Origin: Acidisoma sp. L85
GTDB lineage: Bacteria; Pseudomonadota; Alphaproteobacteria; Acetobacterales; Acetobacteraceae
Direction of reading: 5' to 3'
Assembly (NCBI RefSeq): GCF_009765865.1
Contig: NZ_LMUQ01000006.1
Coordinates: 1-64,000 of the forward strand
Length of the DNA: 64,000 nt
Positions 1 through 64,000 of this stretch are shown one piece after another (position 1 is the first letter of the stretch; each line of letters starts with the position of its first letter). The position numbers and the translations under genes were made by a program. A model generated the notes under the pieces. That model worked only from the letters and a program-made list of their open reading frames with translations, did not search any database and was not told the origin of the DNA.

Positions 1-199
1 GACGCTCGACGGGGTGGCGCTGGATCTCGCGGATCATCGCCTGGCCTTGGGTTTCCACGCGATCGAGCGGCAGGGCGGCGCCTGCTGGCGCTGGACGGAT
101 GGGCAGGCGCTGTTCGACTTCGGACCGAGCGAGGTCGAGCGCGTGGTGACAGTAACGGTCACCGTCATCGCGGCCGCACAGGACTGGGCCGTCGCGGCC
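1..199 (+). repeat. Inverted repeat copy A (Hint-gene tail)
   Basis: These 199 bases recur in reverse complement at 44791-44989 with mismatches at only four positions. Similarity ends at base 199, at the last codon before the stop. On the left it continues to the window edge, so the true repeat is probably longer. Confidence 0.85.
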
Positions 200-202
200 T
201 AG
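2..202 (+). CDS. C-terminal end of a Hint-domain protein (cut by window edge)
   Basis: The open frame runs in from the left edge and stops at TAG 200-202. It encodes the last 66 residues of a protein whose other copy, at 44788-45441 on the opposite strand, shows a recognisable Hint (hedgehog/intein-type) C-terminal region with the pattern YYHVEL..HD.LLAEG...E..LDTGNR. Such proteins are common in Acetobacteraceae and usually process or anchor large secreted proteins, but no function can be read from this tail. The first 199 bases match the other copy with only four mismatches, the last being base 199, and the sequences diverge at the stop codon (TAG here, TGA there). Whether the gene is whole cannot be judged, because its beginning lies outside the window. 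Confidence 0.55.
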   Translation, partial: TLDGVALDLADHRLALGFHAIERQGGACWRWTDGQALFDFGPSEVERVVTVTVTVIAAAQDWAVAA

Positions 203-582
203 CACCGCAGTTTGACTCACGTGTCATGCGTTATTTTTGAGCGGCAGCCTGATGAGCCCGTCGCCAGAGTGACCACGCGATGACGCTGGCGGATCGACGC
301 CTTGTCGAGAAAGACGCTGAGCGACACTCCCGATTTCCTGAAGCGACCACGGACGAGGCCGGGCGGTTTCTGGCTGCGCGAGGTTCTTTTTTTTGGAGGG
401 GGAATCGGCTTATTCGTCTGATGGCGGATGGCGGATGGCGGCCATTATCGCGAAGACAAGCATGACGAGCGAGCCATGGGGATGCCAGCCGTGCCAGGGT
501 CTGGAGGAGTGCTCGGCTTTTTCTATTGGGGCTTCGCGTGCCGCATCGCCGTCCCCCTAACCCGCAAGTCAGGGCCGTATGT
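203..582. other. Intergenic stretch without a supportable gene
   Basis: No reading frame here has a plausible start, ribosome site or recognisable protein. The only visible structure is a short tandem repeat, about three units of GATGGCG near 421-441, and a poly-T tract near 387-394. It looks like decayed DNA between the Hint-gene tail and the hydrolase pseudogene. Confidence 0.5.
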
Positions 583-1272
583 CTAACTCGGGGACACGAT
601 GCTCCTAACGCTATTGCCCGCAACAAAGGCGGCCAGGGTTGGCCGAAGTGTGCCCTGCTCTTTCAGGTGCCAGAACACGCCGTGGTCAGATGGAACCATT
701 ATGACATCGGTGTTGGGCATCTCGCCCAGCCGCTCTGCCACCGCAACGTCATAGGGATCTTTGTCGCCGAGAATTGCCTCGATGGCGGTTGTGCGATTCT
801 GCGCCAACATCTCGATCAGGGAGGGATAAGTAGGTTTTCTTGGCTGCATGTGTCTGAGGCTCATGGATCCTGGCTGCAATAACTCTATCTCAGGCACCGA
901 CGCCAAAACACGAGCATGGCCTACCGCCAATCCGGCCCCGATGGCCGCGAAGCCGCCCATCGAATGACCGAGGAACAAGAGCCGCCTCTAGGGTTCCTCA
1001 TCGCTGAGGCGTTTGCAGAAGTCGAGCAATTCCGAAAATGAGCCAGCGACCGAAGGGACGCCGGCCTGATACCAGTCGTTTCTGCCCGAATTTAAGAACA
1101 ATTTACTGCATCGAAGGCCGCTGAGATAATGGTAGTGCGACTTGATGCTCAGTGGCTGATTTATGTAGGCGAATATAATCAATAGGATATCGGAGCCGAT
1201 CTCATCTTCGTAGAAGCAATACTCAGAGTCGAAGTCAGATAATCGTATTTTATCTAAAATTTGTGTCGACAC
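583..1272 (-). pseudogene. Alpha/beta-hydrolase gene interrupted by an in-frame amber codon
   Basis: One continuous minus-strand frame of 229 codons is split by a single TAG at 988-990. The upstream part ends ...LSDEEP, then the stop, then RRLLFLGHSMGG in the same frame. GHSMGG is the nucleophile elbow of alpha/beta hydrolases (catalytic Ser), and an Asp/His pair near the C-terminus (VPSDHGVFWH) would complete the triad, so the enzyme would be whole without the stop. GTG at 1272 follows the purine-rich GAAAGAGAGACA and is the likely start. The 5' half is clearly more AT-rich than its neighbours, which suggests transfer. Substrate is unknown; an esterase or acyltransferase is most likely. A sequencing error at the TAG is an alternative to real inactivation. 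Confidence 0.65.
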
Positions 1273-1406
1273 TGTCTCTCTTTCGCGATCCGATGTGCGG
1301 TCATTTCTAGACCAATCACAGACCGTAACAACGCAATAATCTTGCGACAAGATTTTAATTTCCGCATCTACTGGGGCATCTTGCTTCCGGAGCCGCCTTC
1401 TCGAAA

Positions 1407-1446
1407 CCCTGCACGCAGGGAAACGGGTCACCTCTCTCTCAGGTGA
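1407..1446 (-). terminator. Two short hairpins downstream of the sugar ABC operon
   Basis: Hairpin one pairs CCCTGC (1407-1412) with GCAGGG (1415-1420). On the minus strand it is followed by TTTCG. Hairpin two pairs TCACCT (1428-1433) with AGGTGA (1441-1446) around a seven-base loop. They lie just past the last gene of the leftward ABC operon, where a terminator would be expected. The T-tract is short, so strength is uncertain. Confidence 0.35.
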
Positions 1447-1456
1447 ACATCCCGCT

Positions 1457-2419
1457 CTAGCGGCGCCACAGCCTGCGAACCGCGCCGGACAGGCCGAAGA
1501 TCGCAAGAGTCATGACCAATACCGACCCCGTTACGATCTCCTGCTCCTCCGGCGTCATGCCCGCCAGGCCGAAGGCGTTCTGGACGAAAGCCAGCACCAG
1601 TAGCCCGATGAGCACACCCGGCAGCGTTCCGGACCCACCGAAGATGTTGACGCCGCCGAGAACAACCGCCGTGATCACCGGCAGTTCGAGGCCCATGGCC
1701 GTATCGGAGCGTGCGCTGGCGAGATATGCGGTCAGCACTATCGCCGCCACCGCCGAGACAGCGCCGGAAGCGACGAAGACCCCGAGGATGGTTCGGCGCA
1801 CGTCGATCCCAGAATACCGCGCCGCCTCTCGATTATTGCCGATCGCGTAGATCGCGCGCCCCCAGCGGGTCACATGCAAGAAAATCGCGAATGCGCCGAA
1901 CAAGGCGAGAAAGAGTAGGCTGCTCCAGGGGACTGGGCCGTTGCCGATGGTTCCGAAGCCGAGCGATTGATACCAGTCCGGGAAGCTGCTGACCCCGCGT
2001 TCCTTGAGCATGATCTGCGCGATCCCGCGATAGAGCGCGAGCGTTCCGATGGTGACGACCAAGGATGGCAGCCCGAAACCGACGATGATCAGGCCATTGA
2101 CGAGACCGGCCAGCGTGCCGACCAGGAGGCCCACCACCATGGCAAGCTCCACCGAAAACTTGTGCTCCAGGCAGACGGCCATGCTGGTGGCGCAAAGTCC
2201 GACGATGGATCCGACCGAGATGTCGATTTCACCGGTGACAATGACCAGCGTCATCGGCAGCGCCACAATGGCGACCGGCGTTATGCTCGCCAGCGCGATC
2301 GAGATATTCGATGACGTGGCAAAATACCGGGAAACATGCGTACCTAAAATAAGGGTCGCGCATAAAACCAGCAGGAGGAACGTTTCCCATCGCACGAAAA
2401 GCCTGAGTGGGAAGCTCAC
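1457..2419 (-). CDS. Sugar-type ABC transporter permease 2
   Basis: A 320-residue inner-membrane permease of the RbsC/RhaQ (BPD_transp_2) family with about eight to ten hydrophobic segments. The family signature lies near residues 210-280, including VVLGGVNIFGGSGT. It forms the channel with the second permease (2433-3476) and would be powered by the ATPase at 3473-4993. The start is GTG at 2419, 13 bases after the previous stop, so it is translated as the last gene of a four-gene operon. The substrate is probably a monosaccharide or polyol. The presence of two different permeases is the arrangement of rhamnose (RhaPQ) and autoinducer-2 (LsrCD) importers, but sequence alone does not settle the substrate. 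Confidence 0.85.
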   Translation of the reverse strand: MSFPLRLFVRWETFLLLVLCATLILGTHVSRYFATSSNISIALASITPVAIVALPMTLVIVTGEIDISVGSIVGLCATSMAVCLEHKFSVELAMVVGLLVGTLAGLVNGLIIVGFGLPSLVVTIGTLALYRGIAQIMLKERGVSSFPDWYQSLGFGTIGNGPVPWSSLLFLALFGAFAIFLHVTRWGRAIYAIGNNREAARYSGIDVRRTILGVFVASGAVSAVAAIVLTAYLASARSDTAMGLELPVITAVVLGGVNIFGGSGTLPGVLIGLLVLAFVQNAFGLAGMTPEEQEIVTGSVLVMTLAIFGLSGAVRRLWRR

Positions 2420-2432
2420 GACCTCACCCCCG

Positions 2433-3476
2433 TCATGATCGCGACCGGGCCAGCCGGGACCGGCGTTCGCTTCGCTCCGCCCGGCGGGCCAGCCGGCTGT
2501 AGAAGATCACCGTTCCCAGGATCGCCGCGCCGATAATGGCTTGCAGCCAGAATTGGCTGACACCGATCAGCTGCACTCCATTTTGCAGCACCGCGAAGAT
2601 GATCGAGCCGAGCGCCGCCCCAAAGACCGAGCCGCTGCCGCCGAAGATGCTCACGCCACCGACGACCGCCGAAGAAATCGTCTGAAGTTGCAAATCCGGG
2701 GCGATCACCGCATCCACCGTTCCGAAACGCGCGCCCCAGAGCACGCCGACAAGACCGCAGAGCACACCGGACAGAATAAAGACGCCCGCGATGTGCCGCC
2801 GAACGGCGATGCCGGCGAAACGGGCGCCCTCCGGATTGCTGCCGAGGGCGTAGAGGTTGCGGCCAAACCTGGTGAAGCGCGCCATCCATCCCAGGGCGCA
2901 GGTCAAGCCAATAGCGAGCCATACGAGCAGCGACAGGCCAAGGATATGGATCTCGGCGATATGGCCGTAGCTGTCGGGGAGCACGGTGGCGGAGATCTGG
3001 CGCCCTCCGGCCAGCGCTATGATGCCACCGCGATAGATCGCCAGGGTTCCGAGCGTCGCGACGATCGCCGGGATGCGCAGCCCCGCGACCAGCAGCGCGT
3101 TGCCGGCTCCTAGCAGGCCGCCGACCACGCAGCCGATCAGCGCCACCCAGAGGATGGAAGCATGCGGGTGGACAGATAGCCAGTCGGCGGAGACGAAGGC
3201 ACCCGTGGCGACCATGGCGCCGACGGACAGGTCGATCTGCCGGGCGATGATGATGAGCGCCTGCCCTAGTGCGACGATGCAGACGAGCGTCGCGGAGAGG
3301 GCGACCTGTTCGAGGTTGGCGCTTTCCAGAAAGCGCGGCTCGCGCAGGGTGACCGCGGCGCAGATGATGGCAAGCGCGAAAATCAACGCCAGCTCCCTGA
3401 CACGCAGCAACCGCGCAAGAACTCCGCCCTGGCGCGAGCGCGCAAGCCGACCCGGCCCGGATCCGATGCCGGTCAC
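2433..3476 (-). CDS. Sugar-type ABC transporter permease 1
   Basis: A 347-residue polytopic membrane protein of the RbsC/RhaP family and paralogous to the next gene. It has the family motif VVGGVSIFGGSGSVFG near residues 270-290. The GTG start at 3476 overlaps the stop of the ATPase gene as GTGA, a sign of translational coupling. The C-terminus is Arg-rich and cytoplasmic. Together with the 1457-2419 product it should form a heterodimeric translocation pore in the inner membrane. Confidence 0.85.
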   Translation of the reverse strand: MTGIGSGPGRLARSRQGGVLARLLRVRELALIFALAIICAAVTLREPRFLESANLEQVALSATLVCIVALGQALIIIARQIDLSVGAMVATGAFVSADWLSVHPHASILWVALIGCVVGGLLGAGNALLVAGLRIPAIVATLGTLAIYRGGIIALAGGRQISATVLPDSYGHIAEIHILGLSLLVWLAIGLTCALGWMARFTRFGRNLYALGSNPEGARFAGIAVRRHIAGVFILSGVLCGLVGVLWGARFGTVDAVIAPDLQLQTISSAVVGGVSIFGGSGSVFGAALGSIIFAVLQNGVQLIGVSQFWLQAIIGAAILGTVIFYSRLARRAERSERRSRLARSRS

Positions 3477-4993
3477 GCAGCACGCGGCGGCTGAGCGTCC
3501 GATGAACGTGGCGCGTGGGCCGCAGCGAGGAGCAGCGCCTCGCGGTCGAAAGCACCGCGCCTGGATTCCATGGCGATGCGACCGTTGCGGAAGACGAGGA
3601 TGCGGTCGGCCATTCCCATCAGTTCCTCAGCGTCATCGCTAATCATGATGATCGATAGGCCCTCCGTCGCCAGCTGCGAGATGACGCGATGGATTTCCGA
3701 CTTGGCCCCGACGTCGATGCCACGGGTTGGTTGATCGAGGATGAGAAGACGCGGACCCGGAATCAGCCACTTCGCCAATAGGACTTTTTGCTGGTTGCCA
3801 CCGGAAAGCGTGCCGGTTACCTGCTCGATCCCGGTCGCCACGACTCGCATCCGCGCGGAATAGTCGGTAGCAATCTTTTTCTCTTCGTCGCGACGCATCA
3901 AGCCGAAATGGCCGCAGAGCCGTCGCAGCACGGGCAAAGTCTCGTTGGCGCGGTTGGTGAAGGGAAGCACGAGGCCCTGATTGTGCCGGTCTTCAGGCAC
4001 GAGCGAAATACCCAGTCGCATGGCGTCTCGCGGCGAGTGGGGTCTGACGGACGCGCCGGCAATCTCTATTTCGCCTTCGTCTGGCCGAACGATGCCAAAC
4101 AGCATGCTCGCAACCTCGGAACGGCCTGCACCGACAAGGCCGAAGAAGCCGAGGATCTCGCCGGCGCATACTTCGAAATTCACATCTTCGACGAAGCCAG
4201 CGCCGGAGAGTCCGCGAACCCCGATGACGGGCGCGCCGATTTTCGCCTGCTGCTTGGGAAAGAACGCCTCGAGCCTGGTTCCGATCATGGCGCGGACGAT
4301 CAATTCCGGCGTGAACTCCTCCACCGGTGCCGTAATGACGTGCCGGCCGGAGCGAAGCACCGTCACGTCATCGCTGAAGCCTAGGATTTCGTCTATGAAA
4401 TGCGTGATGAAAAGTATCGCGACGCCTTCCACCTTCAACCTGCCGACCAACTCAAACAGACGGTCCACTTCACGACGAGAGAGTGCAGAAGTTGGTTCGT
4501 CCAGGACCAGCACGCGTGCGTTGATTGAGAGTGCCCTGGCAATCTCGATGGCCTGGCGTTCCGCGACACCGAGAGCCTTTACGGGTGTCAGAACATCGAG
4601 AGCGACGCCGAGACGCAGGAGCAACTCATTCGCGCGGCTGATCATGCCGGGCCAATCGATTCGCCCCATCCGGCGCGGCTGCCTCCCGATGAACACGTTT
4701 TCCGCAACGGAGAGATCCGGAAACAACGCAGGATGCTGATGGACGACGGCAATGCCTTGGCGTTGGCTGTCGGCGGCGCCGAGCATTTTGATGGGCACGC
4801 CATCCTTCAGAATCTGTCCGGCGTCAGGCTGGTGAATGCCGCCCAGCATCTTGACCAAGGTGCTTTTGCCGGCACCGTTCTCGCCTGCCAAGGCGTGAAC
4901 CCGTCCTGCGTCTAGCGTGAGATCGACGCCGCCGAGCACCTCGATCGCGCCGAAGCGCTTCGTGACTCCGTGCAGTTCCACAACAGGAGGCAT
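3473..4993 (-). CDS. Sugar ABC transporter ATP-binding protein (RbsA/MglA type)
   Basis: A 506-residue tandem ABC ATPase. The N-terminal half has a full Walker A (GENGAGKSTL, about residues 39-48) and Walker B (VLVLDEPTSAL). The C-terminal half has the degenerate Walker A typical of this family (FGLVGAGRSE) and a second signature, LSGGNQQK, followed by LLILDQPTRGID. This two-domain layout is diagnostic of monosaccharide importers of the RbsA/RhaT/LsrA class. The start is ATG 4993, about 114 bases after the binding-protein gene. The gap is long enough for an attenuating structure that keeps the binding protein in excess, but none was identified. Confidence 0.9.
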   Translation of the reverse strand: MPPVVELHGVTKRFGAIEVLGGVDLTLDAGRVHALAGENGAGKSTLVKMLGGIHQPDAGQILKDGVPIKMLGAADSQRQGIAVVHQHPALFPDLSVAENVFIGRQPRRMGRIDWPGMISRANELLLRLGVALDVLTPVKALGVAERQAIEIARALSINARVLVLDEPTSALSRREVDRLFELVGRLKVEGVAILFITHFIDEILGFSDDVTVLRSGRHVITAPVEEFTPELIVRAMIGTRLEAFFPKQQAKIGAPVIGVRGLSGAGFVEDVNFEVCAGEILGFFGLVGAGRSEVASMLFGIVRPDEGEIEIAGASVRPHSPRDAMRLGISLVPEDRHNQGLVLPFTNRANETLPVLRRLCGHFGLMRRDEEKKIATDYSARMRVVATGIEQVTGTLSGGNQQKVLLAKWLIPGPRLLILDQPTRGIDVGAKSEIHRVISQLATEGLSIIMISDDAEELMGMADRILVFRNGRIAMESRRGAFDREALLLAAAHAPRSSDAQPPRAA

Positions 4994-5107
4994 CTAGCCG
5001 CCCCTAACAGCAAAATACCCGGGAGCCACGTTGCCGCGCGCCCCGGGCAGCGTCGATGACATCAAGATCCGACGGGACACGTGCTCGCCGCGATTCTTCG
5101 CGAGCCC

Positions 5108-6127
5108 TCAGAAGTTGAAGTCCTTGTAGTTTTCGGCGGTGAATTGCACAGGCTCGCCGGTGACAATTTGTCCGTTAGCACCAATCACGTATTTCCCGGG
5201 CCACTTGCCCTGAGTGATCGTGATGGACTCGCCGGGCTTGCCCTGGATCTTGCCGTCAACCAGAGCTTTCGCAGCGTAATAGGTCACGTAGCCGAGCTTG
5301 ATCGGGTTCCACAGATAGAAACCGTCGATCGTGCCGTCGAGCATGTATTTAGCTGTGATACTCGGGACACAATTGCCGGACACCTTGATCGCGCCATGGC
5401 CTTTGTTGACCGATTCAAGCGCCCGCGCGACAGCGGGAAGGCCCGGACAGGTCGGCGCGAAGATGCCGGCGAGATGCGGATATTTCGTGGTCAGCGCCAC
5501 AGTGGCGTCGAAGGCTTTCTGCTCATTGTCGTAGCCGTAGACAGTATCGACGACCGTCAGGCCCTTATATTTGCTGATCTCGTCCTTGAACGCGGCAATC
5601 CAGAGATTTTGGTTCGCGGCAGTCGGCTGGGCGGAGACGATGGCAACCTGGCCCTGCGGATTTGGTCCGAGGGATTTGATCAGCAGGACGGCGCCGAAGC
5701 GGCCGATGGCATCGCTGGTCGCCTGGTTGACGAAGAAGGGGCGCCCGCCCGAGGAATCCGCATCGAAGGTGAGAACCTTGGCGCCGAGCCGCTCGGCACG
5801 CTTCATCGCGGGAACGACGGCATCCGGATCGCTGGGCGCCACAGCGATCGCCGGGATGTGGCGATCGGCAAGGTTGTTGATGATATCGACCTGGGCTTGC
5901 GCGCTCGATTCCGTCGGGCCGTAATTCTTCACACTGCCGCCGATTTCCTTGGCGGCGATCTCGGCGCCAGCCAAAGTCGCCTTGTAATATGGATTTGTGC
6001 TGGACTTGATCACCATGGCGAGCTGGAAGTCGTCCGCTTGCGCTTTAGGCGACAGCAGCCAGGCCGGGAGCAACGCCGCGGCGGTTGCTGCACCGATGAT
6101 CAGGGCTCGAATAGCTTTGCTGGCCAT
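5108..6127 (-). CDS. Periplasmic sugar-binding protein of the ABC importer
   Basis: A 339-residue substrate-binding protein of the Peripla_BP_4 (RbsB/RhaS/LsrB) family. A Sec signal peptide spans about residues 1-32 and ends PKAQA-D. The mature part begins with FQLAMVIKSSTNPYY, the hinge-flanking start typical of the family, and contains AVAPSDPDAV and LTFDADS, both sugar-contact regions in homologues. ATG 6127 is preceded by AAAGGGAAACG. It is the first gene of the leftward operon and diverges from an aldo/keto reductase across a region with two LacI-type boxes. The ligand is not determinable; a deoxysugar, pentose or polyol is likely given the reductase partner. Confidence 0.88.
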   Translation of the reverse strand: MASKAIRALIIGAATAAALLPAWLLSPKAQADDFQLAMVIKSSTNPYYKATLAGAEIAAKEIGGSVKNYGPTESSAQAQVDIINNLADRHIPAIAVAPSDPDAVVPAMKRAERLGAKVLTFDADSSGGRPFFVNQATSDAIGRFGAVLLIKSLGPNPQGQVAIVSAQPTAANQNLWIAAFKDEISKYKGLTVVDTVYGYDNEQKAFDATVALTTKYPHLAGIFAPTCPGLPAVARALESVNKGHGAIKVSGNCVPSITAKYMLDGTIDGFYLWNPIKLGYVTYYAAKALVDGKIQGKPGESITITQGKWPGKYVIGANGQIVTGEPVQFTAENYKDFNF

Positions 6128-6285
6128 CAAACGTTTCCCTTTATTCTTTGTTTTGTCAGACCCGTCCGTACTGCTCGCAGGCTTATAGTGTCACGCTGCT
6201 CGCGCGTCCCAGACGACCTGCATCTACCCTCCGACGATCGGGGTGCGCAGGAATTTGCTCTCCGCAGTCCCGGTTCATCAATGCA

Positions 6286-6298
6286 TGTTATCGATATC
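6286..6298. promoter_or_regulatory. Putative LacI-family operator, box 1
   Basis: TGTTATCGATATC, centred on the perfect palindrome TATCGATA (6289-6296) with the central CG step typical of LacI/GalR operators. An identical 13-base box lies exactly 90 bases to the right. Box 1 is about 160 bases from the binding-protein start and probably covers the leftward promoter. Confidence 0.6.
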
Positions 6299-6375
6299 TT
6301 ATCAAGAGGCGAGGAAGGTCCGCACGGGTTCCCCTGGCGTTAACCGATCCGCCATTGTTGACCGGCTCGCAAATC

Positions 6376-6388
6376 TGTTATCGATATC
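6376..6388. promoter_or_regulatory. Putative LacI-family operator, box 2
   Basis: A second exact copy of TGTTATCGATATC, about 50 bases before the reductase start and so positioned to block the rightward promoter. The 90-base spacing between boxes is roughly 8.5 helical turns and could allow looping. The likely ligand-responsive repressor is the LacI-family protein encoded at 7474-8511. Confidence 0.6.
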
Positions 6389-6439
6389 AAGGGATGCGTG
6401 ACGAATCGCTCACGCTGCGATCATTCTGGAGGGCGACAC

Positions 6440-7429
6440 ATGCGGACAAGGGAATTCGGTCGTACCGACCAACAGGTCAGCGAAATCGGTTTCGGTTCCT
6501 GGGGCATCGGCGGCGGCCAATGGGTTGACGTCGAAGACGGTGAGGCGCTCGGCGCATTGCATGCGGCGCTCGACCTCGGCGTCACCTTCATCGATACCGC
6601 AGATGTCTATGGCGACGGCCGGTCCGAGAAGCTGATCGCGCAGGTCTTGAGAGAACGCGGCGGGCCGCGCCCCTTCGTTGCCACCAAGGCCGGCAAACGC
6701 CTGCCCGCGCAGGAGGTGGCCGGTTATACGCCCGAGAATTTGCGGATCTGGATTGAGCGGAGCCTGCAAAACCTCGAGGCCGAGACGCTGGATCTGGTGC
6801 AACTCCACTGCCCGCCCACCGACCTATTTTATCATCCGGAGGTCTTCGCTGCCCTCGATGACCTGGTGAAGGACGGCAAGATTCGAAACTACGGCGTCAG
6901 CGTCGAGAAGATCGAGGAGGCCATCAAGGCGATCGAATATCCCAACGTCGCCAGCGTGCAGATCATCTTCAACATTCTGCGGCAGCGACCCGCCGAATTG
7001 TTTTTCGAGCTGGCAAGAAAGAAGAAAGTCGCGGTCATCGCCCGCGTGCCGCTTGCGAGCGGGTTGCTGTCGGGCAAATTCAATAGCCAGTCCCGCTTCG
7101 ATCCCGCCGATCACCGCAACTTCAACCGCGATGGCCAGGCCTTCGACGTGGGTGAGACCTTCTCGGGCGTTCCGTTTGAGAAAGGCTTGGAGATCGTCGA
7201 GCGGATCCGCCCGCTGGTCGGTGACAAGGCCACGATGGCGCAGTTTGCACTGCGCTGGATCCTCATGCACGAGGCAGTCACGGTCGTGATCCCCGGCGCG
7301 CGGACTGTCGCCCAGTCACGCGGCAATGCCGAAGCCGACGATCTGCCGCCTCTATCGCCGGAGATCATGGCGGAGCTGAAGGCGATCTACGATCACGACG
7401 TGAAGCCTTATGTACACCAACGCTGGTAG
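6440..7429 (+). CDS. Aldo/keto reductase
   Basis: A 329-residue NADPH-dependent aldo/keto reductase of the YajO/general-stress Gsp69 type. The catalytic Asp, Tyr, Lys and His appear in order in FIDTADVYGDGRSE, ATKAGKR and LVQLHCPP, and the C-terminal cofactor loop is seen in VIPGARTVAQSRGNAEA. ATG 6440 has GGAGG nine bases upstream and matches the usual MRTREFGRTD-like family start, so it is preferred over the in-frame GTG at 6398. Divergence from a sugar ABC operon and the LacI regulator immediately downstream suggest that it reduces or oxidises the imported sugar. The exact substrate is unknown. Confidence 0.88.
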   Translation: MRTREFGRTDQQVSEIGFGSWGIGGGQWVDVEDGEALGALHAALDLGVTFIDTADVYGDGRSEKLIAQVLRERGGPRPFVATKAGKRLPAQEVAGYTPENLRIWIERSLQNLEAETLDLVQLHCPPTDLFYHPEVFAALDDLVKDGKIRNYGVSVEKIEEAIKAIEYPNVASVQIIFNILRQRPAELFFELARKKKVAVIARVPLASGLLSGKFNSQSRFDPADHRNFNRDGQAFDVGETFSGVPFEKGLEIVERIRPLVGDKATMAQFALRWILMHEAVTVVIPGARTVAQSRGNAEADDLPPLSPEIMAELKAIYDHDVKPYVHQRW

Positions 7430-7473
7430 AAGCACCGGCCGCCCCTGCTTTCGTTACGGGCGGACTGGCTAGG

Positions 7474-8511
7474 ATGCATCCGGCGGGCAAGCCGCGCCGG
7501 TCTCAGCCGACCATGGCCGACGTGGCCGAGCGCGCCGGGGTCTCGACCATGACCGTGTCTCGCGCCTTGCGAAAGGGCGGCTCGATCGCGGCGGAGACCC
7601 AGCGCCGGATTATCGCCGCTGTCGATGAGCTTGGATATGTTCTCGATCAAACAGCCGGAACGCTGTCGTCGAAGCGATCTGGCTTCATTGCCGCTTTGAT
7701 TCCCTCAATCAACAACTCGAATTTCTCTGATACGGCGCGTGGCGTCACCGAGGCTGTCGAGGGGAGGGATTTGCAGCTTCTCCTCGGCTACACCGACTAT
7801 CTGGTGCAGAAGGAGGAAAGGCTCGTGGAGTCTATGCTCCGGCGCCGGCCCGAGGGAATCATCGTCACGGGTGGTCGCCATACCGAACGCACGCGACGCC
7901 TGCTGCTCGATGCTGACATTCCAGTCGTCGAGACCTGGGACATACCGGCCGATCCCGTCGGACATGTCGTCGGCTTCTCCAATGCGGATGCGGCGGGCAA
8001 GCTGGTGCATGATCTGCACGCCCGCGGCTATCGCAATATCGGCTTCATCGGAGGCAGCAGCAATCGCGACACGCGTGGCGCCGACCGCCGCCTTGGCTAT
8101 ACACGCGCGATCGCCGAGCTTGGGCTGCCGCGCAGCCGCGTCATTTCCTTCGGCAAGCCCCCGATCTCGATGGAGCAAGGCGGGCAAGCAATCGTGCATC
8201 TCATCTCGCAATGGCCTGATGTCGATGCGGCCGTCTGCGTTTCAGACCTCTCGGCGTTTGGCGCCGTCATGGAATGTCACCGGCGAGGATGGTCCGTACC
8301 GGGACGGATCGGCATCGCGGGATTCGGCGACTTCGAGGTTTCGCGCTGCTGCCACCCGCGGATCACCACGGTCTCCATCGACGGTTTCGGCATCGGCCAT
8401 GCCGCAGCCGAGCTGCTTCTCAGAGCCATCGAAGGCCGGCGCAGGCAGACACCCATAGCACCGGAAGTCATGCTCGTGCCGTTTCACGTCATTCAGCGCG
8501 AGAGCACATGA
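7474..8511 (+). CDS. LacI/GalR-family transcriptional regulator
   Basis: A 345-residue regulator. The N-terminal helix-turn-helix is MADVAERAGVSTMTVSRAL (about residues 14-32), followed by the hinge helix region QTAGTLSSKRSG and a periplasmic-binding-protein-like effector domain to the end. It is closest in pattern to gluconate-type GntR members of the LacI family (SNFSDTARGVTEAVE). It sits 44 bases after the reductase, in the same direction. The two TATCGATA-centred boxes upstream of the reductase are the natural operators. The start could also be ATG 7513, but the basic N-terminal tail is common in the family. Confidence 0.88.
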   Translation: MHPAGKPRRSQPTMADVAERAGVSTMTVSRALRKGGSIAAETQRRIIAAVDELGYVLDQTAGTLSSKRSGFIAALIPSINNSNFSDTARGVTEAVEGRDLQLLLGYTDYLVQKEERLVESMLRRRPEGIIVTGGRHTERTRRLLLDADIPVVETWDIPADPVGHVVGFSNADAAGKLVHDLHARGYRNIGFIGGSSNRDTRGADRRLGYTRAIAELGLPRSRVISFGKPPISMEQGGQAIVHLISQWPDVDAAVCVSDLSAFGAVMECHRRGWSVPGRIGIAGFGDFEVSRCCHPRITTVSIDGFGIGHAAAELLLRAIEGRRRQTPIAPEVMLVPFHVIQREST

Positions 8512-8724
8512 TTTCCCTCTCAACACTCAGAACAGCAATCGAGAAGACGCCCTTTGAGCCATGCGAGACAGCATAAGCTGGAACATGTCTCGCTCGAGAC
8601 CAACCGTCACGGTAGCCTGCCGATAGCGCTCCGCAAGCAGCCTCCATATTGACCTGGGGAACGACTACATCGAAGCTGGCTTCTGGAACCGGAATTGCGA
8701 ATCCAATCGACTGGAGCGCCTGTG

Positions 8725-10272
8725 ATGAACAACGTTGCGTCCCCCGCAATTGACCCGGTCGAACTCACGCTGGAGCAGACGCAAGCCGCTTTCGCAAGTG
8801 GCGCGATCACCTCCGAAGCGCTGACGCAGGCTTTCCTGGACCGCATCGCCACCTACAACACCCATTACAATGCCCTTTGCTTCATGAACCCGGACGCGTT
8901 GGATGACGCGCGGGCGATCGACCGTCGCCGGGCGGCCGGCGACACCCTCGGCCCGCTCGCCGGTGTGCCCGTTGTGGTGAAGGACGCCATGGACATGGTG
9001 GGTTTTCCTACCACCGCCGGCTGGCGTCTGCTCCACAGCAAAACCGGCGGCGTGGACTTGATGCCCGCCACCGATGCGCCCGTGGTTGCCCGGATGCGGG
9101 CAGCGGGAGCCATCATTCTGGGCAAGACCAATATTCCCGTCCTCAGCCACACTGGAAGCCACGCGAATGACAGCTGGGCGGGCCCGACTTACAATGCGGT
9201 CAATCGCGAATTCCTGCCGGGCGGCAGCAGCGCAGGCACTGCGACCGCGGTCGCAGCAAGCCTCGCCGTTCTGGGCCTCGCGGAAGAAACCGGCGGATCG
9301 ATTCAGAATCCAGCGGCCGCGCAGGCCCTTGTAGGAATCAAGCCAAGTTTCGCATTGGTGCCGAATACGGGTGTCGTGCCGCTGTCGAGCTACCGCGACG
9401 TCGTGGGACCGATCGCGCGCTGCGTGCGCGACGCGGCGTTGACACTCGACGTGCTGGCCGGCTTCACGACCGAGGACCCGAAAACCGTCGCTGGGGTCGG
9501 CCACATTCCCCGTGGCGGCTATAGTTCCAAGCTTAGCACCACAGCGCTGCAGGGCAAACGCATCGGTCTCTACGGTCCCGGCTGGCGAGACATGCCGCTA
9601 TCCGACGAGACCATCAGCCTCTATGAGCGGGCGAAGGGCGAGTTGATCGCGCAGGGTGCGGTGCTGGTGGACGATCCCTTCCTGGGAACCGGCTTCGTCG
9701 AGATCCGTCAATCGACAGTTCCGCACGATACCTACGATGCTCGTGGTCTCGAATCCGTGCCCTACGACCTGACGAAATACCTGGAGCGACTGGGACCAAA
9801 CGCGGCGCTGAAGACCTTTGCCGAATTCGCGGCCGCGACCGCGAAGGAGAACGCCTTCGAGCCCGGCGGAGTGCTTAGCTTCATGCCCAACCTGCCGCAG
9901 TTCAACGACTGCCTCGCCGACCCGACACGGCCGCCCAATCTGTCGGAATTTATCGCGGCGAAGACGGCCTATCTGGAGATCTTCGAGAGCGTCGTTGCGG
10001 AACATAAGCTGGATGCGCTGGTCTTCCCGCAGATGCGCAATGCGTTGAAGCCCCTGCATGGCGGTCAGCGCATCGACGAGACGACGGTAAGTGAGATCAA
10101 TATCGCTGGCCTGCCGGGCGTCACGATGCCCGCAGGTTATTACGCCTCTGGCGCACCCTTCTGCCTGATCTTCGTGGGCCGCATGTGGAGCGAAGCGGAT
10201 CTGCTCGCCTATGCCTTCGCCTATGAGTCCGCGACCAAACACCGCCGCGCGCCAGTGCTCAGCCGCCCCTGA
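8725..10272 (+). CDS. Amidase (amidase-signature family)
   Basis: A 515-residue amidase. The Ser-cisSer-Lys triad is visible: Lys86 in VVVKDAMDM, cis-Ser168 in LPGGSSAG and nucleophile Ser192 in ETGGSIQNP, with the expected 24-residue spacing. ATG 8725 has GGAG ten bases upstream, and the TTG ten codons earlier has no ribosome site. The enzyme hydrolyses a carboxamide to acid and ammonia; the substrate cannot be read. It lies between the sugar cluster and a MarR/MFS pair, with two further amidase-type genes within 6 kb, so an amide-catabolism neighbourhood is likely. The preceding 8512-8724 gap shows no gene. Confidence 0.88.
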
Positions 10273-10334
10273 ACCTGTCTCGCATGCCGAGCCGCCAGAG
10301 GCCGCGAAGGGTACGCGTGATGGGAATGTTAGTC

Positions 10335-10853
10335 TTACGCACTTCTTAGGCGCGGCGGGTGTTGGCGATGCCAATTTGTCGCGCCTTGGTACGCGACCCC
10401 CGCTCGCACCAGAAGTGACTCGGCCCAGTGTGCCGATACGAACTGGAAGCCGATGGGCATACCGTCCGGCGTAAAACCACCGGGAAGAGTGATGGTCGGA
10501 TTACCTGACATGTCGAAGGGGCAAGTGAATTGCAGAAGTCCTTGCAGCACCGCTTCGTTGCCGCCCAAGCGGCCCATCCATTCGACGGTCGGCGAGGCCA
10601 CGCTCTGGACCGGGACGAGCATCAGGTCGATGCTGTCGAATAGCGTTTTCACCCGGCCGGTGAAGGCATGCCGCCGCAGCATGATCTTCTGGCGATTCCG
10701 CCAGTCAGAGCCATCATCCTCTGCCCTCGGGTGCAAACCGATGGCTTTTCCGCGCATAGCGAAGAAAACAAGGGCGTCGTAATTCTCCGCAGCAAGAACG
10801 TACATCGCACAAGTTTTAAGGCTCGCGGCAACCGCCTCTTTCACCGATCGCAC
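10335..10853 (-). pseudogene. C-terminal remnant of a second amidase
   Basis: A 172-codon frame that aligns only with the last third of amidase-signature proteins: a short helical stretch, LMLVPVQSVASPTVEWMG, FDMSGNPTITLPGGFTPDG, and the terminal helix ending ATNWHRQHP. The catalytic Lys and both Ser residues lie in the missing N-terminal part, so it cannot be active. No amidase sequence is found on the 5' side, where the MarR gene now sits. It was probably truncated when the MarR-MFS segment arrived or by deletion. Confidence 0.7.
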
Positions 10854-10955
10854 CAGAGACTCTTGAAGCAGAGGCTTTTCGTCCTACCTCCGCCCTCCTT
10901 TCCGGCGCTGTCGCCAACACTTGCGCAAACGGATTTGCGGGTATATACACGCGTT

Positions 10956-11354
10956 ATGGTCAATCAGTGTTATTGCATCGCCCTAAGGGCGGCAGCGCGA
11001 AAGGCGACGTCGATCTACGATACCGCGCTCGAGCCAACCGGGGTTAACATCGCGCAATTCAGCCTTCTGCGCAGCATCAAGCGGGCGACTGCTGTTTCGC
11101 TGACTGAACTCGGTCGGGTGACCGACCTAGACCGCTCGACGGTCGGCCGTAACGTCAAAGTGCTCGAGCGCATGGGCTTGGTAAGGGTCGCCGCTGGCAG
11201 CGACCAAAGGGAGGCGACCGTCACTCTGGACGACGCCGGGCATGACGTATTGCGTTTTGGCGCGCCGCTTTGGGCTGGGGCGCAAAGGAAGATCGAGGCA
11301 AGTCTCAGCCCGGCAACCGCGGCGCATCTCCTGGCGTCGCTCCAATCGCTCTAA
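10956..11354 (+). CDS. MarR-family transcriptional regulator
   Basis: A compact 132-residue winged-helix regulator. The recognition region reads AVSLTELGRVTDLDRSTVGRNVKVLERMGLV, followed by the wing VRVAAGSDQREATVTLDDAG, the classic MarR pattern with the conserved D-R pair. ATG 10956 is the only good start near the domain; the longer open frame upstream has no family similarity. It precedes an MFS carrier by about 130 bases and probably controls it, sensing an aromatic acid or amide-like ligand. Confidence 0.82.
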   Translation: MVNQCYCIALRAAARKATSIYDTALEPTGVNIAQFSLLRSIKRATAVSLTELGRVTDLDRSTVGRNVKVLERMGLVRVAAGSDQREATVTLDDAGHDVLRFGAPLWAGAQRKIEASLSPATAAHLLASLQSL

Positions 11355-11482
11355 CATTTGGACTGATGCGGGTAGCTACCCTAAATGGAGTGAGGCCATG
11401 CCGATAGAGAAGATCAACCGGCGAACGGGCCGGTCTGGGCGGGAAATCACGAAGAGCCCATTCGGCAAGGGTCAGGTGCGGC

Positions 11483-12835
11483 ATGCCAGCTGATGCGGCT
11501 GGAAATCTCTCACCGCGGGGCACGGACGTGATCTCGACCCGGCTGGCGGCCTATCTCGCGAACCGCGGCATCCATTATGGCTGGGTGGTCGCCGGGACGA
11601 CCTTCCTGGCGATGCTCGCAACCTCGGGCGCCATGGGTGCGCCGGGTGTCATGATTGCGCCACTACAACACGAGTTCGGCTGGCAGAACGCTGATATTTC
11701 CTCGGCGATGGCCGTGCGGTTGCTGCTGTTCGGCCTCATGGGACCCTTCGCGGCGGCGTTGATGAATCGGTTCGGGATAAAGCGCGTCGTCACGGTCGCG
11801 CTGCTTCTCATCGCGGGCGGCATCCTGGGCTCCTTCGTGATGACCCAGTTGTGGCAGCTAGTGCTCTTCTGGGGCGTCGTCATCGGGATCGGCACCGGCA
11901 TGACAGCGCTGGTGTTGGGCGCGACAGTCGCGACACGCTGGTTCTCGAAACGGCGAGGCCTCGTCGTCGGGCTCATGACCGCGAGCAACGCGACCGGTCA
12001 GCTGGTGTTCCTGCCACTCCTCGCGGAACTCACCACGCGGTTCGGATGGCGAACCGCCTTGTTTGTCGTAGCCATCATGCTCCTGGCGGCGATGAGCCTC
12101 GTACTCCTCCTCATCCGCGACCGGCCATCGGATGTGGGACTCGCACCTTTCGGAGATGATGGGCCGGCCTGGGCGCCTGAAGCCGCACCGGTCCACGGGC
12201 TTCGGACATTGTTGATCTCGCCAATCGCTGCGCTACGCGAATCGGCGCGCAGCCGCACCTTCTGGATATTGTTCGGCACCTTCTTCGTATGCGGACTAAG
12301 CACCAACGGCCTCATTCAAACGCATTGGATCACGCTCTGTGGAGATTTCGGGGTTGCTCCAGTTGGAGCGGCCGGGATGCTGGCGGTCATCGGCGTGTTC
12401 GATTTCATCGGCACGATCCTGTCGGGGTGGCTGTCCGACCGTTTCGACAACCGCTGGCTGCTGTTCTGGTATTATGGCCTGCGGGGATTGTCGCTGCTAT
12501 ATTTGCCCTTCACGGACTTCTCGCTCTACGGCCTCTCGCTGTTCCTGATGTTCTACGGTCTGGACTGGGTAGCGACCGTGCCGCCGACCGTCCGGCTGGC
12601 GGCTGATCGCTTCGGAACCGAACGCGCCAATCTCACCTTCGGCTGGATCTTCGCAGGACACCAGCTAGGCGCGGCAACGGCGGCCTTTGGGGCGGGCGCC
12701 ATTCGCACTCTCACCGGGACCTATCTTCCGTCGCTCTATGTCGCGGGTGCCTTCTGCCTGTTAGCTGCCCTCCTCGCGATCTCAATCGGCCGCCGCCGAT
12801 CTGGATCGGAGGCCATCCTCGCCCAGGCATCTTGA
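11483..12835 (+). CDS. MFS transporter (oxalate/formate-antiporter-like group)
   Basis: A 450-residue, 12-helix major-facilitator protein. The start RGIHYGWVVAGTTFLAML and the loop motif WFSKRRGLVVGLMTASNATGQ are characteristic of the monocarboxylate/OFA-type branch. A central cytoplasmic loop (about residues 215-245) separates the two six-helix halves. ATG 11483 has AGG six bases upstream; GTG 11527 is an alternative. It is the likely target of the MarR regulator upstream and would import or export an organic acid, possibly an amidase product. Confidence 0.85.
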   Translation: MPADAAGNLSPRGTDVISTRLAAYLANRGIHYGWVVAGTTFLAMLATSGAMGAPGVMIAPLQHEFGWQNADISSAMAVRLLLFGLMGPFAAALMNRFGIKRVVTVALLLIAGGILGSFVMTQLWQLVLFWGVVIGIGTGMTALVLGATVATRWFSKRRGLVVGLMTASNATGQLVFLPLLAELTTRFGWRTALFVVAIMLLAAMSLVLLLIRDRPSDVGLAPFGDDGPAWAPEAAPVHGLRTLLISPIAALRESARSRTFWILFGTFFVCGLSTNGLIQTHWITLCGDFGVAPVGAAGMLAVIGVFDFIGTILSGWLSDRFDNRWLLFWYYGLRGLSLLYLPFTDFSLYGLSLFLMFYGLDWVATVPPTVRLAADRFGTERANLTFGWIFAGHQLGAATAAFGAGAIRTLTGTYLPSLYVAGAFCLLAALLAISIGRRRSGSEAILAQAS

Positions 12836-12893
12836 CCGCTACGGCTCTCTGCTTGGGTCGGCCGCGCATATCAAGGATCTGATGCTGCTTGTT

Positions 12894-12919
12894 CTTTCGC
12901 GTGATCTCTTGCGCGAAAG
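12894..12919. terminator. Inverted repeat between convergent genes
   Basis: CTTTCGCG (12894-12901) pairs perfectly with CGCGAAAG (12912-12919) around a ten-base loop. It sits between the end of the MFS gene and the end of the leftward amidase operon, where a bidirectional terminator is expected. There is no long T-tract on either side. Confidence 0.45.
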
Positions 12920-12937
12920 TAGTGGTTCTCGCGATAG

Positions 12938-14161
12938 TTAGCGCGTTGGGTCGATGGTCAGCGTCCTAAGATGGAGGTCGAGCCGCCTCGCTGTGGCAAG
13001 AAGCACGTCGTCCTGGTTTCGCCGCGCGATCAATTGAACGCCGAGCGGCAAGCCCTTGGGGCCGCGGCCGAACGGCAGGCTGATGGCCGGAAGGCCGAGC
13101 AAAGTCGCCAGCCGATTGAAACAGGGATCGCCCGTGGTTCCGTATTCCACCGCTTCCCCCGGTGCCGCTGGCGTGAGAAGAACATCAGCGCCCGCGAACA
13201 TCCGCTCGATGTCGAAGCGGTCGCGATGTTCCAGTGCGCCCAGATAGTCGGCGCGCTGTATCGGCGAATCTTCCAAATACAATTTCAGCAGCGGGCTCAA
13301 TTGGTCGCGGTGCTGAAGGAATTCAGTGGCCAGTTCCTGACGCAATTCGTATCTCATCACCGTCGCGTGCAGGTTATCGAGAAGCATTGGCGGCGACGGA
13401 ACCTCTGTAGCCTTGAGACTTTCCGCGAGACGCTCGATGCCAAGCCGCATGGCAGGCTCCGCCGTCATCGCGTGAACGCCGTGGAAAAAGCCAAAGCGCG
13501 CTTGAGCATTTCCCAATGGCTCGCCGCCCAGCGCGTCGTGCACACGGATTGTCGTATCCATGTCTTTCGACAGCCATCCGACCGTGTCCAGCGATGGCGA
13601 GGTCGACAGCACGCCGGCGCGGCTGAATCGTCCGAAGGTCGGCTTGTAGCCGACGACGCCGCAAAATGATGCCGGCCTCAGGATCGAACCGGCCGTCTGC
13701 GTGCCAAGCGCCGCATCAACGTGACCGTCCGCAACGGCGGCGGCCGATCCGCTCGATGATCCGCCGGCCGAATAGGCCAAGTTATGCGGATTGCGCGTGT
13801 GTGGCGGATTCAGGAAGGCGAATTCGGTCGTGACCGCCTTGCCCACGACCACTATCCCGAGCGACTTGAGCGTGGCGACCAAGGCCGCGTCACTGAATGC
13901 AAGTCGCCCCCGGTAGATCGGACTACCGAACTCGCATCGCAATCCGCCGACATCGATGATGTCCTTGACCCCGAGGGTAAGACCCGCCAGCGGAAGTCGC
14001 GATGGCGCGGAATCGATCTCTCGCGCCTGCGCCTGGGCTCCTTCCGTATCGACCTCAGCCCATGCGTGGATGGTTTCTTCCCGCGCCAGGATCCGGGCGA
14101 GACTTCGCCTCACCGCCTCACTGGCCGGGCGTTCCCGCCCCGCCTCATCGTGATCGCTCAT
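12938..14161 (-). CDS. Amidase, last gene of the liv-type operon
   Basis: A 407-residue amidase-signature enzyme. Catalytic Lys is in GLTLGVKDIIDVGG, cis-Ser in SAGGSSSGSAAA and nucleophile Ser in TQTAGSILRPA, where AGS replaces the more usual GGS. ATG 14161 follows the DUF1028 stop as TGA-G-ATG, so translation is coupled and the enzyme is made with the transporter. This context suggests that the imported compound is an amide or amide-linked amino acid hydrolysed in the cytoplasm. An alternative start at 14176 would overlap the preceding gene. Confidence 0.85.
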   Translation of the reverse strand: MSDHDEAGRERPASEAVRRSLARILAREETIHAWAEVDTEGAQAQAREIDSAPSRLPLAGLTLGVKDIIDVGGLRCEFGSPIYRGRLAFSDAALVATLKSLGIVVVGKAVTTEFAFLNPPHTRNPHNLAYSAGGSSSGSAAAVADGHVDAALGTQTAGSILRPASFCGVVGYKPTFGRFSRAGVLSTSPSLDTVGWLSKDMDTTIRVHDALGGEPLGNAQARFGFFHGVHAMTAEPAMRLGIERLAESLKATEVPSPPMLLDNLHATVMRYELRQELATEFLQHRDQLSPLLKLYLEDSPIQRADYLGALEHRDRFDIERMFAGADVLLTPAAPGEAVEYGTTGDPCFNRLATLLGLPAISLPFGRGPKGLPLGVQLIARRNQDDVLLATARRLDLHLRTLTIDPTR

Positions 14162-14162
14162 C

Positions 14163-14897
14163 TCAAAAGCTTCCACCGCCGCCTGGACGGAAGGGCGGTG
14201 GTGTCAACAGCATCTTTGTCACGGCCTCCGGCGTCGGCCCGGCCGGCAAACCCTTTCGCGGCATCCCCGTCAGGAAGGGCCGAAGCTGCTGGAGGTAGAT
14301 ACTCCAGATGCGGCGTAGCTCGGATACAGGATGGTGGTGCTCATCGACCCGCAGATCGACCCAGGGATATTCTTCCGTGTCGAAGACCAGAATGGCGGCG
14401 GACTGCTTGCCACGCTTATCGCCGCCGACGGCCTGACCGGCCTCCAGCACCAGCATCAGGCGTTCCGCGAGTTCGGACGCCTCGCTGGCGAGGAAGGCGC
14501 GCTCCATCTCCGCAATCACTTCGGGGCCGGTCAACATATTGCCCTGGATCGCGTAACCGGAGCCGGTGACATGGCCGCACCAGGGCGTGCAATCCGCGCC
14601 GGTCCAGCTGGCCGACATGCCGCGCGCATCAACCACGCCGATTTGGCGCAGGTTCCGCGATGCGTCCTTCTCAAGGATGGCGTCGAGCGTCTGCGTCGCA
14701 TCCTGACCATTGGCGAGCGTCTCGATCGCCTGGAAGCCAAGGTAGGGGTTGACCCAGGCCTGCGTCGTGACAGCGCCGACGCCCGGCCTGACATGGGGAC
14801 ATAGCGAGCCCACCGCTGGCACCGCCGTGCTGACAGTGACGCCCAGCATGCCGGTGCGCGGGCAGCGGGCGGCGATGGAGAAGGTATTAAGCTGCAT
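14163..14897 (-). CDS. DUF1028 family protein (Ntn-hydrolase-like)
   Basis: A 244-residue protein beginning MQLNTFSIAARCPRTG, which matches DUF1028 (PF06267), including VPAVGSLCPHVRPGVGAVTTQAWVNP and the GSGYAIQGNML block. The family has an Ntn-hydrolase-like fold and is often encoded beside amidases, peptidases or amide transporters, but its reaction is not established. ATG 14897 has GAGGA nine bases upstream; the open frame extends farther without family similarity. It lies between livF and an amidase in one operon, consistent with a role in hydrolysing an amide or peptide-like substrate. Confidence 0.82.
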   Translation of the reverse strand: MQLNTFSIAARCPRTGMLGVTVSTAVPAVGSLCPHVRPGVGAVTTQAWVNPYLGFQAIETLANGQDATQTLDAILEKDASRNLRQIGVVDARGMSASWTGADCTPWCGHVTGSGYAIQGNMLTGPEVIAEMERAFLASEASELAERLMLVLEAGQAVGGDKRGKQSAAILVFDTEEYPWVDLRVDEHHHPVSELRRIWSIYLQQLRPFLTGMPRKGLPAGPTPEAVTKMLLTPPPFRPGGGGSF

Positions 14898-14907
14898 GGC
14901 GCCGTCC

Positions 14908-15615
14908 TCAAACCGCGAGATGATCTTGAATGGCCGTCTCAGCCCCCGGCCCGACCGCGCCGGCATCGACGATCTCACCCCGCGCCAGTACCGCATAGCG
15001 CGACGCGACGGACAGGGCGAACCGCACGTTTTGCTCGATGATCAGGATCGTTAGCTCGCGGGTCGCGCATTCGCGGCGAAGCACCTCGCCCAAGCGTAGG
15101 ATTACCGACGGTTGCAGCCCCTCGGAGATCTCGTCAATCAGTAAAAGGCGCGGGTTGGACAGCAGCGCGCGCGCCATGATCAGCATCTTCTGCTCGCCGC
15201 CGCTAAGCGTGCCAGCCGGCTGACGACCGCGTTTGCCGAGGAACGGAAAGAACGCCGTCACTCGTTCCGTGGCGGCGGCGGACCGACGATCGGATCGCAG
15301 GCCCAGCCGCAGGTTCTCACTCACTGTCAGATCCTGAAAGATCGCCTGTTCCTGGGGGCTATAGGCGACCGACTGGGCGGCGCGGCGATAGGGCGCCACG
15401 CGCGTGACGTCGCGCCCGTGAATATAAATCTGACCATCTCGCGGCGGCAGGAAGCCCATGATGGTTTTGAGCAGCGTGCTCTTGCCCATGCCGTTCTTAC
15501 CCAGCACCGCCAGCACCTCACCAGGAGCGAGCGTCAGATTGACACCGCGCAGTACCATGGCCTCCCCATAGCCGCTGGTGACGCCGTCGAGTTGCAGCGC
15601 GGCCTCGGCCATCAC
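14908..15615 (-). CDS. livF: Branched-chain-amino-acid-type ABC ATPase
   Basis: A 235-residue LivF-type ATPase with Walker A GKNGMGKSTLLK (about residues 38-49), signature LSGGEQKML and Walker B LLLIDEISEGL, then the H-loop region replaced by the LivF-typical LIIEQNVRFAL. It overlaps the fused permease-ATPase upstream by four bases (ATGA). With the ATPase half of that fusion it forms the NBD pair of a HAAT-family importer. The operon partners (DUF1028, amidase) suggest an amide, urea-like or modified amino-acid substrate rather than leucine. Confidence 0.88.
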   Translation of the reverse strand: MMAEAALQLDGVTSGYGEAMVLRGVNLTLAPGEVLAVLGKNGMGKSTLLKTIMGFLPPRDGQIYIHGRDVTRVAPYRRAAQSVAYSPQEQAIFQDLTVSENLRLGLRSDRRSAAATERVTAFFPFLGKRGRQPAGTLSGGEQKMLIMARALLSNPRLLLIDEISEGLQPSVILRLGEVLRRECATRELTILIIEQNVRFALSVASRYAVLARGEIVDAGAVGPGAETAIQDHLAV

Positions 15616-17417
15616 GCCGGTTCTCCAAGGGCCTGGGGCTCGCCCGTGTAGATGGTCCGGACGAGATCCGAAGACACCACCTCCTCAACGCCGCCGTCGA
15701 GCACGATCCGGCCTTGATGCAGAACGATGATGCGCGAGCTGATTTCCCGCACGAAGGCAAGGTCGTGCTCGATCAGCAGGATACAAAGGTCGTGCTTGGC
15801 GACCAGTTCCATGAGAATGCCGCCGATCACCGTCCGTTCGGGCTTGGTGAGACCCGCGGTCGGCTCGTCCAGCATCAGCACGGTCGGCTCCATCGCCAGC
15901 ACCATCGCGAGTTCCAGCGCCTGCTTGGCGCCGTGGCTGAGGTGGCGCACGGTCGTCGCCATCTGAGCCTCCAGGCCGGTGGCCCGCACGACCCGCAACG
16001 CGGCTTCCGGCAGCCGGATATCGTCGGCGCGGCGCCAGGGTGACAGCGGCTCGATCCGCGAGCGGGCGACACGTAGCGATTCCGCTACGGTGAGGGCATC
16101 GAATACGGTCGGCGCCTGGAATTTGCGGCCTAGGCCGAGGTGCACGCAAAGCTCCGGCGCCCTGCGCCCGATGTCGCGGCCTTGCAGAACCACTTGGCCC
16201 CCACTGCGTTCCTGACCATCGCTGATGCAGCGAATCAGCGTCGTCTTGCCGGCGCCGTTCGGACCCACGAGGCTGATAAGCTCCCGGCGGCGCCCCGTGA
16301 AGGTAATGTCCTCCAGGACATGTAGGCTGCCATAGGCCCGCGCGACCTTGTGGAGTTCGATGGCCGGCGTTTCGGGCAGGATAGCGGTGCTCCGGACAGG
16401 CGCCGGTATCAGGCGTGCGGCGACAGCGATCGCCCCTGCGGGTCGCGACACCATCCAGCGAATAAGCGATACCAGCGCTGGCCCCAAGCCTTGTGGCATC
16501 GCCACGATCACCACGATGAAAACGGCGCCGATGATCAGTTCCCAGATGAACGGCAGGCTGCCGCTGAGATAGGCGCTGACGAAATCGACCAGCACAGCCA
16601 CGATCGCCGGCCCGATCAGGGTGCCGCGCCCACCAAGCGCTACCCAGATGACCAGTTCGGTGCCGAACTGGAAATTGCCGAGATCCGGCGCCACGACATC
16701 ATTGTATCCCGCGTAAGCGAAGCCCGCGAGCGATGCGACCATGGCGGAAGCGACCAGCAGGCCGCCCTTCACCCAGGCGACCGAGATGCCGAAGTAGCGA
16801 CAGCGTGTCTCGTTCTCGCGGATCGAGACGAGTAGAGAGCCCATATCGCTCCGCACGAAGATCCAGCCGAGCGCGGTTATCACGACGAGGCCGGCGCCCG
16901 CGATGCGAAACCACGCCCCGGCGGAAAGGTCGAAGGTGTCGAATCCCGAAAGGCCGCTGCTGGAGCCGGTGAAGTCGCCGCCTGCGTAGATCACCTGCAC
17001 GAAGACGATCGACAGCACCAGCGTGACAACGGAAACGTAGAGCGCTGAGACGCGAGCGCCGAAGGCGAGCCAGGCGACCAGCATGGCGACGAGACAGGCG
17101 ACAACCAAGGCTGCCGCCAGCGCCGCGAGGGCCACACCCGGCGAGATCTCGTAATGGGTAAAAGCGAGACCGCAAGCATAGGCACCGATCGCGAAGAAGG
17201 CCGATTGCCCGAAAGAGAGAACCCCGGTGAATCCCCAGAGTATATCGACGGTGACGGCGATGCTTCCATACAAGAACGAACGGATGAGAATGCTGACGGA
17301 GTAGCGGTCGAGAACGAGCGGACCGCCGGCGACGAGAACCAAGCCGACGACCACAAGAACTGCGAGAAGGCGGAGGTCGCGCTTCAGGCGCTCCGAAGGC
17401 AGCCGGACGTCACGCAC
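15612..17417 (-). CDS. Fused ABC permease and ATPase (LivM-LivG)
   Basis: A 601-residue fusion. Residues about 10-330 are a LivM-type permease with some ten membrane segments and the motif DILWGFTGVLSFGQSAFFAIGAY. Residues about 355-601 are a LivG-type ATPase with GPNGAGKTTLIR, LSHGAKQALELAM and VLMLDEPTAGL, plus a terminal IYTG. The signature starts LSHG rather than LSGG, which is common in LivG-like proteins. The start GTG 17417 overlaps the livH stop in GTGCGTGA; the longer frame to 17468 runs inside livH. Fusion fixes one NBD to one TMD, leaving LivH and LivF as separate partners. Confidence 0.85.
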   Translation of the reverse strand: MRDVRLPSERLKRDLRLLAVLVVVGLVLVAGGPLVLDRYSVSILIRSFLYGSIAVTVDILWGFTGVLSFGQSAFFAIGAYACGLAFTHYEISPGVALAALAAALVVACLVAMLVAWLAFGARVSALYVSVVTLVLSIVFVQVIYAGGDFTGSSSGLSGFDTFDLSAGAWFRIAGAGLVVITALGWIFVRSDMGSLLVSIRENETRCRYFGISVAWVKGGLLVASAMVASLAGFAYAGYNDVVAPDLGNFQFGTELVIWVALGGRGTLIGPAIVAVLVDFVSAYLSGSLPFIWELIIGAVFIVVIVAMPQGLGPALVSLIRWMVSRPAGAIAVAARLIPAPVRSTAILPETPAIELHKVARAYGSLHVLEDITFTGRRRELISLVGPNGAGKTTLIRCISDGQERSGGQVVLQGRDIGRRAPELCVHLGLGRKFQAPTVFDALTVAESLRVARSRIEPLSPWRRADDIRLPEAALRVVRATGLEAQMATTVRHLSHGAKQALELAMVLAMEPTVLMLDEPTAGLTKPERTVIGGILMELVAKHDLCILLIEHDLAFVREISSRIIVLHQGRIVLDGGVEEVVSSDLVRTIYTGEPQALGEPA

Positions 17418-18246
17418 GGGCGAAACCCGTTGGCCTGATCCGCAGCAGCAAGGCTGCAAGCACCACAATTGTCAGCGCGCCGAGCACCGGATTGCCATAA
17501 GTGCTGACCACCACCTGAGCGCCGCCCAAAACAAGCGAGGCCACGGCCAGGCTGACCAACGAAGTGCCGGAGACCATCACCAGCATGAACGCATTGAGCA
17601 GCCAGGGCACGCCCATCAGCGGATCGATGCTAAGCAAAGGTGTGATCAGCGATCCAGCCATCGTGGCAAGACCGGCGCCGACGCTGAAGGTCGCGAAACG
17701 GACCAGTGCGCTGTTGATGCCGAGGCTCTGTGCCAGGGTCTCGTTCATGATGACAGCGCGCGCCGCGAGACCGAGACGGGTGCCCTGCAAGATACCGGCG
17801 ATCGCGCCGCCAATCACGAGCGCCACAACCAGCATCGCCAGGCGATAGAGGGAATAGCTGGTGCCGAGTAGTGCCACCGCGCCCTGCAGGGGACTCAAAA
17901 CGAACTCCGTGCCACGCCCAAAGCCGATGGTGATGAGCTGCACGACGACGATGCTCAGCCCCCAGGTCGCAAGAATGGCATCCAGCGGCCGGCTGTAGAG
18001 CGGCCTCACGATCAGCCGCTCAACGAGCATGCCGAGCAGAATGCCGAGTATCAAGGCCACCGGCGGGGCGGCCCATGGGCTCCAATGGAGTTGCGTCACG
18101 ATCAGCGCCGCATATCCGCCGATCGTGAGGAAACCACCATGCGCGAAGTTGATGATCTTGAGCACGCCGAAGACCACGAGCAGGCCGACGGCCACGACGA
18201 AGAGAATCCCTGCCGTCGTAACGACGTCCAGGAGCAGGTTATTCAC
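17410..18246 (-). CDS. livH: LivH-type ABC permease
   Basis: A 278-residue permease of the branched-chain amino acid (HAAT) family. The N-terminal FGVLKIINFAHGGFLTIGGYAA is the LivH hallmark, and about eight hydrophobic helices follow. It starts at GTG 18246, 36 bases after livK. It pairs with the permease half of the LivM-LivG fusion to form the pore. Confidence 0.88.
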   Translation of the reverse strand: MNNLLLDVVTTAGILFVVAVGLLVVFGVLKIINFAHGGFLTIGGYAALIVTQLHWSPWAAPPVALILGILLGMLVERLIVRPLYSRPLDAILATWGLSIVVVQLITIGFGRGTEFVLSPLQGAVALLGTSYSLYRLAMLVVALVIGGAIAGILQGTRLGLAARAVIMNETLAQSLGINSALVRFATFSVGAGLATMAGSLITPLLSIDPLMGVPWLLNAFMLVMVSGTSLVSLAVASLVLGGAQVVVSTYGNPVLGALTIVVLAALLLRIRPTGFARA

Positions 18247-18282
18247 GTGACAGGATCCTCGTCGCGACCGTCGAGAGACCAG

Positions 18283-19479
18283 CTAGGATTTCAGCTTCGG
18301 ACACTGCTCGCCAGGATCGACATTTGGAAAGCTCTGGATGACGCGCACGCTGCCATCCGCGGCGACCTGGCCGAGATACATGGTCAGCGGCGCGTGATGC
18401 TGCTTGTCCATCGCGATGGGACCGCGCGCACCGGTAAAGCTGACCGTCGGCAGCGCATGAGCAACCGCGACGGCATCGAACGTACCGGCCTTCTCGACCG
18501 CCGCCTTGTAGAGATAGATGCCGTCATATTCGGGCTCCGACAAATCATTCGGAGTCTTCATGTCGGTGCCGAACATCTTTTGCAGGCCGCCAACGAAGGC
18601 TTTGTTTTCCGGGTTGTCCAGCGTCGTCAGGTAGGACTGCGACATATAGGTTCCCGTGGCGTCTGCGCCGATCGTCTTCGCCGTGCCTTCATCTACCCCG
18701 AGGTTGCCGAAAAGCACCTGAAGGCCCGCGCCGCGCAACTGCTTCGTGAGTGTGACGTTGGGCGCGCCGCCGGCAGTTGAACTGATCAACGCATCCGGAT
18801 GCGCCGTGCGAAGCTTACTCAATACGGGAGTCCAGTCGGAAGCATCCATAGGGAGATACTCCTCACCGATGACCTTGCCGCCATGCGCTTCTATGTATTT
18901 CCGCGTGAAGGCCAGCATCCCGCGGCCGAACGCATAGTCGCTGCCAACGAGGAAGAAGGTTTTCGCGCCCTTCTCCTTCTGGAAGTAATCGACGATGGGT
19001 GGAACCTGCTGTTCCGGAACCCAAGCGTCCACATACAGGAAGCGGTTGCACGAACGTCCCTCGTAGGACGAGGTATAGATGAACGGCACCTTGCCACGCG
19101 ACACGATGGGAAGGCCGGCGTTGCGGGCGGCACTTGTCTCCATCGTGATGATGGCGTTGACATTCTTTTGCAGCACCAATGAGTTGAATGCCTTGACGGC
19201 GCCATCCGCTCCGCTGCCGTCATCGGCAACATCAAGTGCCACTTGTTTGCCTAGAATGCCGCCCTTGGCATTGATTTCCGCCACTGCAAGCTTCGCGGCC
19301 TGCACAACCGAGGGCGCCACGACGCTGTTGGCGCCGCTCAAGCCGATCGGAATGCCGATCTTGACATCCTGGGCTTTGGCCGGCGACAGGCCAGTGGACA
19401 GCAATGCCGCGAGGGTGATCGCTGACGCCGTCAGAAGCCGACGGCGGAACCTGACTGAGAATTTAGCAGCGGGGTTCAT
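18283..19479 (-). CDS. livK: Periplasmic amino-acid/amide-binding protein of the liv-type importer
   Basis: A 398-residue Peripla_BP_6 protein. The signal peptide has Arg-rich FRRRLLTAS, a hydrophobic core and a cleavage site near SPAKA-Q. The mature part starts VKIGIPIGLSGAN, the usual LivK/AmiC opening. ATG 19479 is supported by AGGAAAAAAGTG, although the reading frame stays open for about 300 further codons upstream. It is the first gene of the operon livK-livH-livMG-livF-DUF1028-amidase and is divergent from the GntR regulator. The ligand is likely an amide or amino-acid-like compound; the symbol marks the family, not a proven leucine specificity. Confidence 0.85.
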   Translation of the reverse strand: MNPAAKFSVRFRRRLLTASAITLAALLSTGLSPAKAQDVKIGIPIGLSGANSVVAPSVVQAAKLAVAEINAKGGILGKQVALDVADDGSGADGAVKAFNSLVLQKNVNAIITMETSAARNAGLPIVSRGKVPFIYTSSYEGRSCNRFLYVDAWVPEQQVPPIVDYFQKEKGAKTFFLVGSDYAFGRGMLAFTRKYIEAHGGKVIGEEYLPMDASDWTPVLSKLRTAHPDALISSTAGGAPNVTLTKQLRGAGLQVLFGNLGVDEGTAKTIGADATGTYMSQSYLTTLDNPENKAFVGGLQKMFGTDMKTPNDLSEPEYDGIYLYKAAVEKAGTFDAVAVAHALPTVSFTGARGPIAMDKQHHAPLTMYLGQVAADGSVRVIQSFPNVDPGEQCPKLKS

Positions 19480-20058
19480 CACTTTTTTCCTGAAATTATC
19501 GACGGTTTTCTCGCCTTGAACAAAGAGCGGATTGGTCGCCGGATTGACGAAAGGGAAACGCACCTCATCTGGCGTGATCTTGGAGTCGGTCGACGTGATC
19601 ACGCACGCGTTGCATTCGATCTCGATGATCTCGCCGGGTTCAATGGTCTCGACACAGGCTTCGCCGCGCGGACGGGCCGGGAGCCACAAGGGCCGAGACC
19701 GCCACAGCTCCGGCGATTTTGTAGGCGCCGCGCCGAAAACGATCCTACGAATGAGCCGGTCATCGGTAATCTCCAGGTCGGGTGTGCCGAGCAAGCTTCG
19801 CAAGCCCCGTGCCAGAAGGTGACGCCTGACGATCAGAAATTTATCCTCGAATAACGAGCGGAAAACCCTGGCTTCCTCGATGCGGGGCACCGGAGTGCGA
19901 CGCCGGCCGAGCGGTCTCCTCTCTCGAGGCGCCTGTTCAGATATTGTGCACAATGTGTAGAAAAGGGCAGAAAGGCGGCGCATCCTGGATCGGACAGGGC
20001 TGGACGCACTTTCTTGGTCGGTGCACAGCGGGCCGCTGTGATGAACGAGGACGATCAC
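19480..20058. other. Divergent control region between livK and the GntR gene, with an unexplained open frame
   Basis: The region contains a 12-base palindromic operator candidate at 19943-19954. On the minus strand, the livK frame continues open through the whole region to beyond 20058. From ATG 19983 it would encode about 168 residues, including an SLFEDKFLIVRRHLLARGL segment and an acidic, well-formed stretch near EPGEIIEIEC. I do not recognise it, and no ribosome site precedes that ATG. High GC content alone could keep the frame open. Confidence 0.4.
19943..19954. promoter_or_regulatory. Palindromic GntR/FadR-type operator candidate
   Basis: ATTGTGCACAAT is a perfect 12-base palindrome of the TTGT-N-ACAA type bound by many FCD-class GntR regulators. 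It lies 104 bases before the GntR start and about 460 bases before livK, in the divergent control region, and could govern both. Confidence 0.5.
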
Positions 20059-20739
20059 ATGGGGGATAGGCGACCAAAGACGGCGCGGGACTACGTTGTC
20101 GGCACCTTGAGGGCGGAGATCCTGAAGGGCGAGCACCTTGCCGGTACGCGCCTGAGGCAGGAGGGAGTAGCGTCCCGCCTTGGGGTTAGTACGACCCCGG
20201 TGCGAGAGGCCTTCCGCGATTTGCTCGCCGAGGGATTGATCGGGCTGGACACCCATCGGGGCGCCTTGGTGCGTGGTCTTACCCTGGCAGACGTTCGCGA
20301 ACTCTACGAACTGCGGATCGTGTTGGAGCCGATGCTGGCCAAACGCGCGATCGCGCTTGCGACGATGGAACACCTCGACGAGGCGGATACCGTCCAGGCA
20401 CGCCTATCCGAGGAGCAGGACCCGGAACGCTGGGCAGCGCTCAACGTCGACTTCCACCGGCTCCTGAACGCCGGCGCCTCGGAAGGGCGGCTGCCGCGGA
20501 TCGTTGCCAGCCTTGCCGAGGCCGCAGGGTCCTACGTGTCCCTCTCGATGCATGCAACGCCGGAACTGATGACCCTGAACAACGCGGACCATATCGAACT
20601 TCTGCGCCTCTACCGGCTGCAGGACGAGACAGGAGCCGCGGCAAAGACCGCCGCGCACCTTGAGCAGACCCTGCGCGCGATCGAGCGCGACGTGCAAAGC
20701 CGGCAGATGACGCTAGAGCACGCGACCGTCCGAACCTGA
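20059..20739 (+). CDS. GntR-family regulator, FCD class
   Basis: A 226-residue regulator. The N-terminal winged helix contains RLRQEGVASRLGVSTTPVREAFRDLLAEGLI (about residues 28-58), and the rest is an all-helical FCD ligand domain. Metal-binding candidates are His in VDFHRLL (about residue 125) and HIELL near residue 175. ATG 20059 is preceded by GAGGA seven bases away, better than the ATG at 20041. Divergence from the liv-type amide operon makes it the probable local repressor, with ATTGTGCACAAT as its site. Confidence 0.87.
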   Translation: MGDRRPKTARDYVVGTLRAEILKGEHLAGTRLRQEGVASRLGVSTTPVREAFRDLLAEGLIGLDTHRGALVRGLTLADVRELYELRIVLEPMLAKRAIALATMEHLDEADTVQARLSEEQDPERWAALNVDFHRLLNAGASEGRLPRIVASLAEAAGSYVSLSMHATPELMTLNNADHIELLRLYRLQDETGAAAKTAAHLEQTLRAIERDVQSRQMTLEHATVRT

Positions 20740-20824
20740 TGGGGCTTGGCTCCAAGGTTTTGACAACTGGCCTCTCGCGACCAAGTAGGAAACCTCCAGG
20801 CAGCCGAGGGGTGCGTGACAACCG

Positions 20825-21883
20825 ATGACCTCTTTGGCGCTTCTGTTATTCATCCCGCTGTCGCTAGCTCTGAAATATCCGCTCGGTGCAGGCCCGATCT
20901 GGCTCTTCGTCAGCGGCGTGATCGCCGTTGCCGTCCTGGCAGATTGGGTTCGCAAGGCAACTGAGCAACTGGCCGAGCGGGCGGGCAGCGCGATTGGCGG
21001 CCTGCTCAACGTCAGTTTCGGCAGCATCGCCGAACTGGTGCTGGCGCTGTTCGTTCTCGCCCACGGCCAGGCATCAGTGGTCAAGGCGCAGATCACCGGA
21101 TCGATCATCGGAACCAGCCTGCTAGGCCTGGGGTTGGCGATGCTGGTAGGCGGCCTTTCGCGGCAACGACAGACCTTTAACCGCGCCAATACCGGCCTGT
21201 TGTCGACTTTGCTGATCCTGGTCGTGGTCGCCCTGCTACTGCCGGCGATCTTTGATTTGCGCGCTCATGCCGGCATGCCCGACACGGCGGCAGTGGATGA
21301 ACGGGTCAGCATCGGCGCCTCCATCGTGCTTCTGCTGCTTTACGGAGCCAACCTCGTCTTCACCCTAGTGACGCACCGGGACGTCTTCGCGGGGGATGAG
21401 CAGCGCGGCGCCCCCGCCTGGAGCCTGTCCCGCTCGCTAGCGGTGCTGGTCGTCGGCACCGTCTTCATCGCGCTCGAATCCGAACTCGTCTCGGATGCGG
21501 TCGAGGCAACGGCGACAACACTCCAGGTCGCCCCGGCCTTTCTCGGCATCATCGTGCTGGCACTGGTCGGCACTTCGGCTGATCTCTTCGCTGCGGTGGC
21601 CTTTGCACGGCAGGATCGCATGAGCATCGTCTTCAGCATCTGTATCGGCTCGGCCATCCAGATGGCGCTGGTGGTGGCGCCGATCTTGGTTCTGGCCTCA
21701 TGGCTGATCGGCAGCCCAATGAACCTGGTCTTCGATCCGCTGGAGCTGTTCGCCATCGGCGGAACCGCCTTCATCGTCCGCGCGATCGCCGCCGACGGCG
21801 AGACGACCTGGTTCGAGGGACTGCTTCTGGTCGGGGTCTATGTGCTGCTCGGTCTGGCCTTCTTCTTCGTCGGATCAGCCTGA
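20825..21883 (+). CDS. Ca2+/H+ antiporter-like membrane protein (CaCA superfamily)
   Basis: A 352-residue protein with about eleven hydrophobic helices. The two inverted alpha-repeats of the CaCA superfamily are visible: NVSFGSIAELVLALFVL (about residues 62-78) and GTSADLFAAVAFARQD with IGSAIQMALVV (about 245-285). The acidic residues in GSIAEL and GTSADL correspond to the ion-coordinating Glu/Asp; Asp in the second repeat replaces the usual Glu. A cytoplasmic loop near residue 195 links the halves. The family exchanges cytosolic Ca2+ (or another cation) for protons. It appears to be a single-gene unit. Confidence 0.85.
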   Translation: MTSLALLLFIPLSLALKYPLGAGPIWLFVSGVIAVAVLADWVRKATEQLAERAGSAIGGLLNVSFGSIAELVLALFVLAHGQASVVKAQITGSIIGTSLLGLGLAMLVGGLSRQRQTFNRANTGLLSTLLILVVVALLLPAIFDLRAHAGMPDTAAVDERVSIGASIVLLLLYGANLVFTLVTHRDVFAGDEQRGAPAWSLSRSLAVLVVGTVFIALESELVSDAVEATATTLQVAPAFLGIIVLALVGTSADLFAAVAFARQDRMSIVFSICIGSAIQMALVVAPILVLASWLIGSPMNLVFDPLELFAIGGTAFIVRAIAADGETTWFEGLLLVGVYVLLGLAFFFVGSA

Positions 21884-22418
21884 GCCATCACTCCACTACC
21901 TCGGTTGTGACACGAGGCGCCCCCGATGAGGTCTGGGCTCCGCAGTTATGGCGCTTCCGCAACAAACAGGACTTGGCGGATTCGATCGTCACGATGGATA
22001 GCCGGTAACGCAGGCAGCGCAAATCTCGCGTAGTCCCGTGTCCACACTCCGCCAGATCGGCATTCGTCCCTTCAACAACCGTCGTCGACCTCAGATCTTT
22101 GGTCGCATTCACCAGAGCGGGCGCATTGTCCGCAGTGGTCGTGATTGCTCGCATGGAGTTGCATCAGGGAGAGTGAAGCGACGGCATTGCGGAGCGAGTG
22201 ACGGCGGCCGAGCGAAGCCGAGCCAAGTTCGAGACACGAGAGGATTACCTCACGCGTTAGCCGCCCGTACTTGCATGTTCAGGTGTGGACACTTCAGGGT
22301 ATGAGATATAAAAAACTTTTGCTACCAAAAAATGTCGTTCCTGTTAAACCGTTCGGATGGCACATCGGATCGTGGCGTTCGGAATGCGTTTTGCTGCCTG
22401 TGCAACGGAGTTTAGGCT
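21884..22418. other. Long intergenic region before the sphingolipid locus
   Basis: No supportable gene lies in these 535 bases. The last 120 bases (from about 22300) become distinctly AT-rich, including an AAAAAACTTTTG stretch at 22310-22321, and probably hold the promoter of the acpR-spt operon. The middle part has only short open frames on both strands that match nothing I know. Confidence 0.5.
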
Positions 22419-22685
22419 GTGGCCGATGATGAGCGCGTAATTAGCAGAATTATTGACGTTATTCGGACTTTGGAAGGAATGACACCGGACGTACTGGCCA
22501 AGGTGACCCCTCAGACAAATATCGTCCGGGATCTCAACCTTGATTCAATAGCTGTGATGGATTTCATCCTGGAGCTTGAGGTCAAGTTCAATACCGTCAT
22601 TTCGCTGGATATTGTTGCCGGTATCGAGACGATAGGAGATTTGGCTCGCGTGCTCGAACCACAATCGGCGCAGGTCACTCAGTAA
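22419..22685 (+). CDS. acpR: Specialised acyl carrier protein for sphingolipid synthesis
   Basis: An 88-residue acyl carrier protein. The phosphopantetheine attachment site is Ser43 in DLNLDSIAVMDF, inside the usual four-helix pattern. The GTG start at 22419 has GGAG eight bases upstream. It is followed after one base by the serine palmitoyltransferase gene. In Caulobacter a dedicated ACP next to spt (AcpR) carries the acyl chain activated by a separate acyl-ACP synthetase, and such a synthetase is encoded at 32117-33865. This gene should therefore supply the acyl thioester for long-chain-base formation. Coding sequence is less GC-rich than its neighbours. Confidence 0.85.
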   Translation: MADDERVISRIIDVIRTLEGMTPDVLAKVTPQTNIVRDLNLDSIAVMDFILELEVKFNTVISLDIVAGIETIGDLARVLEPQSAQVTQ

Positions 22686-22686
22686 A

Positions 22687-23907
22687 ATGCTTGCGAAGTA
22701 TGAGCACCTTAAGCAAGCCTATGCGCGCGTGCGCGACGAAAGACAGGACCCGTTCAACGTTCATTTCGAAAAGATCTCGTCTCCAACGCAGGGAATAGTC
22801 AACGGGCGGCCCGTCCTTCTCCTTGGCACGAATAACTATCTCGGGCTGACCTTCGATGCGAGCTGCGTGGCCAAGGCGACCGAAGCCCTTCGGTTGGAGG
22901 GCACGGGCACCACGGGCTCGCGCACGGCCAACGGCACCTATAGCGGTCACAAGATGCTGGAGCAGAAGATCGCGGACTTCTTCGGGCGCGCGGCAGCTAT
23001 GCTCTTTACAACGGGCTATCAGGCCAACCTGGGCATGCTCACGGCGCTCGCGGGGCGCGAGGACCATTTGCTACTGGACGCGGATAGCCATGCCAGCATC
23101 TATGACGGGGCCCGACTGAGCGAGGCCTCGGTCACTCGCTTTCGGCATAACGATCCCGATGATCTCTTTCGCCGCCTTAGAATTCTAGCCGACCTGCCAG
23201 GAGACAAGTTGATCGTTGTCGAGGGGATCTACAGCATGTTGGGCGACATCGCGCCGCTGAAGGAAATCGCCGCGGTCAAGCGCGAAACCGGCGCTTATCT
23301 CCTCGTAGATGAGGCGCATTCCTTGGGGGTGCTGGGCGAGCATGGCCGCGGCCTCGCCGAGCAAGCCGGCGTCGAAAACGATGTCGATTTCATTGTCGGA
23401 ACATTCAGCAAAAGCCTCGGCAGTATCGGGGGATTTTGTGTTTCAGATATGCCCGACTTTGATGTTTTGCGATTGGCGTCGCGAGCGTATATGTTTACCG
23501 CGTCCCTTCCCCCTTCCGTTACCGCGAGCGTCACGCAGGCGCTTGAGGTGCTTGTGGCTAAGCCGGGCCTGCGCAGCGATCTGGAACGGAATGCCGCGCG
23601 TCTCTATGATGGTCTTGCTAAAGCAGGCTTTCTACTTGGCCCAACCGTTAGCCCAATCGTATCGATACGATTCGATAGCCCCGAGATCGCGGTTGTCTTC
23701 TGGAACAAGCTTCTGGCTCTCGGGATCTATGCCAATCTAGCCCTGCCGCCGGCGACGCCGGGACGCCAATCGTTGCTGCGGAGCAGCGTCAGCGCTGCCC
23801 ATACCAGCGCCGAGATCGAGTTTGCGATTAAAACGATCACGACCGTCGGAATCGAACTCGGCGTCGTCCAGCACGCTCGCGAAGCCTTTCTCCCGGCAGC
23901 GCAATAG
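22687..23907 (+). CDS. spt: Serine palmitoyltransferase
   Basis: A 406-residue PLP-dependent alpha-oxoamine synthase. Cues are GTGTTGSRTANGTYSGHKMLE (the segment that distinguishes bacterial SPT from BioF/KBL), His135 in DADSHASIYDG stacking on PLP, VDEAH at 207-211 and the Schiff-base Lys242 in GTFSKSLGS. It condenses L-serine with a fatty acyl thioester to 3-ketosphinganine, the committed step of sphingolipid synthesis, as a soluble cytoplasmic homodimer. It forms one transcription unit with acpR and ends three bases before the convergent nucleotidyltransferase-like gene. Confidence 0.9.
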   Translation: MLAKYEHLKQAYARVRDERQDPFNVHFEKISSPTQGIVNGRPVLLLGTNNYLGLTFDASCVAKATEALRLEGTGTTGSRTANGTYSGHKMLEQKIADFFGRAAAMLFTTGYQANLGMLTALAGREDHLLLDADSHASIYDGARLSEASVTRFRHNDPDDLFRRLRILADLPGDKLIVVEGIYSMLGDIAPLKEIAAVKRETGAYLLVDEAHSLGVLGEHGRGLAEQAGVENDVDFIVGTFSKSLGSIGGFCVSDMPDFDVLRLASRAYMFTASLPPSVTASVTQALEVLVAKPGLRSDLERNAARLYDGLAKAGFLLGPTVSPIVSIRFDSPEIAVVFWNKLLALGIYANLALPPATPGRQSLLRSSVSAAHTSAEIEFAIKTITTVGIELGVVQHAREAFLPAAQ

Positions 23908-23910
23908 GCG

Positions 23911-24822
23911 CTAGCGTTGCATCCTTAAGCGGCGCAGACGCCAAAGCAAACTTGGCGCTGCCAAAATCGGATGGCGTCGCTGCCAGGGCGTTACCGTCAG
24001 GTGTATGCCGCTGTGGCGCCGGATCTTCCAAACTACATAGTCGACGCCGCCTTCAAACGTGAAGATGGCCTTCATGATCCGCATCAGGTTGAGCGGTTTG
24101 CCCCACAGGCGTCGCAAAACCCAGCCGAGCGGCGGTTGCGGCTTCCCCTCACGGACGAATGGCGCCAGACTCTCGGCACGCACCGCTGACAGTGTGCTCT
24201 CAAACCATTCGACATTCGCGCCGTAGAGAAGTTCCGGCTGGCTGTGCCTTTCGGGTCGAATTTCCGCCCGATAGGTTTGGGCGAACAACCCTTGCCAGGC
24301 ATCTGCGGGCGTATCCGATGCTCTGCTCAGCTTGAGTGCCCAAAGAGCCGCGGTCCGGACGGCCTGACTAAGGATCGATTCGATCCGAATCCGGGTCGGC
24401 TCATCCCGTGCATAGAGAAGCGACGCCGGCTGGGAAAAGCGTGCCCAAATCGTGGTGTCCCAGGACGTCCGCCGCACACGGGCGCCGAACTGTCGCTCCG
24501 ACATGATGGCGACTTTGGCGCGAACGCCCTCCTGGCCGGGCGGCGGCGTAAGTAGAACGACATTCGGAGGCAGAAGTCGGTTGAGCAGAGCTGCGATGCG
24601 CCGGCCGTGGAACGCGCGGTGTCCACTGTGCAGAACATAGAGATCGAGCAGGCCCGACATATCGCCCGTACGCCGGCAGGAGCCATAAAACAAAACCGCG
24701 TTCACGCTGTCTCCATGACGGCGGATGATCTCAGCGGCGAGTGCCTGAATCTCAGGGGGCGGCGGTCTCGCCAGCTCCGCGGCCACCAGATCTTCGATCG
24801 ACGTATGCGTGCCCGCCTGCAT
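23911..24822 (-). CDS. Nucleotidyltransferase-like protein of the ceramide head-group trio (CpgA-like)
   Basis: A 303-residue protein with an N-terminal region resembling the nucleotidyltransferase fold. VLFYGSCRRTGDMSGLLDLYVLHSG (about residues 42-66) matches the G-S-x(n)-D-x-D pattern, although the first Asp is replaced (LLDLYV keeps only one). The C-terminal half is basic and unrecognised. It is coupled to the lipid-kinase gene through TAATG, and a metallophosphoesterase diverges beyond that. This trio matches the content of the Caulobacter cpgABC genes, which are needed to build ceramide phosphoglycerate. I infer transfer of a glycerophosphate-type group to ceramide phosphate. The donor is unknown. 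Confidence 0.7.
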   Translation of the reverse strand: MQAGTHTSIEDLVAAELARPPPPEIQALAAEIIRRHGDSVNAVLFYGSCRRTGDMSGLLDLYVLHSGHRAFHGRRIAALLNRLLPPNVVLLTPPPGQEGVRAKVAIMSERQFGARVRRTSWDTTIWARFSQPASLLYARDEPTRIRIESILSQAVRTAALWALKLSRASDTPADAWQGLFAQTYRAEIRPERHSQPELLYGANVEWFESTLSAVRAESLAPFVREGKPQPPLGWVLRRLWGKPLNLMRIMKAIFTFEGGVDYVVWKIRRHSGIHLTVTPWQRRHPILAAPSLLWRLRRLRMQR

Positions 24823-25850
24823 TACGCGGTGATGACCGTTACGCTAAACGGCGCCGAAAGCAGGATCCCGTCAGAGCCTGCGTCGAAAGCCTCCCCATCC
24901 AGGATGAACGGCTTTTCCATGCGAATGCGGAGGCTATCGGCGCGTCCCGATCTGTAGCCGCTTCTCGCCATCCACTCGCGTGGCCGTCGCAGAAGGACCG
25001 CCCACAAAGCAGCGCTCAGCCGTAGCGGCGGTGCATCGATATTGAGCCAACGGATACCGCCGCGACCATGGCCCCAGAACGGCCAGAGTCCCAGCATCAG
25101 ACTGTCGAGCGTTGTCGCCAACATCAGGAATCTGCGCGCGCCATCCGGCGATCCGCCATCGATGCAGACTTCCATCTGGACTCCGCCCGACATCGTGCGG
25201 CTGCGACCGAACAGGGCTTTGACGACGGTCGCCGCGAAAGCCACGGCAACCGCGAGACCTTGATGAATCCCGCGTCGCTCGATGCTTTCGGCGGCAATTC
25301 GCTTCGCTTCGGTAAAGGCGGCGGCGCCGAACAGGAACCCGCATACAGCAGGCCGCGCCGGTTCACCGATCCAGGACACCTGGAGAATCGGGCAGGTCCT
25401 TCTTCGGGTCAGATTGTTTGTGATTGCGGCGATAAGCTTTTCGAGCGCGCGTTCGCCGTGTCCTGGGCTACCCAACACGCGTCCTGCCAGATTTGTGTTT
25501 CCGGCGGAAAGGATTGCAATTTCCGGCAGCGACGAGAAGTCGCTGGTTGCAAGCGCACTCAAAACGTCGCGCACCGTGCCATCTCCCCCGCTGATCACAA
25601 GGATTTCGATCTTGTCGGATGCGAAAGTCCTAAGCACCTCGTGCAGCGCCGCGGCATTGGCCGGAGATGCGCGGCTTATCTCAGGGTGCCGTGCAAGGAC
25701 GGCGTCCATTTGGACCGGATCCGCTTTGTTGGCATGGCTGCGTGGATTGATGATAAGCCCGATCCGCCGCGATGCAGCCGCATTCGTTTCGTGCGCGGCC
25801 ATCAACTGCCGGACACTCTCAATGCGGACATCCGTGACGGCGGGACTCAT
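24822..25850 (-). CDS. cpgB: Ceramide kinase-like lipid kinase (DAGK catalytic domain)
   Basis: A 342-residue protein of the diacylglycerol/sphingosine-kinase family. RRIGLIINPRSHANK opens the catalytic domain, and LVISGGDGTVRDVLSAL (about residues 90-106) is the ATP-binding GGDGT motif; the C-terminal beta-sandwich ends FILDGEAFDAGSD. In Caulobacter the DAGK-domain protein of the cpg trio phosphorylates ceramide, and the sphingolipid context here makes the same role likely. ATG 25850 is used because the TTG upstream lies inside the divergent gene. Its stop shares an A with the start of the next gene (TAATG). Confidence 0.8.
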   Translation of the reverse strand: MSPAVTDVRIESVRQLMAAHETNAAASRRIGLIINPRSHANKADPVQMDAVLARHPEISRASPANAAALHEVLRTFASDKIEILVISGGDGTVRDVLSALATSDFSSLPEIAILSAGNTNLAGRVLGSPGHGERALEKLIAAITNNLTRRRTCPILQVSWIGEPARPAVCGFLFGAAAFTEAKRIAAESIERRGIHQGLAVAVAFAATVVKALFGRSRTMSGGVQMEVCIDGGSPDGARRFLMLATTLDSLMLGLWPFWGHGRGGIRWLNIDAPPLRLSAALWAVLLRRPREWMARSGYRSGRADSLRIRMEKPFILDGEAFDAGSDGILLSAPFSVTVITA

Positions 25851-25897
25851 GCTAGGGTGGGGATGGAGGTGGACCGGGGTGAATTTTGAGTAGCGCA

Positions 25898-26815
25898 ATG
25901 AGTTTCAGCCTCGCCCATCTGTCCGATCTGCATCTGCCGCCCACCCAAACGGATGTTTCGTGGCGACGGCTGAACGGAAAGCAGTTCTTGGCTTTCCTAT
26001 CGTGGCGCCGCAAGCGGCATCGCGTGCATACGTTCCAGCCAATGGCTGCGCTGCTCGCTGATCTTGCGTCTTATGCGCCGGATCATATCGCGCTGACAGG
26101 GGATCTCGTGAACTTCGCCCTTCCCGCGGAATTCAGGGCTGTCCGGCAATGGCTCGATCAGCGCGGGGCGCCAACCGATATCTCGGTCATCCCCGGCAAT
26201 CATGACCTCACCGCCCAGGTTTCGTGGCAGGACGGCCTTGGCCAATGGGACGCCTGGATGAGAGGCGATGCCGGCGGCGCCCGAGGCGGAGCCGAGTGCT
26301 TTCCATTTCTCAGGCGTCGCGGACCCCTTGCCCTTATCGGCCTTTCCACGGCCGTGACCACACGGGTTTTCTCGGCAGCGGGCCAGCTTGGGCGCCCGCA
26401 GCTTGATCGCCTCGGCAAGCTGCTCGCGGAGACAAGTCGGGAAGGGCTGTTCCGGGTAGTGCTGATCCACCATCCCCCGGTCATGAGCCGTGGCGGCGAG
26501 CGGAAAGCGTTGCGCGACCGTGCAGCCTTCTGTGCGGTGCTGAAGCGGCAGGGAGCCGAACTTGTCCTACACGGTCATCATCACGTGACGAGTGTTGTTG
26601 GTCTTTCCGGGCCGAACGGCACCATTCCTTCCATGGGAGTTCCGGCCGCGCTCGCCACCACCGAAAAGCCCGAGATTGCTGGCTGGCACCTTCATCGCAT
26701 TTCGCGGACCAATGCCTGCTGGCAACTCACCACCCTCGTGCGGCGCTATGATTCTGCATCGGACAGCTTCCGGCAGGCCGCCGAATGGACGATCGATTTG
26801 CCGTTAGCTCAGTAG
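25898..26815 (+). CDS. Metallophosphoesterase of the ceramide head-group trio (CpgC-like)
   Basis: A 305-residue calcineurin-like phosphoesterase. All metal-binding blocks are present: HLSDLHLP (about residues 5-12), LTGDLVNF, IPGNHDLTA, LIHHPP and LHGHHHVT. It contains no signal peptide and should be cytoplasmic. ATG 25898 is used. The start faces that of the lipid kinase only 47 bases away, so the two share a promoter region. The 3' end overlaps the convergent DUF2141 gene by seven bases. By analogy with the Caulobacter trio it trims or processes the phosphorylated head group; the precise reaction is unproven. Confidence 0.8.
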   Translation: MSFSLAHLSDLHLPPTQTDVSWRRLNGKQFLAFLSWRRKRHRVHTFQPMAALLADLASYAPDHIALTGDLVNFALPAEFRAVRQWLDQRGAPTDISVIPGNHDLTAQVSWQDGLGQWDAWMRGDAGGARGGAECFPFLRRRGPLALIGLSTAVTTRVFSAAGQLGRPQLDRLGKLLAETSREGLFRVVLIHHPPVMSRGGERKALRDRAAFCAVLKRQGAELVLHGHHHVTSVVGLSGPNGTIPSMGVPAALATTEKPEIAGWHLHRISRTNACWQLTTLVRRYDSASDSFRQAAEWTIDLPLAQ

Positions 26816-27354
26816 CGCAACTTGATGGCGATATGGGTCTCCCCCGGACCGACCCGGAATTGAACCGATCGGAACGACGGTGGCGCCAGGAAAATCCGGG
26901 CGTTATTGGAAAAGCCATAGCCCTCGGCTGGCATGCCGATCAACGTGCGACCGAAGTGATGATCGTTGTTCTCGTCGTGATAGATGGCCACCGCGTAGAC
27001 ACCCGGCGCCGAAACGACGAAACAGCCGACCGCCTCTGTGGAGGACAGCGGCACGTGCATCAGGGCGAGCTTTCCCTTATGAGCCAAAAACCTGGCCGGA
27101 TCCGCGCCATAAAGGGTGAAGGTGATATTTCCCGCGACGCTCCTCGCGCCGGTCGCGGTGATATAGAGGCGCGGGCCTGCCGCGGGGGCATTGGTCGCTG
27201 CGCAGGATGTGGCGGTTTCCTCGGCCGCATAGGCCTTCCCATAGCCGAACTGGCCGAACGCCAATGCGCAGACCATCACCATCGCAAGCCATCGAAGCCA
27301 CTTCAGATCTGGCACCGGCTCGTCAGGCATCGGCGTTAAGGGACGGTTGGCCAT
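26809..27354 (-). CDS. DUF2141 exported protein
   Basis: A 181-residue protein. An N-terminal membrane or signal segment (WLAMVMVCALAFGQFGYG, about residues 22-39, then AYAAE) is followed by a DUF2141 domain (PF09912): AGNITFTLYGADPARFL, GVYAVAIYHDENNDHHFG, GMPAEGYGFSNNA and a final I-K-L-R-Y strand. DUF2141 proteins are periplasmic beta-sandwich proteins of unknown role that recur in alphaproteobacterial sphingolipid loci. Several starts are possible (27414, 27390, 27354); 27354 gives the simplest signal peptide. Confidence 0.78.
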   Translation of the reverse strand: MANRPLTPMPDEPVPDLKWLRWLAMVMVCALAFGQFGYGKAYAAEETATSCAATNAPAAGPRLYITATGARSVAGNITFTLYGADPARFLAHKGKLALMHVPLSSTEAVGCFVVSAPGVYAVAIYHDENNDHHFGRTLIGMPAEGYGFSNNARIFLAPPSFRSVQFRVGPGETHIAIKLRY

Positions 27355-27509
27355 CGTGGTCGCTCTATGTTCCGCTTGGGCGCCGAGCATCTGCATCGTC
27401 CGCACCGCTTGCAACCCACGGCGACACGATATCTCCTAGTCATACGTCCCGCGCGCAGGACGCACCTCGCGCGCTCGCACCTAATCTGTGGTAGGCCACC
27501 GGATCATGA

Positions 27510-28820
27510 TTGCGGCGGAATGCCATATTGAAGGCGGAGAGCGTGGACGGCTTTCGAAGCGTCGGGATCGATGATTTGAGGGCCACCCCTGCCAAGCCCC
27601 GACGCGGATCCGCCCGAACGATCCCGCGTTATCTGCTTGTTCTCACCGCCGGGCCATTTACGGCGACATTGCTCATCGTGTTACCGGCCCTCTTGATCGA
27701 AAGGCTGCTACGGCTTTTCGACCTCATCGCGTCGACCGATGCGCCTGCCGGATCCGTCGGCCGGATGCTGGTCGATCTCGTGCCGCATTACCTCGGTCTG
27801 GCCCTTCCCGCGGCGATCTTTATCGGCATTCATTTCGTCATCGCCCGCCTGAGCGCGGGCAGCGAGCTTGAGGCGATGCAAAATGCCGGACTTTCATTGG
27901 CCTGGATCAGCCGGCCGTTTCTGCTCCTTGGCGCCATCGCCGCCGCCGGGGGCTTCGGCCTCTATGGCTACCTGGAGCCGCTGTCACGCTACGCCTATCG
28001 CGCGGCTTACCAGACTGCCACGGAGGGCACCTGGAATGGGGTCATTCCGCCCGGCCAGATCATTCAGGTCTCCAAGAACCTCATCGTCACGGCAGATGCT
28101 TCTGACCCGGCGACCGGCGCGCTGAGCCACGTGTTTGTCTATCAGCGGGCGCCCGATGGAAAGGAGAAGCTCACCACGGGCCGCAGCGGCACGCTCGTCC
28201 TTTCCGATGACGGAACGCAGGTCATGCTCAGTCTGAAAAACGGCGAGCAGATGAATGTCTTGCCCGACAATCGGATCGATTCCGTGTCTTCCGACAGCAC
28301 GACAATGCACCATCCGTTCCTGCTGCACTTCGCGAACTTCCGCGCACGGGGTTTCGATGAACGGGAGATGACGATGGGGGAGCTGTGGCACGCGCGGAAC
28401 CATCCGCATCCGCCTCAGCCCGTCCGCCGTCTCGACGGCGAATTCCACAGCCGGCTGGTGCGTTCGCTTTCACTCGTGGTGCTGCCCTTGCTGGCCATTT
28501 CGATTGGTCTCGCCGCCAAACGAACCCGCCGCCAATACGGAATCGTGGTCGGCGTCATCATCCTGGTGCTCTACGACCACGCCGTCCAGCTGGCTCAGGC
28601 CATCGGAACCGCGGGCCTGATGGATCCGCGATTGCCCCTTTGGGGATGTTTCCTGACGTTCACTGTCTTCTGCCTGTGGATGTTCCGGCGTGCCGTTCGT
28701 CATACGAGTGAGGGACCTTTCGACCGCATCTTCGATCTGCTCGAGCGGGCGTCCGATCGTATCGCGCGCGCCTGGCGTCGCCCCGTGCCAATGGGCCGAC
28801 GAAAGATCCGCGCCTGGTAA
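27510..28820 (+). CDS. LptF-like permease of the sphingolipid locus
   Basis: A 436-residue YjgP/YjgQ-family membrane protein: two membrane helices near residues 40-130, a third near 130-155, a large periplasmic beta-jellyroll domain (about 160-310) and three C-terminal helices, the LptF/LptG topology. LptFG with LptB extracts lipopolysaccharide toward the Lpt bridge. Here the pair is embedded among ceramide genes and lacks neighbouring lptBCA, so it may be dedicated to sphingolipid extraction. The N-terminal extension rich in Arg/Pro is unusual. The start is uncertain: TTG 27510, TTG 27528 (GGCGGA eight bases upstream) or GTG 27543. Confidence 0.8.
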   Translation: MRRNAILKAESVDGFRSVGIDDLRATPAKPRRGSARTIPRYLLVLTAGPFTATLLIVLPALLIERLLRLFDLIASTDAPAGSVGRMLVDLVPHYLGLALPAAIFIGIHFVIARLSAGSELEAMQNAGLSLAWISRPFLLLGAIAAAGGFGLYGYLEPLSRYAYRAAYQTATEGTWNGVIPPGQIIQVSKNLIVTADASDPATGALSHVFVYQRAPDGKEKLTTGRSGTLVLSDDGTQVMLSLKNGEQMNVLPDNRIDSVSSDSTTMHHPFLLHFANFRARGFDEREMTMGELWHARNHPHPPQPVRRLDGEFHSRLVRSLSLVVLPLLAISIGLAAKRTRRQYGIVVGVIILVLYDHAVQLAQAIGTAGLMDPRLPLWGCFLTFTVFCLWMFRRAVRHTSEGPFDRIFDLLERASDRIARAWRRPVPMGRRKIRAW

Positions 28821-28837
28821 TCCGCCGCTACCTGACA

Positions 28838-29875
28838 GTGCTGTTGCTCACGCGCCTGCTCGGTGCCCTTTTCGGGCTGGCAGCCTTGCTGCAACTGCTC
28901 GACCTGCTGGACAAGGCTGGCACCATATTGGCGCATGGCGGCCTGGCCGACATTGGCCACTACGTCGGCCTTAGGTTGCCGACCACCCTGGCTGAGATGC
29001 TCCCATTGGCGACGCTGGTCGGCGCCTTGCTGGCGTTCCGCCAGCTGGCCGGCACTCAGGAGGCTACGACGCTGCGTGGGGCGGGCCTCAGCCTAGGGCA
29101 GATCCTTGGGCTTCTGCTGCCAATATGCCTCGCCATCACCATCGTGCATTTCGCACTGCGGACGGAGATCTCGCCTCGCGCGCAACGGGCCTTCTCCGAT
29201 TGGTGGATCGTGAAGATACCTCCAAGCAACACGGACCCAGCGCCACCGCGCCTTTGGCTGGCCTCACATGGGGACATAGCCTCGATCGATAGGGTGTCGT
29301 TGAAGGGCCGGCGCCTGGAAGGCATCATGATCGCCCAGCGCTCCGACCAGGGCGACTTGCTCGTCCGGCTGGACGCGGGTTCGGCCCTTTATGAACATGG
29401 GCATTGGACGCTCTTTGCCGTCCGCGTCGCGCGACAGAACCATGCCGAAGCCCGATTTCTCCCGACCCTTGGCTGGCCCCACGGCCCTGCACCCGCCAAT
29501 ATGATTGACCTCGCCCAACCGGTCGACAGCATGACGCTCGGCCGGCTGATTGCCACGCTTCGCGGCCGCTGGGCTGGCTCGCAAAGCATGGATTTCTACC
29601 GCACCCAATTGCATGGGACGATCGCCTCCCTGTTCGATCCCCTCCTCATGATACTGTTTGCTGTGCCGGTTCTGCTGGCGCCCCCGAGAGCCTCAGGCGG
29701 CGGCGTCTACATGGCTAGCAGCCTCATTCTCGGCCTCGGTTACCTCACCTCTGCCGGCCTTCTCAGCGCTTTGGGAGAGGCCGGGACCTTGCCGCCTTGG
29801 CTGGCCGGATGGGCCGCACTCGTGCTGTTTTCAGGCTATGGCGGCCTGCGCCTGATCCAGGCTGAGGGTGACTAG
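28838..29875 (+). CDS. LptG-like permease of the sphingolipid locus
   Basis: A 345-residue partner of the preceding LptF-like protein with the same YjgP/YjgQ layout: helices at the N-terminus, GAGLSLGQILGLLLPI, a periplasmic domain at about 100-235 and C-terminal helices including SLFDPLLMILFAVPVLLAP. The listed GTG 28838 leaves off conserved residues. The frame continues upstream as LVIRRYLT, which is the expected LptG opening. A CTG at 28814 overlapping the lptF-like stop (CTGGTAA) would restore it, so a non-canonical start is likely. It works as a heterodimer with the LptF-like protein in the inner membrane; the cargo is inferred to be sphingolipid. Confidence 0.78.
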   Translation: MLLLTRLLGALFGLAALLQLLDLLDKAGTILAHGGLADIGHYVGLRLPTTLAEMLPLATLVGALLAFRQLAGTQEATTLRGAGLSLGQILGLLLPICLAITIVHFALRTEISPRAQRAFSDWWIVKIPPSNTDPAPPRLWLASHGDIASIDRVSLKGRRLEGIMIAQRSDQGDLLVRLDAGSALYEHGHWTLFAVRVARQNHAEARFLPTLGWPHGPAPANMIDLAQPVDSMTLGRLIATLRGRWAGSQSMDFYRTQLHGTIASLFDPLLMILFAVPVLLAPPRASGGGVYMASSLILGLGYLTSAGLLSALGEAGTLPPWLAGWAALVLFSGYGGLRLIQAEGD

Positions 29876-29913
29876 GCGGTCTGGCCCTGCCCAGCGCCTC
29901 CCCTCCCGGTTGC

Positions 29914-29942
29914 TTGACAGCCGATCTCTTTAAGTTTCAATC
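29914..29942 (+). promoter_or_regulatory. Possible promoter before the ceramide-synthase unit
   Basis: TTGACA at 29914-29919 is a perfect -35 hexamer. A 17-base spacer leads to TCAATC, a poor -10. It lies about 20 bases before the strong ribosome site of the small ORF at 29962 and could start a transcript for the small ORF, ceramide synthase and downstream genes. Confidence 0.35.
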
Positions 29943-29961
29943 ACCGCCCTAAGGAGAGTTG

Positions 29962-30138
29962 ATGTACCCGCGCCGGCGTAAATACGGACAGAGCTTCGAT
30001 CTCGAACGAATGATTCTGCGGGATTTATCCAACGTCCACGGAAGCCAAACATCGGACCAGGTGCGTTGCAAGCGCGCTCGTCCATACACGGACAGCCCTC
30101 CACCCGATGGCCCTCCCCGCCGGGAGCAATGGATGTGA
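29962..30138 (+). CDS. Small 58-residue ORF coupled to ceramide synthase
   Basis: Unrecognised small protein, very basic at the N-terminus (MYPRRRKYGQSFDLERMIL) and proline-rich at the C-terminus. Evidence for translation is AAGGAG at 29951-29956, five bases before ATG 29962, the best ribosome site in this part of the window. Its stop overlaps the start of the ceramide synthase as GTGA. There is no membrane segment. It could be a genuine small protein or a leader peptide whose translation opens the bcerS start. It has no family match that I know. Confidence 0.45.
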   Translation: MYPRRRKYGQSFDLERMILRDLSNVHGSQTSDQVRCKRARPYTDSPPPDGPPRREQWM

Positions 30139-31295
30139 ACGGTTCGACTTCACGCCTGGACGCGATCGAGATCATACCCGTCATCGGCAGCGCCGGACTG
30201 AAGCGTTTCATCCGCCTGCCCGACAGACTCTTTCGCGCCGAGCCGCACTATGTGCCGCCTCTCCATTCGGAGCGTCAGGCGGCTCTGACCCCCAAGGGCA
30301 ATCCCTTCTTCGGCCATGCTGACGTCGCGTTCTGGCTAGCCGTCCGCAACGGCGTGGATATTGGCCGAATCAGTGCCCAGCGTGATCATCTGGCCAAAGT
30401 CGATCCGGCCGAGCCGGTCGGCAACTTTGGCATGCTGGTTTCGATCGACGAGCCGGCTGTCTTCGCCGCCCTCCTTTCGACGGCTGAACAATGGCTCATC
30501 GAAAAGGGCCTCAAACGCGTAACGGGCCCCTTCAACCTGTCGGTCAACGAAGAAACGGGCCTGCTGGTCGATGGCTTCGATACAGATCCCATGCTCATGA
30601 TGCCATATGATCCGCCCTATGCGGATCACCACATCAAGGCGAATGGCTACAGTAAGGTCCGTGATCTCTACGCTTATATTTGCGATAGCTCCGCGGCCTT
30701 GCCGCCCGCCTCGGCCGCCATGGTGGCACGCGGCTTGCCATCGAACGTCGTCCTGCGGCCGATGCGTTTGAAGGACCTCAAGAGCGATATCGCCGCCCTC
30801 GTCGATATCTATAACGATGCCTGGGACGGCCATTGGGGGTTCGTACCCATCACTCAGGCCGAGGTAGACCATATGGCGAAGGCCATGCGGCCGCTCCTCC
30901 ATGAGCGCCTGATCTGGTTTGCCGAGGTCGATGGCGAACCGGCGGCCTTCGGCCTCTGCCTCCCCAACCTGAACGCGGCCATCCGCGATCTTTCGGGTAA
31001 GCTGTTCCCCTTCGGCTGGGCCAAACTGTTGTGGCGATTGAAGGTATCGGGCGTAACGACGGCCCGCGTACCTCTGATGGGTGTGCGCAAACGTTTCGGC
31101 AATGGCATTTTGGGGCGGCTTCTTTCGCTTCACATCGTGGAGGCATTGCGGCGCGAAGCGTTGGCCAAGGGCATCACAGCCGTTGAGATGTCGTGGGTCC
31201 TGGAAGACAATATGCCGATGCGCCATCTGGCCGAAGCCGTCGGTGGACGCGCCTACAAGACTTATCGCGTCTATGAAAAGTCGCTGGCCGGATGA
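30135..31295 (+). CDS. bcerS: Bacterial ceramide synthase (GNAT-type N-acyltransferase)
   Basis: A 386-residue protein of the large GNAT-like family that includes the Caulobacter ceramide synthase. It opens IEIIPVIGSAGLKRFIRLP..LFRAEPHYVPPL and has GPFNLSVNEETGLLVDGFD and VEMSWVLEDNMPMRHLAEAVGG near the C-terminus, both typical of this acyltransferase group. It N-acylates the long-chain base made by Spt. GGGAG at 30122-30126 is ideally placed for GTG 30135 but too close for ATG 30129, so GTG is preferred; it overlaps the stop of the small ORF. It is followed by an ATGA overlap with the next gene. Confidence 0.82.
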   Translation: MNGSTSRLDAIEIIPVIGSAGLKRFIRLPDRLFRAEPHYVPPLHSERQAALTPKGNPFFGHADVAFWLAVRNGVDIGRISAQRDHLAKVDPAEPVGNFGMLVSIDEPAVFAALLSTAEQWLIEKGLKRVTGPFNLSVNEETGLLVDGFDTDPMLMMPYDPPYADHHIKANGYSKVRDLYAYICDSSAALPPASAAMVARGLPSNVVLRPMRLKDLKSDIAALVDIYNDAWDGHWGFVPITQAEVDHMAKAMRPLLHERLIWFAEVDGEPAAFGLCLPNLNAAIRDLSGKLFPFGWAKLLWRLKVSGVTTARVPLMGVRKRFGNGILGRLLSLHIVEALRREALAKGITAVEMSWVLEDNMPMRHLAEAVGGRAYKTYRVYEKSLAG

Positions 31296-32071
31296 CGCCA
31301 GGTGACGGACTGACAGCGCTGATTCTCGCCGGGAACCGCAGGGGTAGAATTGACCCCATGGCGGCGGCGGCCGGCGTCTCTCATAAGGCGCTGCTCCCCG
31401 TGGACGGGACGCCGATGATCCTGCACGTCATCAGGGCGCTCCAGGCCTGCCCTGCCGTCCACCGTATCATCGTCTCGACCGAGCCGTCGGATATTCTGGC
31501 CGCATTTGCGGAGGCACGCACGATCCTGGTCCGTCCCTCCGCCGCGTCGCCGAGCCGGAGCGTTGCTGCTTCCTTGCTAGAATTTGGAACTCCGCTGCTC
31601 GTCACGACGGCGGATCACGCATTGCTAACGCCCGAAATCCTGCAGTCCTTTCTTTCCCAAACGCCCGATGAGGCCGATGCCACGGCCGGCGTGGCGCGAT
31701 CGGATGTGATACGCGTAGCCTATCCAACTACCCGCCGCACCTGGTTACGCATGCGCGATGGCGACTTTAGCGGCTGCAACCTGTTCCTCCTGCGCACACC
31801 GAGTGCCAGCCGAGCCGTGGACTTCTGGCAACGGTTGGAACAGCAGCGCAAGAGCCCAGTCGCCATGGTGCGGATCATCGGCTTGACCGCGCTGTTCCGT
31901 TATTTGTTCAAAAGCTTGACGATGCAGGCCGCGGTTCGGCTTTTGGGTCGTCGCGTAGGAGCGAAGCTCGCAATCGTCGAGTTGCCATTCGCGGATGCCG
32001 CTGTCGACGTCGATAAACCATCGGACCTGCTGCTCGTCGACAAAACCTTTGCTAAACGCAAAGCGGCGTAA
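31292..32071 (+). CDS. MobA-like nucleotidyltransferase
   Basis: A 259-residue protein with an NTP_transf_3-type Rossmann-like domain: TALILAGNRRGRIDP at the N-terminus (nucleotide-binding loop, with the usual GGxG-R partly replaced), HKALLPVDGTPMI (Lys contacting phosphate) and LVTTADHALLTPE, with the metal-binding Asp. The C-terminal part carries a basic stretch and VDVDKPSDLLLV, typical of sugar or polyol nucleotidyltransferases. It is coupled to ceramide synthase by ATGA. It may make an activated head-group donor, for example a CDP- or NDP-linked polyol, for the cpg-like or TagF-like enzymes. The nucleotide and sugar are not readable. Confidence 0.72.
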   Translation: MTPGDGLTALILAGNRRGRIDPMAAAAGVSHKALLPVDGTPMILHVIRALQACPAVHRIIVSTEPSDILAAFAEARTILVRPSAASPSRSVAASLLEFGTPLLVTTADHALLTPEILQSFLSQTPDEADATAGVARSDVIRVAYPTTRRTWLRMRDGDFSGCNLFLLRTPSASRAVDFWQRLEQQRKSPVAMVRIIGLTALFRYLFKSLTMQAAVRLLGRRVGAKLAIVELPFADAAVDVDKPSDLLLVDKTFAKRKAA

Positions 32072-32116
32072 TCAGCACCCGAGCCTAACCCACGACCATG
32101 TTCTGGATCACAAATC

Positions 32117-33865
32117 TTGGATTTCAATTACATCTCCGGGCCGACGCCAACTTTCAGCGGCATCGAGCAGCGCCTCGGCAACTTCCTAACCTTGCCGGAA
32201 GCGCTCGACTACGCGGCGAGCGGCGAGACAGGTCTCAACTTTTATTCCGTTCGGGGCGAACTGACAGAGGCGCTTCCCTATCGCACTTTGCGGGTCGAGG
32301 CGATTGCACTCGCCCGAAAGCTACTAGCGCGGGGATTGAAGCGCCAGGATCCAGTGGCGATCATCGCGGAGACACGGCCCGACTTCGTCCGCATCTTCTT
32401 TGCCTGCCAATATGCCGGCCTCATCCCTGTCCCGTTGCCCTTGCCGTTCGCCTTTGGGGGACGTGAGGCCTATGTCGCGCATATCGGACGATTGATCATA
32501 GAGGCGAAAGCGACCGCGTTATTCGCACCCAAGGCATTGATCGGATGGCTCTCTCCCTTTGCAGAGGATCAGGGGCTGGCCCTTTGCAGCACGGTTGCTG
32601 ATCTGGCTGAGGCCCCCGACGCTGATGTGGCACTGCCGGTGATCGGGGTTGACGATACCGCGTATCTGCAATTTTCCTCCGGCAGCACCCGCTTTCCCAT
32701 CGGGGTGGTGATCAAGCAGCGCGCCCTCATGGCCAATGTGTCTGCGATGCTGAGCCATGGGCTGGAGATTCGGCCGGACGACCGTGCCGTATCCTGGCTG
32801 CCGCTGTATCATGACATGGGGCTGGTCGGCTTCCTGCTTACCCCTGTGTCGGGCCAGGTGACGGTCGATTTGCTCGCCACGCAGGATTTCGCGCGACGCC
32901 CACAACTTTGGTTGTCACTCATCTCCAACGGCCGCGGCACGATCTCCTACAGTCCGAGCTTCGGCTATGACCTTTGCGCGCGGCGCGAGCAGTCCATCAG
33001 CAGGGCCGACCTGGATCTTTCGAGCTGGCGCATCGCCGGTATCGGCGGCGACATGATCCGACCAGCCGTATTGTCCGGTTTCGCAAAACTATTCGCTGCT
33101 TGCGGATTTCGGCCAGAAGCCTTCTTGCCGAGCTACGGCATGGCTGAAGCCACCCTCGCGATCAGCTTCGCACCGATCGGGCGTGGGATAGAGATGGACA
33201 CCATCGACCTCGACCTGATGGAGCAGGTTGGCATCATCCAAGCCCCAGCCGACGAAAATTCCCGCGTCCGAACAGTCGTGCTGTGCGGTGTCGCCTTACC
33301 GAATCATGAGATTGAAATTCGTGATGCAGACGGCGCCGTTTTGGCGGACCGCCGCGTGGGACGGATCTTCGCGCGCGGCGCCAGTGTGATGCAGGGATAT
33401 AACGGCCGACCCGATGAGACGGGCGTCAATCTCTCGGCCGATGGATGGCTCGCCACCGGCGACCTCGGCTACCACCTCGGGAAAACACTGGTGGTTACCG
33501 GGCGCGCCAAGGACCTCATCATCATCAATGGGCGCAACATCTGGCCGCAGGATCTGGAGTGGACGGTCGAACGAACTTCCCCCGAGGTCAGGACCGGCGA
33601 CGTCGCGGCGTTTTCCGTGGAAGAAGATGGCCAGGAAATTCTCCTTCTTGCCGTCGAATCGCGCAGCATCACCGATCCGGCAGCTAGTCGCCGGCTGATC
33701 GAGGACGTTAGTGGAACGATTCGGGCGCAGCACGGGCTCGACTGTCGCGTGATCCTGTTAACACCTGGTAGTCTTAGCTATACTTCGTCTGGCAAACTGA
33801 GCCGTTCTCTCACGCGGCAGCATTACCTGGCGGAAGCACTTCCACGCGTTGTCGTCTCTGCGTGA
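32117..33865 (+). CDS. aasR: Acyl-ACP synthetase / fatty acyl-AMP ligase of the sphingolipid locus
   Basis: A 582-residue adenylate-forming enzyme of the FAAL type. Motifs in order are LQFSSGSTRFPIGVVIK (phosphate loop, about residues 184-200), SYGMAEATLAISFAP, DGWLATGDLGY, GRAKDLIIINGRNIWPQDLEW and a C-terminal GKLSRS with the catalytic Lys. It should activate a fatty acid as acyl-AMP and load it on the AcpR encoded at 22419-22685. The start is TTG 32117 with a weak ribosome site, so the N-terminus is uncertain. It overlaps cerR by GTGA. Confidence 0.82.
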   Translation: MDFNYISGPTPTFSGIEQRLGNFLTLPEALDYAASGETGLNFYSVRGELTEALPYRTLRVEAIALARKLLARGLKRQDPVAIIAETRPDFVRIFFACQYAGLIPVPLPLPFAFGGREAYVAHIGRLIIEAKATALFAPKALIGWLSPFAEDQGLALCSTVADLAEAPDADVALPVIGVDDTAYLQFSSGSTRFPIGVVIKQRALMANVSAMLSHGLEIRPDDRAVSWLPLYHDMGLVGFLLTPVSGQVTVDLLATQDFARRPQLWLSLISNGRGTISYSPSFGYDLCARREQSISRADLDLSSWRIAGIGGDMIRPAVLSGFAKLFAACGFRPEAFLPSYGMAEATLAISFAPIGRGIEMDTIDLDLMEQVGIIQAPADENSRVRTVVLCGVALPNHEIEIRDADGAVLADRRVGRIFARGASVMQGYNGRPDETGVNLSADGWLATGDLGYHLGKTLVVTGRAKDLIIINGRNIWPQDLEWTVERTSPEVRTGDVAAFSVEEDGQEILLLAVESRSITDPAASRRLIEDVSGTIRAQHGLDCRVILLTPGSLSYTSSGKLSRSLTRQHYLAEALPRVVVSA

Positions 33866-34818
33866 CGGCGCCGCTCGTCGCTGCCGTCACGGGTGGCACG
33901 GGATTTCTAGGACGCTACATCGTCGCGGCCCTCGCGGCCTCAGGCTGGAAGGTCCGGCTGCTGACGCGCCGCGCCCCGCTGCATCCCCTTCTGTCCGAGA
34001 TCCCGCTTGAACTCGTGCTCGGGGATCTGGGTGATTCCTCCGCACTCTGCCGGCTGGTAACCGGCGCCTCCGTGATCATCCACGCGGCAGGACTGGTCAA
34101 AGCACGAAGCGCCCAAGAGTTCTTCGCGATCAACGCTGACGGAACCCGAAGATTGGCGGAGGCAATGGCGCGGAACGCTGTGGCCGCGCGGTTTGTCCTG
34201 ATCTCGTCACAGGCGGCGCGGCATCCGCATCTTTCCGCCTATGCCGCCAGCAAGCGCGCGGGCGAAGACGCGATAATCGCCATCCTTGGCACCACGTCCT
34301 GGGTCATCCTCCGGCCCTGCGTCGTCTACGGACCTTGGGATATCGAGGGTCTCGCCATGATGCGCATGGCACGACGCTCGATCGCGCCTGCCATGACAAA
34401 GCCCGAGCTACGCATTGCCCTAATTCATGCGCGAGACGCAGCGACGGCCATCGCGGCGCTGAGCCCCGGCGGACCCAGCCATGCCGTGTTCGAAATCTCG
34501 GACGAGCGGATTGACGGCTACGGCTGGGCTGAACTTCTCGCAACGATCGGTGATGCCCTCGGAAATAGGCCCCGCATGCTGCACGTGCCTGATCTGCTGC
34601 TGAGTGCTGCAGGTGCTGCAAGCGACGGTCTCGCCACCCTCTCTGGCAAGCCCGCCATCTTCGGCCGCGCCAAACTGCGCGAAATCCTGCACCGGGACTG
34701 GGCACCTGACCGCAAGATGCGGCTGCCCGACGCTCTTTGGGCGCCACACATCACCCTCCAGTCAGGCATTGCCGAGACCGTCGCATGGTGGAAATCAGCC
34801 GGGTATCTGAGGGTTTAG
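33862..34818 (+). CDS. cerR: Ceramide reductase-type NAD(P)-dependent epimerase/dehydrogenase
   Basis: A 318-residue extended short-chain dehydrogenase. The N-terminal VTGGTGFLGRYIVAAL is the nucleotide-binding GxxGxxG motif, and YAASKRAGE supplies the catalytic Tyr-x3-Lys (about residue 124). In Caulobacter the corresponding gene reduces the 3-keto group of oxidised ceramide after N-acylation. Position directly after the acyl-ACP synthetase, coupled through GTGA, supports the same role. It ends 20 bases before the convergent TagF-like gene. Confidence 0.8.
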   Translation: MTAPLVAAVTGGTGFLGRYIVAALAASGWKVRLLTRRAPLHPLLSEIPLELVLGDLGDSSALCRLVTGASVIIHAAGLVKARSAQEFFAINADGTRRLAEAMARNAVAARFVLISSQAARHPHLSAYAASKRAGEDAIIAILGTTSWVILRPCVVYGPWDIEGLAMMRMARRSIAPAMTKPELRIALIHARDAATAIAALSPGGPSHAVFEISDERIDGYGWAELLATIGDALGNRPRMLHVPDLLLSAAGAASDGLATLSGKPAIFGRAKLREILHRDWAPDRKMRLPDALWAPHITLQSGIAETVAWWKSAGYLRV

Positions 34819-34837
34819 GGCGAGATGAGATTCCGCC

Positions 34838-35965
34838 TTATCTGACACTTGCGGACCGCCCCATGAAATCGAGTATCGCATCGGCGCCCCGCTCCGCCGC
34901 CCCTGCGCTGCGGTCACCGAGCGACGCCTTCGCAAAGATCTCCTGCCTTGCTCGATAGAAATCATGCCGCTCGGGCGCCGAACCTATGGCCGACAAAAGA
35001 TCCTTTGGGTCATCAACCACATCCCCGAGATGCCAATGCGCGAAGTTCGGGTCGTCACGCCACTGCACACCGCGTGCGTTCAGAAAGACACAGGGACGCG
35101 GCACCGCCAAAAACTCATAGACCTGGCCACTGACATCGCCGACATAGATGTCTGCTGCGTCTGCGTAAGTCATATCCATCAATCGGTCTGAACTCGTGTC
35201 GATTATGATGGTGTCAGTACTACGTGCCTCCCACATCGATCTGACCGACACGGACCGCCGCCGGAACATCTTTACATGCGGCGCGACAATCAGGTTGAAT
35301 CTGGTCTGCCGGCCGAACTGGCCGAGCATCGGCTCGATGAATTTGTGCCAGGACGTGAGCCGCGGCGCCTTATGCGCGTTATAGAGCACCGTTGGGCGTT
35401 GATGCTTGAAAAAGGGCCGGTGCTGAACGCGCAATCGCGCACTGACTTCGAGTTTTACCGGACCGATCACAGCATGGTCGGCCGCCGTTACAAGCCCGCT
35501 CTTCAACAAACGCGTGGCGCTCTTGTCACCCGCGACAAGTACAAAGTCGAACGCTGCGGCGCGGGCATCAAACCCGCGCGCCCTATCTCCGAAACCATGT
35601 GGGCTGTAAATGAGCTTCGGTCTCCTGATACCAAGACGCCGTGCCGAGGCGACCGTGTCTTCGAGCGTGAAGATGGCGTCGTACTGGTCGAGTTCCGAGG
35701 CGTTGTCGCGCATCACCATTTCTTTGAACATGCCGAGAATGCGGATCGACTGCATCAACCGGGTCGGCGGCGATCGCCGAAGCCTGCGATAGGCCACTGG
35801 TGGCGTTCCGTAAGCCATACGGATGCGCTCAAGGTGTCGCGGCGTTTCAGGATCGTTGTAATAGCTGACAACATTGACGCCCGGGCGCGCCGCAAGTTCG
35901 AGTGCGATGGACGCTCCGTGATAGCATTGGTAGGCCTCGGCGATATAGAGGAAGGCAATGTTCAT
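34838..35965 (-). CDS. CDP-glycerol glycerophosphotransferase-like protein, copy 3
   Basis: A 375-residue protein with a GT-B-like layout similar to TagB/TagF. Conserved blocks shared with the two paralogues downstream are YSPHGFGDRARGF, RPTVLYNAHKAP, FNLIVAPHVKMFRRR, DTSSDRLMDMTYADAADIYVGDVSGQVYEF, PRPCVFLN and FAHWHLGDV. TagF-like enzymes transfer polyol phosphates from CDP-polyol, using a His in the PHG motif and an Asp/Ser-rich donor site. No membrane helix or signal is visible. ATG 35965 matches the N-termini of the paralogues. It is head-to-head with a flippase 45 bases away. A true sugar transferase with the same fold remains possible. Confidence 0.65.
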   Translation of the reverse strand: MNIAFLYIAEAYQCYHGASIALELAARPGVNVVSYYNDPETPRHLERIRMAYGTPPVAYRRLRRSPPTRLMQSIRILGMFKEMVMRDNASELDQYDAIFTLEDTVASARRLGIRRPKLIYSPHGFGDRARGFDARAAAFDFVLVAGDKSATRLLKSGLVTAADHAVIGPVKLEVSARLRVQHRPFFKHQRPTVLYNAHKAPRLTSWHKFIEPMLGQFGRQTRFNLIVAPHVKMFRRRSVSVRSMWEARSTDTIIIDTSSDRLMDMTYADAADIYVGDVSGQVYEFLAVPRPCVFLNARGVQWRDDPNFAHWHLGDVVDDPKDLLSAIGSAPERHDFYRARQEIFAKASLGDRSAGAAERGADAILDFMGRSASVR

Positions 35966-36010
35966 CTTGCAGGACATCTACGGACTGCCCGGGCTGCTTG
36001 GCAAACGGTC

Positions 36011-37318
36011 TTGAAGAAAAGAGACCGGCGCGAGGGTTCGCTCGGGCGCGTCTTCACCAATCTAGGGTGGCTTTTGGGGGGCAAGGCGATGGGCGCGGCC
36101 CTAAGCCTGGTCTACCTGGCGCTGGCTGCCCGCTCCCTCGGCCCTGAGGGTTTTGGCCAGTTCGCTCTGGTCCTGGGTGGCGCACAGGCGATTTCCGCCC
36201 TCGTCAGCTGTCAAACCTGGCAAATTGTTGTGCGCTATGGCCTGCCTCATGTGAAGGAGGGTCGTGCCGCCGCCGCCGCCCGCCTCGCCGGCTTCTGTCT
36301 CTCCCTGGACATGGCAGGCGCTGTCACCGGCTGCGTTATCGCTGCGCTCTCCGTCATGGTGCTCGGCCCGCTGCTCGGCTGGTCCGCTCAATTGTCGCAT
36401 GCGGGCCTCGCCTTCAGCTTCGTGATTCTCCTCTCGGGAAGGTCCACCGCCGTTGGCATCTTGCGTCTGCATGATCGCTTCGGGGTCGGCGCCTCAGCTG
36501 ACACGGTGACACCCATCATGCGCTTCGTGGGCGCCCTGACGGTGGTCGCGATCGGTGCCACGGTGCGCGGCTTCCTGGTCGCCTGGGCTGCCGGCGAAAT
36601 CATGACCGCCATCGTCTACTGGGTCTGCGTCAGGGCCGTGGCACCGGGGTCCTTGACCTTCCCCACTGCGCGCACGATCCGCTTCGCCCTACGTGAGAAC
36701 GCTGGCATATGGCGCTTCACCTGGATGACCAATCTCAACGTCACCTTGGACTACGGCGGCAAGCAAATGGTGGTTCTGCTCGTAGGCCTCATGGTGGGGC
36801 CGGTTGGGGCTGGTCACTACCGGCTTGCCAATCAACTTGCCCAAGCGCTGGCGCGGATTTCCGAAATGGTCTCGCGCGCGATATTTCCGGAGCTCGCGCG
36901 CGCCCACACGGCCAATGCGGGCGGCGACTTCAAGCGACTCCTGATGCGTGCGACCGGGCTCGCCTCGCTCGCGGGCATCATCATCACCCTCATTCTTCTG
37001 GTACTTGGGCATCCGCTGCTGGGGCTGATCGCGGGCCGGCAATACGCCGGCATCTATCCCCTGCTTCTTCTGCTCGGTGTGGCCGCCGCCCTCGATCTTG
37101 CGAGCGTCGTCTGCGCACCGGCACTCACCGCCATGGGAAAGCCCGGACAGGTCCTCCTCGGTCGGGTCTGCGCAAACATCTGCCTGTTCGGATCGCTCGC
37201 CGTTCTGGTGCCGTGGTTCGGCACGATCGGTGCGGCCGATGCCACCATCATCGCGTCGGGCGTCACCCTCGTGGTGTTCGGCGTCACCTTATGGCGCGCC
37301 GTCCGAATCACCGCCTGA
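36011..37318 (+). CDS. Wzx-type polysaccharide/lipid-linked-glycan flippase
   Basis: A 435-residue membrane protein with about twelve helices of the MATE/MVF superfamily, polysaccharide-synthesis branch. The N-terminal FTNLGWLLGGKAMGAALSL...LAARSLGPEGFGQFAL is the classic Wzx opening; LDYGGKQMVVLLVGLMVGPVGAGHYRLA lies in the centre. TTG 36011 is chosen because ATG 36089 would cut the first amphipathic helix. It is divergent from a TagF-like gene and convergent, with a 30-base overlap, with a lipoprotein gene. It would flip a lipid-linked glycan or head-group precursor across the inner membrane. No polymerase (Wzy) or ligase is seen nearby. Confidence 0.8.
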   Translation: MKKRDRREGSLGRVFTNLGWLLGGKAMGAALSLVYLALAARSLGPEGFGQFALVLGGAQAISALVSCQTWQIVVRYGLPHVKEGRAAAAARLAGFCLSLDMAGAVTGCVIAALSVMVLGPLLGWSAQLSHAGLAFSFVILLSGRSTAVGILRLHDRFGVGASADTVTPIMRFVGALTVVAIGATVRGFLVAWAAGEIMTAIVYWVCVRAVAPGSLTFPTARTIRFALRENAGIWRFTWMTNLNVTLDYGGKQMVVLLVGLMVGPVGAGHYRLANQLAQALARISEMVSRAIFPELARAHTANAGGDFKRLLMRATGLASLAGIIITLILLVLGHPLLGLIAGRQYAGIYPLLLLLGVAAALDLASVVCAPALTAMGKPGQVLLGRVCANICLFGSLAVLVPWFGTIGAADATIIASGVTLVVFGVTLWRAVRITA

Positions 37319-37765
37319 CTCCCTGGTCGCCTGAATCGCGAAGGTGCATGTCGATTCTGAGTCCACATAGAAACCTTGCAGCTTCTTGGGCGACCTGGTC
37401 GCCGTCTCGGTCGCCTTGAGCACACCGCCCTGGATCGATCCGGTCAGGTTGCTGGTTGCATCGCTATTCTGCATGGAGACTTCGCCCGCGGGGTCGACGG
37501 TGCCGGTGAGCGCATGGCTGTGTCGCACCCAGATTCGATTGCCCTTCACCTCGAGTATGATCGCGTGCGAGGCTTCTCCGCATCCTTCGATGATCTGGTC
37601 CGGAAAAGCCTCGCCACGATATGTGCCGTCGAAGCCGCTACCGGTGGAGACGCTTGCTGTAGACGCGGTCACAACTGCCGGTGGTGGCGGCGTCCCGCAG
37701 GCGTCAACGGTCGCGGCGAGCACCAGCGCAACTGCGAGAGGGATGTTGCAATTCGAAAAGCGCAT
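37289..37765 (-). CDS. Small predicted lipoprotein, function unknown
   Basis: A 158-residue protein. The N-terminus has a short basic start, a hydrophobic core (IPLAVALVLAATV) and a cysteine in VDAC that could be lipidated, although Asp before Ala is unusual in a lipobox. A Pro-rich linker follows, then a small beta-rich domain with GFDGTYRGEAF, ILEVKGNRIWVRH and GVLKATETATRS. GGAGG five bases before ATG 37765 is a strong ribosome site. It overlaps the flippase gene 3' end. Surface display beside a glycan locus is plausible; the function is unknown. Confidence 0.65.
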   Translation of the reverse strand: MRFSNCNIPLAVALVLAATVDACGTPPPPAVVTASTASVSTGSGFDGTYRGEAFPDQIIEGCGEASHAIILEVKGNRIWVRHSHALTGTVDPAGEVSMQNSDATSNLTGSIQGGVLKATETATRSPKKLQGFYVDSESTCTFAIQATRESGGDSDGAP

Positions 37766-37827
37766 CTTGGCCTCCGCTGTGCCAGTTCTATCCTACCATG
37801 TGCCTGTCATGGGTCACAGCGCGAGCC

Positions 37828-38970
37828 TCAGGCCGGCCGCATGAATGCCAAAATGGCGTCAGCCGCCCGCTCTCCCGCTCGACGGTCCGTCATCGAGAAC
37901 GTTTCTGCCGCCGCGGCCTCCTGACGTTCCTTGAACGCGTCCGGATGGGCGATCACCCGATCAAGCGCTGCGGGAAGAGCATCGAACCCGCCGATCACCT
38001 CTCCAAGGGCCCAGTGTCCGTAGTCCGGTGAGGCCTGCCAGCCAGACTTGTGGGTGTTGAAAAAGATGGCAGGTCGCGGCCTTTGAATCCATTCATAAAT
38101 TTGACTCGATACGTCACCCAGATAGATGTCGGCAGACTGCACATAGCTCATGTCGATCAACCGATCGCTTCCTGTGTCGATCAGCATCCCGGCGTTATCG
38201 CGAAGGTGCCTCGGCAAACGGGGCCGTAGTCTCGCTTTTCGGTGGATAATCGAGGTGTGAAGCAGTCGCTTGAACAGCATCACATGGGGGGCGAAGATCA
38301 GATTGAAGCGATCCTGGACTGCGAACCATTCCAGCACTTTTCTGCCTAGCGAATACCAGGACGACAGCAGCGGGTTGAAATGTGGGTTGTAAAGGACTGT
38401 CGGCCTGTCGTTGTCAAAGAAACGCGCGGGCGGCCTGAGGTTTAGCTGATCGAATTTCGGATATCCGACGATCGCATGATTGGATTCCGTCACCAACCCC
38501 AAGGCGAGCATCCGGCCCCGCACCTTTCGTCCAGACAGAAGCACTAAATCAAAGCTCTTGGTCGCGGGCTGGAATCCGGCCGCACCATCACCCGCGCCAT
38601 GCGGAACATAAATTAATTTTGGAGCGGTCAGCCCGAACCGCGTCTTCAGCAATGTCGAGGTCGTCTCCGGTACAATCAGCGCATCGAATTGCCTGAACAG
38701 GTCGAGATTCTCCCGGAGGATTGCGATTCGCTTAAAGGGTGCGACATGACGAAGAAGGTGGTCCGCCGCGCGGCTTGCCGCGCTGATCCGCAGACTTCTG
38801 AAGTGGACAGTTACATTCGGCGGAATAAGTGCTTGCGCTACCGCACGTTGCGCCTCGCTCGACGTCAAAATCTCGACATCGATGCCTCGCTTCGCAAGTG
38901 CTGCCGCGATGGGAATGGTATGCGGCACCTGATGGCTTGCATCGTGGTTATATAGAAAGCCGATCCTCAT
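37828..38970 (-). CDS. CDP-glycerol glycerophosphotransferase-like protein, copy 2
   Basis: A 380-residue paralogue of the genes at 34838 and 39915 and the most diverged of the three. Shared blocks are LIYVPHGAGDGAAGF, RPTVLYNPHFNPLLSSW, FNLIFAPHVMLFKR, DTGSDRLIDMSYVQSADIYLGDVSSQIYEW and GHWALGEVIGG. The N-terminus (MRIGFLYNHDASHQVPHTIPIAAAL) differs from the YQCYHGAS version of the other two, which suggests another acceptor. ATG 38970 overlaps the stop of the beta-propeller gene as ATGA, so the two are co-translated as a pair. Confidence 0.65.
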   Translation of the reverse strand: MRIGFLYNHDASHQVPHTIPIAAALAKRGIDVEILTSSEAQRAVAQALIPPNVTVHFRSLRISAASRAADHLLRHVAPFKRIAILRENLDLFRQFDALIVPETTSTLLKTRFGLTAPKLIYVPHGAGDGAAGFQPATKSFDLVLLSGRKVRGRMLALGLVTESNHAIVGYPKFDQLNLRPPARFFDNDRPTVLYNPHFNPLLSSWYSLGRKVLEWFAVQDRFNLIFAPHVMLFKRLLHTSIIHRKARLRPRLPRHLRDNAGMLIDTGSDRLIDMSYVQSADIYLGDVSSQIYEWIQRPRPAIFFNTHKSGWQASPDYGHWALGEVIGGFDALPAALDRVIAHPDAFKERQEAAAAETFSMTDRRAGERAADAILAFMRPA

Positions 38971-39887
38971 CGCCGAAAGACATTCGCACGTTTCAAACGC
39001 TGCCGTATGATTCCATCAACGCGCCCCAGCTTGCCATGGAGCGAGACGTCCATGCGCTTGACATCGATCAGGGTCACCGATCCAGCCGTCGCGAGCGTAT
39101 GCAGGCCTTCCGTGAAAGGTGCCATCCATGGTGGCGCGACGAGCATTTCGCCAACGGTCGCCGAAAATTGCGTTTCATCGAGACAATCAATCTCCAGGAT
39201 GCAAATCGCGGCGCCGTAAGTCGCGCGACAATCCTGCACGGGAAGATTGATGACGCCGTTCCTCGCGAACGGCGTACCTCCGGGGCGGGTGCTGGAAAGA
39301 TCGATGCGTACTGGATTGAGCGGGTGCAGTTTCCATGGACCCGTCAAGCTATCCGACCACGCCACATGAAGATGGCTCTTTTTGGCGAGCTTGCTATGTG
39401 AGGGGGCATAGAACAGCCACCACTTTTCCCCGTAGAAAAATGGTGTCGCGTCGATTGCCGGACCATCCAGCGGAACCTCGCAGACGGGTTCCCATTCGAA
39501 CGGAAACCGCCGGGCTCGATACAGAGTCAAGGCCCCAGATTGGAACGCCTCAGGAAGCATCCAGATTTCACCATCCGCCTCAAAAACGAAGGGATAGGAC
39601 AGATGCCAGGGCGTTTTCAAAACCGTGCGGCATTCCAGCAAATTCAGGTCACGATCAAAAATAAGGAGATCGATATGCCCAACACGGTCGCGGTAGTCGA
39701 AGGCCTCGGCAAAAACGTGGAGGTGTCCGCCACGCCACAATGCGAAGGGATCGGCTCGAAAGGAACCCGGTGGCATATCCGGAAGCCAGACGACCGAGGA
39801 CGCGTCGATGCCGCCGCGCAGGATCACCTCGGCGGGCTGCTTCACGATCGCGCATCGCCAGATGTCCATCGGTCGGAGCATCGGCAT
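38967..39887 (-). CDS. GINT1 N-domain-like beta-propeller protein, copy B
   Basis: A 306-residue protein without a signal peptide. Repeating blade motifs are FRADPFALWRGGHLHVFAEAFDYRDRVG, WHLSYPFVFEADGEIWMLPEAF, TLYRARRFPFEWE, ATPFFYGEKWWLFYAP and LHVAWSDSLTGPW. This is the pattern of the five-bladed, GH43-like propeller found at the N-terminus of plant glucosamine inositolphosphorylceramide transferase (GINT1), which glycosylates sphingolipids. The bacterial protein lacks the plant GT64 catalytic domain. It alternates with TagF-like genes, and coupling to copy 2 suggests a complex. The role is inferred: binding or modifying a sphingolipid glycan. Confidence 0.68.
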   Translation of the reverse strand: MPMLRPMDIWRCAIVKQPAEVILRGGIDASSVVWLPDMPPGSFRADPFALWRGGHLHVFAEAFDYRDRVGHIDLLIFDRDLNLLECRTVLKTPWHLSYPFVFEADGEIWMLPEAFQSGALTLYRARRFPFEWEPVCEVPLDGPAIDATPFFYGEKWWLFYAPSHSKLAKKSHLHVAWSDSLTGPWKLHPLNPVRIDLSSTRPGGTPFARNGVINLPVQDCRATYGAAICILEIDCLDETQFSATVGEMLVAPPWMAPFTEGLHTLATAGSVTLIDVKRMDVSLHGKLGRVDGIIRQRLKRANVFRR

Positions 39888-39914
39888 CTTATAGGGCGAG
39901 CGAAGATGACATGG

Positions 39915-41048
39915 CTACAAGCGCTCATGCTCGCGCAGGAACTCCATGATCGCCTTCGCGGCACGGCGGGACGCGCCCGGACTGCGGTCACCCAGGGACG
40001 CAGCCGCCATCGCCACCTGCCTCTCCAGATAGATGGGGTGCCGCGCCTTTGCCGCGCGGATCGCGGGCATGAGCTGCTCCGGCTCGGTGATGACATCGCC
40101 AAGATGCCAATGCGCGTAGCTCGGGTTAGTCTCCCACGCAATCCGGTGAGGATTGAGGAAGATGCAAGGCCGCGGCTCGATGAGAAATTCGTAGATTTGA
40201 CTACTGATATCAGCCACATAAATGTCGGCGGCCCGTGTGTAGCTCATATCGACGGAATGGTCGGATCCGGTATCCACGATGACATTTGCCGAGCTTCGCG
40301 CTTCCCATTTCGCACGGAGCCGCCGGCTGCGACGCCGGAAGAATTTAACATGCGGCGCCACGATGAGATTGTAGTCATCGGACGCCGTAAACTCCGCAAG
40401 CATCGGTTCTATGAAGGTGTCCCAGGATCGCAACCCAGGCGTGATATGAGAATTATAGAGCACGGTCGGACGTTTCACAGCGAAAAAGGTGTCTTGAGCG
40501 TCGTAGAGCAAATTAGCGGTTTCGAGCTTCACCAGACCAATCGCGCGATGATTGTCCGGACGAACGTAACCTGATTCCATCATGCGCGTTGCCGACTTCG
40601 GCCCGGGCAGGAGCACCAGGTCGAAGTGTTTTGCCCGGCCGGAAAATCCTACAATTCCATCACCCGCCCCATGCGGCAGGTAGATCTTCCTGGGTCGATC
40701 AGCAGCGTTGGATGTCTCGAATAGTCTGTAAGCGGTGTCTTCCACCGAAACGACCGCGTCATACTGTGCGAATGCACGTTCGTTTGATCGGTAGACGGTG
40801 TATTTGAGAAATCCAAAGATCTTGAGTCTCTGAACAAATGTCGTAAACAGACTGCGCTTCATACGAATATAGTTCATGGGCGCCGCGCTGTACAGCACCC
40901 TTATGCGGTCCAGATGATAAACAGAATCCGGGTCGTTATAGTAGATCGCCACTCGGACATCGGCCATCTTGGCCATTGCAAAAGCCACAGAGGCCCCATG
41001 ATAGCACTGGTAGGGTTCTGCTACGAAGACGAACGCTATCTTCTTCAT
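39915..41048 (-). CDS. CDP-glycerol glycerophosphotransferase-like protein, copy 1
   Basis: A 377-residue paralogue, clearly closer to copy 3 (34838-35965) than to copy 2. It shares AEPYQCYHGASVA at the start, YLPHGAGDGIVGF, RPTVLYNSHITPGLRSWDTFIEPML, FNLIVAPHVKFFRRR, DIYVADISSQIYEFL and YAHWHLGDVI. ATG 41048 follows the stop of the propeller gene as TGA-G-ATG, a coupled pair like the one downstream. It is predicted to be a cytoplasmic or membrane-peripheral GT-B-fold transferase using a CDP-polyol or nucleotide sugar. Donor and acceptor are unknown. Confidence 0.65.
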   Translation of the reverse strand: MKKIAFVFVAEPYQCYHGASVAFAMAKMADVRVAIYYNDPDSVYHLDRIRVLYSAAPMNYIRMKRSLFTTFVQRLKIFGFLKYTVYRSNERAFAQYDAVVSVEDTAYRLFETSNAADRPRKIYLPHGAGDGIVGFSGRAKHFDLVLLPGPKSATRMMESGYVRPDNHRAIGLVKLETANLLYDAQDTFFAVKRPTVLYNSHITPGLRSWDTFIEPMLAEFTASDDYNLIVAPHVKFFRRRSRRLRAKWEARSSANVIVDTGSDHSVDMSYTRAADIYVADISSQIYEFLIEPRPCIFLNPHRIAWETNPSYAHWHLGDVITEPEQLMPAIRAAKARHPIYLERQVAMAAASLGDRSPGASRRAAKAIMEFLREHERL

Positions 41049-41049
41049 C

Positions 41050-41973
41050 TCAACCAGCCGACCGCTTTAGAGACCGAGCCTCTCTCCATCGGCGTCGCAA
41101 CACGCCTTGAATGCGGACCGCCTCCCCGTAGAAAGACGCCTCTGTCCGCTTGACGTCGATCAGCGTGACCGGGCCCGCGGAGGCGAGCGTATGCAAACCC
41201 TCCGTGAACGGCGCCATCCAGGAGGGCGCACTCACACCCGCACGATCCGTCGCCACGAATCCTGTCCCGTCCAAAGTCTCGATTGAAAGGACGCGAATGG
41301 CGCCGCCATAGGTTAATCGGCAGTCCTGAACGGGCAGAATGATCGCGCCGCCCCAAACCATCGGTCTGCCGCCCGGACGAGCACTCGCCAGATCGGCACG
41401 CACGGGATTGAGCGGATGAAGGTGCCAGGGGCCGGTCAGCCTATCGGACCACGCCACGTGAAGGTTGCTGCGACGAGCCAAAGCATCGTGAGAGGGCGAA
41501 TAGAACAGCCACCACCTGCCGCCGTGCCAAAGAGGCGTTGCATCGATCGCCGGGCTGTCGAGCGGGATTGAGTAGACCGCCTCCCAGTCGTCCGGAAAAG
41601 AACGCGCGCGATACAGGGTCAGCGTACCCGATTTATAGGCCTCGGGCAGCATCCATGTGTCGCCCTCGGCCTCGAAGACGAATGGATAAGAGAGGTGCCA
41701 AGGCGTTCTTAGAATCGGCCTGGTTTCGAGAAATTTGAGATCGCCATCGTAAACGAGCAGATCAATATGGCCGATCCGGGTCCGGTAATCGAATGCCTCG
41801 GCAAACACATAGAGGCGCCCATCCCGCCATAGCGCGAAGGGGTCCGCCCAGAAGGTAAATGGGGGCGTATCCGGAAACCAGATTGCAGAGCCTGGGCTAA
41901 CGCCGTCGCGGACAATCTCCTCCGCCGTCTGCTTCACGATCGCGCACCGCCAAATGTCCAGTGGCCGCGGCAT
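41050..41973 (-). CDS. GINT1 N-domain-like beta-propeller protein, copy A
   Basis: A 307-residue paralogue of the 38967-39887 product with the same blade motifs (FWADPFALWRDGRLYVFAEAF, WHLSYPFVFEAEGDTWMLPEA, TLYRARSFPDDWE, GGRWWLFYSPSHD, LHVAWSDRLTGPW, VQDCRLTYGGAI). ATG 41973 has GGGAGG four bases upstream and is the first gene of the leftward array, so the array promoter should lie in 41974-42213. The conserved ADPF and Asp/Glu/His positions resemble a GH43-like active site, so a catalytic role is possible. Localisation is cytoplasmic by absence of a signal. Confidence 0.68.
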   Translation of the reverse strand: MPRPLDIWRCAIVKQTAEEIVRDGVSPGSAIWFPDTPPFTFWADPFALWRDGRLYVFAEAFDYRTRIGHIDLLVYDGDLKFLETRPILRTPWHLSYPFVFEAEGDTWMLPEAYKSGTLTLYRARSFPDDWEAVYSIPLDSPAIDATPLWHGGRWWLFYSPSHDALARRSNLHVAWSDRLTGPWHLHPLNPVRADLASARPGGRPMVWGGAIILPVQDCRLTYGGAIRVLSIETLDGTGFVATDRAGVSAPSWMAPFTEGLHTLASAGPVTLIDVKRTEASFYGEAVRIQGVLRRRWREARSLKRSAG

Positions 41974-42213
41974 ACGACCTCCCTCGTCAACATCACCTTA
42001 TAGAGGCGGCGAACCACACCTGACCAGAAGCCCCGATCGTATAGGGCGAGGATCGAGAGGACGTTGACGACCAGCCTAAGCTCCGGAAGGAGAAGAGTTA
42101 CGCCTCTGCGCGGGGCAGGTCCATCACCTCAGTAGAAGAACACCTGCAAACGAGACCAGCCTGAAGATTCGCGTTTGCCCAACCACATCCGACTTGGTTT
42201 GAAAGGCGAAATG

Positions 42214-43188
42214 TCACTCGCGCAATGGCATCGCGATGGGCCGCATTGGCGAGCCGGTAGCGCCCGCCAACTTTATGCAAGCGCCAATAAAAGCAAATTC
42301 AAAGACCGCATTGGCGCTCAATTCATCGAGCTGGGCCATCTCCAAGATAGGCACCCCGGCCTCTGCTAACAAATAACAATGAACCGGAAGATAGTTTCCC
42401 GGCTCAGTGGACGGAACTTGCTCCAACGTCAAATTATCCGCTCCGATCATAACCGCGCCCCCTTTGCAAAGATACTCCGCCCCTTCGCGCGTGAGCCCAG
42501 GAGTATTGGCGCAAAACGCTGCAGCATCGAGCCAATGCTTCATCTGTCCAGTACGGAGAAGCACCACATCTCCTGGACGTAGCTCTGTCTTCTGATGCTT
42601 GAGGCAGTTCTCCAAGTCCTTCGCGCCGATGCCGTAGCTAGGAGGGAGGACGTCGAGTCCGTGCATGCTTGCGATATCCAGCATGATCCCCCGCGCCACT
42701 ACCGGAGGATGTTTCTCCGCGCCGCATTTGTTCCAGCCGCGGCTGCCAAGATTATCATCGATAGTGTAATTGTTCCATATCCGTCCCCTAAACCCAAAAT
42801 GGTTGAGCGCATCAATATGGGTGCCGCAATGGGTATACATGGAGACCGCATCGCCTGAATAAGCTACCAGATCGTTTGTAGCGTCGTCCTGCTTCATGGA
42901 ATTCCAGACATTTTCTCCGGGTGGAGTATGGGTCATCCAGATCTGATAGGAAGGATCGCCAGCGGCCGTCCAACTCGGCATCCCGACGAAGTTATCTACT
43001 GAAAGATCGTAAACATGGGAGGCATCCGCCCGCCGCATGATTGCATCACGAGACGCGCCATCGATGAGATTGAGCATCCCTACTTCATCTGTTGGCCCGA
43101 AAGGGCTCGTCGAGACTTGCCGAAAACTCGCGTTCCATGCCGCGATCTTTAGCTTCATGGCTTCGTTAACAATCTGCGGTGAGCACAT
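42214..43188 (-). CDS. Cyclase family (kynurenine formamidase-like) hydrolase
   Basis: A 324-residue metal-dependent hydrolase of the Cyclase family (PF04199). The metal site HCGTHIDALNHF (about residues 113-124) is the H-x-G-T-H-x-D-x-x-x-H signature; LRPGDVVLLRTG and a C-terminal GADN...E...HCYLL complete the fold. Homologues open amide or lactone rings (arylformamidase, isatin hydrolase). AGGA upstream of ATG 43188 supports the start. It is isolated between the glycan array and the gene graveyard and may belong to the amide theme of the left part of the window. Substrate unknown. Confidence 0.85.
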   Translation of the reverse strand: MCSPQIVNEAMKLKIAAWNASFRQVSTSPFGPTDEVGMLNLIDGASRDAIMRRADASHVYDLSVDNFVGMPSWTAAGDPSYQIWMTHTPPGENVWNSMKQDDATNDLVAYSGDAVSMYTHCGTHIDALNHFGFRGRIWNNYTIDDNLGSRGWNKCGAEKHPPVVARGIMLDIASMHGLDVLPPSYGIGAKDLENCLKHQKTELRPGDVVLLRTGQMKHWLDAAAFCANTPGLTREGAEYLCKGGAVMIGADNLTLEQVPSTEPGNYLPVHCYLLAEAGVPILEMAQLDELSANAVFEFAFIGACIKLAGATGSPMRPIAMPLRE

Positions 43189-43363
43189 GTTACATCCTAT
43201 CGATCGACTGTGACTTGGAGAGATCTAATGCAACGTGATGAGCTAAATTCCAGACGAACCGGATCAGAATCGCGGGTCATTTACTACACAATCTCTTCGC
43301 CTCGCGCAAATTCGCACGACGGGACTACCGCCAGAATCACTTTGACGTTGCGCAGGTTGAGCA

Positions 43364-44355
43364 TCAGATATTTGCACCAGAGCCTGCGCCGGAAGCCTCA
43401 GCTCGTCGGAGATCCGGCTTGCGCCTGCACCGGATCCGAAGGACGCGCTCTTCCGGCAGCGGGATGAAATCCTTGTCGCCACCGGGGACCTTCGCGAAGC
43501 GGCCTGCTTTCCAATCCGCTTTACCCTGCTCAATCCGTTCGCGCGACGAAGGGACAAAGTTCCAGAACAAATGGCGCGGCCCGTCCATCACCGCGCCACC
43601 CAGCAACAGCAGCCGGGCCCCCCTCAGCCCCGCGCGCAGTGCGATGCTGTCATTGGCTCGGAACAACGGCATGCGGCTGGTGTCGAAGTAAACGCCGGCG
43701 ATTTCGACGCCGCCCTCCACGACATAGGCCGCGCGTTCCTCATGGCTGTCCGGCATCGGCAGGACTGCGCCCGGCTGCAAGCACGGCATCGGCGTAGAAC
43801 AATTCCGACGGCGTGAGGACCGGCGCGCGCAGGCCCCAGCCATAGCCAGCGATCAGCCGTAGCTTGGCACCGCCATTCTCAATGACTGGCAGGGCATCCG
43901 CCCCGTGGTGGAGAAAGCCAGGCGCCACCTCCTTATGCTGCCGTGGCAGGGCCACCCAGGACTGGATGCCGAACAGCCGGTTCGAATGCCCCGGGCGCTC
44001 TTCGCCGTCCGCTCAGAATGGGCGATACCTTGCCCCGCCGTCATCCAATTGACGTCGCCGGGCACGATCGACTGGTCGGAGCCAAGGCTGTCGCGGTGCT
44101 GGATCGCGCCATCGAATAAGTAGGTTACGGTGGACAGCCCGATATGGGGGTGCGGCCGCACGTCCAGCCCCTTGCCGGTCAGGAACTCGCCAGGCCCCAT
44201 CTGGTCGAAGAAGATGAAGGGGCGACCATCTGCCGCTGCCTGGCCGGGAGTGCGCGCCGCACCTCGAATCCGCCGATATCGTGGGCTCGTGGGAGGATCA
44301 CGTTTTCCATGCAGGCCGGCATCGTCTCGTTTGGGCCGGTTTCGCCGCTCATCAT
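43364..44355 (-). pseudogene. Pirin-family gene with at least three frameshifts
   Basis: Read across frames, the minus strand encodes a near-complete pirin-like cupin: [17 protein letters not shown], then [65 protein letters not shown] and SHEERAAYVVEGGVEIAG through to KDFIPLPEE. The metal-binding HPHIG and related His/Glu motifs are intact. The frame breaks near 44218 (CCCC run one base short), again near 43960-44000 and near 43770. Several separate indels argue for a real pseudogene rather than one base-call error. ATG 44352 or 44355 with AGGAC upstream would be the original start. Confidence 0.8.
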
Positions 44356-44787
44356 ATTTGTCCTTTCAACTTTGGCGGCTCGAACTCGCGGGCGCCGACG
44401 TGGGCGCGCGCTGGCAGCCGCTCACAAATCATTGGATGCCGCATGTCAATGATTTCGTGCTGGTCTTCAATGATCTCCATATTGCCATGACTGCTGCCCG
44501 CGTCGGCGGACTCGCCGAACGTCTCCTCAGCCGTCCGACACCGCGCGTAACCCAAACGCATGCGCGAATAACAATGATTGCCGCTCGTTAGTCCCTAGCG
44601 ATGCTCCATAGCGCCGGCAAATACGGTAAAGCGGGCCACACGGACCCCGGCCAGTAGGCAGCCTGTTGCGCCAGTGGAGCATCCCACCAAGATCGAAACT
44701 GCCGACTTGTGCATCGACTTTGACGGCGTGACTGCGGTCGGCTCCGGCCTCTCGACGTGTCCAGACCAGGGAGCGCTCCGCCACATT
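44356..44787. other. Non-coding stretch in the gene graveyard
   Basis: No gene is supportable. Short open frames on both strands are unlike known proteins. It lies between the broken pirin gene and the Hint-domain fragment and is probably decayed sequence. Confidence 0.5.
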
Positions 44788-45441
44788 TCAAGCCGCGACG
44801 GCCCAGTCCTGTGCGGCCGCGATGACGGTGACCGTTACTGTCACCACGCGCTCGACCTCGCTCGGTCCGAAGTCCAGCAGCGCCTGCCCATCTGTCCAGC
44901 GCCAGCAGGCGCCGCCCTGCCGCTCGATCGCGTGGAAACCCAAGGCCAGGCGATGATCCGCGAGATCCAGCGCCACCCCGTCGAGCGTCACCTCCGCGAC
45001 GACCGCCCCCAATCGGCGCTGGTCGCCGGGCGCCTTGGCGGCGACCGAAGCCAGGCGGAGGAGACCGCCGCCTGCCCGCAGCACGGCGGAGTGCTTACCC
45101 TCGGTTTCGAGCCACAAAGTCCACGCGGCCGCCGCACCGTGACCGAGGGTGATCGCGCGGCCTTCCAGCCGCGCCCGAATGACGGCGAGGTTAGGGCCGC
45201 CTTCCACCAGGGGCGCCCAAGCCTGCGTCTGCCACGCCTCGGAAGCGAGATCGGGCTCCAGATCCGCATGGAGATCGACCGCGCCCGGAGCATTGGCGAA
45301 CATTCCCCGATTGCCCGTATCGAGCCAGCTCTCAGCCGCTGCCCCCTCCGCCAGCAGCAGGTCGTGATGCGGCAGTTCGACATGGTAGTAGGTGATCGCC
45401 GCCATGCTGGTGTCGCGGGTAGCCGATCCGCCGCGCAACAT
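44788..45441 (-). pseudogene. Truncated Hint-domain protein, C-terminal fragment
   Basis: A 217-codon frame whose recognisable part begins ITYYHVELPHHDLLLAEG..AESWLDTGNRGMF, the C-terminal signature of Hint-domain proteins seen in Acetobacteraceae. The preceding Hint core and the N-terminal part are missing; the sequence to the right (45442 onward) is unrelated and frame-broken. The last 199 bases are an inverted near-copy of window positions 1-199. It is most likely a dead fragment created by recombination or duplication. Confidence 0.7.
44791..44989 (-). repeat. Inverted repeat copy B (Hint-gene tail)
   Basis: Reverse complement of positions 1-199 with four mismatches, three of them clustered within about 20 bases near the GQAL(F/L)DF codons and the fourth at the final codon. 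The two copies bracket about 44.6 kb in inverted orientation. Confidence 0.85.
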
Positions 45442-45979
45442 CGTCGTGCTGGTCGAGGACTTGTTGGAGTTTATGACGCTGGAAACAGCGTTGTCCTAGC
45501 CGAACATCTGGTGCGCTCGGCTGGGGTCGCGTGGCTCGGCCAGCAAGCGATTGCGGCCGGGACAATCACAATGCCGGTTACCTTGCTGCCCCGGCGTCGG
45601 AGCTCGCCCTGATCCCCATGCGGACCGGGGGCTGCGATTTTCGGGCGCTGAACCGGACCCTCGATATGTGCCACCTCGCTAGCAAGCGACCCTGCCTGCT
45701 GCTGAACGTCATGAGGTCGGGGGGCGAGTCGCGCCGAAAAGGACGCCCGCGAGGCTTTGGCTGACTAGGCGCGGGATATCGCCCCGATGGTTATGCACAA
45801 CCGCGCTGCCTATGCGACCGCCAGCATCACTGCCCGCTCCGTCCAGGAAACCGAGCCGGATAGCGCCGCTACCGAGGAGATCGCCGTCCTCTACAAATGG
45901 GGTTCGGGACAACTTGTGTTGGTACAATGAAGCAACATCACAAAACGACAGCTCCACAACGCAAGAGAAAGACCGCCGC
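45442..45979. other. Degenerate region with gene scraps
   Basis: No intact gene. On the plus strand near 45430-45490 a short stretch reads NIVVLVEDLLEFMTLETALS before a stop, resembling the start of a response-regulator receiver domain. The rest is frame-broken. From about 45900 the base composition falls in GC just before the partition-protein remnant, with TTGTGTTG and CACAA half-sites that might be its old operator. Confidence 0.4.
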
Positions 45980-46258
45980 ATGAGCCGCGCCTCCCTAAAA
46001 GACCTTGCCTACCGGTCTGCGCCCGCGCCCGTTGCTGCCGCAATCGAACCGGCCAAAGTAGCAGAGTCTGGCGCCCCGGCTTACCGCACCGCCCAGACGA
46101 GGACCGATACGCGCCAAGTGCCCGGGCGTTCCAAGGCGGATGTCGCCCAACCCTCAAGCTGATCGCGGTCGAGCAGGACCGGGATATTCAGGAGATCCTG
46201 GCCGAAGCCCTAAACATGGTGTTCGAGCGCTGCGGCAAGCCGGTCCGCACCAGTTTTC
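45980..46258 (+). pseudogene. Frameshifted ribbon-helix-helix plasmid-partition protein
   Basis: The frame opens at ATG 45980 with MSRASLKDLAYRSAPAPVAAAIEP and a flexible PAYRTAQTRTDTRQVPG linker. It hits a stop at 46160-46162, while another frame continues the protein as TLKLIAVEQDRDIQEILAEALNMVFERCGKPVR. Joined, this is the layout of the small ParG/ParB-like RHH proteins that accompany ParA on alphaproteobacterial plasmids: a disordered N-terminus and a C-terminal RHH domain. The shift lies near 46140-46155. No parA is present. It marks past plasmid integration into this site. Confidence 0.65.
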
Positions 46259-46285
46259 GGACTTTGACCATGACGTGGGCCGGGC

Positions 46286-46738
46286 TCAGGCGAGAGGCTT
46301 GGCCATGTAGACCCGCCGCAACCCTTTCTTCTCCGCCCTATGCGTTTCGGAGTAGCCTAAGCGGGAGTAGAACTCGATGTTCTCGATCATGGTCTCGTTC
46401 GTGTAGAGCCTGATCGAACGAAAGCCTGCAGTAATCGCGGTGCGTTCGGCGAACTCCAGCATCCTGCGACCCAGGCCCGAACCTTGCGCGCCAGGACAAA
46501 CAGCGATGTTGTCCAGGAGCACCGCATCATCTTGCGGGATGAGCACGAGAATGCCGCGCACGACGCTATCACGCTCCACGACGTGGACGCGGCCCTCTTC
46601 GATGAGAATGCGATAGTCATCAAGCATCGGTCCTGGCTCCCGACCGATACGGGAGACGTAATGAGAGTATGCGGTTTGGACGATCTCCTCGACGGCCAGG
46701 AGATCGCCGCAGGTGGCTAGCCGAGGTTCCTGCTTCAT
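46286..46738 (-). CDS. GNAT-family N-acetyltransferase
   Basis: A 150-residue acetyltransferase. AVLLDNIAVCPGAQGSGLGRRMLEFAE (about residues 73-99) is motif A with the acetyl-CoA loop Q-x-x-G-x-G/R, followed by IRLYTNETMIENIEFYSRLGY, typical of the RimI/YhbS-like group. ATG 46738 is chosen because the longer frame has no similarity. It appears intact although it sits among remnants. Substrate unknown. Confidence 0.78.
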   Translation of the reverse strand: MKQEPRLATCGDLLAVEEIVQTAYSHYVSRIGREPGPMLDDYRILIEEGRVHVVERDSVVRGILVLIPQDDAVLLDNIAVCPGAQGSGLGRRMLEFAERTAITAGFRSIRLYTNETMIENIEFYSRLGYSETHRAEKKGLRRVYMAKPLA

Positions 46739-46947
46739 AGCGCCATGCTGCCGCAATCGGAGCTTCGAGTGAATGCCCGCTCCAGGTCCGTATTGGCGGT
46801 AGCTGGGCGGCTGGTCGCGGCCAGCGCGCAGGATGACCTGGCCGTTTAGTCCCGGATCGTGGTGCTTAATCATACGACAAATTGCGGAGGGAGGAGCTAT
46901 GGGCCAAGTGCTCCACGGCTGCGCCAAGACGACGCACGTTGTCTGAG

Positions 46948-47330
46948 GACGACCGCCAGCAACCGAAGCCGGCGGCCGCTGTTAAGGGCATCCGACATGA
47001 AGTCGAGCGACCATCGTTGGTTTGGCGCCTTCGGCAAGACCATCGGCGATCGCGTGCCCAGCGCCCGCTTCCGGCCGCCGCGCTTGCGAACGACGAGCTT
47101 CTCCTGGCGGCGGAGCCGGAACAGCCGCTTGTGGTTCAGCGCGATGCCTTCCCGCGCCAACAGGATGCGCAGCCGCCGGTAGCCGATCCGCCGCCGCTCT
47201 GCCGCCAACGCCCGCAGCCGCTGCCGCTGCCGCTGCCGGACCTGCGTGTCGTCCGGTCGTCGGCTCGCATAGCGGAACGTCTTGGGTTCAATGCCAACAA
47301 GCGCGCACGCCCGCCGCCGCGAGTAGCCCC
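46948..47330 (-). mobile_element. IS3-family transposase OrfB remnant
   Basis: Read from about 47330 leftward, the frame gives RRRACALVGIEPKTFRYASRR, LAAERRRIGYRRLRILLAREG, NHKRLFRLRRQEKLVVRKRGGRKRALG and PNQRWSLDFMSDAL, the N-terminal third of IS3-family OrfB. It contains the first catalytic Asp (the D in WSLDFMSDAL). After LLAVV at 46948 the similarity stops abruptly. OrfA, the remaining DDE residues and terminal inverted repeats are absent, so it is a dead fragment. Confidence 0.78.
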
Positions 47331-47447
47331 AAGCGCTGGATCAACCAGCGCCTCCTCTCCCGACGCTAGTCATGCCGAGACGCCCCCTGTTAACGTCTCT
47401 AACGACGCTGACGCACCCACCCCACATAGCGACGCCCTTCTCGCTGA

Positions 47448-47702
47448 TTATCCAGCTCGCGCCGACTCGTTCATCAGCATGTCGAGGGCGATGAGAACCT
47501 TTATCTGAAGGCCATCGATCGTCTGGGGGCGAAGGGCCATAAACGCGCCGGCGCCCGTCCAGTAGCGAGCACTGATGTCCAGCCAGACGGGCCGGTTCCA
47601 TCGATCCTGCAGCGCGGCCATTGCGGCGCATAGACGCAATAGACCGCTGTCAGGACCGGCCTCCCACCCGAAGCGATATCGGAAACCGGGGACGCCTATC
47701 CA
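47448..47702 (-). pseudogene. Fragment of a conserved hypothetical protein
   Basis: The frame reads FGWEAGPDSGLLRLCAAMAALQ, then RPQTIDGLQIKVLIALDML and stops at 47448. The pattern of an acidic start, LL.LC....AL and a P-x-T-x-x-G-L-x-x-K motif near the C-terminus recurs in small hypothetical proteins of Rhizobiales and Rhodospirillales, often on mobile elements. No start codon with a ribosome site is visible, so it is likely truncated. Function unknown. Confidence 0.4.
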
Positions 47703-47847
47703 TGGGTGAATAAACCCTGACCGACAGCTGCCAGTCGTCTAGAACTCCCGCGACCGGAAGTTTGTCGATTGTTGCCCCAGATATTGGCCCGAGATTTCTC
47801 TAAGCATCGAGGAGCGTCGATGACGTGCTCTATTCCGTTGATAACCC

Positions 47848-47923
47848 TGGCTCCCGGAGTAGGACTCGAACCTACGACCGAGCGATTAACAGTCGCTTGC
47901 TCTACCAACTGAGCTATCCGGGA
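47848..47923 (-). tRNA. tRNA-Asn (GTT)
   Basis: A 76-nt gene including an encoded CCA. Acceptor TCCCGGA pairs with TCCGGGA, the D-arm is GCTCAGTTGGTAGAGC, the anticodon stem-loop is AGCGA-CTGTTAA-TCGCT with anticodon GTT, and the T-arm loop is TTCGAGT. Its 3' end faces the gene graveyard, so it could be an integration site. Confidence 0.93.
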
Positions 47924-48046
47924 CCATCGGGCGCGCGGTCTATAGCGGAGCAACTTCGGGCGCGCAACGCCGTCTAGACGCAGGCGCACCACAGACGGCA
48001 AAGACGCTTTCTCCCGAGGCCGGGCGCGTGCTAGAGCCGGCGCGGC

Positions 48047-48130
48047 GCGAGAGTGGCGGAACGGTAGACGCAGTCGGCTCAAAATCGACCGGCGCAAGCC
48101 ATGGGGGTTCGAGTCCCCCCTCTCGCACCA
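48047..48130 (+). tRNA. tRNA-Leu (CAA)
   Basis: An 84-nt class II tRNA with encoded CCA. Acceptor GCGAGAG pairs with CTCTCGC. The anticodon stem-loop GTCGG-CTCAAAA-TCGAC contains anticodon CAA, the long variable arm follows, and the T-loop is TTCGAGT. It reads UUG codons. It is divergent from tRNA-Asn 123 bases away. Confidence 0.93.
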
Positions 48131-48184
48131 ATACCCTTCGCCGTGACCGCCGACGATGCCGCCCGCCCGTTCCAACCACGGCGG

Positions 48185-48622
48185 CTAAACGCCCCAATCC
48201 CGCCGCGCCAGCGCGATGATGCGATGCGCCTCGTGCCAGAGGGCGTAGGGTTCCAGGGCATCGAGCCTCGCCCAAACCACCGCCGCCGCGTCCGACAGGG
48301 CAACCGGCTCGCCGCCCGTCCAGAGCGTCGCGAAGTCGAGGATGGTGTAGTGGTAGCGGACCCGCCCCGCCTCATCGCGATGGATGCTGTCCACCGCGCC
48401 GGCGAGCCGCATCTCGCCCACGGTCAGGCCCGTCTCCTCAAGCAGCTCCCGCCTTGCCGCCTCCTCCGCCGTCTCGCCGAGTTCCTGGCCGCCGCCGGGA
48501 AGGCCCCAGGCGCCCATCATCGGGGCGCGGCCTCGGCGGATGAGGAGCACCTCGTCCGGCGGCTTCAGAACGACGATGCCGATGCCGACCAGCGGGCGGG
48601 CCGGGTATTCGCGGCCGCTCAT
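48185..48622 (-). CDS. NUDIX hydrolase
   Basis: A 145-residue NUDIX enzyme. The Nudix box starts GGGQELGETAEEAARREL and continues to LEETG (about residues 43-65), with all metal-binding Glu residues. ATG 48622 overlaps the recG stop as ATGA, so it is the second gene of a recG operon. It has the general form of ADP-ribose or oxidised-nucleotide pyrophosphatases; pairing with a DNA-repair helicase hints at nucleotide-pool sanitation, but this is inference. Confidence 0.85.
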   Translation of the reverse strand: MSGREYPARPLVGIGIVVLKPPDEVLLIRRGRAPMMGAWGLPGGGQELGETAEEAARRELLEETGLTVGEMRLAGAVDSIHRDEAGRVRYHYTILDFATLWTGGEPVALSDAAAVVWARLDALEPYALWHEAHRIIALARRDWGV

Positions 48623-50730
48623 CCGGCGTGCAGCCGTGCCAGGCCGTCCTCCTTGCCGAAGATCGCGAGCAGGCGGCCGGCGGCGAGGCCGCGCGCGCTG
48701 ACCAGCCGGGAGTCGCGCTCCAGCAGCACGGCGGCATCCTTGTTGGCGATCTCGCGCAGATCATCCGCGCCCGGCACATCGGCCAGACGATAGCCGGGAA
48801 GGCCGGACTGCCGCGTGCCGGTCGCCTCGCCGGAGCCGCGCAGCCGGAAGTCGGCATCGGCGATGAGGAAGCCGTCCTGCGTGTCGCGCAGCAAGGTCAG
48901 GCGCTCACGGGCGATGGGGTTGAGCTCGTCCTCATGCAGCAGAAGACAGAAACTATCGGCGGTGCCGCGACCGACGCGGCCGCGCAGCTGATGGAGCTGG
49001 GCGAGGCCGAAGCGCTCGGCATGTTCGATGACCATGACGGTGGCCTCGGGCACATCCACGCCGACCTCGACCACGGTCGTCGCCACCAGCAGACGGATGC
49101 GTCCCGCCGCGAAATCGGCGAGCACCGCCTCGCGCACCCGCGTCTCCTGCCGGCCATGGGCGAGGCCGACCACATCGCCGAAACGGGAGCGCAGCAGGGC
49201 GAAGCGCTCCTCGGCGGCGGCGACATCGAGCACCTCGCTTTCGGAGACCAGCGGGCAGACCCAGTAGATGCGGGCGGTGCCGTCCAGCGCGCGGGCGAGG
49301 GCGCGGATCACCTCGGGCATGGCGGCGGTCGGGTGTATGGTGGTTCGGAGCGGACCACGGCCGCGCGGCTTCTCGGTGAGGCGGCTGACTTCCATCTCGG
49401 CCCATTGGGTCAGCAGCAAGGTGCGGGGTATGGGGGTCGCGGTCATCACCAGGACATCGGTGCCGTCGCCTTTGTCGCCGAGGCTGATGCGCTGCTTGAC
49501 ACCGAAACGGTGCTGCTCGTCGATCACCGCGAGGCCGAGATCCTGGAAGGTGACCGATGCCTGAAACAGCGCGTGGGTGCCGATGACGATGGGCAGGCTG
49601 CCATCCGCCAGCCCCGCCAGCACCTCTCGCCGCGCCGAGGGAGAGACGGAGCCGGTGAGCAAGCCGACCGGGACGGGGGATAGCGCCGAGAGGGTGCGGT
49701 AGTGTTGCTGTGCCAGAAGCTCGGTCGGGGCCATCATGGCGGATTGGGTTCCGGCCTCGGCGGCGCGCAGCATGGCGAGCAGGGCTACCAGCGTCTTGCC
49801 GGAGCCGACATCACCTTGGAGCAGGCGCAGCATCGGGCGGCGCTCCCCCATGTCGCGGTCGATTTCGGCGAGGGCCTGGTGCTGGGAGGGCGTGGGCTCG
49901 AAGCCGAAGCGGCGCAGCGCCTCCGCTCGCCAGTGACCGTCGCCGGTCAGCGAGCGGCCGGGCCGCGCCCGCATTGCCTGTCTGCCAAGGGCGAGCGAGA
50001 GCTGTTCGGCGAAAAGCTCGTCATAGGCGAGGCGGCGGCGGCCACTTTCCCGCTCGGGCGCCTTGTCCTCGGCGGACGGGCATTGCACCAGCCGGAGGGC
50101 GGTCGCGAAACCGGGCCAGCGCTCGCGGGCAACGAGGGGCGGGTCGATCCATTCGGGGAGTTGCGGGAGACGCCGCATGGCATCGTTCATGGCGCGGCCG
50201 ATCACCCGGTTGGTGACGCCGGCGGTGAGCGGCCAGACCGGCTCGATCGCCGGCATTTCCCCCGCGCGCTCCTCGGGCAGCACATAATCGGGATGCGGCA
50301 GGGTCAGCTTGTTGCCGAAGGCTTCCAGCTTGCCGGAGACCACCAGCTTGGCGCCCACCGGCATCTGTGACAGACGCGCCTGGTGAAACAACACAATATC
50401 CGCGAAGGCGGTACCGTCGGTCACGATGACCCGCCAAGGCTGGTTGCGGCCCTGCGGCGCGTCGTGCCGCATGACCTGCACAGCCAGGGTCACCACCCTG
50501 CCCGGCCTCGCGGCCTTCAGGCTTGGCCGTTCGCGGCGGTCGATGTAGCTGTCGGGCATGTGGAGGAGCAGATCCAGCACCTCAGCGCCGCCCAGCAAAC
50601 GCTTCAGCGGATCGGCCAGTCGCGGGCCTATGCCGGCGAGGCTGGTCAGCGGCGCGCGAATTTGTGCCAGCGTCTGGGCGGCAGGCGGCTGACACCGGCC
50701 GGGTCGGTCAGTATAGGACGCCTTATCCAT
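48619..50730 (-). CDS. recG: ATP-dependent DNA helicase RecG
   Basis: A 703-residue superfamily 2 helicase. The N-terminal wedge/OB domain (LTSLAGIGPRLADPLKRLL, then GRVVTLAVQVMRHDAP and HPDYVLPEE) is followed by helicase motifs LLQGDVGSGKTLVALL (motif I), DEQHRFG (DExH, motif II), TATPIPRTLLLTQ (motif III) and the RecG C-terminal LRGRVGRG and LRGSGEATGTRQSG (motif VI and TRG region). It remodels stalled forks and Holliday junctions. The ATG at 50730 overlaps the start of sdhE on the other strand. Length is normal for RecG. Confidence 0.95.
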   Translation of the reverse strand: MDKASYTDRPGRCQPPAAQTLAQIRAPLTSLAGIGPRLADPLKRLLGGAEVLDLLLHMPDSYIDRRERPSLKAARPGRVVTLAVQVMRHDAPQGRNQPWRVIVTDGTAFADIVLFHQARLSQMPVGAKLVVSGKLEAFGNKLTLPHPDYVLPEERAGEMPAIEPVWPLTAGVTNRVIGRAMNDAMRRLPQLPEWIDPPLVARERWPGFATALRLVQCPSAEDKAPERESGRRRLAYDELFAEQLSLALGRQAMRARPGRSLTGDGHWRAEALRRFGFEPTPSQHQALAEIDRDMGERRPMLRLLQGDVGSGKTLVALLAMLRAAEAGTQSAMMAPTELLAQQHYRTLSALSPVPVGLLTGSVSPSARREVLAGLADGSLPIVIGTHALFQASVTFQDLGLAVIDEQHRFGVKQRISLGDKGDGTDVLVMTATPIPRTLLLTQWAEMEVSRLTEKPRGRGPLRTTIHPTAAMPEVIRALARALDGTARIYWVCPLVSESEVLDVAAAEERFALLRSRFGDVVGLAHGRQETRVREAVLADFAAGRIRLLVATTVVEVGVDVPEATVMVIEHAERFGLAQLHQLRGRVGRGTADSFCLLLHEDELNPIARERLTLLRDTQDGFLIADADFRLRGSGEATGTRQSGLPGYRLADVPGADDLREIANKDAAVLLERDSRLVSARGLAAGRLLAIFGKEDGLARLHAG

Positions 50731-50998
50731 GACCGAGCCTCAACCTGACCTCGAGACGCGCCGCCGGCGGCTCCTGTTTCGCGCCACTCATCGTGGAACC
50801 CATGAGAACGATCTGTTGATCGGCGGTTTCGTGGCGCCCCGGCTCGCCGGCTTCTCGGAGGCCGAGGTGAGCGCGCTGGAGACTCTACTCGACCTGCCCG
50901 ATCCCGATCTGGCCGAGTGGCTGACGCGGCGTCAACCCATCCCCGTGGCGCATGATCATCCCATGCTCCGCGCCATGGTGGAAGCCGCCGGGAAATGA
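50729..50998 (+). CDS. sdhE: Succinate dehydrogenase assembly factor (FAD flavinylation)
   Basis: An 89-residue SdhE/Sdh5 family protein. The conserved RGTHENDLLIGGFV (about residues 22-35) carries the R-G-x-x-E-x-D signature needed for covalent flavinylation of SdhA. It lies between recG and mfd, an order seen often in Rhodospirillales. It shares ATGA with mfd. Its ATG and that of recG overlap as CATG on opposite strands. Confidence 0.92.
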   Translation: MTEPQPDLETRRRRLLFRATHRGTHENDLLIGGFVAPRLAGFSEAEVSALETLLDLPDPDLAEWLTRRQPIPVAHDHPMLRAMVEAAGK

Positions 50999-53900
50999 GC
51001 CTCCTCACCGTCTATGGCGCGCCCGAGGGATGGGATGCCGCCCTGCTCATCCGCCGGCTGCTGGAAAGCGACGCGCCGCTGATCCATGTCGCGCGCGATG
51101 ACGCCCGACTGGCGCGGATGGCAGACGCCCTCGCCTTCTTCGCGCCCGAGCGCCCGGTGCTGCGTTTTCCGGCCTGGGACTGCCTGCCCTACGACCGGGT
51201 TTCGCCCAATCCCGCCATCGTCTCCGAGCGTATCGCGACGCTGGCGCGGCTGGCGGCGGGCGGGCTGGGTCAGGGCGTGGTGCTCACCACGGTCAATGCG
51301 CTGGTGCAGCGGGTGCCGCCGCGCGGGATGTTTCGCGGCTCCAGCCTTTCGCTGAAGCCGGGGGGCGTCGTGCAGCCCGAGGTGCTCGCGACCTATCTCG
51401 AAGCGCATGGTTATGCGCGGGCGGCGACGGTGATGGAGCCGGGCGAGTTCGCCATGCGCGGGGGCATCGTCGACCTGTTCCCCGCCGGCGAGCCCGAGCC
51501 GATCCGGCTCGACCTGTTCGGCGACAGCATCGAGAGCATGCGGCGCTTCGACCCCAATACGCAGCGCAGCGGCGAGGCGGTGAAGGGCCTCGAACTGCAT
51601 CCCGTGTCCGAGGTGCCGCTGGATCCCGAGAGCGTCGCGCGGTTCCGCACGGCCTGGCGCGAGATCTTCGGCCAGGCGGCGGCGGACGACCCGCTCTACC
51701 ACTCGATCTCCGACCGGCGGCGGCATCCGGGCATGGAGCATTGGGTGCCGTTGTTCCATGACGCCATGGAAACGCTGCTCGACTACCTGCCCGGCGCCAC
51801 CATCTCGCTCGACCATCAGGCGGAGGAGGTGCTGGAGTCCCGGCTGGAGATGATCGCCGACCACTTCCAGGCGCGGCAGGTGCCGCCACGGGATGGCGAG
51901 ACGCCGTATCGTCCCCTGCCCTCCGAGCGGCTTTACCTCGACCGTGCCGAATGGGACGGGATGCTGGCGCAGACCACCGCCTTCGCCTTCAGCCCGTTCG
52001 CCAAACCGGACGGCAGCGCCGCCGGCGTCGATGGCGGCGGCCGTCCCGCTCCGATCTTCGCGCCGGGTGGCGAGTTGCAGCCCGATCTCTTCGACAAGCT
52101 GCGTGAGAGCCAGGAGAAATGGGCGAAGGACAAGAAGCGGCTGGTCGTCGCGGCCTGGACGGACGGCTCGCGCGAGCGCCTCGGCGCGCTGCTGCGCGAG
52201 CATGGCTTCGATCGCGTGGGCGTCGCCGCCGATGCCGATGCGGTGCGTGCCTTGCCGCAGGGCACGGTGGCGCTTGTCACGCTTGGGCTCGAGCGTGGTT
52301 TCATCGGCGACCGCATCGCGGTGGTGGGCGAACAGGATTTGCTCGGCCGGCGCATCAGCCGTCCGCCGCGCAAGCGCAAGCGCGCTGACCAGTTCATCGC
52401 GGAAGCCACCGACATCGCCGAGGGCGATCTGGTGGTGCATGAGGATCACGGCATCGGACGCTATGACGGGCTCGTCACCATCAAGGTGAACGAGGCGCCG
52501 CATGACTGTCTGCGGCTGCTGTACGATGGCGGCGACAAGCTGTTCCTGCCGGTCGAGAATATCGAGATCCTGTCGCGCTTCGGCGCCGAGACCGGCGGCG
52601 TGGCGCTCGACAAGCTCGGCGGCGTGTCCTGGCAGAATCGCAAGGCCAAGGCCAAGAGCCGGATCCGCGACATGGCGGCCGGTCTCATCCGCATTGCCGC
52701 CGAACGGCGGTTGCACGAGGCCGCCAGCCTCGCCCCGGCCGAGGGCATGTGGGACGAATTCTGCGCCCGCTTTCCCTTCATGGAGACCGAGGACCAGAGC
52801 CGCGCCATTGCCGATGTGCTGGAGGATATGGCCGCCGGCCGGCCGATGGATCGCCTGATCTGCGGCGATGTCGGCTTCGGCAAGACGGAAGTGGCGCTGC
52901 GGGCCGCTTTCGTCGCGGCCCTGTCGGGCAGTCAGGTCGCGGTCGTGGTGCCGACGACTTTGCTCGCGCGCCAGCATTTCCGCGTGTTCTCGGCGCGCTT
53001 CGCCGGGCTGCCGGTGAAGGTCGCGCAGATCTCGCGGATGGTGACGGCCAAGGAAGCGGCGGTGGTGCGGGCCGGTGTGGCCGATGGCTCGATCGATATC
53101 GTGGTGGGCACCCACGCGCTGCTCGCCAAGTCGATCACCTTCAACGATCTCGGCCTGGTCATCGTCGATGAGGAACAGCATTTCGGCGTCGCGCATAAGG
53201 AACGGCTTAAGTCGCTGAAAGCCGACGTGCATGTGTTGACGCTGACCGCGACGCCTATTCCGCGCACGCTGCAGCTTGCCCTTACCGGGGTGCGCGAGAT
53301 GAGCATCATCGCGACGCCGCCCGTGGATAGGCTGGCGGTGCGGACCTTCATCATGCCGTTCGACGGGCTGGTGATCCGCGAAGCGATCCAGCGCGAGCGG
53401 TTCCGTGGCGGCCAGATCTTCTGCGTGGTTCCGCGCGTCGAGGATCTCGACCGCATGGGTAAGCGCTTGTCGGAAATCGTGCCGGATGTCCGGGTCGCGA
53501 TGGCGCATGGGCGGCTGGCGCCCACCGAACTCGAACGCGTCATGACCGAGTTCGGCGACGGCAAGTATGACGTGCTGCTCTCGACCAATATCGTCGAGAG
53601 CGGACTCGATATGCCGGCGGTCAATACGCTGATCATTCATCGCGCGGACATGTTCGGGCTCGGCCAGCTATATCAGCTACGCGGGCGCGTCGGGCGCGGG
53701 AAGCAGCGCGGCTACGCTTATCTGACCTGGCCAGCGAACCACCGGCTGTCGCCGGCGGCGGAGAAGCGGCTGGATGTGATGCAGACGCTGGATACGCTAG
53801 GCGCGGGCTTTACCCTCGCTTCCCACGACCTCGACATTCGCGGCGCCGGCAATCTGCTGGGCGACGAGCAGAGCGGACATATCCGCGAGGTCGGCATCGA

Positions 53901-54438
53901 GCTGTATCAGCAGATGCTGGAGGATGCGGTCGCCGACCTGCGGGCCGAGCGCGGCAAGCGGCGGGCGTCCGAGCGGGATTGGACGCCGACGATTGGGCTG
54001 GGGCTGCCGGTGCTCATCCCCGAGACCTTCGTGAAGGATCTGCCGGTCCGGCTTGGGCTGTATCGCCGCATCGGCGCGCTGTCCTCGCCCGAGGAAACCG
54101 AGGCGATGGCGGCGGAGCTAGTGGACCGCTTCGGGCCGCTGCCCGAGGAGGTCGAGAACCTGCTCCAGGTGATGACGCTCAAGCGGGTTTGCCGGGAGGC
54201 CGGGGTGGAGAAGCTGGAGGCTGGGCCGAAGGGGATGGTGCTGACCTTCCGGGGCAATTCCTTCCGCAATCCGGCGGGGCTCATTCCGTGGATGGGGTCA
54301 CGCGGCAGCACGATGAAGCTGCGGCCGGATCACAAGCTGGTCGTGCCGGGCGAGATGGATGTCGGGCGGCGGATCAAGGTCGCGAAGGACGTGCTGGGCA
54401 ATCTGGCGCGGCTCGCGGGAGAGGCGAAGGCGGCCTGA
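50995..54438 (+). CDS. mfd: Transcription-repair coupling factor
   Basis: A 1147-residue Mfd with the expected order. First come the UvrB-like N-terminal region (PAWDCLPYDRVSPN) and the RNA-polymerase-interacting domain (DLVVHEDHGIGRYDG, about residues 480-495). The helicase core follows with LICGDVGFGKTEVALRAAF, DEEQHFGV, TLTATPIPRTLQLALTG and LRGRVGRGKQRGYAYL, and last the C-terminal D7 domain. It displaces stalled RNA polymerase and recruits UvrA. It starts at an ATGA overlap with sdhE. Confidence 0.96.
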   Translation: MSLLTVYGAPEGWDAALLIRRLLESDAPLIHVARDDARLARMADALAFFAPERPVLRFPAWDCLPYDRVSPNPAIVSERIATLARLAAGGLGQGVVLTTVNALVQRVPPRGMFRGSSLSLKPGGVVQPEVLATYLEAHGYARAATVMEPGEFAMRGGIVDLFPAGEPEPIRLDLFGDSIESMRRFDPNTQRSGEAVKGLELHPVSEVPLDPESVARFRTAWREIFGQAAADDPLYHSISDRRRHPGMEHWVPLFHDAMETLLDYLPGATISLDHQAEEVLESRLEMIADHFQARQVPPRDGETPYRPLPSERLYLDRAEWDGMLAQTTAFAFSPFAKPDGSAAGVDGGGRPAPIFAPGGELQPDLFDKLRESQEKWAKDKKRLVVAAWTDGSRERLGALLREHGFDRVGVAADADAVRALPQGTVALVTLGLERGFIGDRIAVVGEQDLLGRRISRPPRKRKRADQFIAEATDIAEGDLVVHEDHGIGRYDGLVTIKVNEAPHDCLRLLYDGGDKLFLPVENIEILSRFGAETGGVALDKLGGVSWQNRKAKAKSRIRDMAAGLIRIAAERRLHEAASLAPAEGMWDEFCARFPFMETEDQSRAIADVLEDMAAGRPMDRLICGDVGFGKTEVALRAAFVAALSGSQVAVVVPTTLLARQHFRVFSARFAGLPVKVAQISRMVTAKEAAVVRAGVADGSIDIVVGTHALLAKSITFNDLGLVIVDEEQHFGVAHKERLKSLKADVHVLTLTATPIPRTLQLALTGVREMSIIATPPVDRLAVRTFIMPFDGLVIREAIQRERFRGGQIFCVVPRVEDLDRMGKRLSEIVPDVRVAMAHGRLAPTELERVMTEFGDGKYDVLLSTNIVESGLDMPAVNTLIIHRADMFGLGQLYQLRGRVGRGKQRGYAYLTWPANHRLSPAAEKRLDVMQTLDTLGAGFTLASHDLDIRGAGNLLGDEQSGHIREVGIELYQQMLEDAVADLRAERGKRRASERDWTPTIGLGLPVLIPETFVKDLPVRLGLYRRIGALSSPEETEAMAAELVDRFGPLPEEVENLLQVMTLKRVCREAGVEKLEAGPKGMVLTFRGNSFRNPAGLIPWMGSRGSTMKLRPDHKLVVPGEMDVGRRIKVAKDVLGNLARLAGEAKAA

Positions 54439-54453
54439 GGGCTGGTGCTGAAA

Positions 54454-56844
54454 CTACCAGCGCCTGCGTGCACCGCCGCCGCCATAACCACCGCCGCCGC
54501 GATTGTAGCCGCCGCCAAACTGGCGCGCCTGATAGTCGCGGTTGAGCTGGCCGTATTCCTGGGTGCCCATGGTGGGGCGGCTCGCGGTGCTGGCGTAGTT
54601 CTGGCGCGTCGCCGGGGCCTGGGCGTGGTACTGGCGCGCCGAGGTGGATGTCTGGTTGTAGGTGGTGCTGCGCTGAGTCGTCTGGCTGCGCGTGGCCGTG
54701 GAGTTGGTCTTGGGCGTGTTGACCGACTGCCAGGACCCATTGTTGTAAGTCTGCCAGCCGCTGTTGGTCTTCTTGTAGGCATTGCCGTTTGCCCCGGCAT
54801 AGACGTTGCCGCCCGAACCCTTCACGACGGCCGCGTTGTTGCCGTTGGCGCCATGGACCGCCGCGCCCTGAGCGCCATTGCTGGCGTTGAAGGCGCCGGC
54901 CGAGCCTCGGCTGTTGCTGGCGCTCGCCGTGTTCACCGTGCCGTTCGGGCCTGACACCGTGCTCGATCCCCAGCGCCCATAGGCGTTGGCGTTCTGCGTC
55001 GTGCTGCCCGCGACGCCGTAGCGCGGATTGGCGAAGGACGCATGCGCCGTGCCGCTGCTGCCATTCCAGGCGGCGCTGCCATGGGCATAGGTTCCGGTGC
55101 TGGGATTATAGGCGGACCAAGCCCCCGCGCCGCCATAGGGGCCATAGACCGCGCCGCCCCGCGCATAGGCTCCGGTCGCTGGATTGTAGGCGGTGCCGCC
55201 GGTGGCCGCTCTTCCATACGGGCCGTAGACAGTGCCGCCGCGCGCCCAGGTGCCGGTGGCGGAGCTGTAATAGACGTTGCCGCCGTAGGAATAGGGATAT
55301 GGCAGATAGGCCGGAATACGGGCTGCGACGACGACCGGCGGGTAGTAATAGCCGGTGCCGTAAGCCAGGACGCCAGCGGTCACGAAGCCCATCAGATAGC
55401 CGGCCGTGTAGCCGTAGGTCACTGCCGCCGGCGTCGAGCTGTAAACCTTCACGTAAGTGACGTTGTACAGCGGGCTCGAGGGCGGGATCGTGTAGATCTC
55501 GTTCGGCACGCTGCTCGCCAGCACCCAGGGACCGGTCGGACTGGCCGAGGTAAACCAGGCGCCCTGGTAGCAGACGTAATAGCGGCCGCCGGTCTGGATG
55601 ACCTGGAAGGTCGTGTTGACGGCATATTGCAGCGCCGTGCCGGGGATCGGCTTGAACTGCGGGGCGCCGACGTAGGTCACTGTCACTTTCGCCGTCTGAC
55701 GCGACAGCGAGGCCTGCACCGGGATCTGCGCCTTCAGCACCGCCGCCTGGGCCGCCGCCGTGCCGGGAACCGAAGGCAGCAGATTGCCATAGGCGCTGTC
55801 CGGCGGCAGCAGCGAGAAATCGGTCGGCAGATTGGGTGTCGCGAAGGTCCAGGGACCGTAGAGCGAGGGGGCCGAAAACCAGCGGCCTGAGACGAGGTAG
55901 TAGAGATTCCCGTCGGCCGTGTCCTTGATCAGCGTGGCGCCGGTATTCGTCACCGCTTGCAGCGCCGTGCCGGGTATCGGTTTGAAAGCTGGCGCCCCGG
56001 CCGTGACGATGATCTCCGCCGGCTTGGTCGAGACGAAAATGGTCGGAATGCTGGTGCCCGTGAAGGGGCGGCCGGGAACGTTCTTGCGCAGGGTTGCGAA
56101 GTTTTCATCGGACGGGATTTGGGAAAAGGCGGCGGGGAGCGCACCGGCGGGCTCATAGGGTCCGGTCGCGGCGGGCGCGATGAGCCAGCTGCCGTTGTTC
56201 AGGAGATACCAGGTGCCGCCCGCGTCGGCGTCGTACACCACGTCCCAATTCGTATTGACGGCGAAGGAGAGGCCGGTCGAGCCGATTGGCGCCAAGGTCG
56301 GCGAGCCGTCAAAGACCACGAGGCTCGCGGGACGTGCGCTGTAGAAGATCTGCGGTGGCGTGTTGTCGACCGGCACATCCACCGGCTTCTCGTTGAGGCT
56401 GAGCAGGATGGTGTTCAGCGGCACTTCCTTCACCGGCATCGTGGAGACGAAAGCCTTGATGCGCGCTTCCAGCTGGACGGCCTGATCGGTGTCGAGCGAG
56501 GGGAATTTCGACGAGAGCACTGTCGGGGAGGAGAAGGTCACGAGCTGCGTGTCGAGATCGACCTGGGTCGCACCCTGGAATTCGATCGTGCCGATGATTG
56601 CCTGGGTGGCGCCTGGCGGCGTGATGGAAATCGCCGCACGCGCCCGCAGCATCGTCCGGTCGGGCCATTCGATGGCCTGCGGCTCGTAGATGGTGATGGT
56701 GGCGCCGTGCACAGTCATGGAATGCGGCCAGCTTGCGACCGGCGAGGGCGCTGTCCCGGCGGATTGTGCGAAGGCCGGTGAGAGCAGCGCGCTGGCTGCT
56801 CCGAGGACGGGGATGAGCAGCGCGGAGCGGCGACTAAGGACCAC
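54454..56844 (-). CDS. Large secreted repeat-rich protein, function unknown
   Basis: A 796-residue exported protein. GTG 56844 gives a normal signal peptide (LSRRSALLIPVLGAASALL...AFA-Q) and has GAGG nine bases upstream. Residues about 170-470 contain three divergent repeats built on PAFKPIPGTALQAVTNT, YYLVSGRWFSAPSLYGPW and an LP.DF..IPP.S segment. A hydrophobic Gly/Tyr segment (about 490-530) follows, then low-complexity repeats of YNPATGAYARGG and YGPYG, an Asn/Thr/Gln-rich tail and a GGGYGGGG end. Similar proteins are common in alphaproteobacteria but uncharacterised; a cell-surface or envelope role is likely. It converges on mfd with a 15-base gap. Confidence 0.75.
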   Translation of the reverse strand: MVLSRRSALLIPVLGAASALLSPAFAQSAGTAPSPVASWPHSMTVHGATITIYEPQAIEWPDRTMLRARAAISITPPGATQAIIGTIEFQGATQVDLDTQLVTFSSPTVLSSKFPSLDTDQAVQLEARIKAFVSTMPVKEVPLNTILLSLNEKPVDVPVDNTPPQIFYSARPASLVVFDGSPTLAPIGSTGLSFAVNTNWDVVYDADAGGTWYLLNNGSWLIAPAATGPYEPAGALPAAFSQIPSDENFATLRKNVPGRPFTGTSIPTIFVSTKPAEIIVTAGAPAFKPIPGTALQAVTNTGATLIKDTADGNLYYLVSGRWFSAPSLYGPWTFATPNLPTDFSLLPPDSAYGNLLPSVPGTAAAQAAVLKAQIPVQASLSRQTAKVTVTYVGAPQFKPIPGTALQYAVNTTFQVIQTGGRYYVCYQGAWFTSASPTGPWVLASSVPNEIYTIPPSSPLYNVTYVKVYSSTPAAVTYGYTAGYLMGFVTAGVLAYGTGYYYPPVVVAARIPAYLPYPYSYGGNVYYSSATGTWARGGTVYGPYGRAATGGTAYNPATGAYARGGAVYGPYGGAGAWSAYNPSTGTYAHGSAAWNGSSGTAHASFANPRYGVAGSTTQNANAYGRWGSSTVSGPNGTVNTASASNSRGSAGAFNASNGAQGAAVHGANGNNAAVVKGSGGNVYAGANGNAYKKTNSGWQTYNNGSWQSVNTPKTNSTATRSQTTQRSTTYNQTSTSARQYHAQAPATRQNYASTASRPTMGTQEYGQLNRDYQARQFGGGYNRGGGGYGGGGARRRW

Positions 56845-56919
56845 GATCGCTAGCCTCTTTTTTTGGATTTCAACGGTATCCGAAGGGGGCTTGGCCGACA
56901 AGCGACGGGCGAAGGGAAG

Positions 56920-57975
56920 ATGCGCGGATGGTGGGATCGCCCTCTGTCTCGCGCTGCGATACGCTCGCGCATGCGTCGTGTTTTTGGATACCTTCCCGAC
57001 GGCTTTACCCTCGCGATTGTCGCGAGCGTGGGGGTTGCCTCAGTGTTGCCCTGCCACGGGGTCGGCGCGCGGATCTTCAATGCGCTGACCACGCTGGCGA
57101 TCGCCATCATGTTTTTCCTTCAGGGCGCGCGGCTGTCGCGCGAGGCGGTGATCGCGGGCATCGCGCAGTGGCGCGTGCATGTGCTGATCCTGGCTTCGAC
57201 CTTTCTGCTGTTCCCGTTGCTCGGCTTTGGTTTCCAGGCGCTGTTTCCGCACGCGCTGAGCCCGACGATCCTGATCGGTTTGCTTTATGTCTGCCTGCTG
57301 CCGTCGACGGTGCAATCCTCGATCGCCTTCACCTCGATCGGGCATGGCAATGTCCCGGCGGCGATCTGTGCGGCGACCGCCTCGACCCTGCTTGGCGTGG
57401 TGGTGACGCCGCTACTGACCACGCTGCTGCTCAAGACGCACGGCACCGGAGGCAGCAGCGGGCTGGAGTCTGTCGGCAGCATTTTCCTGGAGCTGCTGTT
57501 GCCCTTCGTCCTGGGCCAGCTGTTGCGGCCATGGATCGGCGGCTGGGCGGCGCGGAACCGCGAAATCTTAAAGTTCACCGATCGCGGCTCAGTGATCCTG
57601 GTCGTCTATACAGCCTTCAGCGCGGCGGTGATGCGCGGCATCTGGCATGAGTTGCCGCTTTATCGGTTTGGCGAAATCGTTTTGGCGAATGCCGTGCTGC
57701 TTACCGTTGTGCTGCTGATCACGACCTATGGCAGCCGCGCTTTGGGCTTCAAACGGCCGGAGGAGGTCACCATCGTTTTCTGCGGTTCGAAGAAAAGCGC
57801 CGCGACGGGGGTGCCGATGGCGAATGTATTGTTCAGCCCGGCCACGGTGGGGCTTATTTTGTTGCCGCTCATCATCTTCCACCAGATGCAGCTGATGATC
57901 TGCGCCGTGCTCGCGAAACGCTACGCGCGGGAGGCGGAGGCAGCGGACGCTGCGCGAGCGGTGGCGGCCGAATGA
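56920..57975 (+). CDS. Bile acid:Na+ symporter-like transporter (SBF-like family)
   Basis: A 351-residue protein with about ten helices of the SBF_like family (PF13593, YfeH type). Cues are [14 protein letters not shown] in helix 2, [27 protein letters not shown] with the crossed-helix SST-type motif, and [19 protein letters not shown], the second discontinuous-helix motif. ATG 56920 has a GAAGGGAAG ribosome site; ATG 56971 is an alternative. Substrate is unknown, an organic anion is likely. Coupled by ATGA to a NUDIX gene. Confidence 0.87.
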
Positions 57976-58610
57976 GCGATGTCGAGCCCGAGTGGCTGTT
58001 ATGGGCGCGGGAAATCCAGGCGACGGCGCAGTCCGGCCTCGCTTTCACAAAAGATCCTTATGACGTCGAGCGCTATCAGGCGCTGACTGTTTTGGCCGCG
58101 CGAATCATCGAGGCGCATAGCGAGGAGGACGCACCGCGTCTCGCTGCGCTGTTTGGCGCCGAGCGTGGCTATGCAACGCCGAAAGTCGATGTCCGCGCGG
58201 CGGTCTTCGATGCGGAAGGCCGCATCCTGATGGTGCGCGAAGCGGCGGATGACGGCCGCTGGACGCTGCCTGGCGGATGGGCGGATGTGAACCAGACACC
58301 GGCGCAGAGCGTGGTGCGAGAGGCGCGGGAAGAATCGGGCTTCGAGGTCTCCGTGGTGAAGCTCGCGGCCTGCTGGGATCGCGCAGCCCAGGGACATACG
58401 CCACCCGGGCTCTTTTCCATCGTCAAGCTGTTCTACCTCTGCGCGGTGACCGGCGGTTCGGCTCGCACGAGCTTGGAGACAAGTGAAGTGGGTTTCTTTG
58501 CGGAGGATGCGCTGCCCGCGGACCTATCACTCGGCCGCGTTCTGCCGCGCCAGCTCGCGCGGATGTTCGCGCATTACCGCCAACCGGACATGGAGACGGA
58601 ATACGATTGA
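57972..58610 (+). CDS. NUDIX hydrolase with N-terminal helical domain
   Basis: A 212-residue protein. An N-terminal helical domain ([33 protein letters not shown]12535 type) precedes a Nudix box that starts [18 protein letters not shown] and runs on to REESG (about residues 100-122). This layout occurs in ADP-ribose and related nucleoside-diphosphate hydrolases. It overlaps the transporter gene by four bases. Confidence 0.88.
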
Positions 58611-58632
58611 GGCTGGTCGCTGCGGGTGGCGT

Positions 58633-59184
58633 TTACTGAGGTGTTACCCTGCAGACGACGACCCTCGCCGCGCCGTAACGGCGGTCGTCCAAAGGCGCGA
58701 CATTCAGAGTGAGCGGATCGTCGATGCCGACCTCCGCCACGATGAGCGCATTCGCCGCGATCCAGCCCTGGGTGATCAGGGCCCCGAGCGCCTTTGGCAC
58801 GAGGTCCTTGCCGTAAGGCGGATCGAGAAACACGAGACCGCAGGGAGAGCCCGGTGGCGGTCGTGTCGCGTCGCCGGGCACCACCTGACACGCAGCTTCC
58901 ACCCCGAAGGTCGCGATGTTGCGGCGGAGCGCGGCCAGGGCCTTGGCGTCTCGCTCGATGAAATGGGCCGTGCCCGCGCCGCGTGACAAGGCTTCCAGGC
59001 CGAGCGCCCCGGTGCCCGCGAAGGCGTCCAGGACCGTGGCGCCGATGATGTCCCCATCGGCCCAAGGGGCGTGCATCAGCATGTCGAAGAGCGCCTGCCG
59101 GGCGCGGTCGGAGGTGGGGCGCGTGGCCCAGCCCGATGGGGCGACAATCTGCCGGCGACGGAAGCGGCCCCCAACAATCCTCAC
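58633..59184 (-). CDS. rsmD: 16S rRNA (guanine966-N2)-methyltransferase
   Basis: A 183-residue Rossmann methyltransferase. The start VRIVGGRFRRRQI, the SAM motif VLDAFAGTGALGLEALSRGA and the catalytic LDPPYGKD identify RsmD. GTG 59184 gives the normal family length, ten bases after the pseudouridine-synthase stop; the longer open frame runs inside that gene. It methylates G966 of 16S rRNA in assembling small subunits. Confidence 0.92.
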   Translation of the reverse strand: MRIVGGRFRRRQIVAPSGWATRPTSDRARQALFDMLMHAPWADGDIIGATVLDAFAGTGALGLEALSRGAGTAHFIERDAKALAALRRNIATFGVEAACQVVPGDATRPPPGSPCGLVFLDPPYGKDLVPKALGALITQGWIAANALIVAEVGIDDPLTLNVAPLDDRRYGAARVVVCRVTPQ

Positions 59185-59194
59185 CTCGCGGCGC

Positions 59195-59968
59195 TCACTG
59201 GGCCGTGGCGGCCTTTGGGAGCTGCTCGCGCAGGATCTTGGCCGGCACTTCCTCCACCGACCCACGGGGCAACAGGCCGAGCTGAAAGGGACCGTAGGCG
59301 ATCCGGATGAGGCGCGAAGTTTGCAGGTTGAGATGGGCCATGACGCGGCGGACTTCTCGGTTGCGGCCTTCGCGCAGACCAATGGAGAGCCAGGCGTTGT
59401 CGCCCTTGCGGCTGTCGAGGCCCGCGTCGATCGGGCCATAGCGCTCGCCTTCCACCGTCACACCGTGGGAAAGCGCGGCCAAAGCCTTCTCGTCGACATA
59501 GCCGTTCACGCGGACGCGGTAGCGGCGCAGCCAGCCGGTTTCCGGCCGCTCCAGCAGCCGCGCGAGCGCGCCGTCATTGGTGAGGAGCAGCAATCCCTCG
59601 CTGTTGAGATCGAGGCGGCCGATGCTGATGAGGCGCGGCAGGCCGGGCGGCAGTTTCTCGAAGACGGTGGGGCGTCCCTCGGGATCCTTATGCGTCGTCA
59701 TCAGCCCTTCCGGCTTGTGGTAGCGGAAGAGCCGGGTGCGGGCCGGGGCCTCGATGACCTTGCCGTTGACCTGCACCACATCGCCGGGCGTCACGAAGCT
59801 CGCCGGATGGTCGAGTAGCTTGCCGTTGAGCTTGATGCGGCCCTCCGACAGCATCTTTTCGACGTCGCGGCGGCTGGCGACACCGGCTCGCGCGAGCCAT
59901 TTGGCGATGCGCTCGCCACGCTCGACAGCCGGGGCGGCGGCAGGGGCGCCGCTGTCTTCGTCGGTCAT
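59195..59968 (-). CDS. rluB: rRNA pseudouridine synthase (RluB/RsuA family)
   Basis: A 257-residue enzyme. The N-terminal S4 domain (ERIAKWLARAGVASRRDVEKMLSEGRIKLNG) is followed by the catalytic GRLDLNSEGLLLLTNDG with the essential Asp, and LREGRNREVRRVMAHLNL near the C-terminus. RluB and RsuA are not fully separable by eye; the S4 form and length fit RluB, which modifies 23S rRNA U2605. ATG 59968 overlaps the upstream gene by ATGA. Confidence 0.88.
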   Translation of the reverse strand: MTDEDSGAPAAAPAVERGERIAKWLARAGVASRRDVEKMLSEGRIKLNGKLLDHPASFVTPGDVVQVNGKVIEAPARTRLFRYHKPEGLMTTHKDPEGRPTVFEKLPPGLPRLISIGRLDLNSEGLLLLTNDGALARLLERPETGWLRRYRVRVNGYVDEKALAALSHGVTVEGERYGPIDAGLDSRKGDNAWLSIGLREGRNREVRRVMAHLNLQTSRLIRIAYGPFQLGLLPRGSVEEVPAKILREQLPKAATAQ

Positions 59969-60684
59969 GCGCAGGCGGCGATCAGGGCCGCGAAGATGCG
60001 GCGGTCGGCGGGGTCGGTGTTGAATTCCGGGTGCCACTGGACGCCGAGGCAGAAGCGGTAGCGCGGGTCCTCGATGCCCTCGACCACGCCGTCGGGCGCC
60101 ACGGCATTGACGGTGACGCCGGGCCCGGCATCGCGCACCGCTTGGTGGTGCGAGGTATTCACCATCATCCGGTCGCTTCCCGCGATGCGGGCGAGCAGGC
60201 TGCCGGCGGTAAGGGCGACGGGGTGGCCAGGCTCGTCGTGCCGCGTCTTCTGCTCATGCGGCAGGTGGCCTGGAATGCTGTCCGGGATGTGCTGGATGAG
60301 GCTGCCGCCAAGCGCCACGGCGAGAAGCTGCTCGCCGCCGCAGATGCCGAGCAGCGGCATGTCCCGGCCGAGAGCGCCACACAGGAGGGCGAGTTCGGCG
60401 GCCGTGCGGCCGGTCTTGAGCACGACGGTGTCGTGGCGATCGGCATTGCCATACATGGCGGGATCGACGTCGAAGGCGCCGCCCGTGACGATGAGGGCGT
60501 CGATGCGGTCGAGCCAATCATCGGCGAGTTCGGGGTCATGGGGCAGAGCGACGGGCAGGCCACCAGCCGACGCGACCGCGCTCATGTAGTTCTGGCGTAG
60601 CGCGTACCAGGGGTATTTGGAGTAGCCGCCCGGCTCCTCGCTATCCAGCGTGATGCCGATGAGAGGGCGCGGCCGGGCTTTCAT
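59965..60684 (-). CDS. Gamma-glutamyl-gamma-aminobutyrate hydrolase-type class I amidotransferase
   Basis: A 239-residue peptidase C26 protein. The nucleophile Cys is in LLGICGGEQLLAVALGG (about residue 99), and the His/Glu pair is in QWHPEFNTD near the C-terminus. LIGITLDSEEPGGYSKYPWYALRQNYMSAV is the PuuD-like opening. It would hydrolyse a gamma-glutamyl amide. It is part of a tight leftward run with overlaps of four bases on both sides. Confidence 0.87.
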   Translation of the reverse strand: MKARPRPLIGITLDSEEPGGYSKYPWYALRQNYMSAVASAGGLPVALPHDPELADDWLDRIDALIVTGGAFDVDPAMYGNADRHDTVVLKTGRTAAELALLCGALGRDMPLLGICGGEQLLAVALGGSLIQHIPDSIPGHLPHEQKTRHDEPGHPVALTAGSLLARIAGSDRMMVNTSHHQAVRDAGPGVTVNAVAPDGVVEGIEDPRYRFCLGVQWHPEFNTDPADRRIFAALIAACA

Positions 60685-61073
60685 GCACCGAGCATCCCAA
60701 GCACGTCGGCAAGCGTGGCCTGGGCTTCACGGATACCGGGCGCCTCGGGGGCTAGGGCTCCGGCACGCAGGTAAACCAGGCTGCCCGGCGCGGTGAGGTC
60801 CCGCGCCTTGGCGACAAAGGGGGCGAGGGCTGTGTTGTCCGGCAGGGTGCCTTGGGCACCGGCCTCATCGAGTGTCACGATGAGGTCGCTGAGGGGCTTC
60901 AGCCAGGCGAAGCGCTCGTCCCCGAGAGCGGCCGCCAGCATTTTGTAGGGTTCGTCGGCGATGCCGACCTTGCGTGCCTCGGCATGCAGCAGGGCGCGGT
61001 GCAGGTCCATGATGGCATGCGATAGCGGGCGCTGGGCGGTGCTCGGGGTGGGTCTCGGCGATCGGCTGCTCAT
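60681..61073 (-). CDS. Conserved hypothetical protein
   Basis: A 130-residue protein that I cannot assign. It is mostly helical, with MDLHRALLHAEARKVGI near residues 22-38 and FAWLKPLSDLIVTLDEAGA in the middle, and no membrane segment. It is the first gene of the operon with the C26 hydrolase, the pseudouridine synthase and rsmD (ATGA overlap to the next gene), which supports that it is real. It is divergent from tadA. Confidence 0.68.
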   Translation of the reverse strand: MSSRSPRPTPSTAQRPLSHAIMDLHRALLHAEARKVGIADEPYKMLAAALGDERFAWLKPLSDLIVTLDEAGAQGTLPDNTALAPFVAKARDLTAPGSLVYLRAGALAPEAPGIREAQATLADVLGMLGA

Positions 61074-61149
61074 GGCGCCTAAATGCCATGAGGCGCGGGG
61101 ACGGTCCACCGGCCTGGACCGGATGACCGGCACCCGGCAAGAAGCCGTT

Positions 61150-61590
61150 ATGGACTCGATGGAGATCGCCCTGGAGGAGGCTCGCGCGGCGGCGGACCGC
61201 GGCGAAGTGCCGGTCGGCGCGGTGGTGCTGGACGCCGCCGGCCGGGTGCTGGCTCGGGCGGGCAACCGGACTGAAGCGGATTGCGATGCGGGCGCGCATG
61301 CGGAGCTGCTGGCGCTGCGGGCGGCGGCCCGGCTGGTGAGGTCGCCCCGGCTGCCAGGCTGCAGTCTGGTTGTGACGCTGGAGCCCTGCCCGATGTGCGC
61401 CCAGGCGGCAAGCTTCTTCCGCGTCAGCCGGATCGTTTTCGGCGCCTATGACCCGAAGGGCGGCGGGGTGGAGCATGGGGCGCGGGTGCTGGACGCCACC
61501 TCCTGCCATCACCGGCCCGAAGTGGTGGGTGGGGTCCGCGAGGCGGAATGCAGGGAGGTATTGCGGGCGTTCTTCGCGGCTCGGCGATAA
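61150..61590 (+). CDS. tadA: tRNA-specific adenosine deaminase
   Basis: A 146-residue zinc-dependent deaminase. The zinc and catalytic motifs are GAHAELLALR (H-A-E) and EPCPMCAQAA (P-C-x-x-C). REVPVGA-type spacing is kept in RGEVPVGAVVL. ATG 61150 gives the normal family start MDSMEIALEEARAAA. It converts adenosine 34 to inosine in tRNA-Arg(ACG). Adjacent to rluB and rsmD, a common RNA-modification neighbourhood. Confidence 0.92.
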   Translation: MDSMEIALEEARAAADRGEVPVGAVVLDAAGRVLARAGNRTEADCDAGAHAELLALRAAARLVRSPRLPGCSLVVTLEPCPMCAQAASFFRVSRIVFGAYDPKGGGVEHGARVLDATSCHHRPEVVGGVREAECREVLRAFFAARR

Positions 61591-61616
61591 GGGCGGCGGT
61601 TCGGTGATCACACCCC

Positions 61617-62507
61617 TCAAGCCTTACGCAGCACCGCGCGTGCGCCGAGGTTGATCACCAATACCGTCAGCATCACCAGAAGCGCCGCCGCGAAGGCCAA
61701 GGCATGGGCCGAGGCGAAGGGCTGGTTGATGAAGCTCCAGATCACATAGGTGAGGTAGCCCACCGGCTCATGCGTGAAGCGGCCGTTCCAGACGTAGTTC
61801 GACCACCCGGCCGTGTAGATCAGGGGCGCCGTCTCGCCGACCGAGATCGCCAAAGCGAGGAGGATCGAGGTGACGATGCCCGGCCGCGCCACCGGCAGCA
61901 GGACGCGGATCACCACCATACTCTCCGTGGCACCAAGGGCATAGGCGGCTTCCCGCATCGGCACGGGGATCTGGCGCATCACCAGCTCCGTCAGCTTCGC
62001 CATGTAGGGCAGGATGATGATCGCGAGGGTGATCGCCGCGGCCAAGGCGGAGAACTGCCAGCCGAGCCAGATGACCATCGTGACATAGGAAAAATAGCCC
62101 AGCACGATCGAGGGCACGCCGGTCAGCACATCCGCAAGGAAGCGGACGAGCGACCCGAAGCGGCCATTGCCGAATTCGGCAAGGTAGATACCGCCGCCGA
62201 CCCCCACCGGCACACCGATGATCAGCGCGCCGAGCGAAAGCAGCAAGGTGCCGGTTATCGCGTTGAGAAGCCCGCCGCTGACGCCTTGCGTGATCTGGGT
62301 GAAGAGCTGCGGCGTGAAGGCAGAAAAGCCGCGCACCACGACCAGCACGATGATATCAGCGAGCGGCACCGCCACCAGAAGGAAAGCGATGATGCAGAGG
62401 CACCAGCCGATGCTGCTGCGCGCGCGGCGCCATGATACCGAGCGTGGAACCGACTTGCCGATGGCGGCCTCGAGCATCGAGCCGCGTGTCGCGGAAAGGT
62501 CAGCCAC
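61617..62507 (-). CDS. pstA: Phosphate ABC transporter permease PstA
   Basis: A 296-residue permease with six helices. GVPVGVGGGIYLAEFG, SIVLGYFSYVTM and the EAA loop MREAAYALGATESMVVIRVLLPVARPGIVTSILLA identify PstA. GTG 62507 overlaps the pstC stop in GTGGCTGA. It forms the phosphate channel with PstC; pstB should lie to the left of pstA in most genomes but is not there, and tadA converges instead. Confidence 0.9.
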   Translation of the reverse strand: MADLSATRGSMLEAAIGKSVPRSVSWRRARSSIGWCLCIIAFLLVAVPLADIIVLVVVRGFSAFTPQLFTQITQGVSGGLLNAITGTLLLSLGALIIGVPVGVGGGIYLAEFGNGRFGSLVRFLADVLTGVPSIVLGYFSYVTMVIWLGWQFSALAAAITLAIIILPYMAKLTELVMRQIPVPMREAAYALGATESMVVIRVLLPVARPGIVTSILLALAISVGETAPLIYTAGWSNYVWNGRFTHEPVGYLTYVIWSFINQPFASAHALAFAAALLVMLTVLVINLGARAVLRKA

Positions 62508-63552
62508 GGGCGTTGCTCCCCGACCGGACCAGCAACCTGGCCACGGCATTGACGAGCACCGTGATCACGAAAAGCACGATGGCGATTTCGGCGAGCGACT
62601 GCACAGCCAGGCCGGAGGGATCCTGCTCGGCGCTGTCGAGCTGCGATAGGATGAAAGAGGCCATGGTACTGATCGGGCTCATGATCGAATGCGGCAGGTA
62701 GTTCAGCGCGCCGCCTGAGACCATCAGCACCGCCATGGTCTCCCCCAGGGCGCGGCCGAGACCGAGGATGACGGCGCCGATGATCGCCGGGCGGACCATC
62801 GGGAGCATGGTTCGGCTCACCATCTCGAACTTGGTGGTGCCCAGAGCATAGGCCGCTTCCTTCGCCTCGCGCGGAACGCGGGTAAGGGCGTCGTAGACGG
62901 TGATCGTGATGATCGGGATGACCATGAGCGCGAGCACGAGCGAGGCCGCGAGGAGGCCGAAGCCGCCGCCGCCAGAGGCGCCGAAGAAGGGGATGAAGCC
63001 GAGCACGGCGGCAATGGCCGGGGCGAAGACATGGGCGACGAGCGGTACCAGCACGGTGACACCCCAGAGGCCGTAAACCACACTCGGCACCACGGCGAGC
63101 ATTTCGACCACGATGGCGAAGGGCGTGCGGAACTTCGCGCCGACACCCTCGGCTAGGAAGATCGAGATGCCGAGGCTGACCGGCACCGCGATAAGGAGCG
63201 CGATGCCCGAACTCAGCAGAGTGCCCGCGACAAAGACAAGGCTGCCGTATTGCGCCCCGATCGGCGCGAGTACGCCATGCTTCGGCACCGGATCGGCGTA
63301 AAGATTGCCGAGGTCCCAGGTCTTGGTGAAGAGGAAGCCGAGGCCGTTGAAGCGGATCGCGGGCCAGGCATAGATCAGCAGGAACAGCAGCACCGCGACG
63401 ATCACGAGAGGGATGATCGCCGCCAGGCCCAAAAGCGCCAGGCGAAACGGACCGGGGCCGACGCCGCTGCGGATCCGTCGGGAGCCGACGCCTGGCCGGG
63501 CGACGCCTTCCGAGGTCACTCCGGCAGGCGTACCGATCATCCTCTCGCTCAT
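62500..63552 (-). CDS. pstC: Phosphate ABC transporter permease PstC
   Basis: A 350-residue permease. An unusually long N-terminal cytoplasmic tail (about 35 residues) precedes the first helix. VPVSLGISIFLAEGV, VVYGLWGVTVLVPL and the EAA loop REAKEAAYALGTTKFEMVSRTMLP are PstC features. ATG 63540 is an alternative start. It is four bases after the pstS stop, in one operon. Confidence 0.9.
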   Translation of the reverse strand: MSERMIGTPAGVTSEGVARPGVGSRRIRSGVGPGPFRLALLGLAAIIPLVIVAVLLFLLIYAWPAIRFNGLGFLFTKTWDLGNLYADPVPKHGVLAPIGAQYGSLVFVAGTLLSSGIALLIAVPVSLGISIFLAEGVGAKFRTPFAIVVEMLAVVPSVVYGLWGVTVLVPLVAHVFAPAIAAVLGFIPFFGASGGGGFGLLAASLVLALMVIPIITITVYDALTRVPREAKEAAYALGTTKFEMVSRTMLPMVRPAIIGAVILGLGRALGETMAVLMVSGGALNYLPHSIMSPISTMASFILSQLDSAEQDPSGLAVQSLAEIAIVLFVITVLVNAVARLLVRSGSNARG

Positions 63553-63556
63553 CAGA

Positions 63557-64000
63557 CTATGAAGCGATCTGCGCGATCTGGGCGCGGCTCATCGCGCGGA
63601 TCTTCTCGGGCAGCGGGATGAAGTGCACGGCGTCCAGGTAGGACGCGGCGCTGCCGCCGGCGGGGTCGACGGCCCAATCGAGCAGGCCGCGGATCGCTTT
63701 CGCCATGGCTTCGCTGGACTGGCGGCTGCTTACGACGGCGTATTCATAGTTGATGATCGGATAGGCCTGGGGGCCGGGCGCGAAGATCAGGCTGATGCGC
63801 TGGTCCTTCGGGGTCTTGTCGATCTGACCCTCGGCGGCGGCGGTGACCGTCTCGGTGGTAGGCAGCAGGAAATTGCCGTCCTTGTTCTGCAGCATCGCGG
63901 TGCCGAGGCCGGCGGCTGTAATCTGCTTGGCGAAGCTCACGCCGATATAGGAGATCGAGTAGGGGTTCTGCTGCGTGGTCTGCACCATGCCGGGATTGCC
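63557..64000 (-). CDS. pstS: Phosphate-binding protein PstS, C-terminal part (cut by window edge)
   Basis: The frame enters from the right edge. The last 147 residues include NPYSISYIGVSFAKQ and YPIINYEYAVV, the PstS pattern around the inter-domain strands of the periplasmic phosphate receptor. The signal peptide and N-terminal phosphate-contact residues lie outside. It leads the operon pstS-pstC-pstA. Confidence 0.88.
   Translation of the reverse strand, partial: GNPGMVQTTQQNPYSISYIGVSFAKQITAAGLGTAMLQNKDGNFLLPTTETVTAAAEGQIDKTPKDQRISLIFAPGPQAYPIINYEYAVVSSRQSSEAMAKAIRGLLDWAVDPAGGSAASYLDAVHFIPLPEKIRAMSRAQIAQIAS

Follow-up and report, generated by a model that had tools for sequence, protein, structure and literature searches.

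Exploring a 64,000-nucleotide stretch of Acidisoma sp. L85 (contig NZ_LMUQ01000006.1, positions 1-64,000; hereafter the window), we found an array of genes for propeller proteins, GT-B proteins and a flippase that is, with a probability of roughly two in three, a mobile head-group cassette for sphingolipids, in which GT-B enzymes and GH43/GH130-like propellers extend the head groups of ceramide or ceramide phosphate before flipping and Lpt-type export. GINT1_N proteins of the window type nearly always occur with sphingolipid genes in the genomes surveyed, a pattern suggestive of a so far undescribed decoration of bacterial sphingolipids. To our knowledge, most sphingolipid head-group enzymes are uncharacterised, and we know of no lipid reported from this organism. 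The titles and abstracts of the open literature that we searched held no description of the cassette or of bacterial GINT1_N proteins. The array supplies a defined set of genes that can be put to the test in Acetobacteraceae, Sphingomonadaceae, Caulobacteraceae and a few enterobacteria; an anionic sphingolipid helps Caulobacter to survive when LPS is absent (PMC12275187).

The array and the neighbouring sphingolipid genes

The open reading frames proposed for the array in an earlier, sequence-only reading were all confirmed in place. Four genes on the reverse strand (41973-37828) form a single run, gintA-tagFA-gintB-tagFB, in which gintA (41050..41973) and gintB (38967..39887) encode the GINT1_N-like five-bladed propellers A and B (307 and 306 aa), and tagFA (39915..41048) and tagFB (37828..38970) encode the TagF-like GT-B proteins A and B (377 and 380 aa). 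The run is interrupted by gaps of 1 base, between gintA and tagFA, and 27 bases, and gintB overlaps tagFB by 4 bases. A third TagF-like GT-B protein, C (34838..35977, reverse strand, 379 aa), is encoded divergently from the flippase gene (36011..37318, forward strand), whose start is inferred from the candidates 36011 (TTG) and 36089 (ATG). The product of the latter was borne out as a Wzx-type flippase by a profile search, scoring 55.6 bits on Polysacc_synt (PF01943; cut-off 28.2). Downstream of tagFB we also observed a gene for a small protein of 158 aa, exported or lipoprotein-like by its sequence (37289..37765, reverse strand), which was absent from the earlier finding and which accompanies the flippase in two relatives (L055 and L089, by tblastn). 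Tandem duplication of one gint-tagF pair is not favoured, since propeller A (71% to S. populi) and TagF-like A (64-66%) have their nearest relatives found among Sphingomonas proteins. Promoter- and terminator-like sites showed no excess over shuffled sequences.

The array adjoins a ceramide locus that, as judged from profiles and synteny, is complete, as the sequence-only reading had held. On the forward strand, it comprises the sphingolipid acyl carrier protein gene acp (matched stretch 22482..22673; tblastn E 2e-10, 41%), the serine palmitoyltransferase gene spt (22687..23907; NF047599 637.5 bits, cut-off 500), a cerS-type GNAT acyltransferase gene (30066..31295; a weak GNAT match just below the cut-off, 50% to the CC_1154-position gene), and genes for an acyl-ACP synthetase-type protein (32117) and a cerR-type SDR (33862), which together span 32117..34818 and were assigned by AMP-binding and Epimerase matches and synteny. 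Also on this strand are a metallophosphoesterase gene (25886..26815; PF00149), CC_1158-like by position and synteny, and two genes at 27510 and 28838 (27510..29875) for LptF/LptG paralogues of an LptF2G2-type exporter, the first matching LptF_LptG and the second assigned by position and conserved pairing. Counterparts of two genes of the Caulobacter CPG2 pathway, a CpgB/CerK-type ceramide kinase gene (24822..25898; DAGK_cat) and a gene for a CpgC (CC_1161)-like protein (23911..24822; no Pfam match, 42% to the spt-adjacent gene of the Caulobacteraceae locus L141), were found on the reverse strand, syntenic with Caulobacteraceae genes.

Families and folds of the array proteins

Both propellers are members of the GINT1_N family (PF24793), as had been proposed; against a cut-off of 27, propeller A scored 120.5 bits (E 9.3e-35) and propeller B 123 bits (E 1.6e-35). 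In plant GINT1 (glucosamine inositolphosphorylceramide transferase 1), GINT1_N is joined to a catalytic GT64 domain, which does the work. The plant N-terminal propeller is homologous to those of the window and both are tied to sphingolipids, whereas the window propellers stand alone, gave no GT64 match at E up to 1 in a profile search and are coupled to GT-B proteins instead. Given that GT64 was seen in none of 12 bacterial GINT1_N proteins scanned, the reaction of plant GINT1 is not transferable to them. The bacterial proteins nonetheless provide a genomic hint to a possible role of the plant N-terminal domain, of which we found no earlier mention in the open literature searched.

Structure prediction, suggested in the earlier reading, assigned propeller B (pLDDT 93.8) to the five-bladed fold of the GH130/GH159/GH62/GH43/GH117 type. 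Among the 50 matches listed, the GH43/GH62/GH117/GH130 superfamily reached Z 18.7 to 21.9 over 226 to 251 residues; the highest was a GH130 beta-1,2-mannobiose phosphorylase (21.9, rmsd 3.0, 247 aligned), tied with GH159 (21.8), and the Foldseek E-value ranking was led by GH117. On PF04616 (GH43) the propellers scored 22.4 and 18.2 bits, below the cut-off of 32.2. Across 65 close propeller sequences, 21 polar or aromatic positions were at least 97% conserved, and nine residues (D46, E61, H95, E113, D146, R201, Q218, H263 and D275) were retained in 36 to 39 of 39 others. The propeller may itself be the catalyst: a GH130-type phosphorylase, synthase or transglycosylase by which a sugar-phosphate bond of the ceramide-phosphate head group is made or trimmed, the GT-B proteins supplying its substrate. 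The GH130 match, the conserved residues and several small genomes whose sphingolipid locus contains a propeller but no GT-B match next to it speak for this variant of the main reading; however, the fold names no reaction, since GH43, GH62 and GH117 hydrolases share it and the Foldseek order starts with GH117, and the GT64 fusion of the plant domain fits an accessory role equally well. A catalytic propeller is conceivable, with the odds against it.

The claim of three TagF-like proteins was upheld as to resemblance and only in part as to family. Only TagF-like A, with 25.5 bits, exceeded the PF04464 (CDP-glycerol glycerophosphotransferase) cut-off of 22.1, B being just below it (21.8; 23.2 with its neighbours in the frame) and C below it (17.3), so 'TagF-like' is a fair label, but just one of the three is clearly a formal member of the family. 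All 11 members of alignment A2, C among them, matched PF04464 at E up to 0.1, and H124, H197 and H229 were invariant across this alignment; the Caulobacteraceae TagF-like protein gave no match at E up to 0.05. The model of TagF-like B (pLDDT 83.1) adopted the GT-B fold, with the highest Z for TagF (23.3, rmsd 3.5, 313 aligned) and 22.6 for TarL; UDP-GlcNAc 2-epimerases were tied with these (22.5 to 22.6) and led the Foldseek E-value order, in which TagF was 24th. The window proteins have in common with the teichoic acid polymerases TagF and TarL this fold and a D-x-S-S-x-x-Y-E motif (matched with TarL at an E of only 0.027), but differ from them in being about 380 aa, borderline on PF04464, equally near to UDP-GlcNAc 2-epimerases by fold and located in a Gram-negative host.

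Coupling to sphingolipid genes in other genomes

The link between the array and sphingolipid genes exceeds mere adjacency. Absence of genomic co-occurrence with spt had been named beforehand as a finding that would speak against the earlier reading, and co-occurrence was found: spt was over its cut-off in 50/53 genomes with window-type GINT1_N (six enterobacteria included) and in 6/35 with other GINT1_N, relatedness being ignored in these as in all later counts. Left out of the 53 were nine window-type rows whose genomes were not searched for spt, seven of these being Gluconobacter loci with an spt of their own. Since other GINT1_N proteins were in spt-bearing genomes in only 6 of 35 cases, a link for the whole family is too broad and we limit the sphingolipid claim to the window-type clade, the node of which has a support of 0.56 in the GINT1_N tree (L090 and L095 omitted as copies of L055; L034 and L104, apparently one locus, both kept). 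One genome, A. malorum DsW_057 (G536), carries window-type GINT1_N and no spt over the cut-off. Four later-found propellers (L151, L162, L163 and L165) are outside all counts.

Within single families, with kinship ignored, 45 of 150 Acetobacteraceae had GINT1_N, 47 had spt and 32 had both (Fisher 2e-11), GINT1_N being absent from 15 of the 47 spt bearers; the corresponding numbers for 149 genomes of the Rosenbergiella family were 9, 10 and 4 (p 0.001). All four enterobacterial close relatives had spt (p 1e-5), but this split was chosen post hoc, and unsplit the count is 4/9 (p 0.001). TagF-like genes were found in at least 5 of 60 Caulobacteraceae; all five belong to the 15 spt-bearing genomes (p 5.5e-4, kinship ignored), the other 10 of which showed none; in some of these genomes 24 first-look candidates were scored, and one of the five positives, G533, was the centre of the draw.

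Analysis of gene content by tblastn revealed the same parts within or beside spt/ceramide-kinase loci of other Acetobacteraceae and Caulobacteraceae, and in two Sphingomonas (cerK-cpgC-mob-gint-wzx-tagF-tagF) without a nearby spt. In G056 the order is tagF-gint-tagF-wzx-mob-FAhydroxylase-lptG-lptF-cerK-cpgC-spt, in G130, of the same genus, the cassette is split with parts at both ends of the sphingolipid locus, and in G001 wzx-tagF-GT4 sits between the FA-hydroxylase gene and lptG. At least two of spt, cerK, cpgC and mob were present in the stretch examined at 27/64 window-type loci (the window itself excluded) versus 0/38 other GINT1_N loci, and a GT4 or TagF-like match lay within 700 bases at 41/64 versus 1/38, leaving 23 window-type loci with no adjacent GT-B match.

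These placements bear on an alternative in which the genes form a surface-glycan cassette, O-antigen or capsule-like, that works on an undecaprenyl carrier and is merely near sphingolipid genes and sharing their hosts. Surface-glycan systems classically include Wzx-type flippases, GT4 proteins and TagF-like proteins, 37 of the 64 window-type loci had no sphingolipid locus in the stretch examined, and the island that the cassette genes make up on Sphingobium and Novosphingobium replicons showed no match to a sphingolipid gene over about 25 kb. That the genes recur among cerK, cpgC, mob and lptFG, in varied orders and families, argues against it, as do the co-occurrence in the Rosenbergiella family, where spt itself is found in only 10 of 149 genomes, and the cofitness of a Caulobacter TagF-like gene with spt described below, though polar effects are possible there. 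We consider the surface-glycan alternative unlikely.

In many members of the family, an inositol-monophosphatase-family gene adjoins gint. We make no claim of an inositol lipid, since no such gene was matched in the window and it also adjoins fatty-acid genes.

Comparison with Caulobacter and the proposed pathway

The Caulobacter CPG/CPG2 locus (CC_1168-CC_1152) has counterparts in the window of its ceramide genes (acp, spt, cerS, aas and cerR), of CerK and CpgC, of the CC_1153-position gene and the metallophosphoesterase, and of the flippase and LptF2G2. At the CC_1167 position, by gene order in the Caulobacteraceae L141 and L143, stands a TagF-like gene resembling those of the window. CerK and CpgD activities have been shown in Caulobacter by others, and CpgD is the enzyme demonstrated to make CDP-glycerate (PMC12275187). 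Unlike Caulobacter, the window's genome has two GINT1_N propellers and, next to the locus, three TagF-like genes, and orthologs of CpgA (CC_1159, a CDP-alcohol phosphotransferase) and CpgD (CC_1152) were not found in it, the best matches being 28% over residues 185-283 (22.4 bits) and 33% over residues 3-116 (43.9 bits), respectively. Neither ortholog was found in G000, G130, G056, G001, G530 or G531, G056 having one near-full-length 27% match to CpgD (67.6 bits); G532, G533 and G734 have both (CpgD 54-63%, CpgA 46-60%). The cassette is not simply a substitute for CpgA and CpgD, a replacement being unsupported as a rule, since G532 and G533 each carry gint and GT4 genes together with both, along with wzx and TagF-like genes in G532 and three TagF-like genes in G533. 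The earlier reading, that the array decorates ceramide head groups, stood in that the array belongs with sphingolipid genes; its donor supplier, the MobA-like NTP_transf_3 protein (31292..32071, forward strand; profile match), did not, this protein being the counterpart of the CC_1153-position protein of Caulobacteraceae (43%) and rejected as CpgD. Supply of a CDP-activated donor is unsupported, given that the window's genome yielded no CpgD or CpgA ortholog.

The preferred sphingolipid reading, in which donor, acceptor, membrane side, transport and the order of steps are inferred, runs as follows. Ceramide would be made by the acp, spt, cerS, aas and cerR products and phosphorylated by the CerK-type kinase. 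At the inner face of the inner membrane, GT-B proteins, TagF-like in the window and GT4 in many relatives, would add one or a few units, sugar or polyol phosphate, to ceramide or ceramide phosphate. Two of the window's GT-B proteins would each be coupled to a soluble five-bladed GINT1_N-type propeller, whose conserved polar pocket may bind or process the acceptor; the Wzx-type protein would flip the product and the LptF2G2-type exporter would deliver it to the outer membrane. More broadly, GINT1_N might be a sphingolipid head-group domain of plants and bacteria alike, its bacterial form a soluble partner of GT-B transferases building a chain of glycan or polyol phosphate anchored directly on ceramide or ceramide phosphate, in an assembly line of transferase, propeller, Wzx flippase and Lpt-like export that uses a sphingolipid in place of undecaprenol or lipid A and whose parts have spread between families, some on a conjugative plasmid; this extension of the preferred reading is speculative and probably goes too far. 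A teichoic-acid-like glycolipid of the Gram-negative envelope, with ceramide as the anchor of a polyol-phosphate polymer made by the TagF-like proteins, is very unlikely: the Z scores for TagF and TarL, the motif shared with TarL and the three copies, in the window's genome as in three others, are set against the epimerase matches, the weak PF04464 scores and a CDP-polyol supply for which the genome yielded neither a CpgD nor a CpgA ortholog.

In the available text of PMC11324152, CC_1167 shows a cofitness of 0.57 with spt and 0.54 with CC_1159, and the authors who described the region consider it 'probably unrelated' to phosphosphingolipids. The cofitness could reflect polar effects, given that in L141 the TagF-like gene shares bases with the flippase gene and has aas, cerR, acp and spt downstream of it; still, CC_1167 merits a second look. 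Caulobacter also has the GT4-type ceramide glycosyltransferases Sgt1 and Sgt2 (PMC6445935, in its available text), whose sphingolipid glycosylation resembles, compared by type and not by sequence, the GT4 partner genes of the window's relatives.

The array at 34838-41973 and its proteins

In the 6.4-Mb genome containing the window, the sphingolipid locus begins at 22482 with genes for an ACP, serine palmitoyltransferase (spt), a CpgC-like protein, a CerK-type kinase, a metallophosphoesterase and a DUF2141 protein, and continues to 34818 with LptF/G paralogues, a cerS-type GNAT, a nucleotidyltransferase, an acyl-ACP synthetase-type protein and cerR. The array adjoining it (34838-41973) has the make-up and place that the sequence-only reading described: TagF-like C (minus strand), a Wzx flippase (plus) and the minus-strand run gintA-tagFA-gintB-tagFB, whose successive junctions are a 1-base gap, a 27-base gap and a 4-base overlap. 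The array also includes a small exported or lipoprotein-like protein (37289-37765), which is a companion of the flippase in G130 too, a genome of the window's genus, and in G056, another Acetobacteraceae genome (loci L089 and L055; 37-41% identity). An ORF at 44788-45441 matches the last 39 positions of the Hint_2 profile with a score exactly at the cut-off and is probably a fragment.

Propellers A and B, encoded by gintA and gintB and likened earlier to plant GINT1 by blade pattern, both scored more than four times the cut-off of the Pfam GINT1_N profile (PF24793), confirming that likeness. The AlphaFold model of propeller B, built from 23 aligned sequences, had a mean pLDDT of 93.8; a GH130 phosphorylase had the highest Z score (21.9), in a tie with GH159 (21.8), and GH62, GH43 and GH117 came next. 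By Foldseek E-value GH117 ranked first, and the GH43 Pfam profile scored under its cut-off on the window propellers. All 65 sequences sharing more than 36% identity with propeller B have the same twelve residues (D46, E61, H95, S97, Y98, E113, D146, R201, Q218, Y224, H263 and D275), and each of these is retained by 31 to 39 of the other 39 GINT1_N sequences; such conservation is consistent with an active or binding pocket. The modelled C-terminal helix 283-305, with many basic residues, may bind membranes. Longer GINT1_N proteins of about 480-610 aa are found in L042, L053, L063, L074, L077, L080, L082 and L119, with more than 200 N-terminal residues that had no Pfam match, and plasmid-borne GINT1_N matches extend to haloarchaea and Streptomyces.

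The model of TagF-like B (11 sequences, mean pLDDT 83.1) gave TagF the highest Z score (23.3), with TarL and UDP-GlcNAc 2-epimerases within 1. By Foldseek E-value an epimerase came first and TagF 24th, and TagF-like sequence profiles reached TarL weakly (E 0.027) through a common D-x-S-S-x-x-Y-E motif. With PF04464 (cut-off 22.1) the three window proteins scored 25.5, 21.8 and 17.3, and a related Caulobacteraceae TagF-like protein had no match. The predicted fold of these GT-B proteins thus resembles TagF, and a TagF-type chemical activity is putative.

Association of GINT1_N and TagF-like genes with sphingolipid genes

The proposed co-occurrence of GINT1_N with spt was borne out in two families by genome counts, which ignore kinship. 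Among 150 Acetobacteraceae genomes, 45 carry GINT1_N, 47 carry spt over the cut-off (NF047599, 500 bits) and 32 carry both (Fisher p 2e-11), leaving 15 spt-bearing genomes without GINT1_N and 13 GINT1_N genomes without spt over cut-off. In 11 of the latter 13 the GINT1_N proteins fall outside the window-type clade, i.e. the clade holding the window propellers (node support 0.56); the exceptions are G056 and G126. Among 149 genomes of the family of Rosenbergiella (Enterobacteriaceae or near, judged by name), GINT1_N was found in 9, spt in 10 and both in 4 (p 0.001); the four GINT1_N proteins with spt are close relatives (46-48% identity) and the other five are 23-30% identical. Following the tree, spt over cut-off was present in 50 of 53 tested genomes with window-type GINT1_N, six enterobacterial genomes included, as against 6 of 35 with other GINT1_N proteins. 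The three window-type genomes that fell short are G056, with a divergent spt (275 bits; L090 14176-15222) beside cpgC and the ceramide kinase gene cerK within a sphingolipid locus; G126, whose match is partial (470 bits); and G536, where no spt match exceeded 240 bits.

TagF-like genes matched in 14 of 80 genomes surveyed, 13 of them with spt over cut-off and the remaining one G056. In Caulobacteraceae they occur in 5 of 60 genomes, all among the 15 with spt (p 5.5e-4), one of the five, G533, being the centre of the genome draw. No TagF-like match was found in six spt-bearing enterobacteria or in the spt-bearing G063, G086, G102 and G544. Some enterobacteria (loci L106, L107, L116, L122, L125, L126 and L137, L140) have a two-gene GT4-GINT1_N pair and, at another place in the genome, spt; the two spt stretches that were fetched show spt beside cerR and acyl-ACP synthetase matches, with no cerK, cpgC or mob (NTP_transf_3 gene) match.

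Gene neighbourhoods were compared in 64 window-type loci (the window itself excluded) and 38 other GINT1_N loci, some collected through similarity to the window protein, in stretches mostly of 20 kb and at the shortest 6 kb. Two or more of the genes spt, cerK, cpgC and mob lay in the stretch at 27/64 window-type versus 0/38 other loci. A GT4 or TagF-like neighbour stands beside the propeller in 41 of the 64 window-type loci, and 23 had no adjacent GT-B match. The cassette adjoins mob and an FA-hydroxylase gene in G056 and is divided between both ends of the sphingolipid locus in G130 (L041, L089). G001 (Acetobacteraceae) has three TagF-like genes on two contigs (C13 and C6; L060, L149): one contig carries a gint-wzx cassette with two of them, the other the sphingolipid locus with the third; wzx, TagF-like and GT4 genes lie between FA-hydroxylase and lptG (L149). 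In Gluconobacter and several other Acetobacteraceae gint adjoins mob, or a GT4 gene neighbouring mob; in Acetobacter loci fetched by name it lies outside any sphingolipid locus. Sphingomonas sp. NFR15 and S. populi share the order cerK-cpgC-mob-gint-wzx-tagF-tagF, with no spt within the 21 kb fetched, and in S. populi a HAD-family phosphatase gene follows mob (L094 8654-9328). G713 (Caulobacteraceae) has a TagF-like gene next to aas, and about 11 kb separates its spt from a GT4-gint pair (L151). Many Acetobacteraceae sphingolipid loci carry an FA_hydroxylase-family gene between lptG and mob (L044 7787-8611 and relatives), a candidate ceramide hydroxylase; no counterpart was matched in the window.

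CC_1167 and the CPG2 pathway of Caulobacter

Locus L141 (Caulobacteraceae) has its TagF-like gene flanked by an LptC gene and a flippase gene, the position held in Caulobacter by CC_1167 between CC_1168 (LptC2) and CC_1166 (flippase), and the two are equated here by gene order alone. L143 has the same TagF-flippase-aas order, and the spt-bearing Caulobacteraceae loci L145 and L147 had no TagF-like match. PMC11324152 gives CC_1167 a cofitness of 0.57 with spt and 0.54 with CC_1159, yet its authors list the gene as probably unrelated. Because the TagF-like gene overlaps the flippase gene, which precedes the ceramide genes in the Caulobacteraceae locus, the cofitness with spt could be a polar effect.

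Synthesis of ceramide diphosphoglycerate (CPG2) in Caulobacter needs CpgD (CC_1152), described in PMC12275187 as the CDP-glycerate maker, and, according to PMC11324152, CC_1153. Profile search found a CDP-alcohol phosphotransferase domain in CpgA (CC_1159). Of 17 genomes searched for CpgA and CpgD, just four (G532, G533, G730 and G734) had strong matches; those in the window's genome and in G130, G056, G001, G530 and G531 were weak, the best being a near-full-length one of 27% (CpgD versus G056). G532 and G533 carry gint, GT4 and TagF-like genes together with CpgA and CpgD, and therefore the cassette can coexist with the CPG2 enzymes in one genome. The nucleotidyltransferase at 31292 matches the gene at the CC_1153 position. 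Given this match and the weak CpgA/CpgD matches, the window's organism is probably able to make ceramide phosphate and perhaps CPG; CPG2 by the known route is probably outside its ability.

Proposed route, novelty and mobility

In plant GINT1 the same propeller domain is fused to a transferase. This fusion, the close gene coupling in the window and the frequent GT4 or TagF-like neighbours suggest that propeller and GT-B transferase would act on one common acceptor. Since the window propellers, as read from the sequence, have no evident signal peptide, the step may take place on the cytoplasmic side; the presence of a flippase and LptF2G2-type genes suggests that the product would then be flipped and exported, a route proposed for Caulobacter phosphosphingolipids in PMC11324152. 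The GT4 partners argue for sugars as donor and the TagF-like partners for polyol phosphates. Several small genomes keep gint within the sphingolipid locus with no GT-B neighbour matched, which leaves room for the propeller itself to be catalytic. Literature searches found no paper on bacterial GINT1_N proteins or such a cassette. Against the already known background of bacterial phosphosphingolipid synthesis, the added enzymes and their linkage to sphingolipid genes appear new.

Large Sphingobium and Novosphingobium replicons carry a TagF-wzx-GT4-gint island, and a wzx-tagF-tagF set (L164 6501-10206) with an IS1380-family transposase nearby lies on Rhizorhabdus wittichii DC-6 plasmid pDC07 (24 kb, typed as conjugative). 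All plasmid records with a TagF-like match (15/15) come from Sphingobium, Novosphingobium, Croceicoccus or Rhizorhabdus, members of the Sphingomonadales, which are known for sphingolipids. The window's TagF-like B shares 72 and 69% identity with Sphingomonas proteins versus 64% with that of a same-genus genome, and this closer likeness to Sphingomonas suggests transfer between families.
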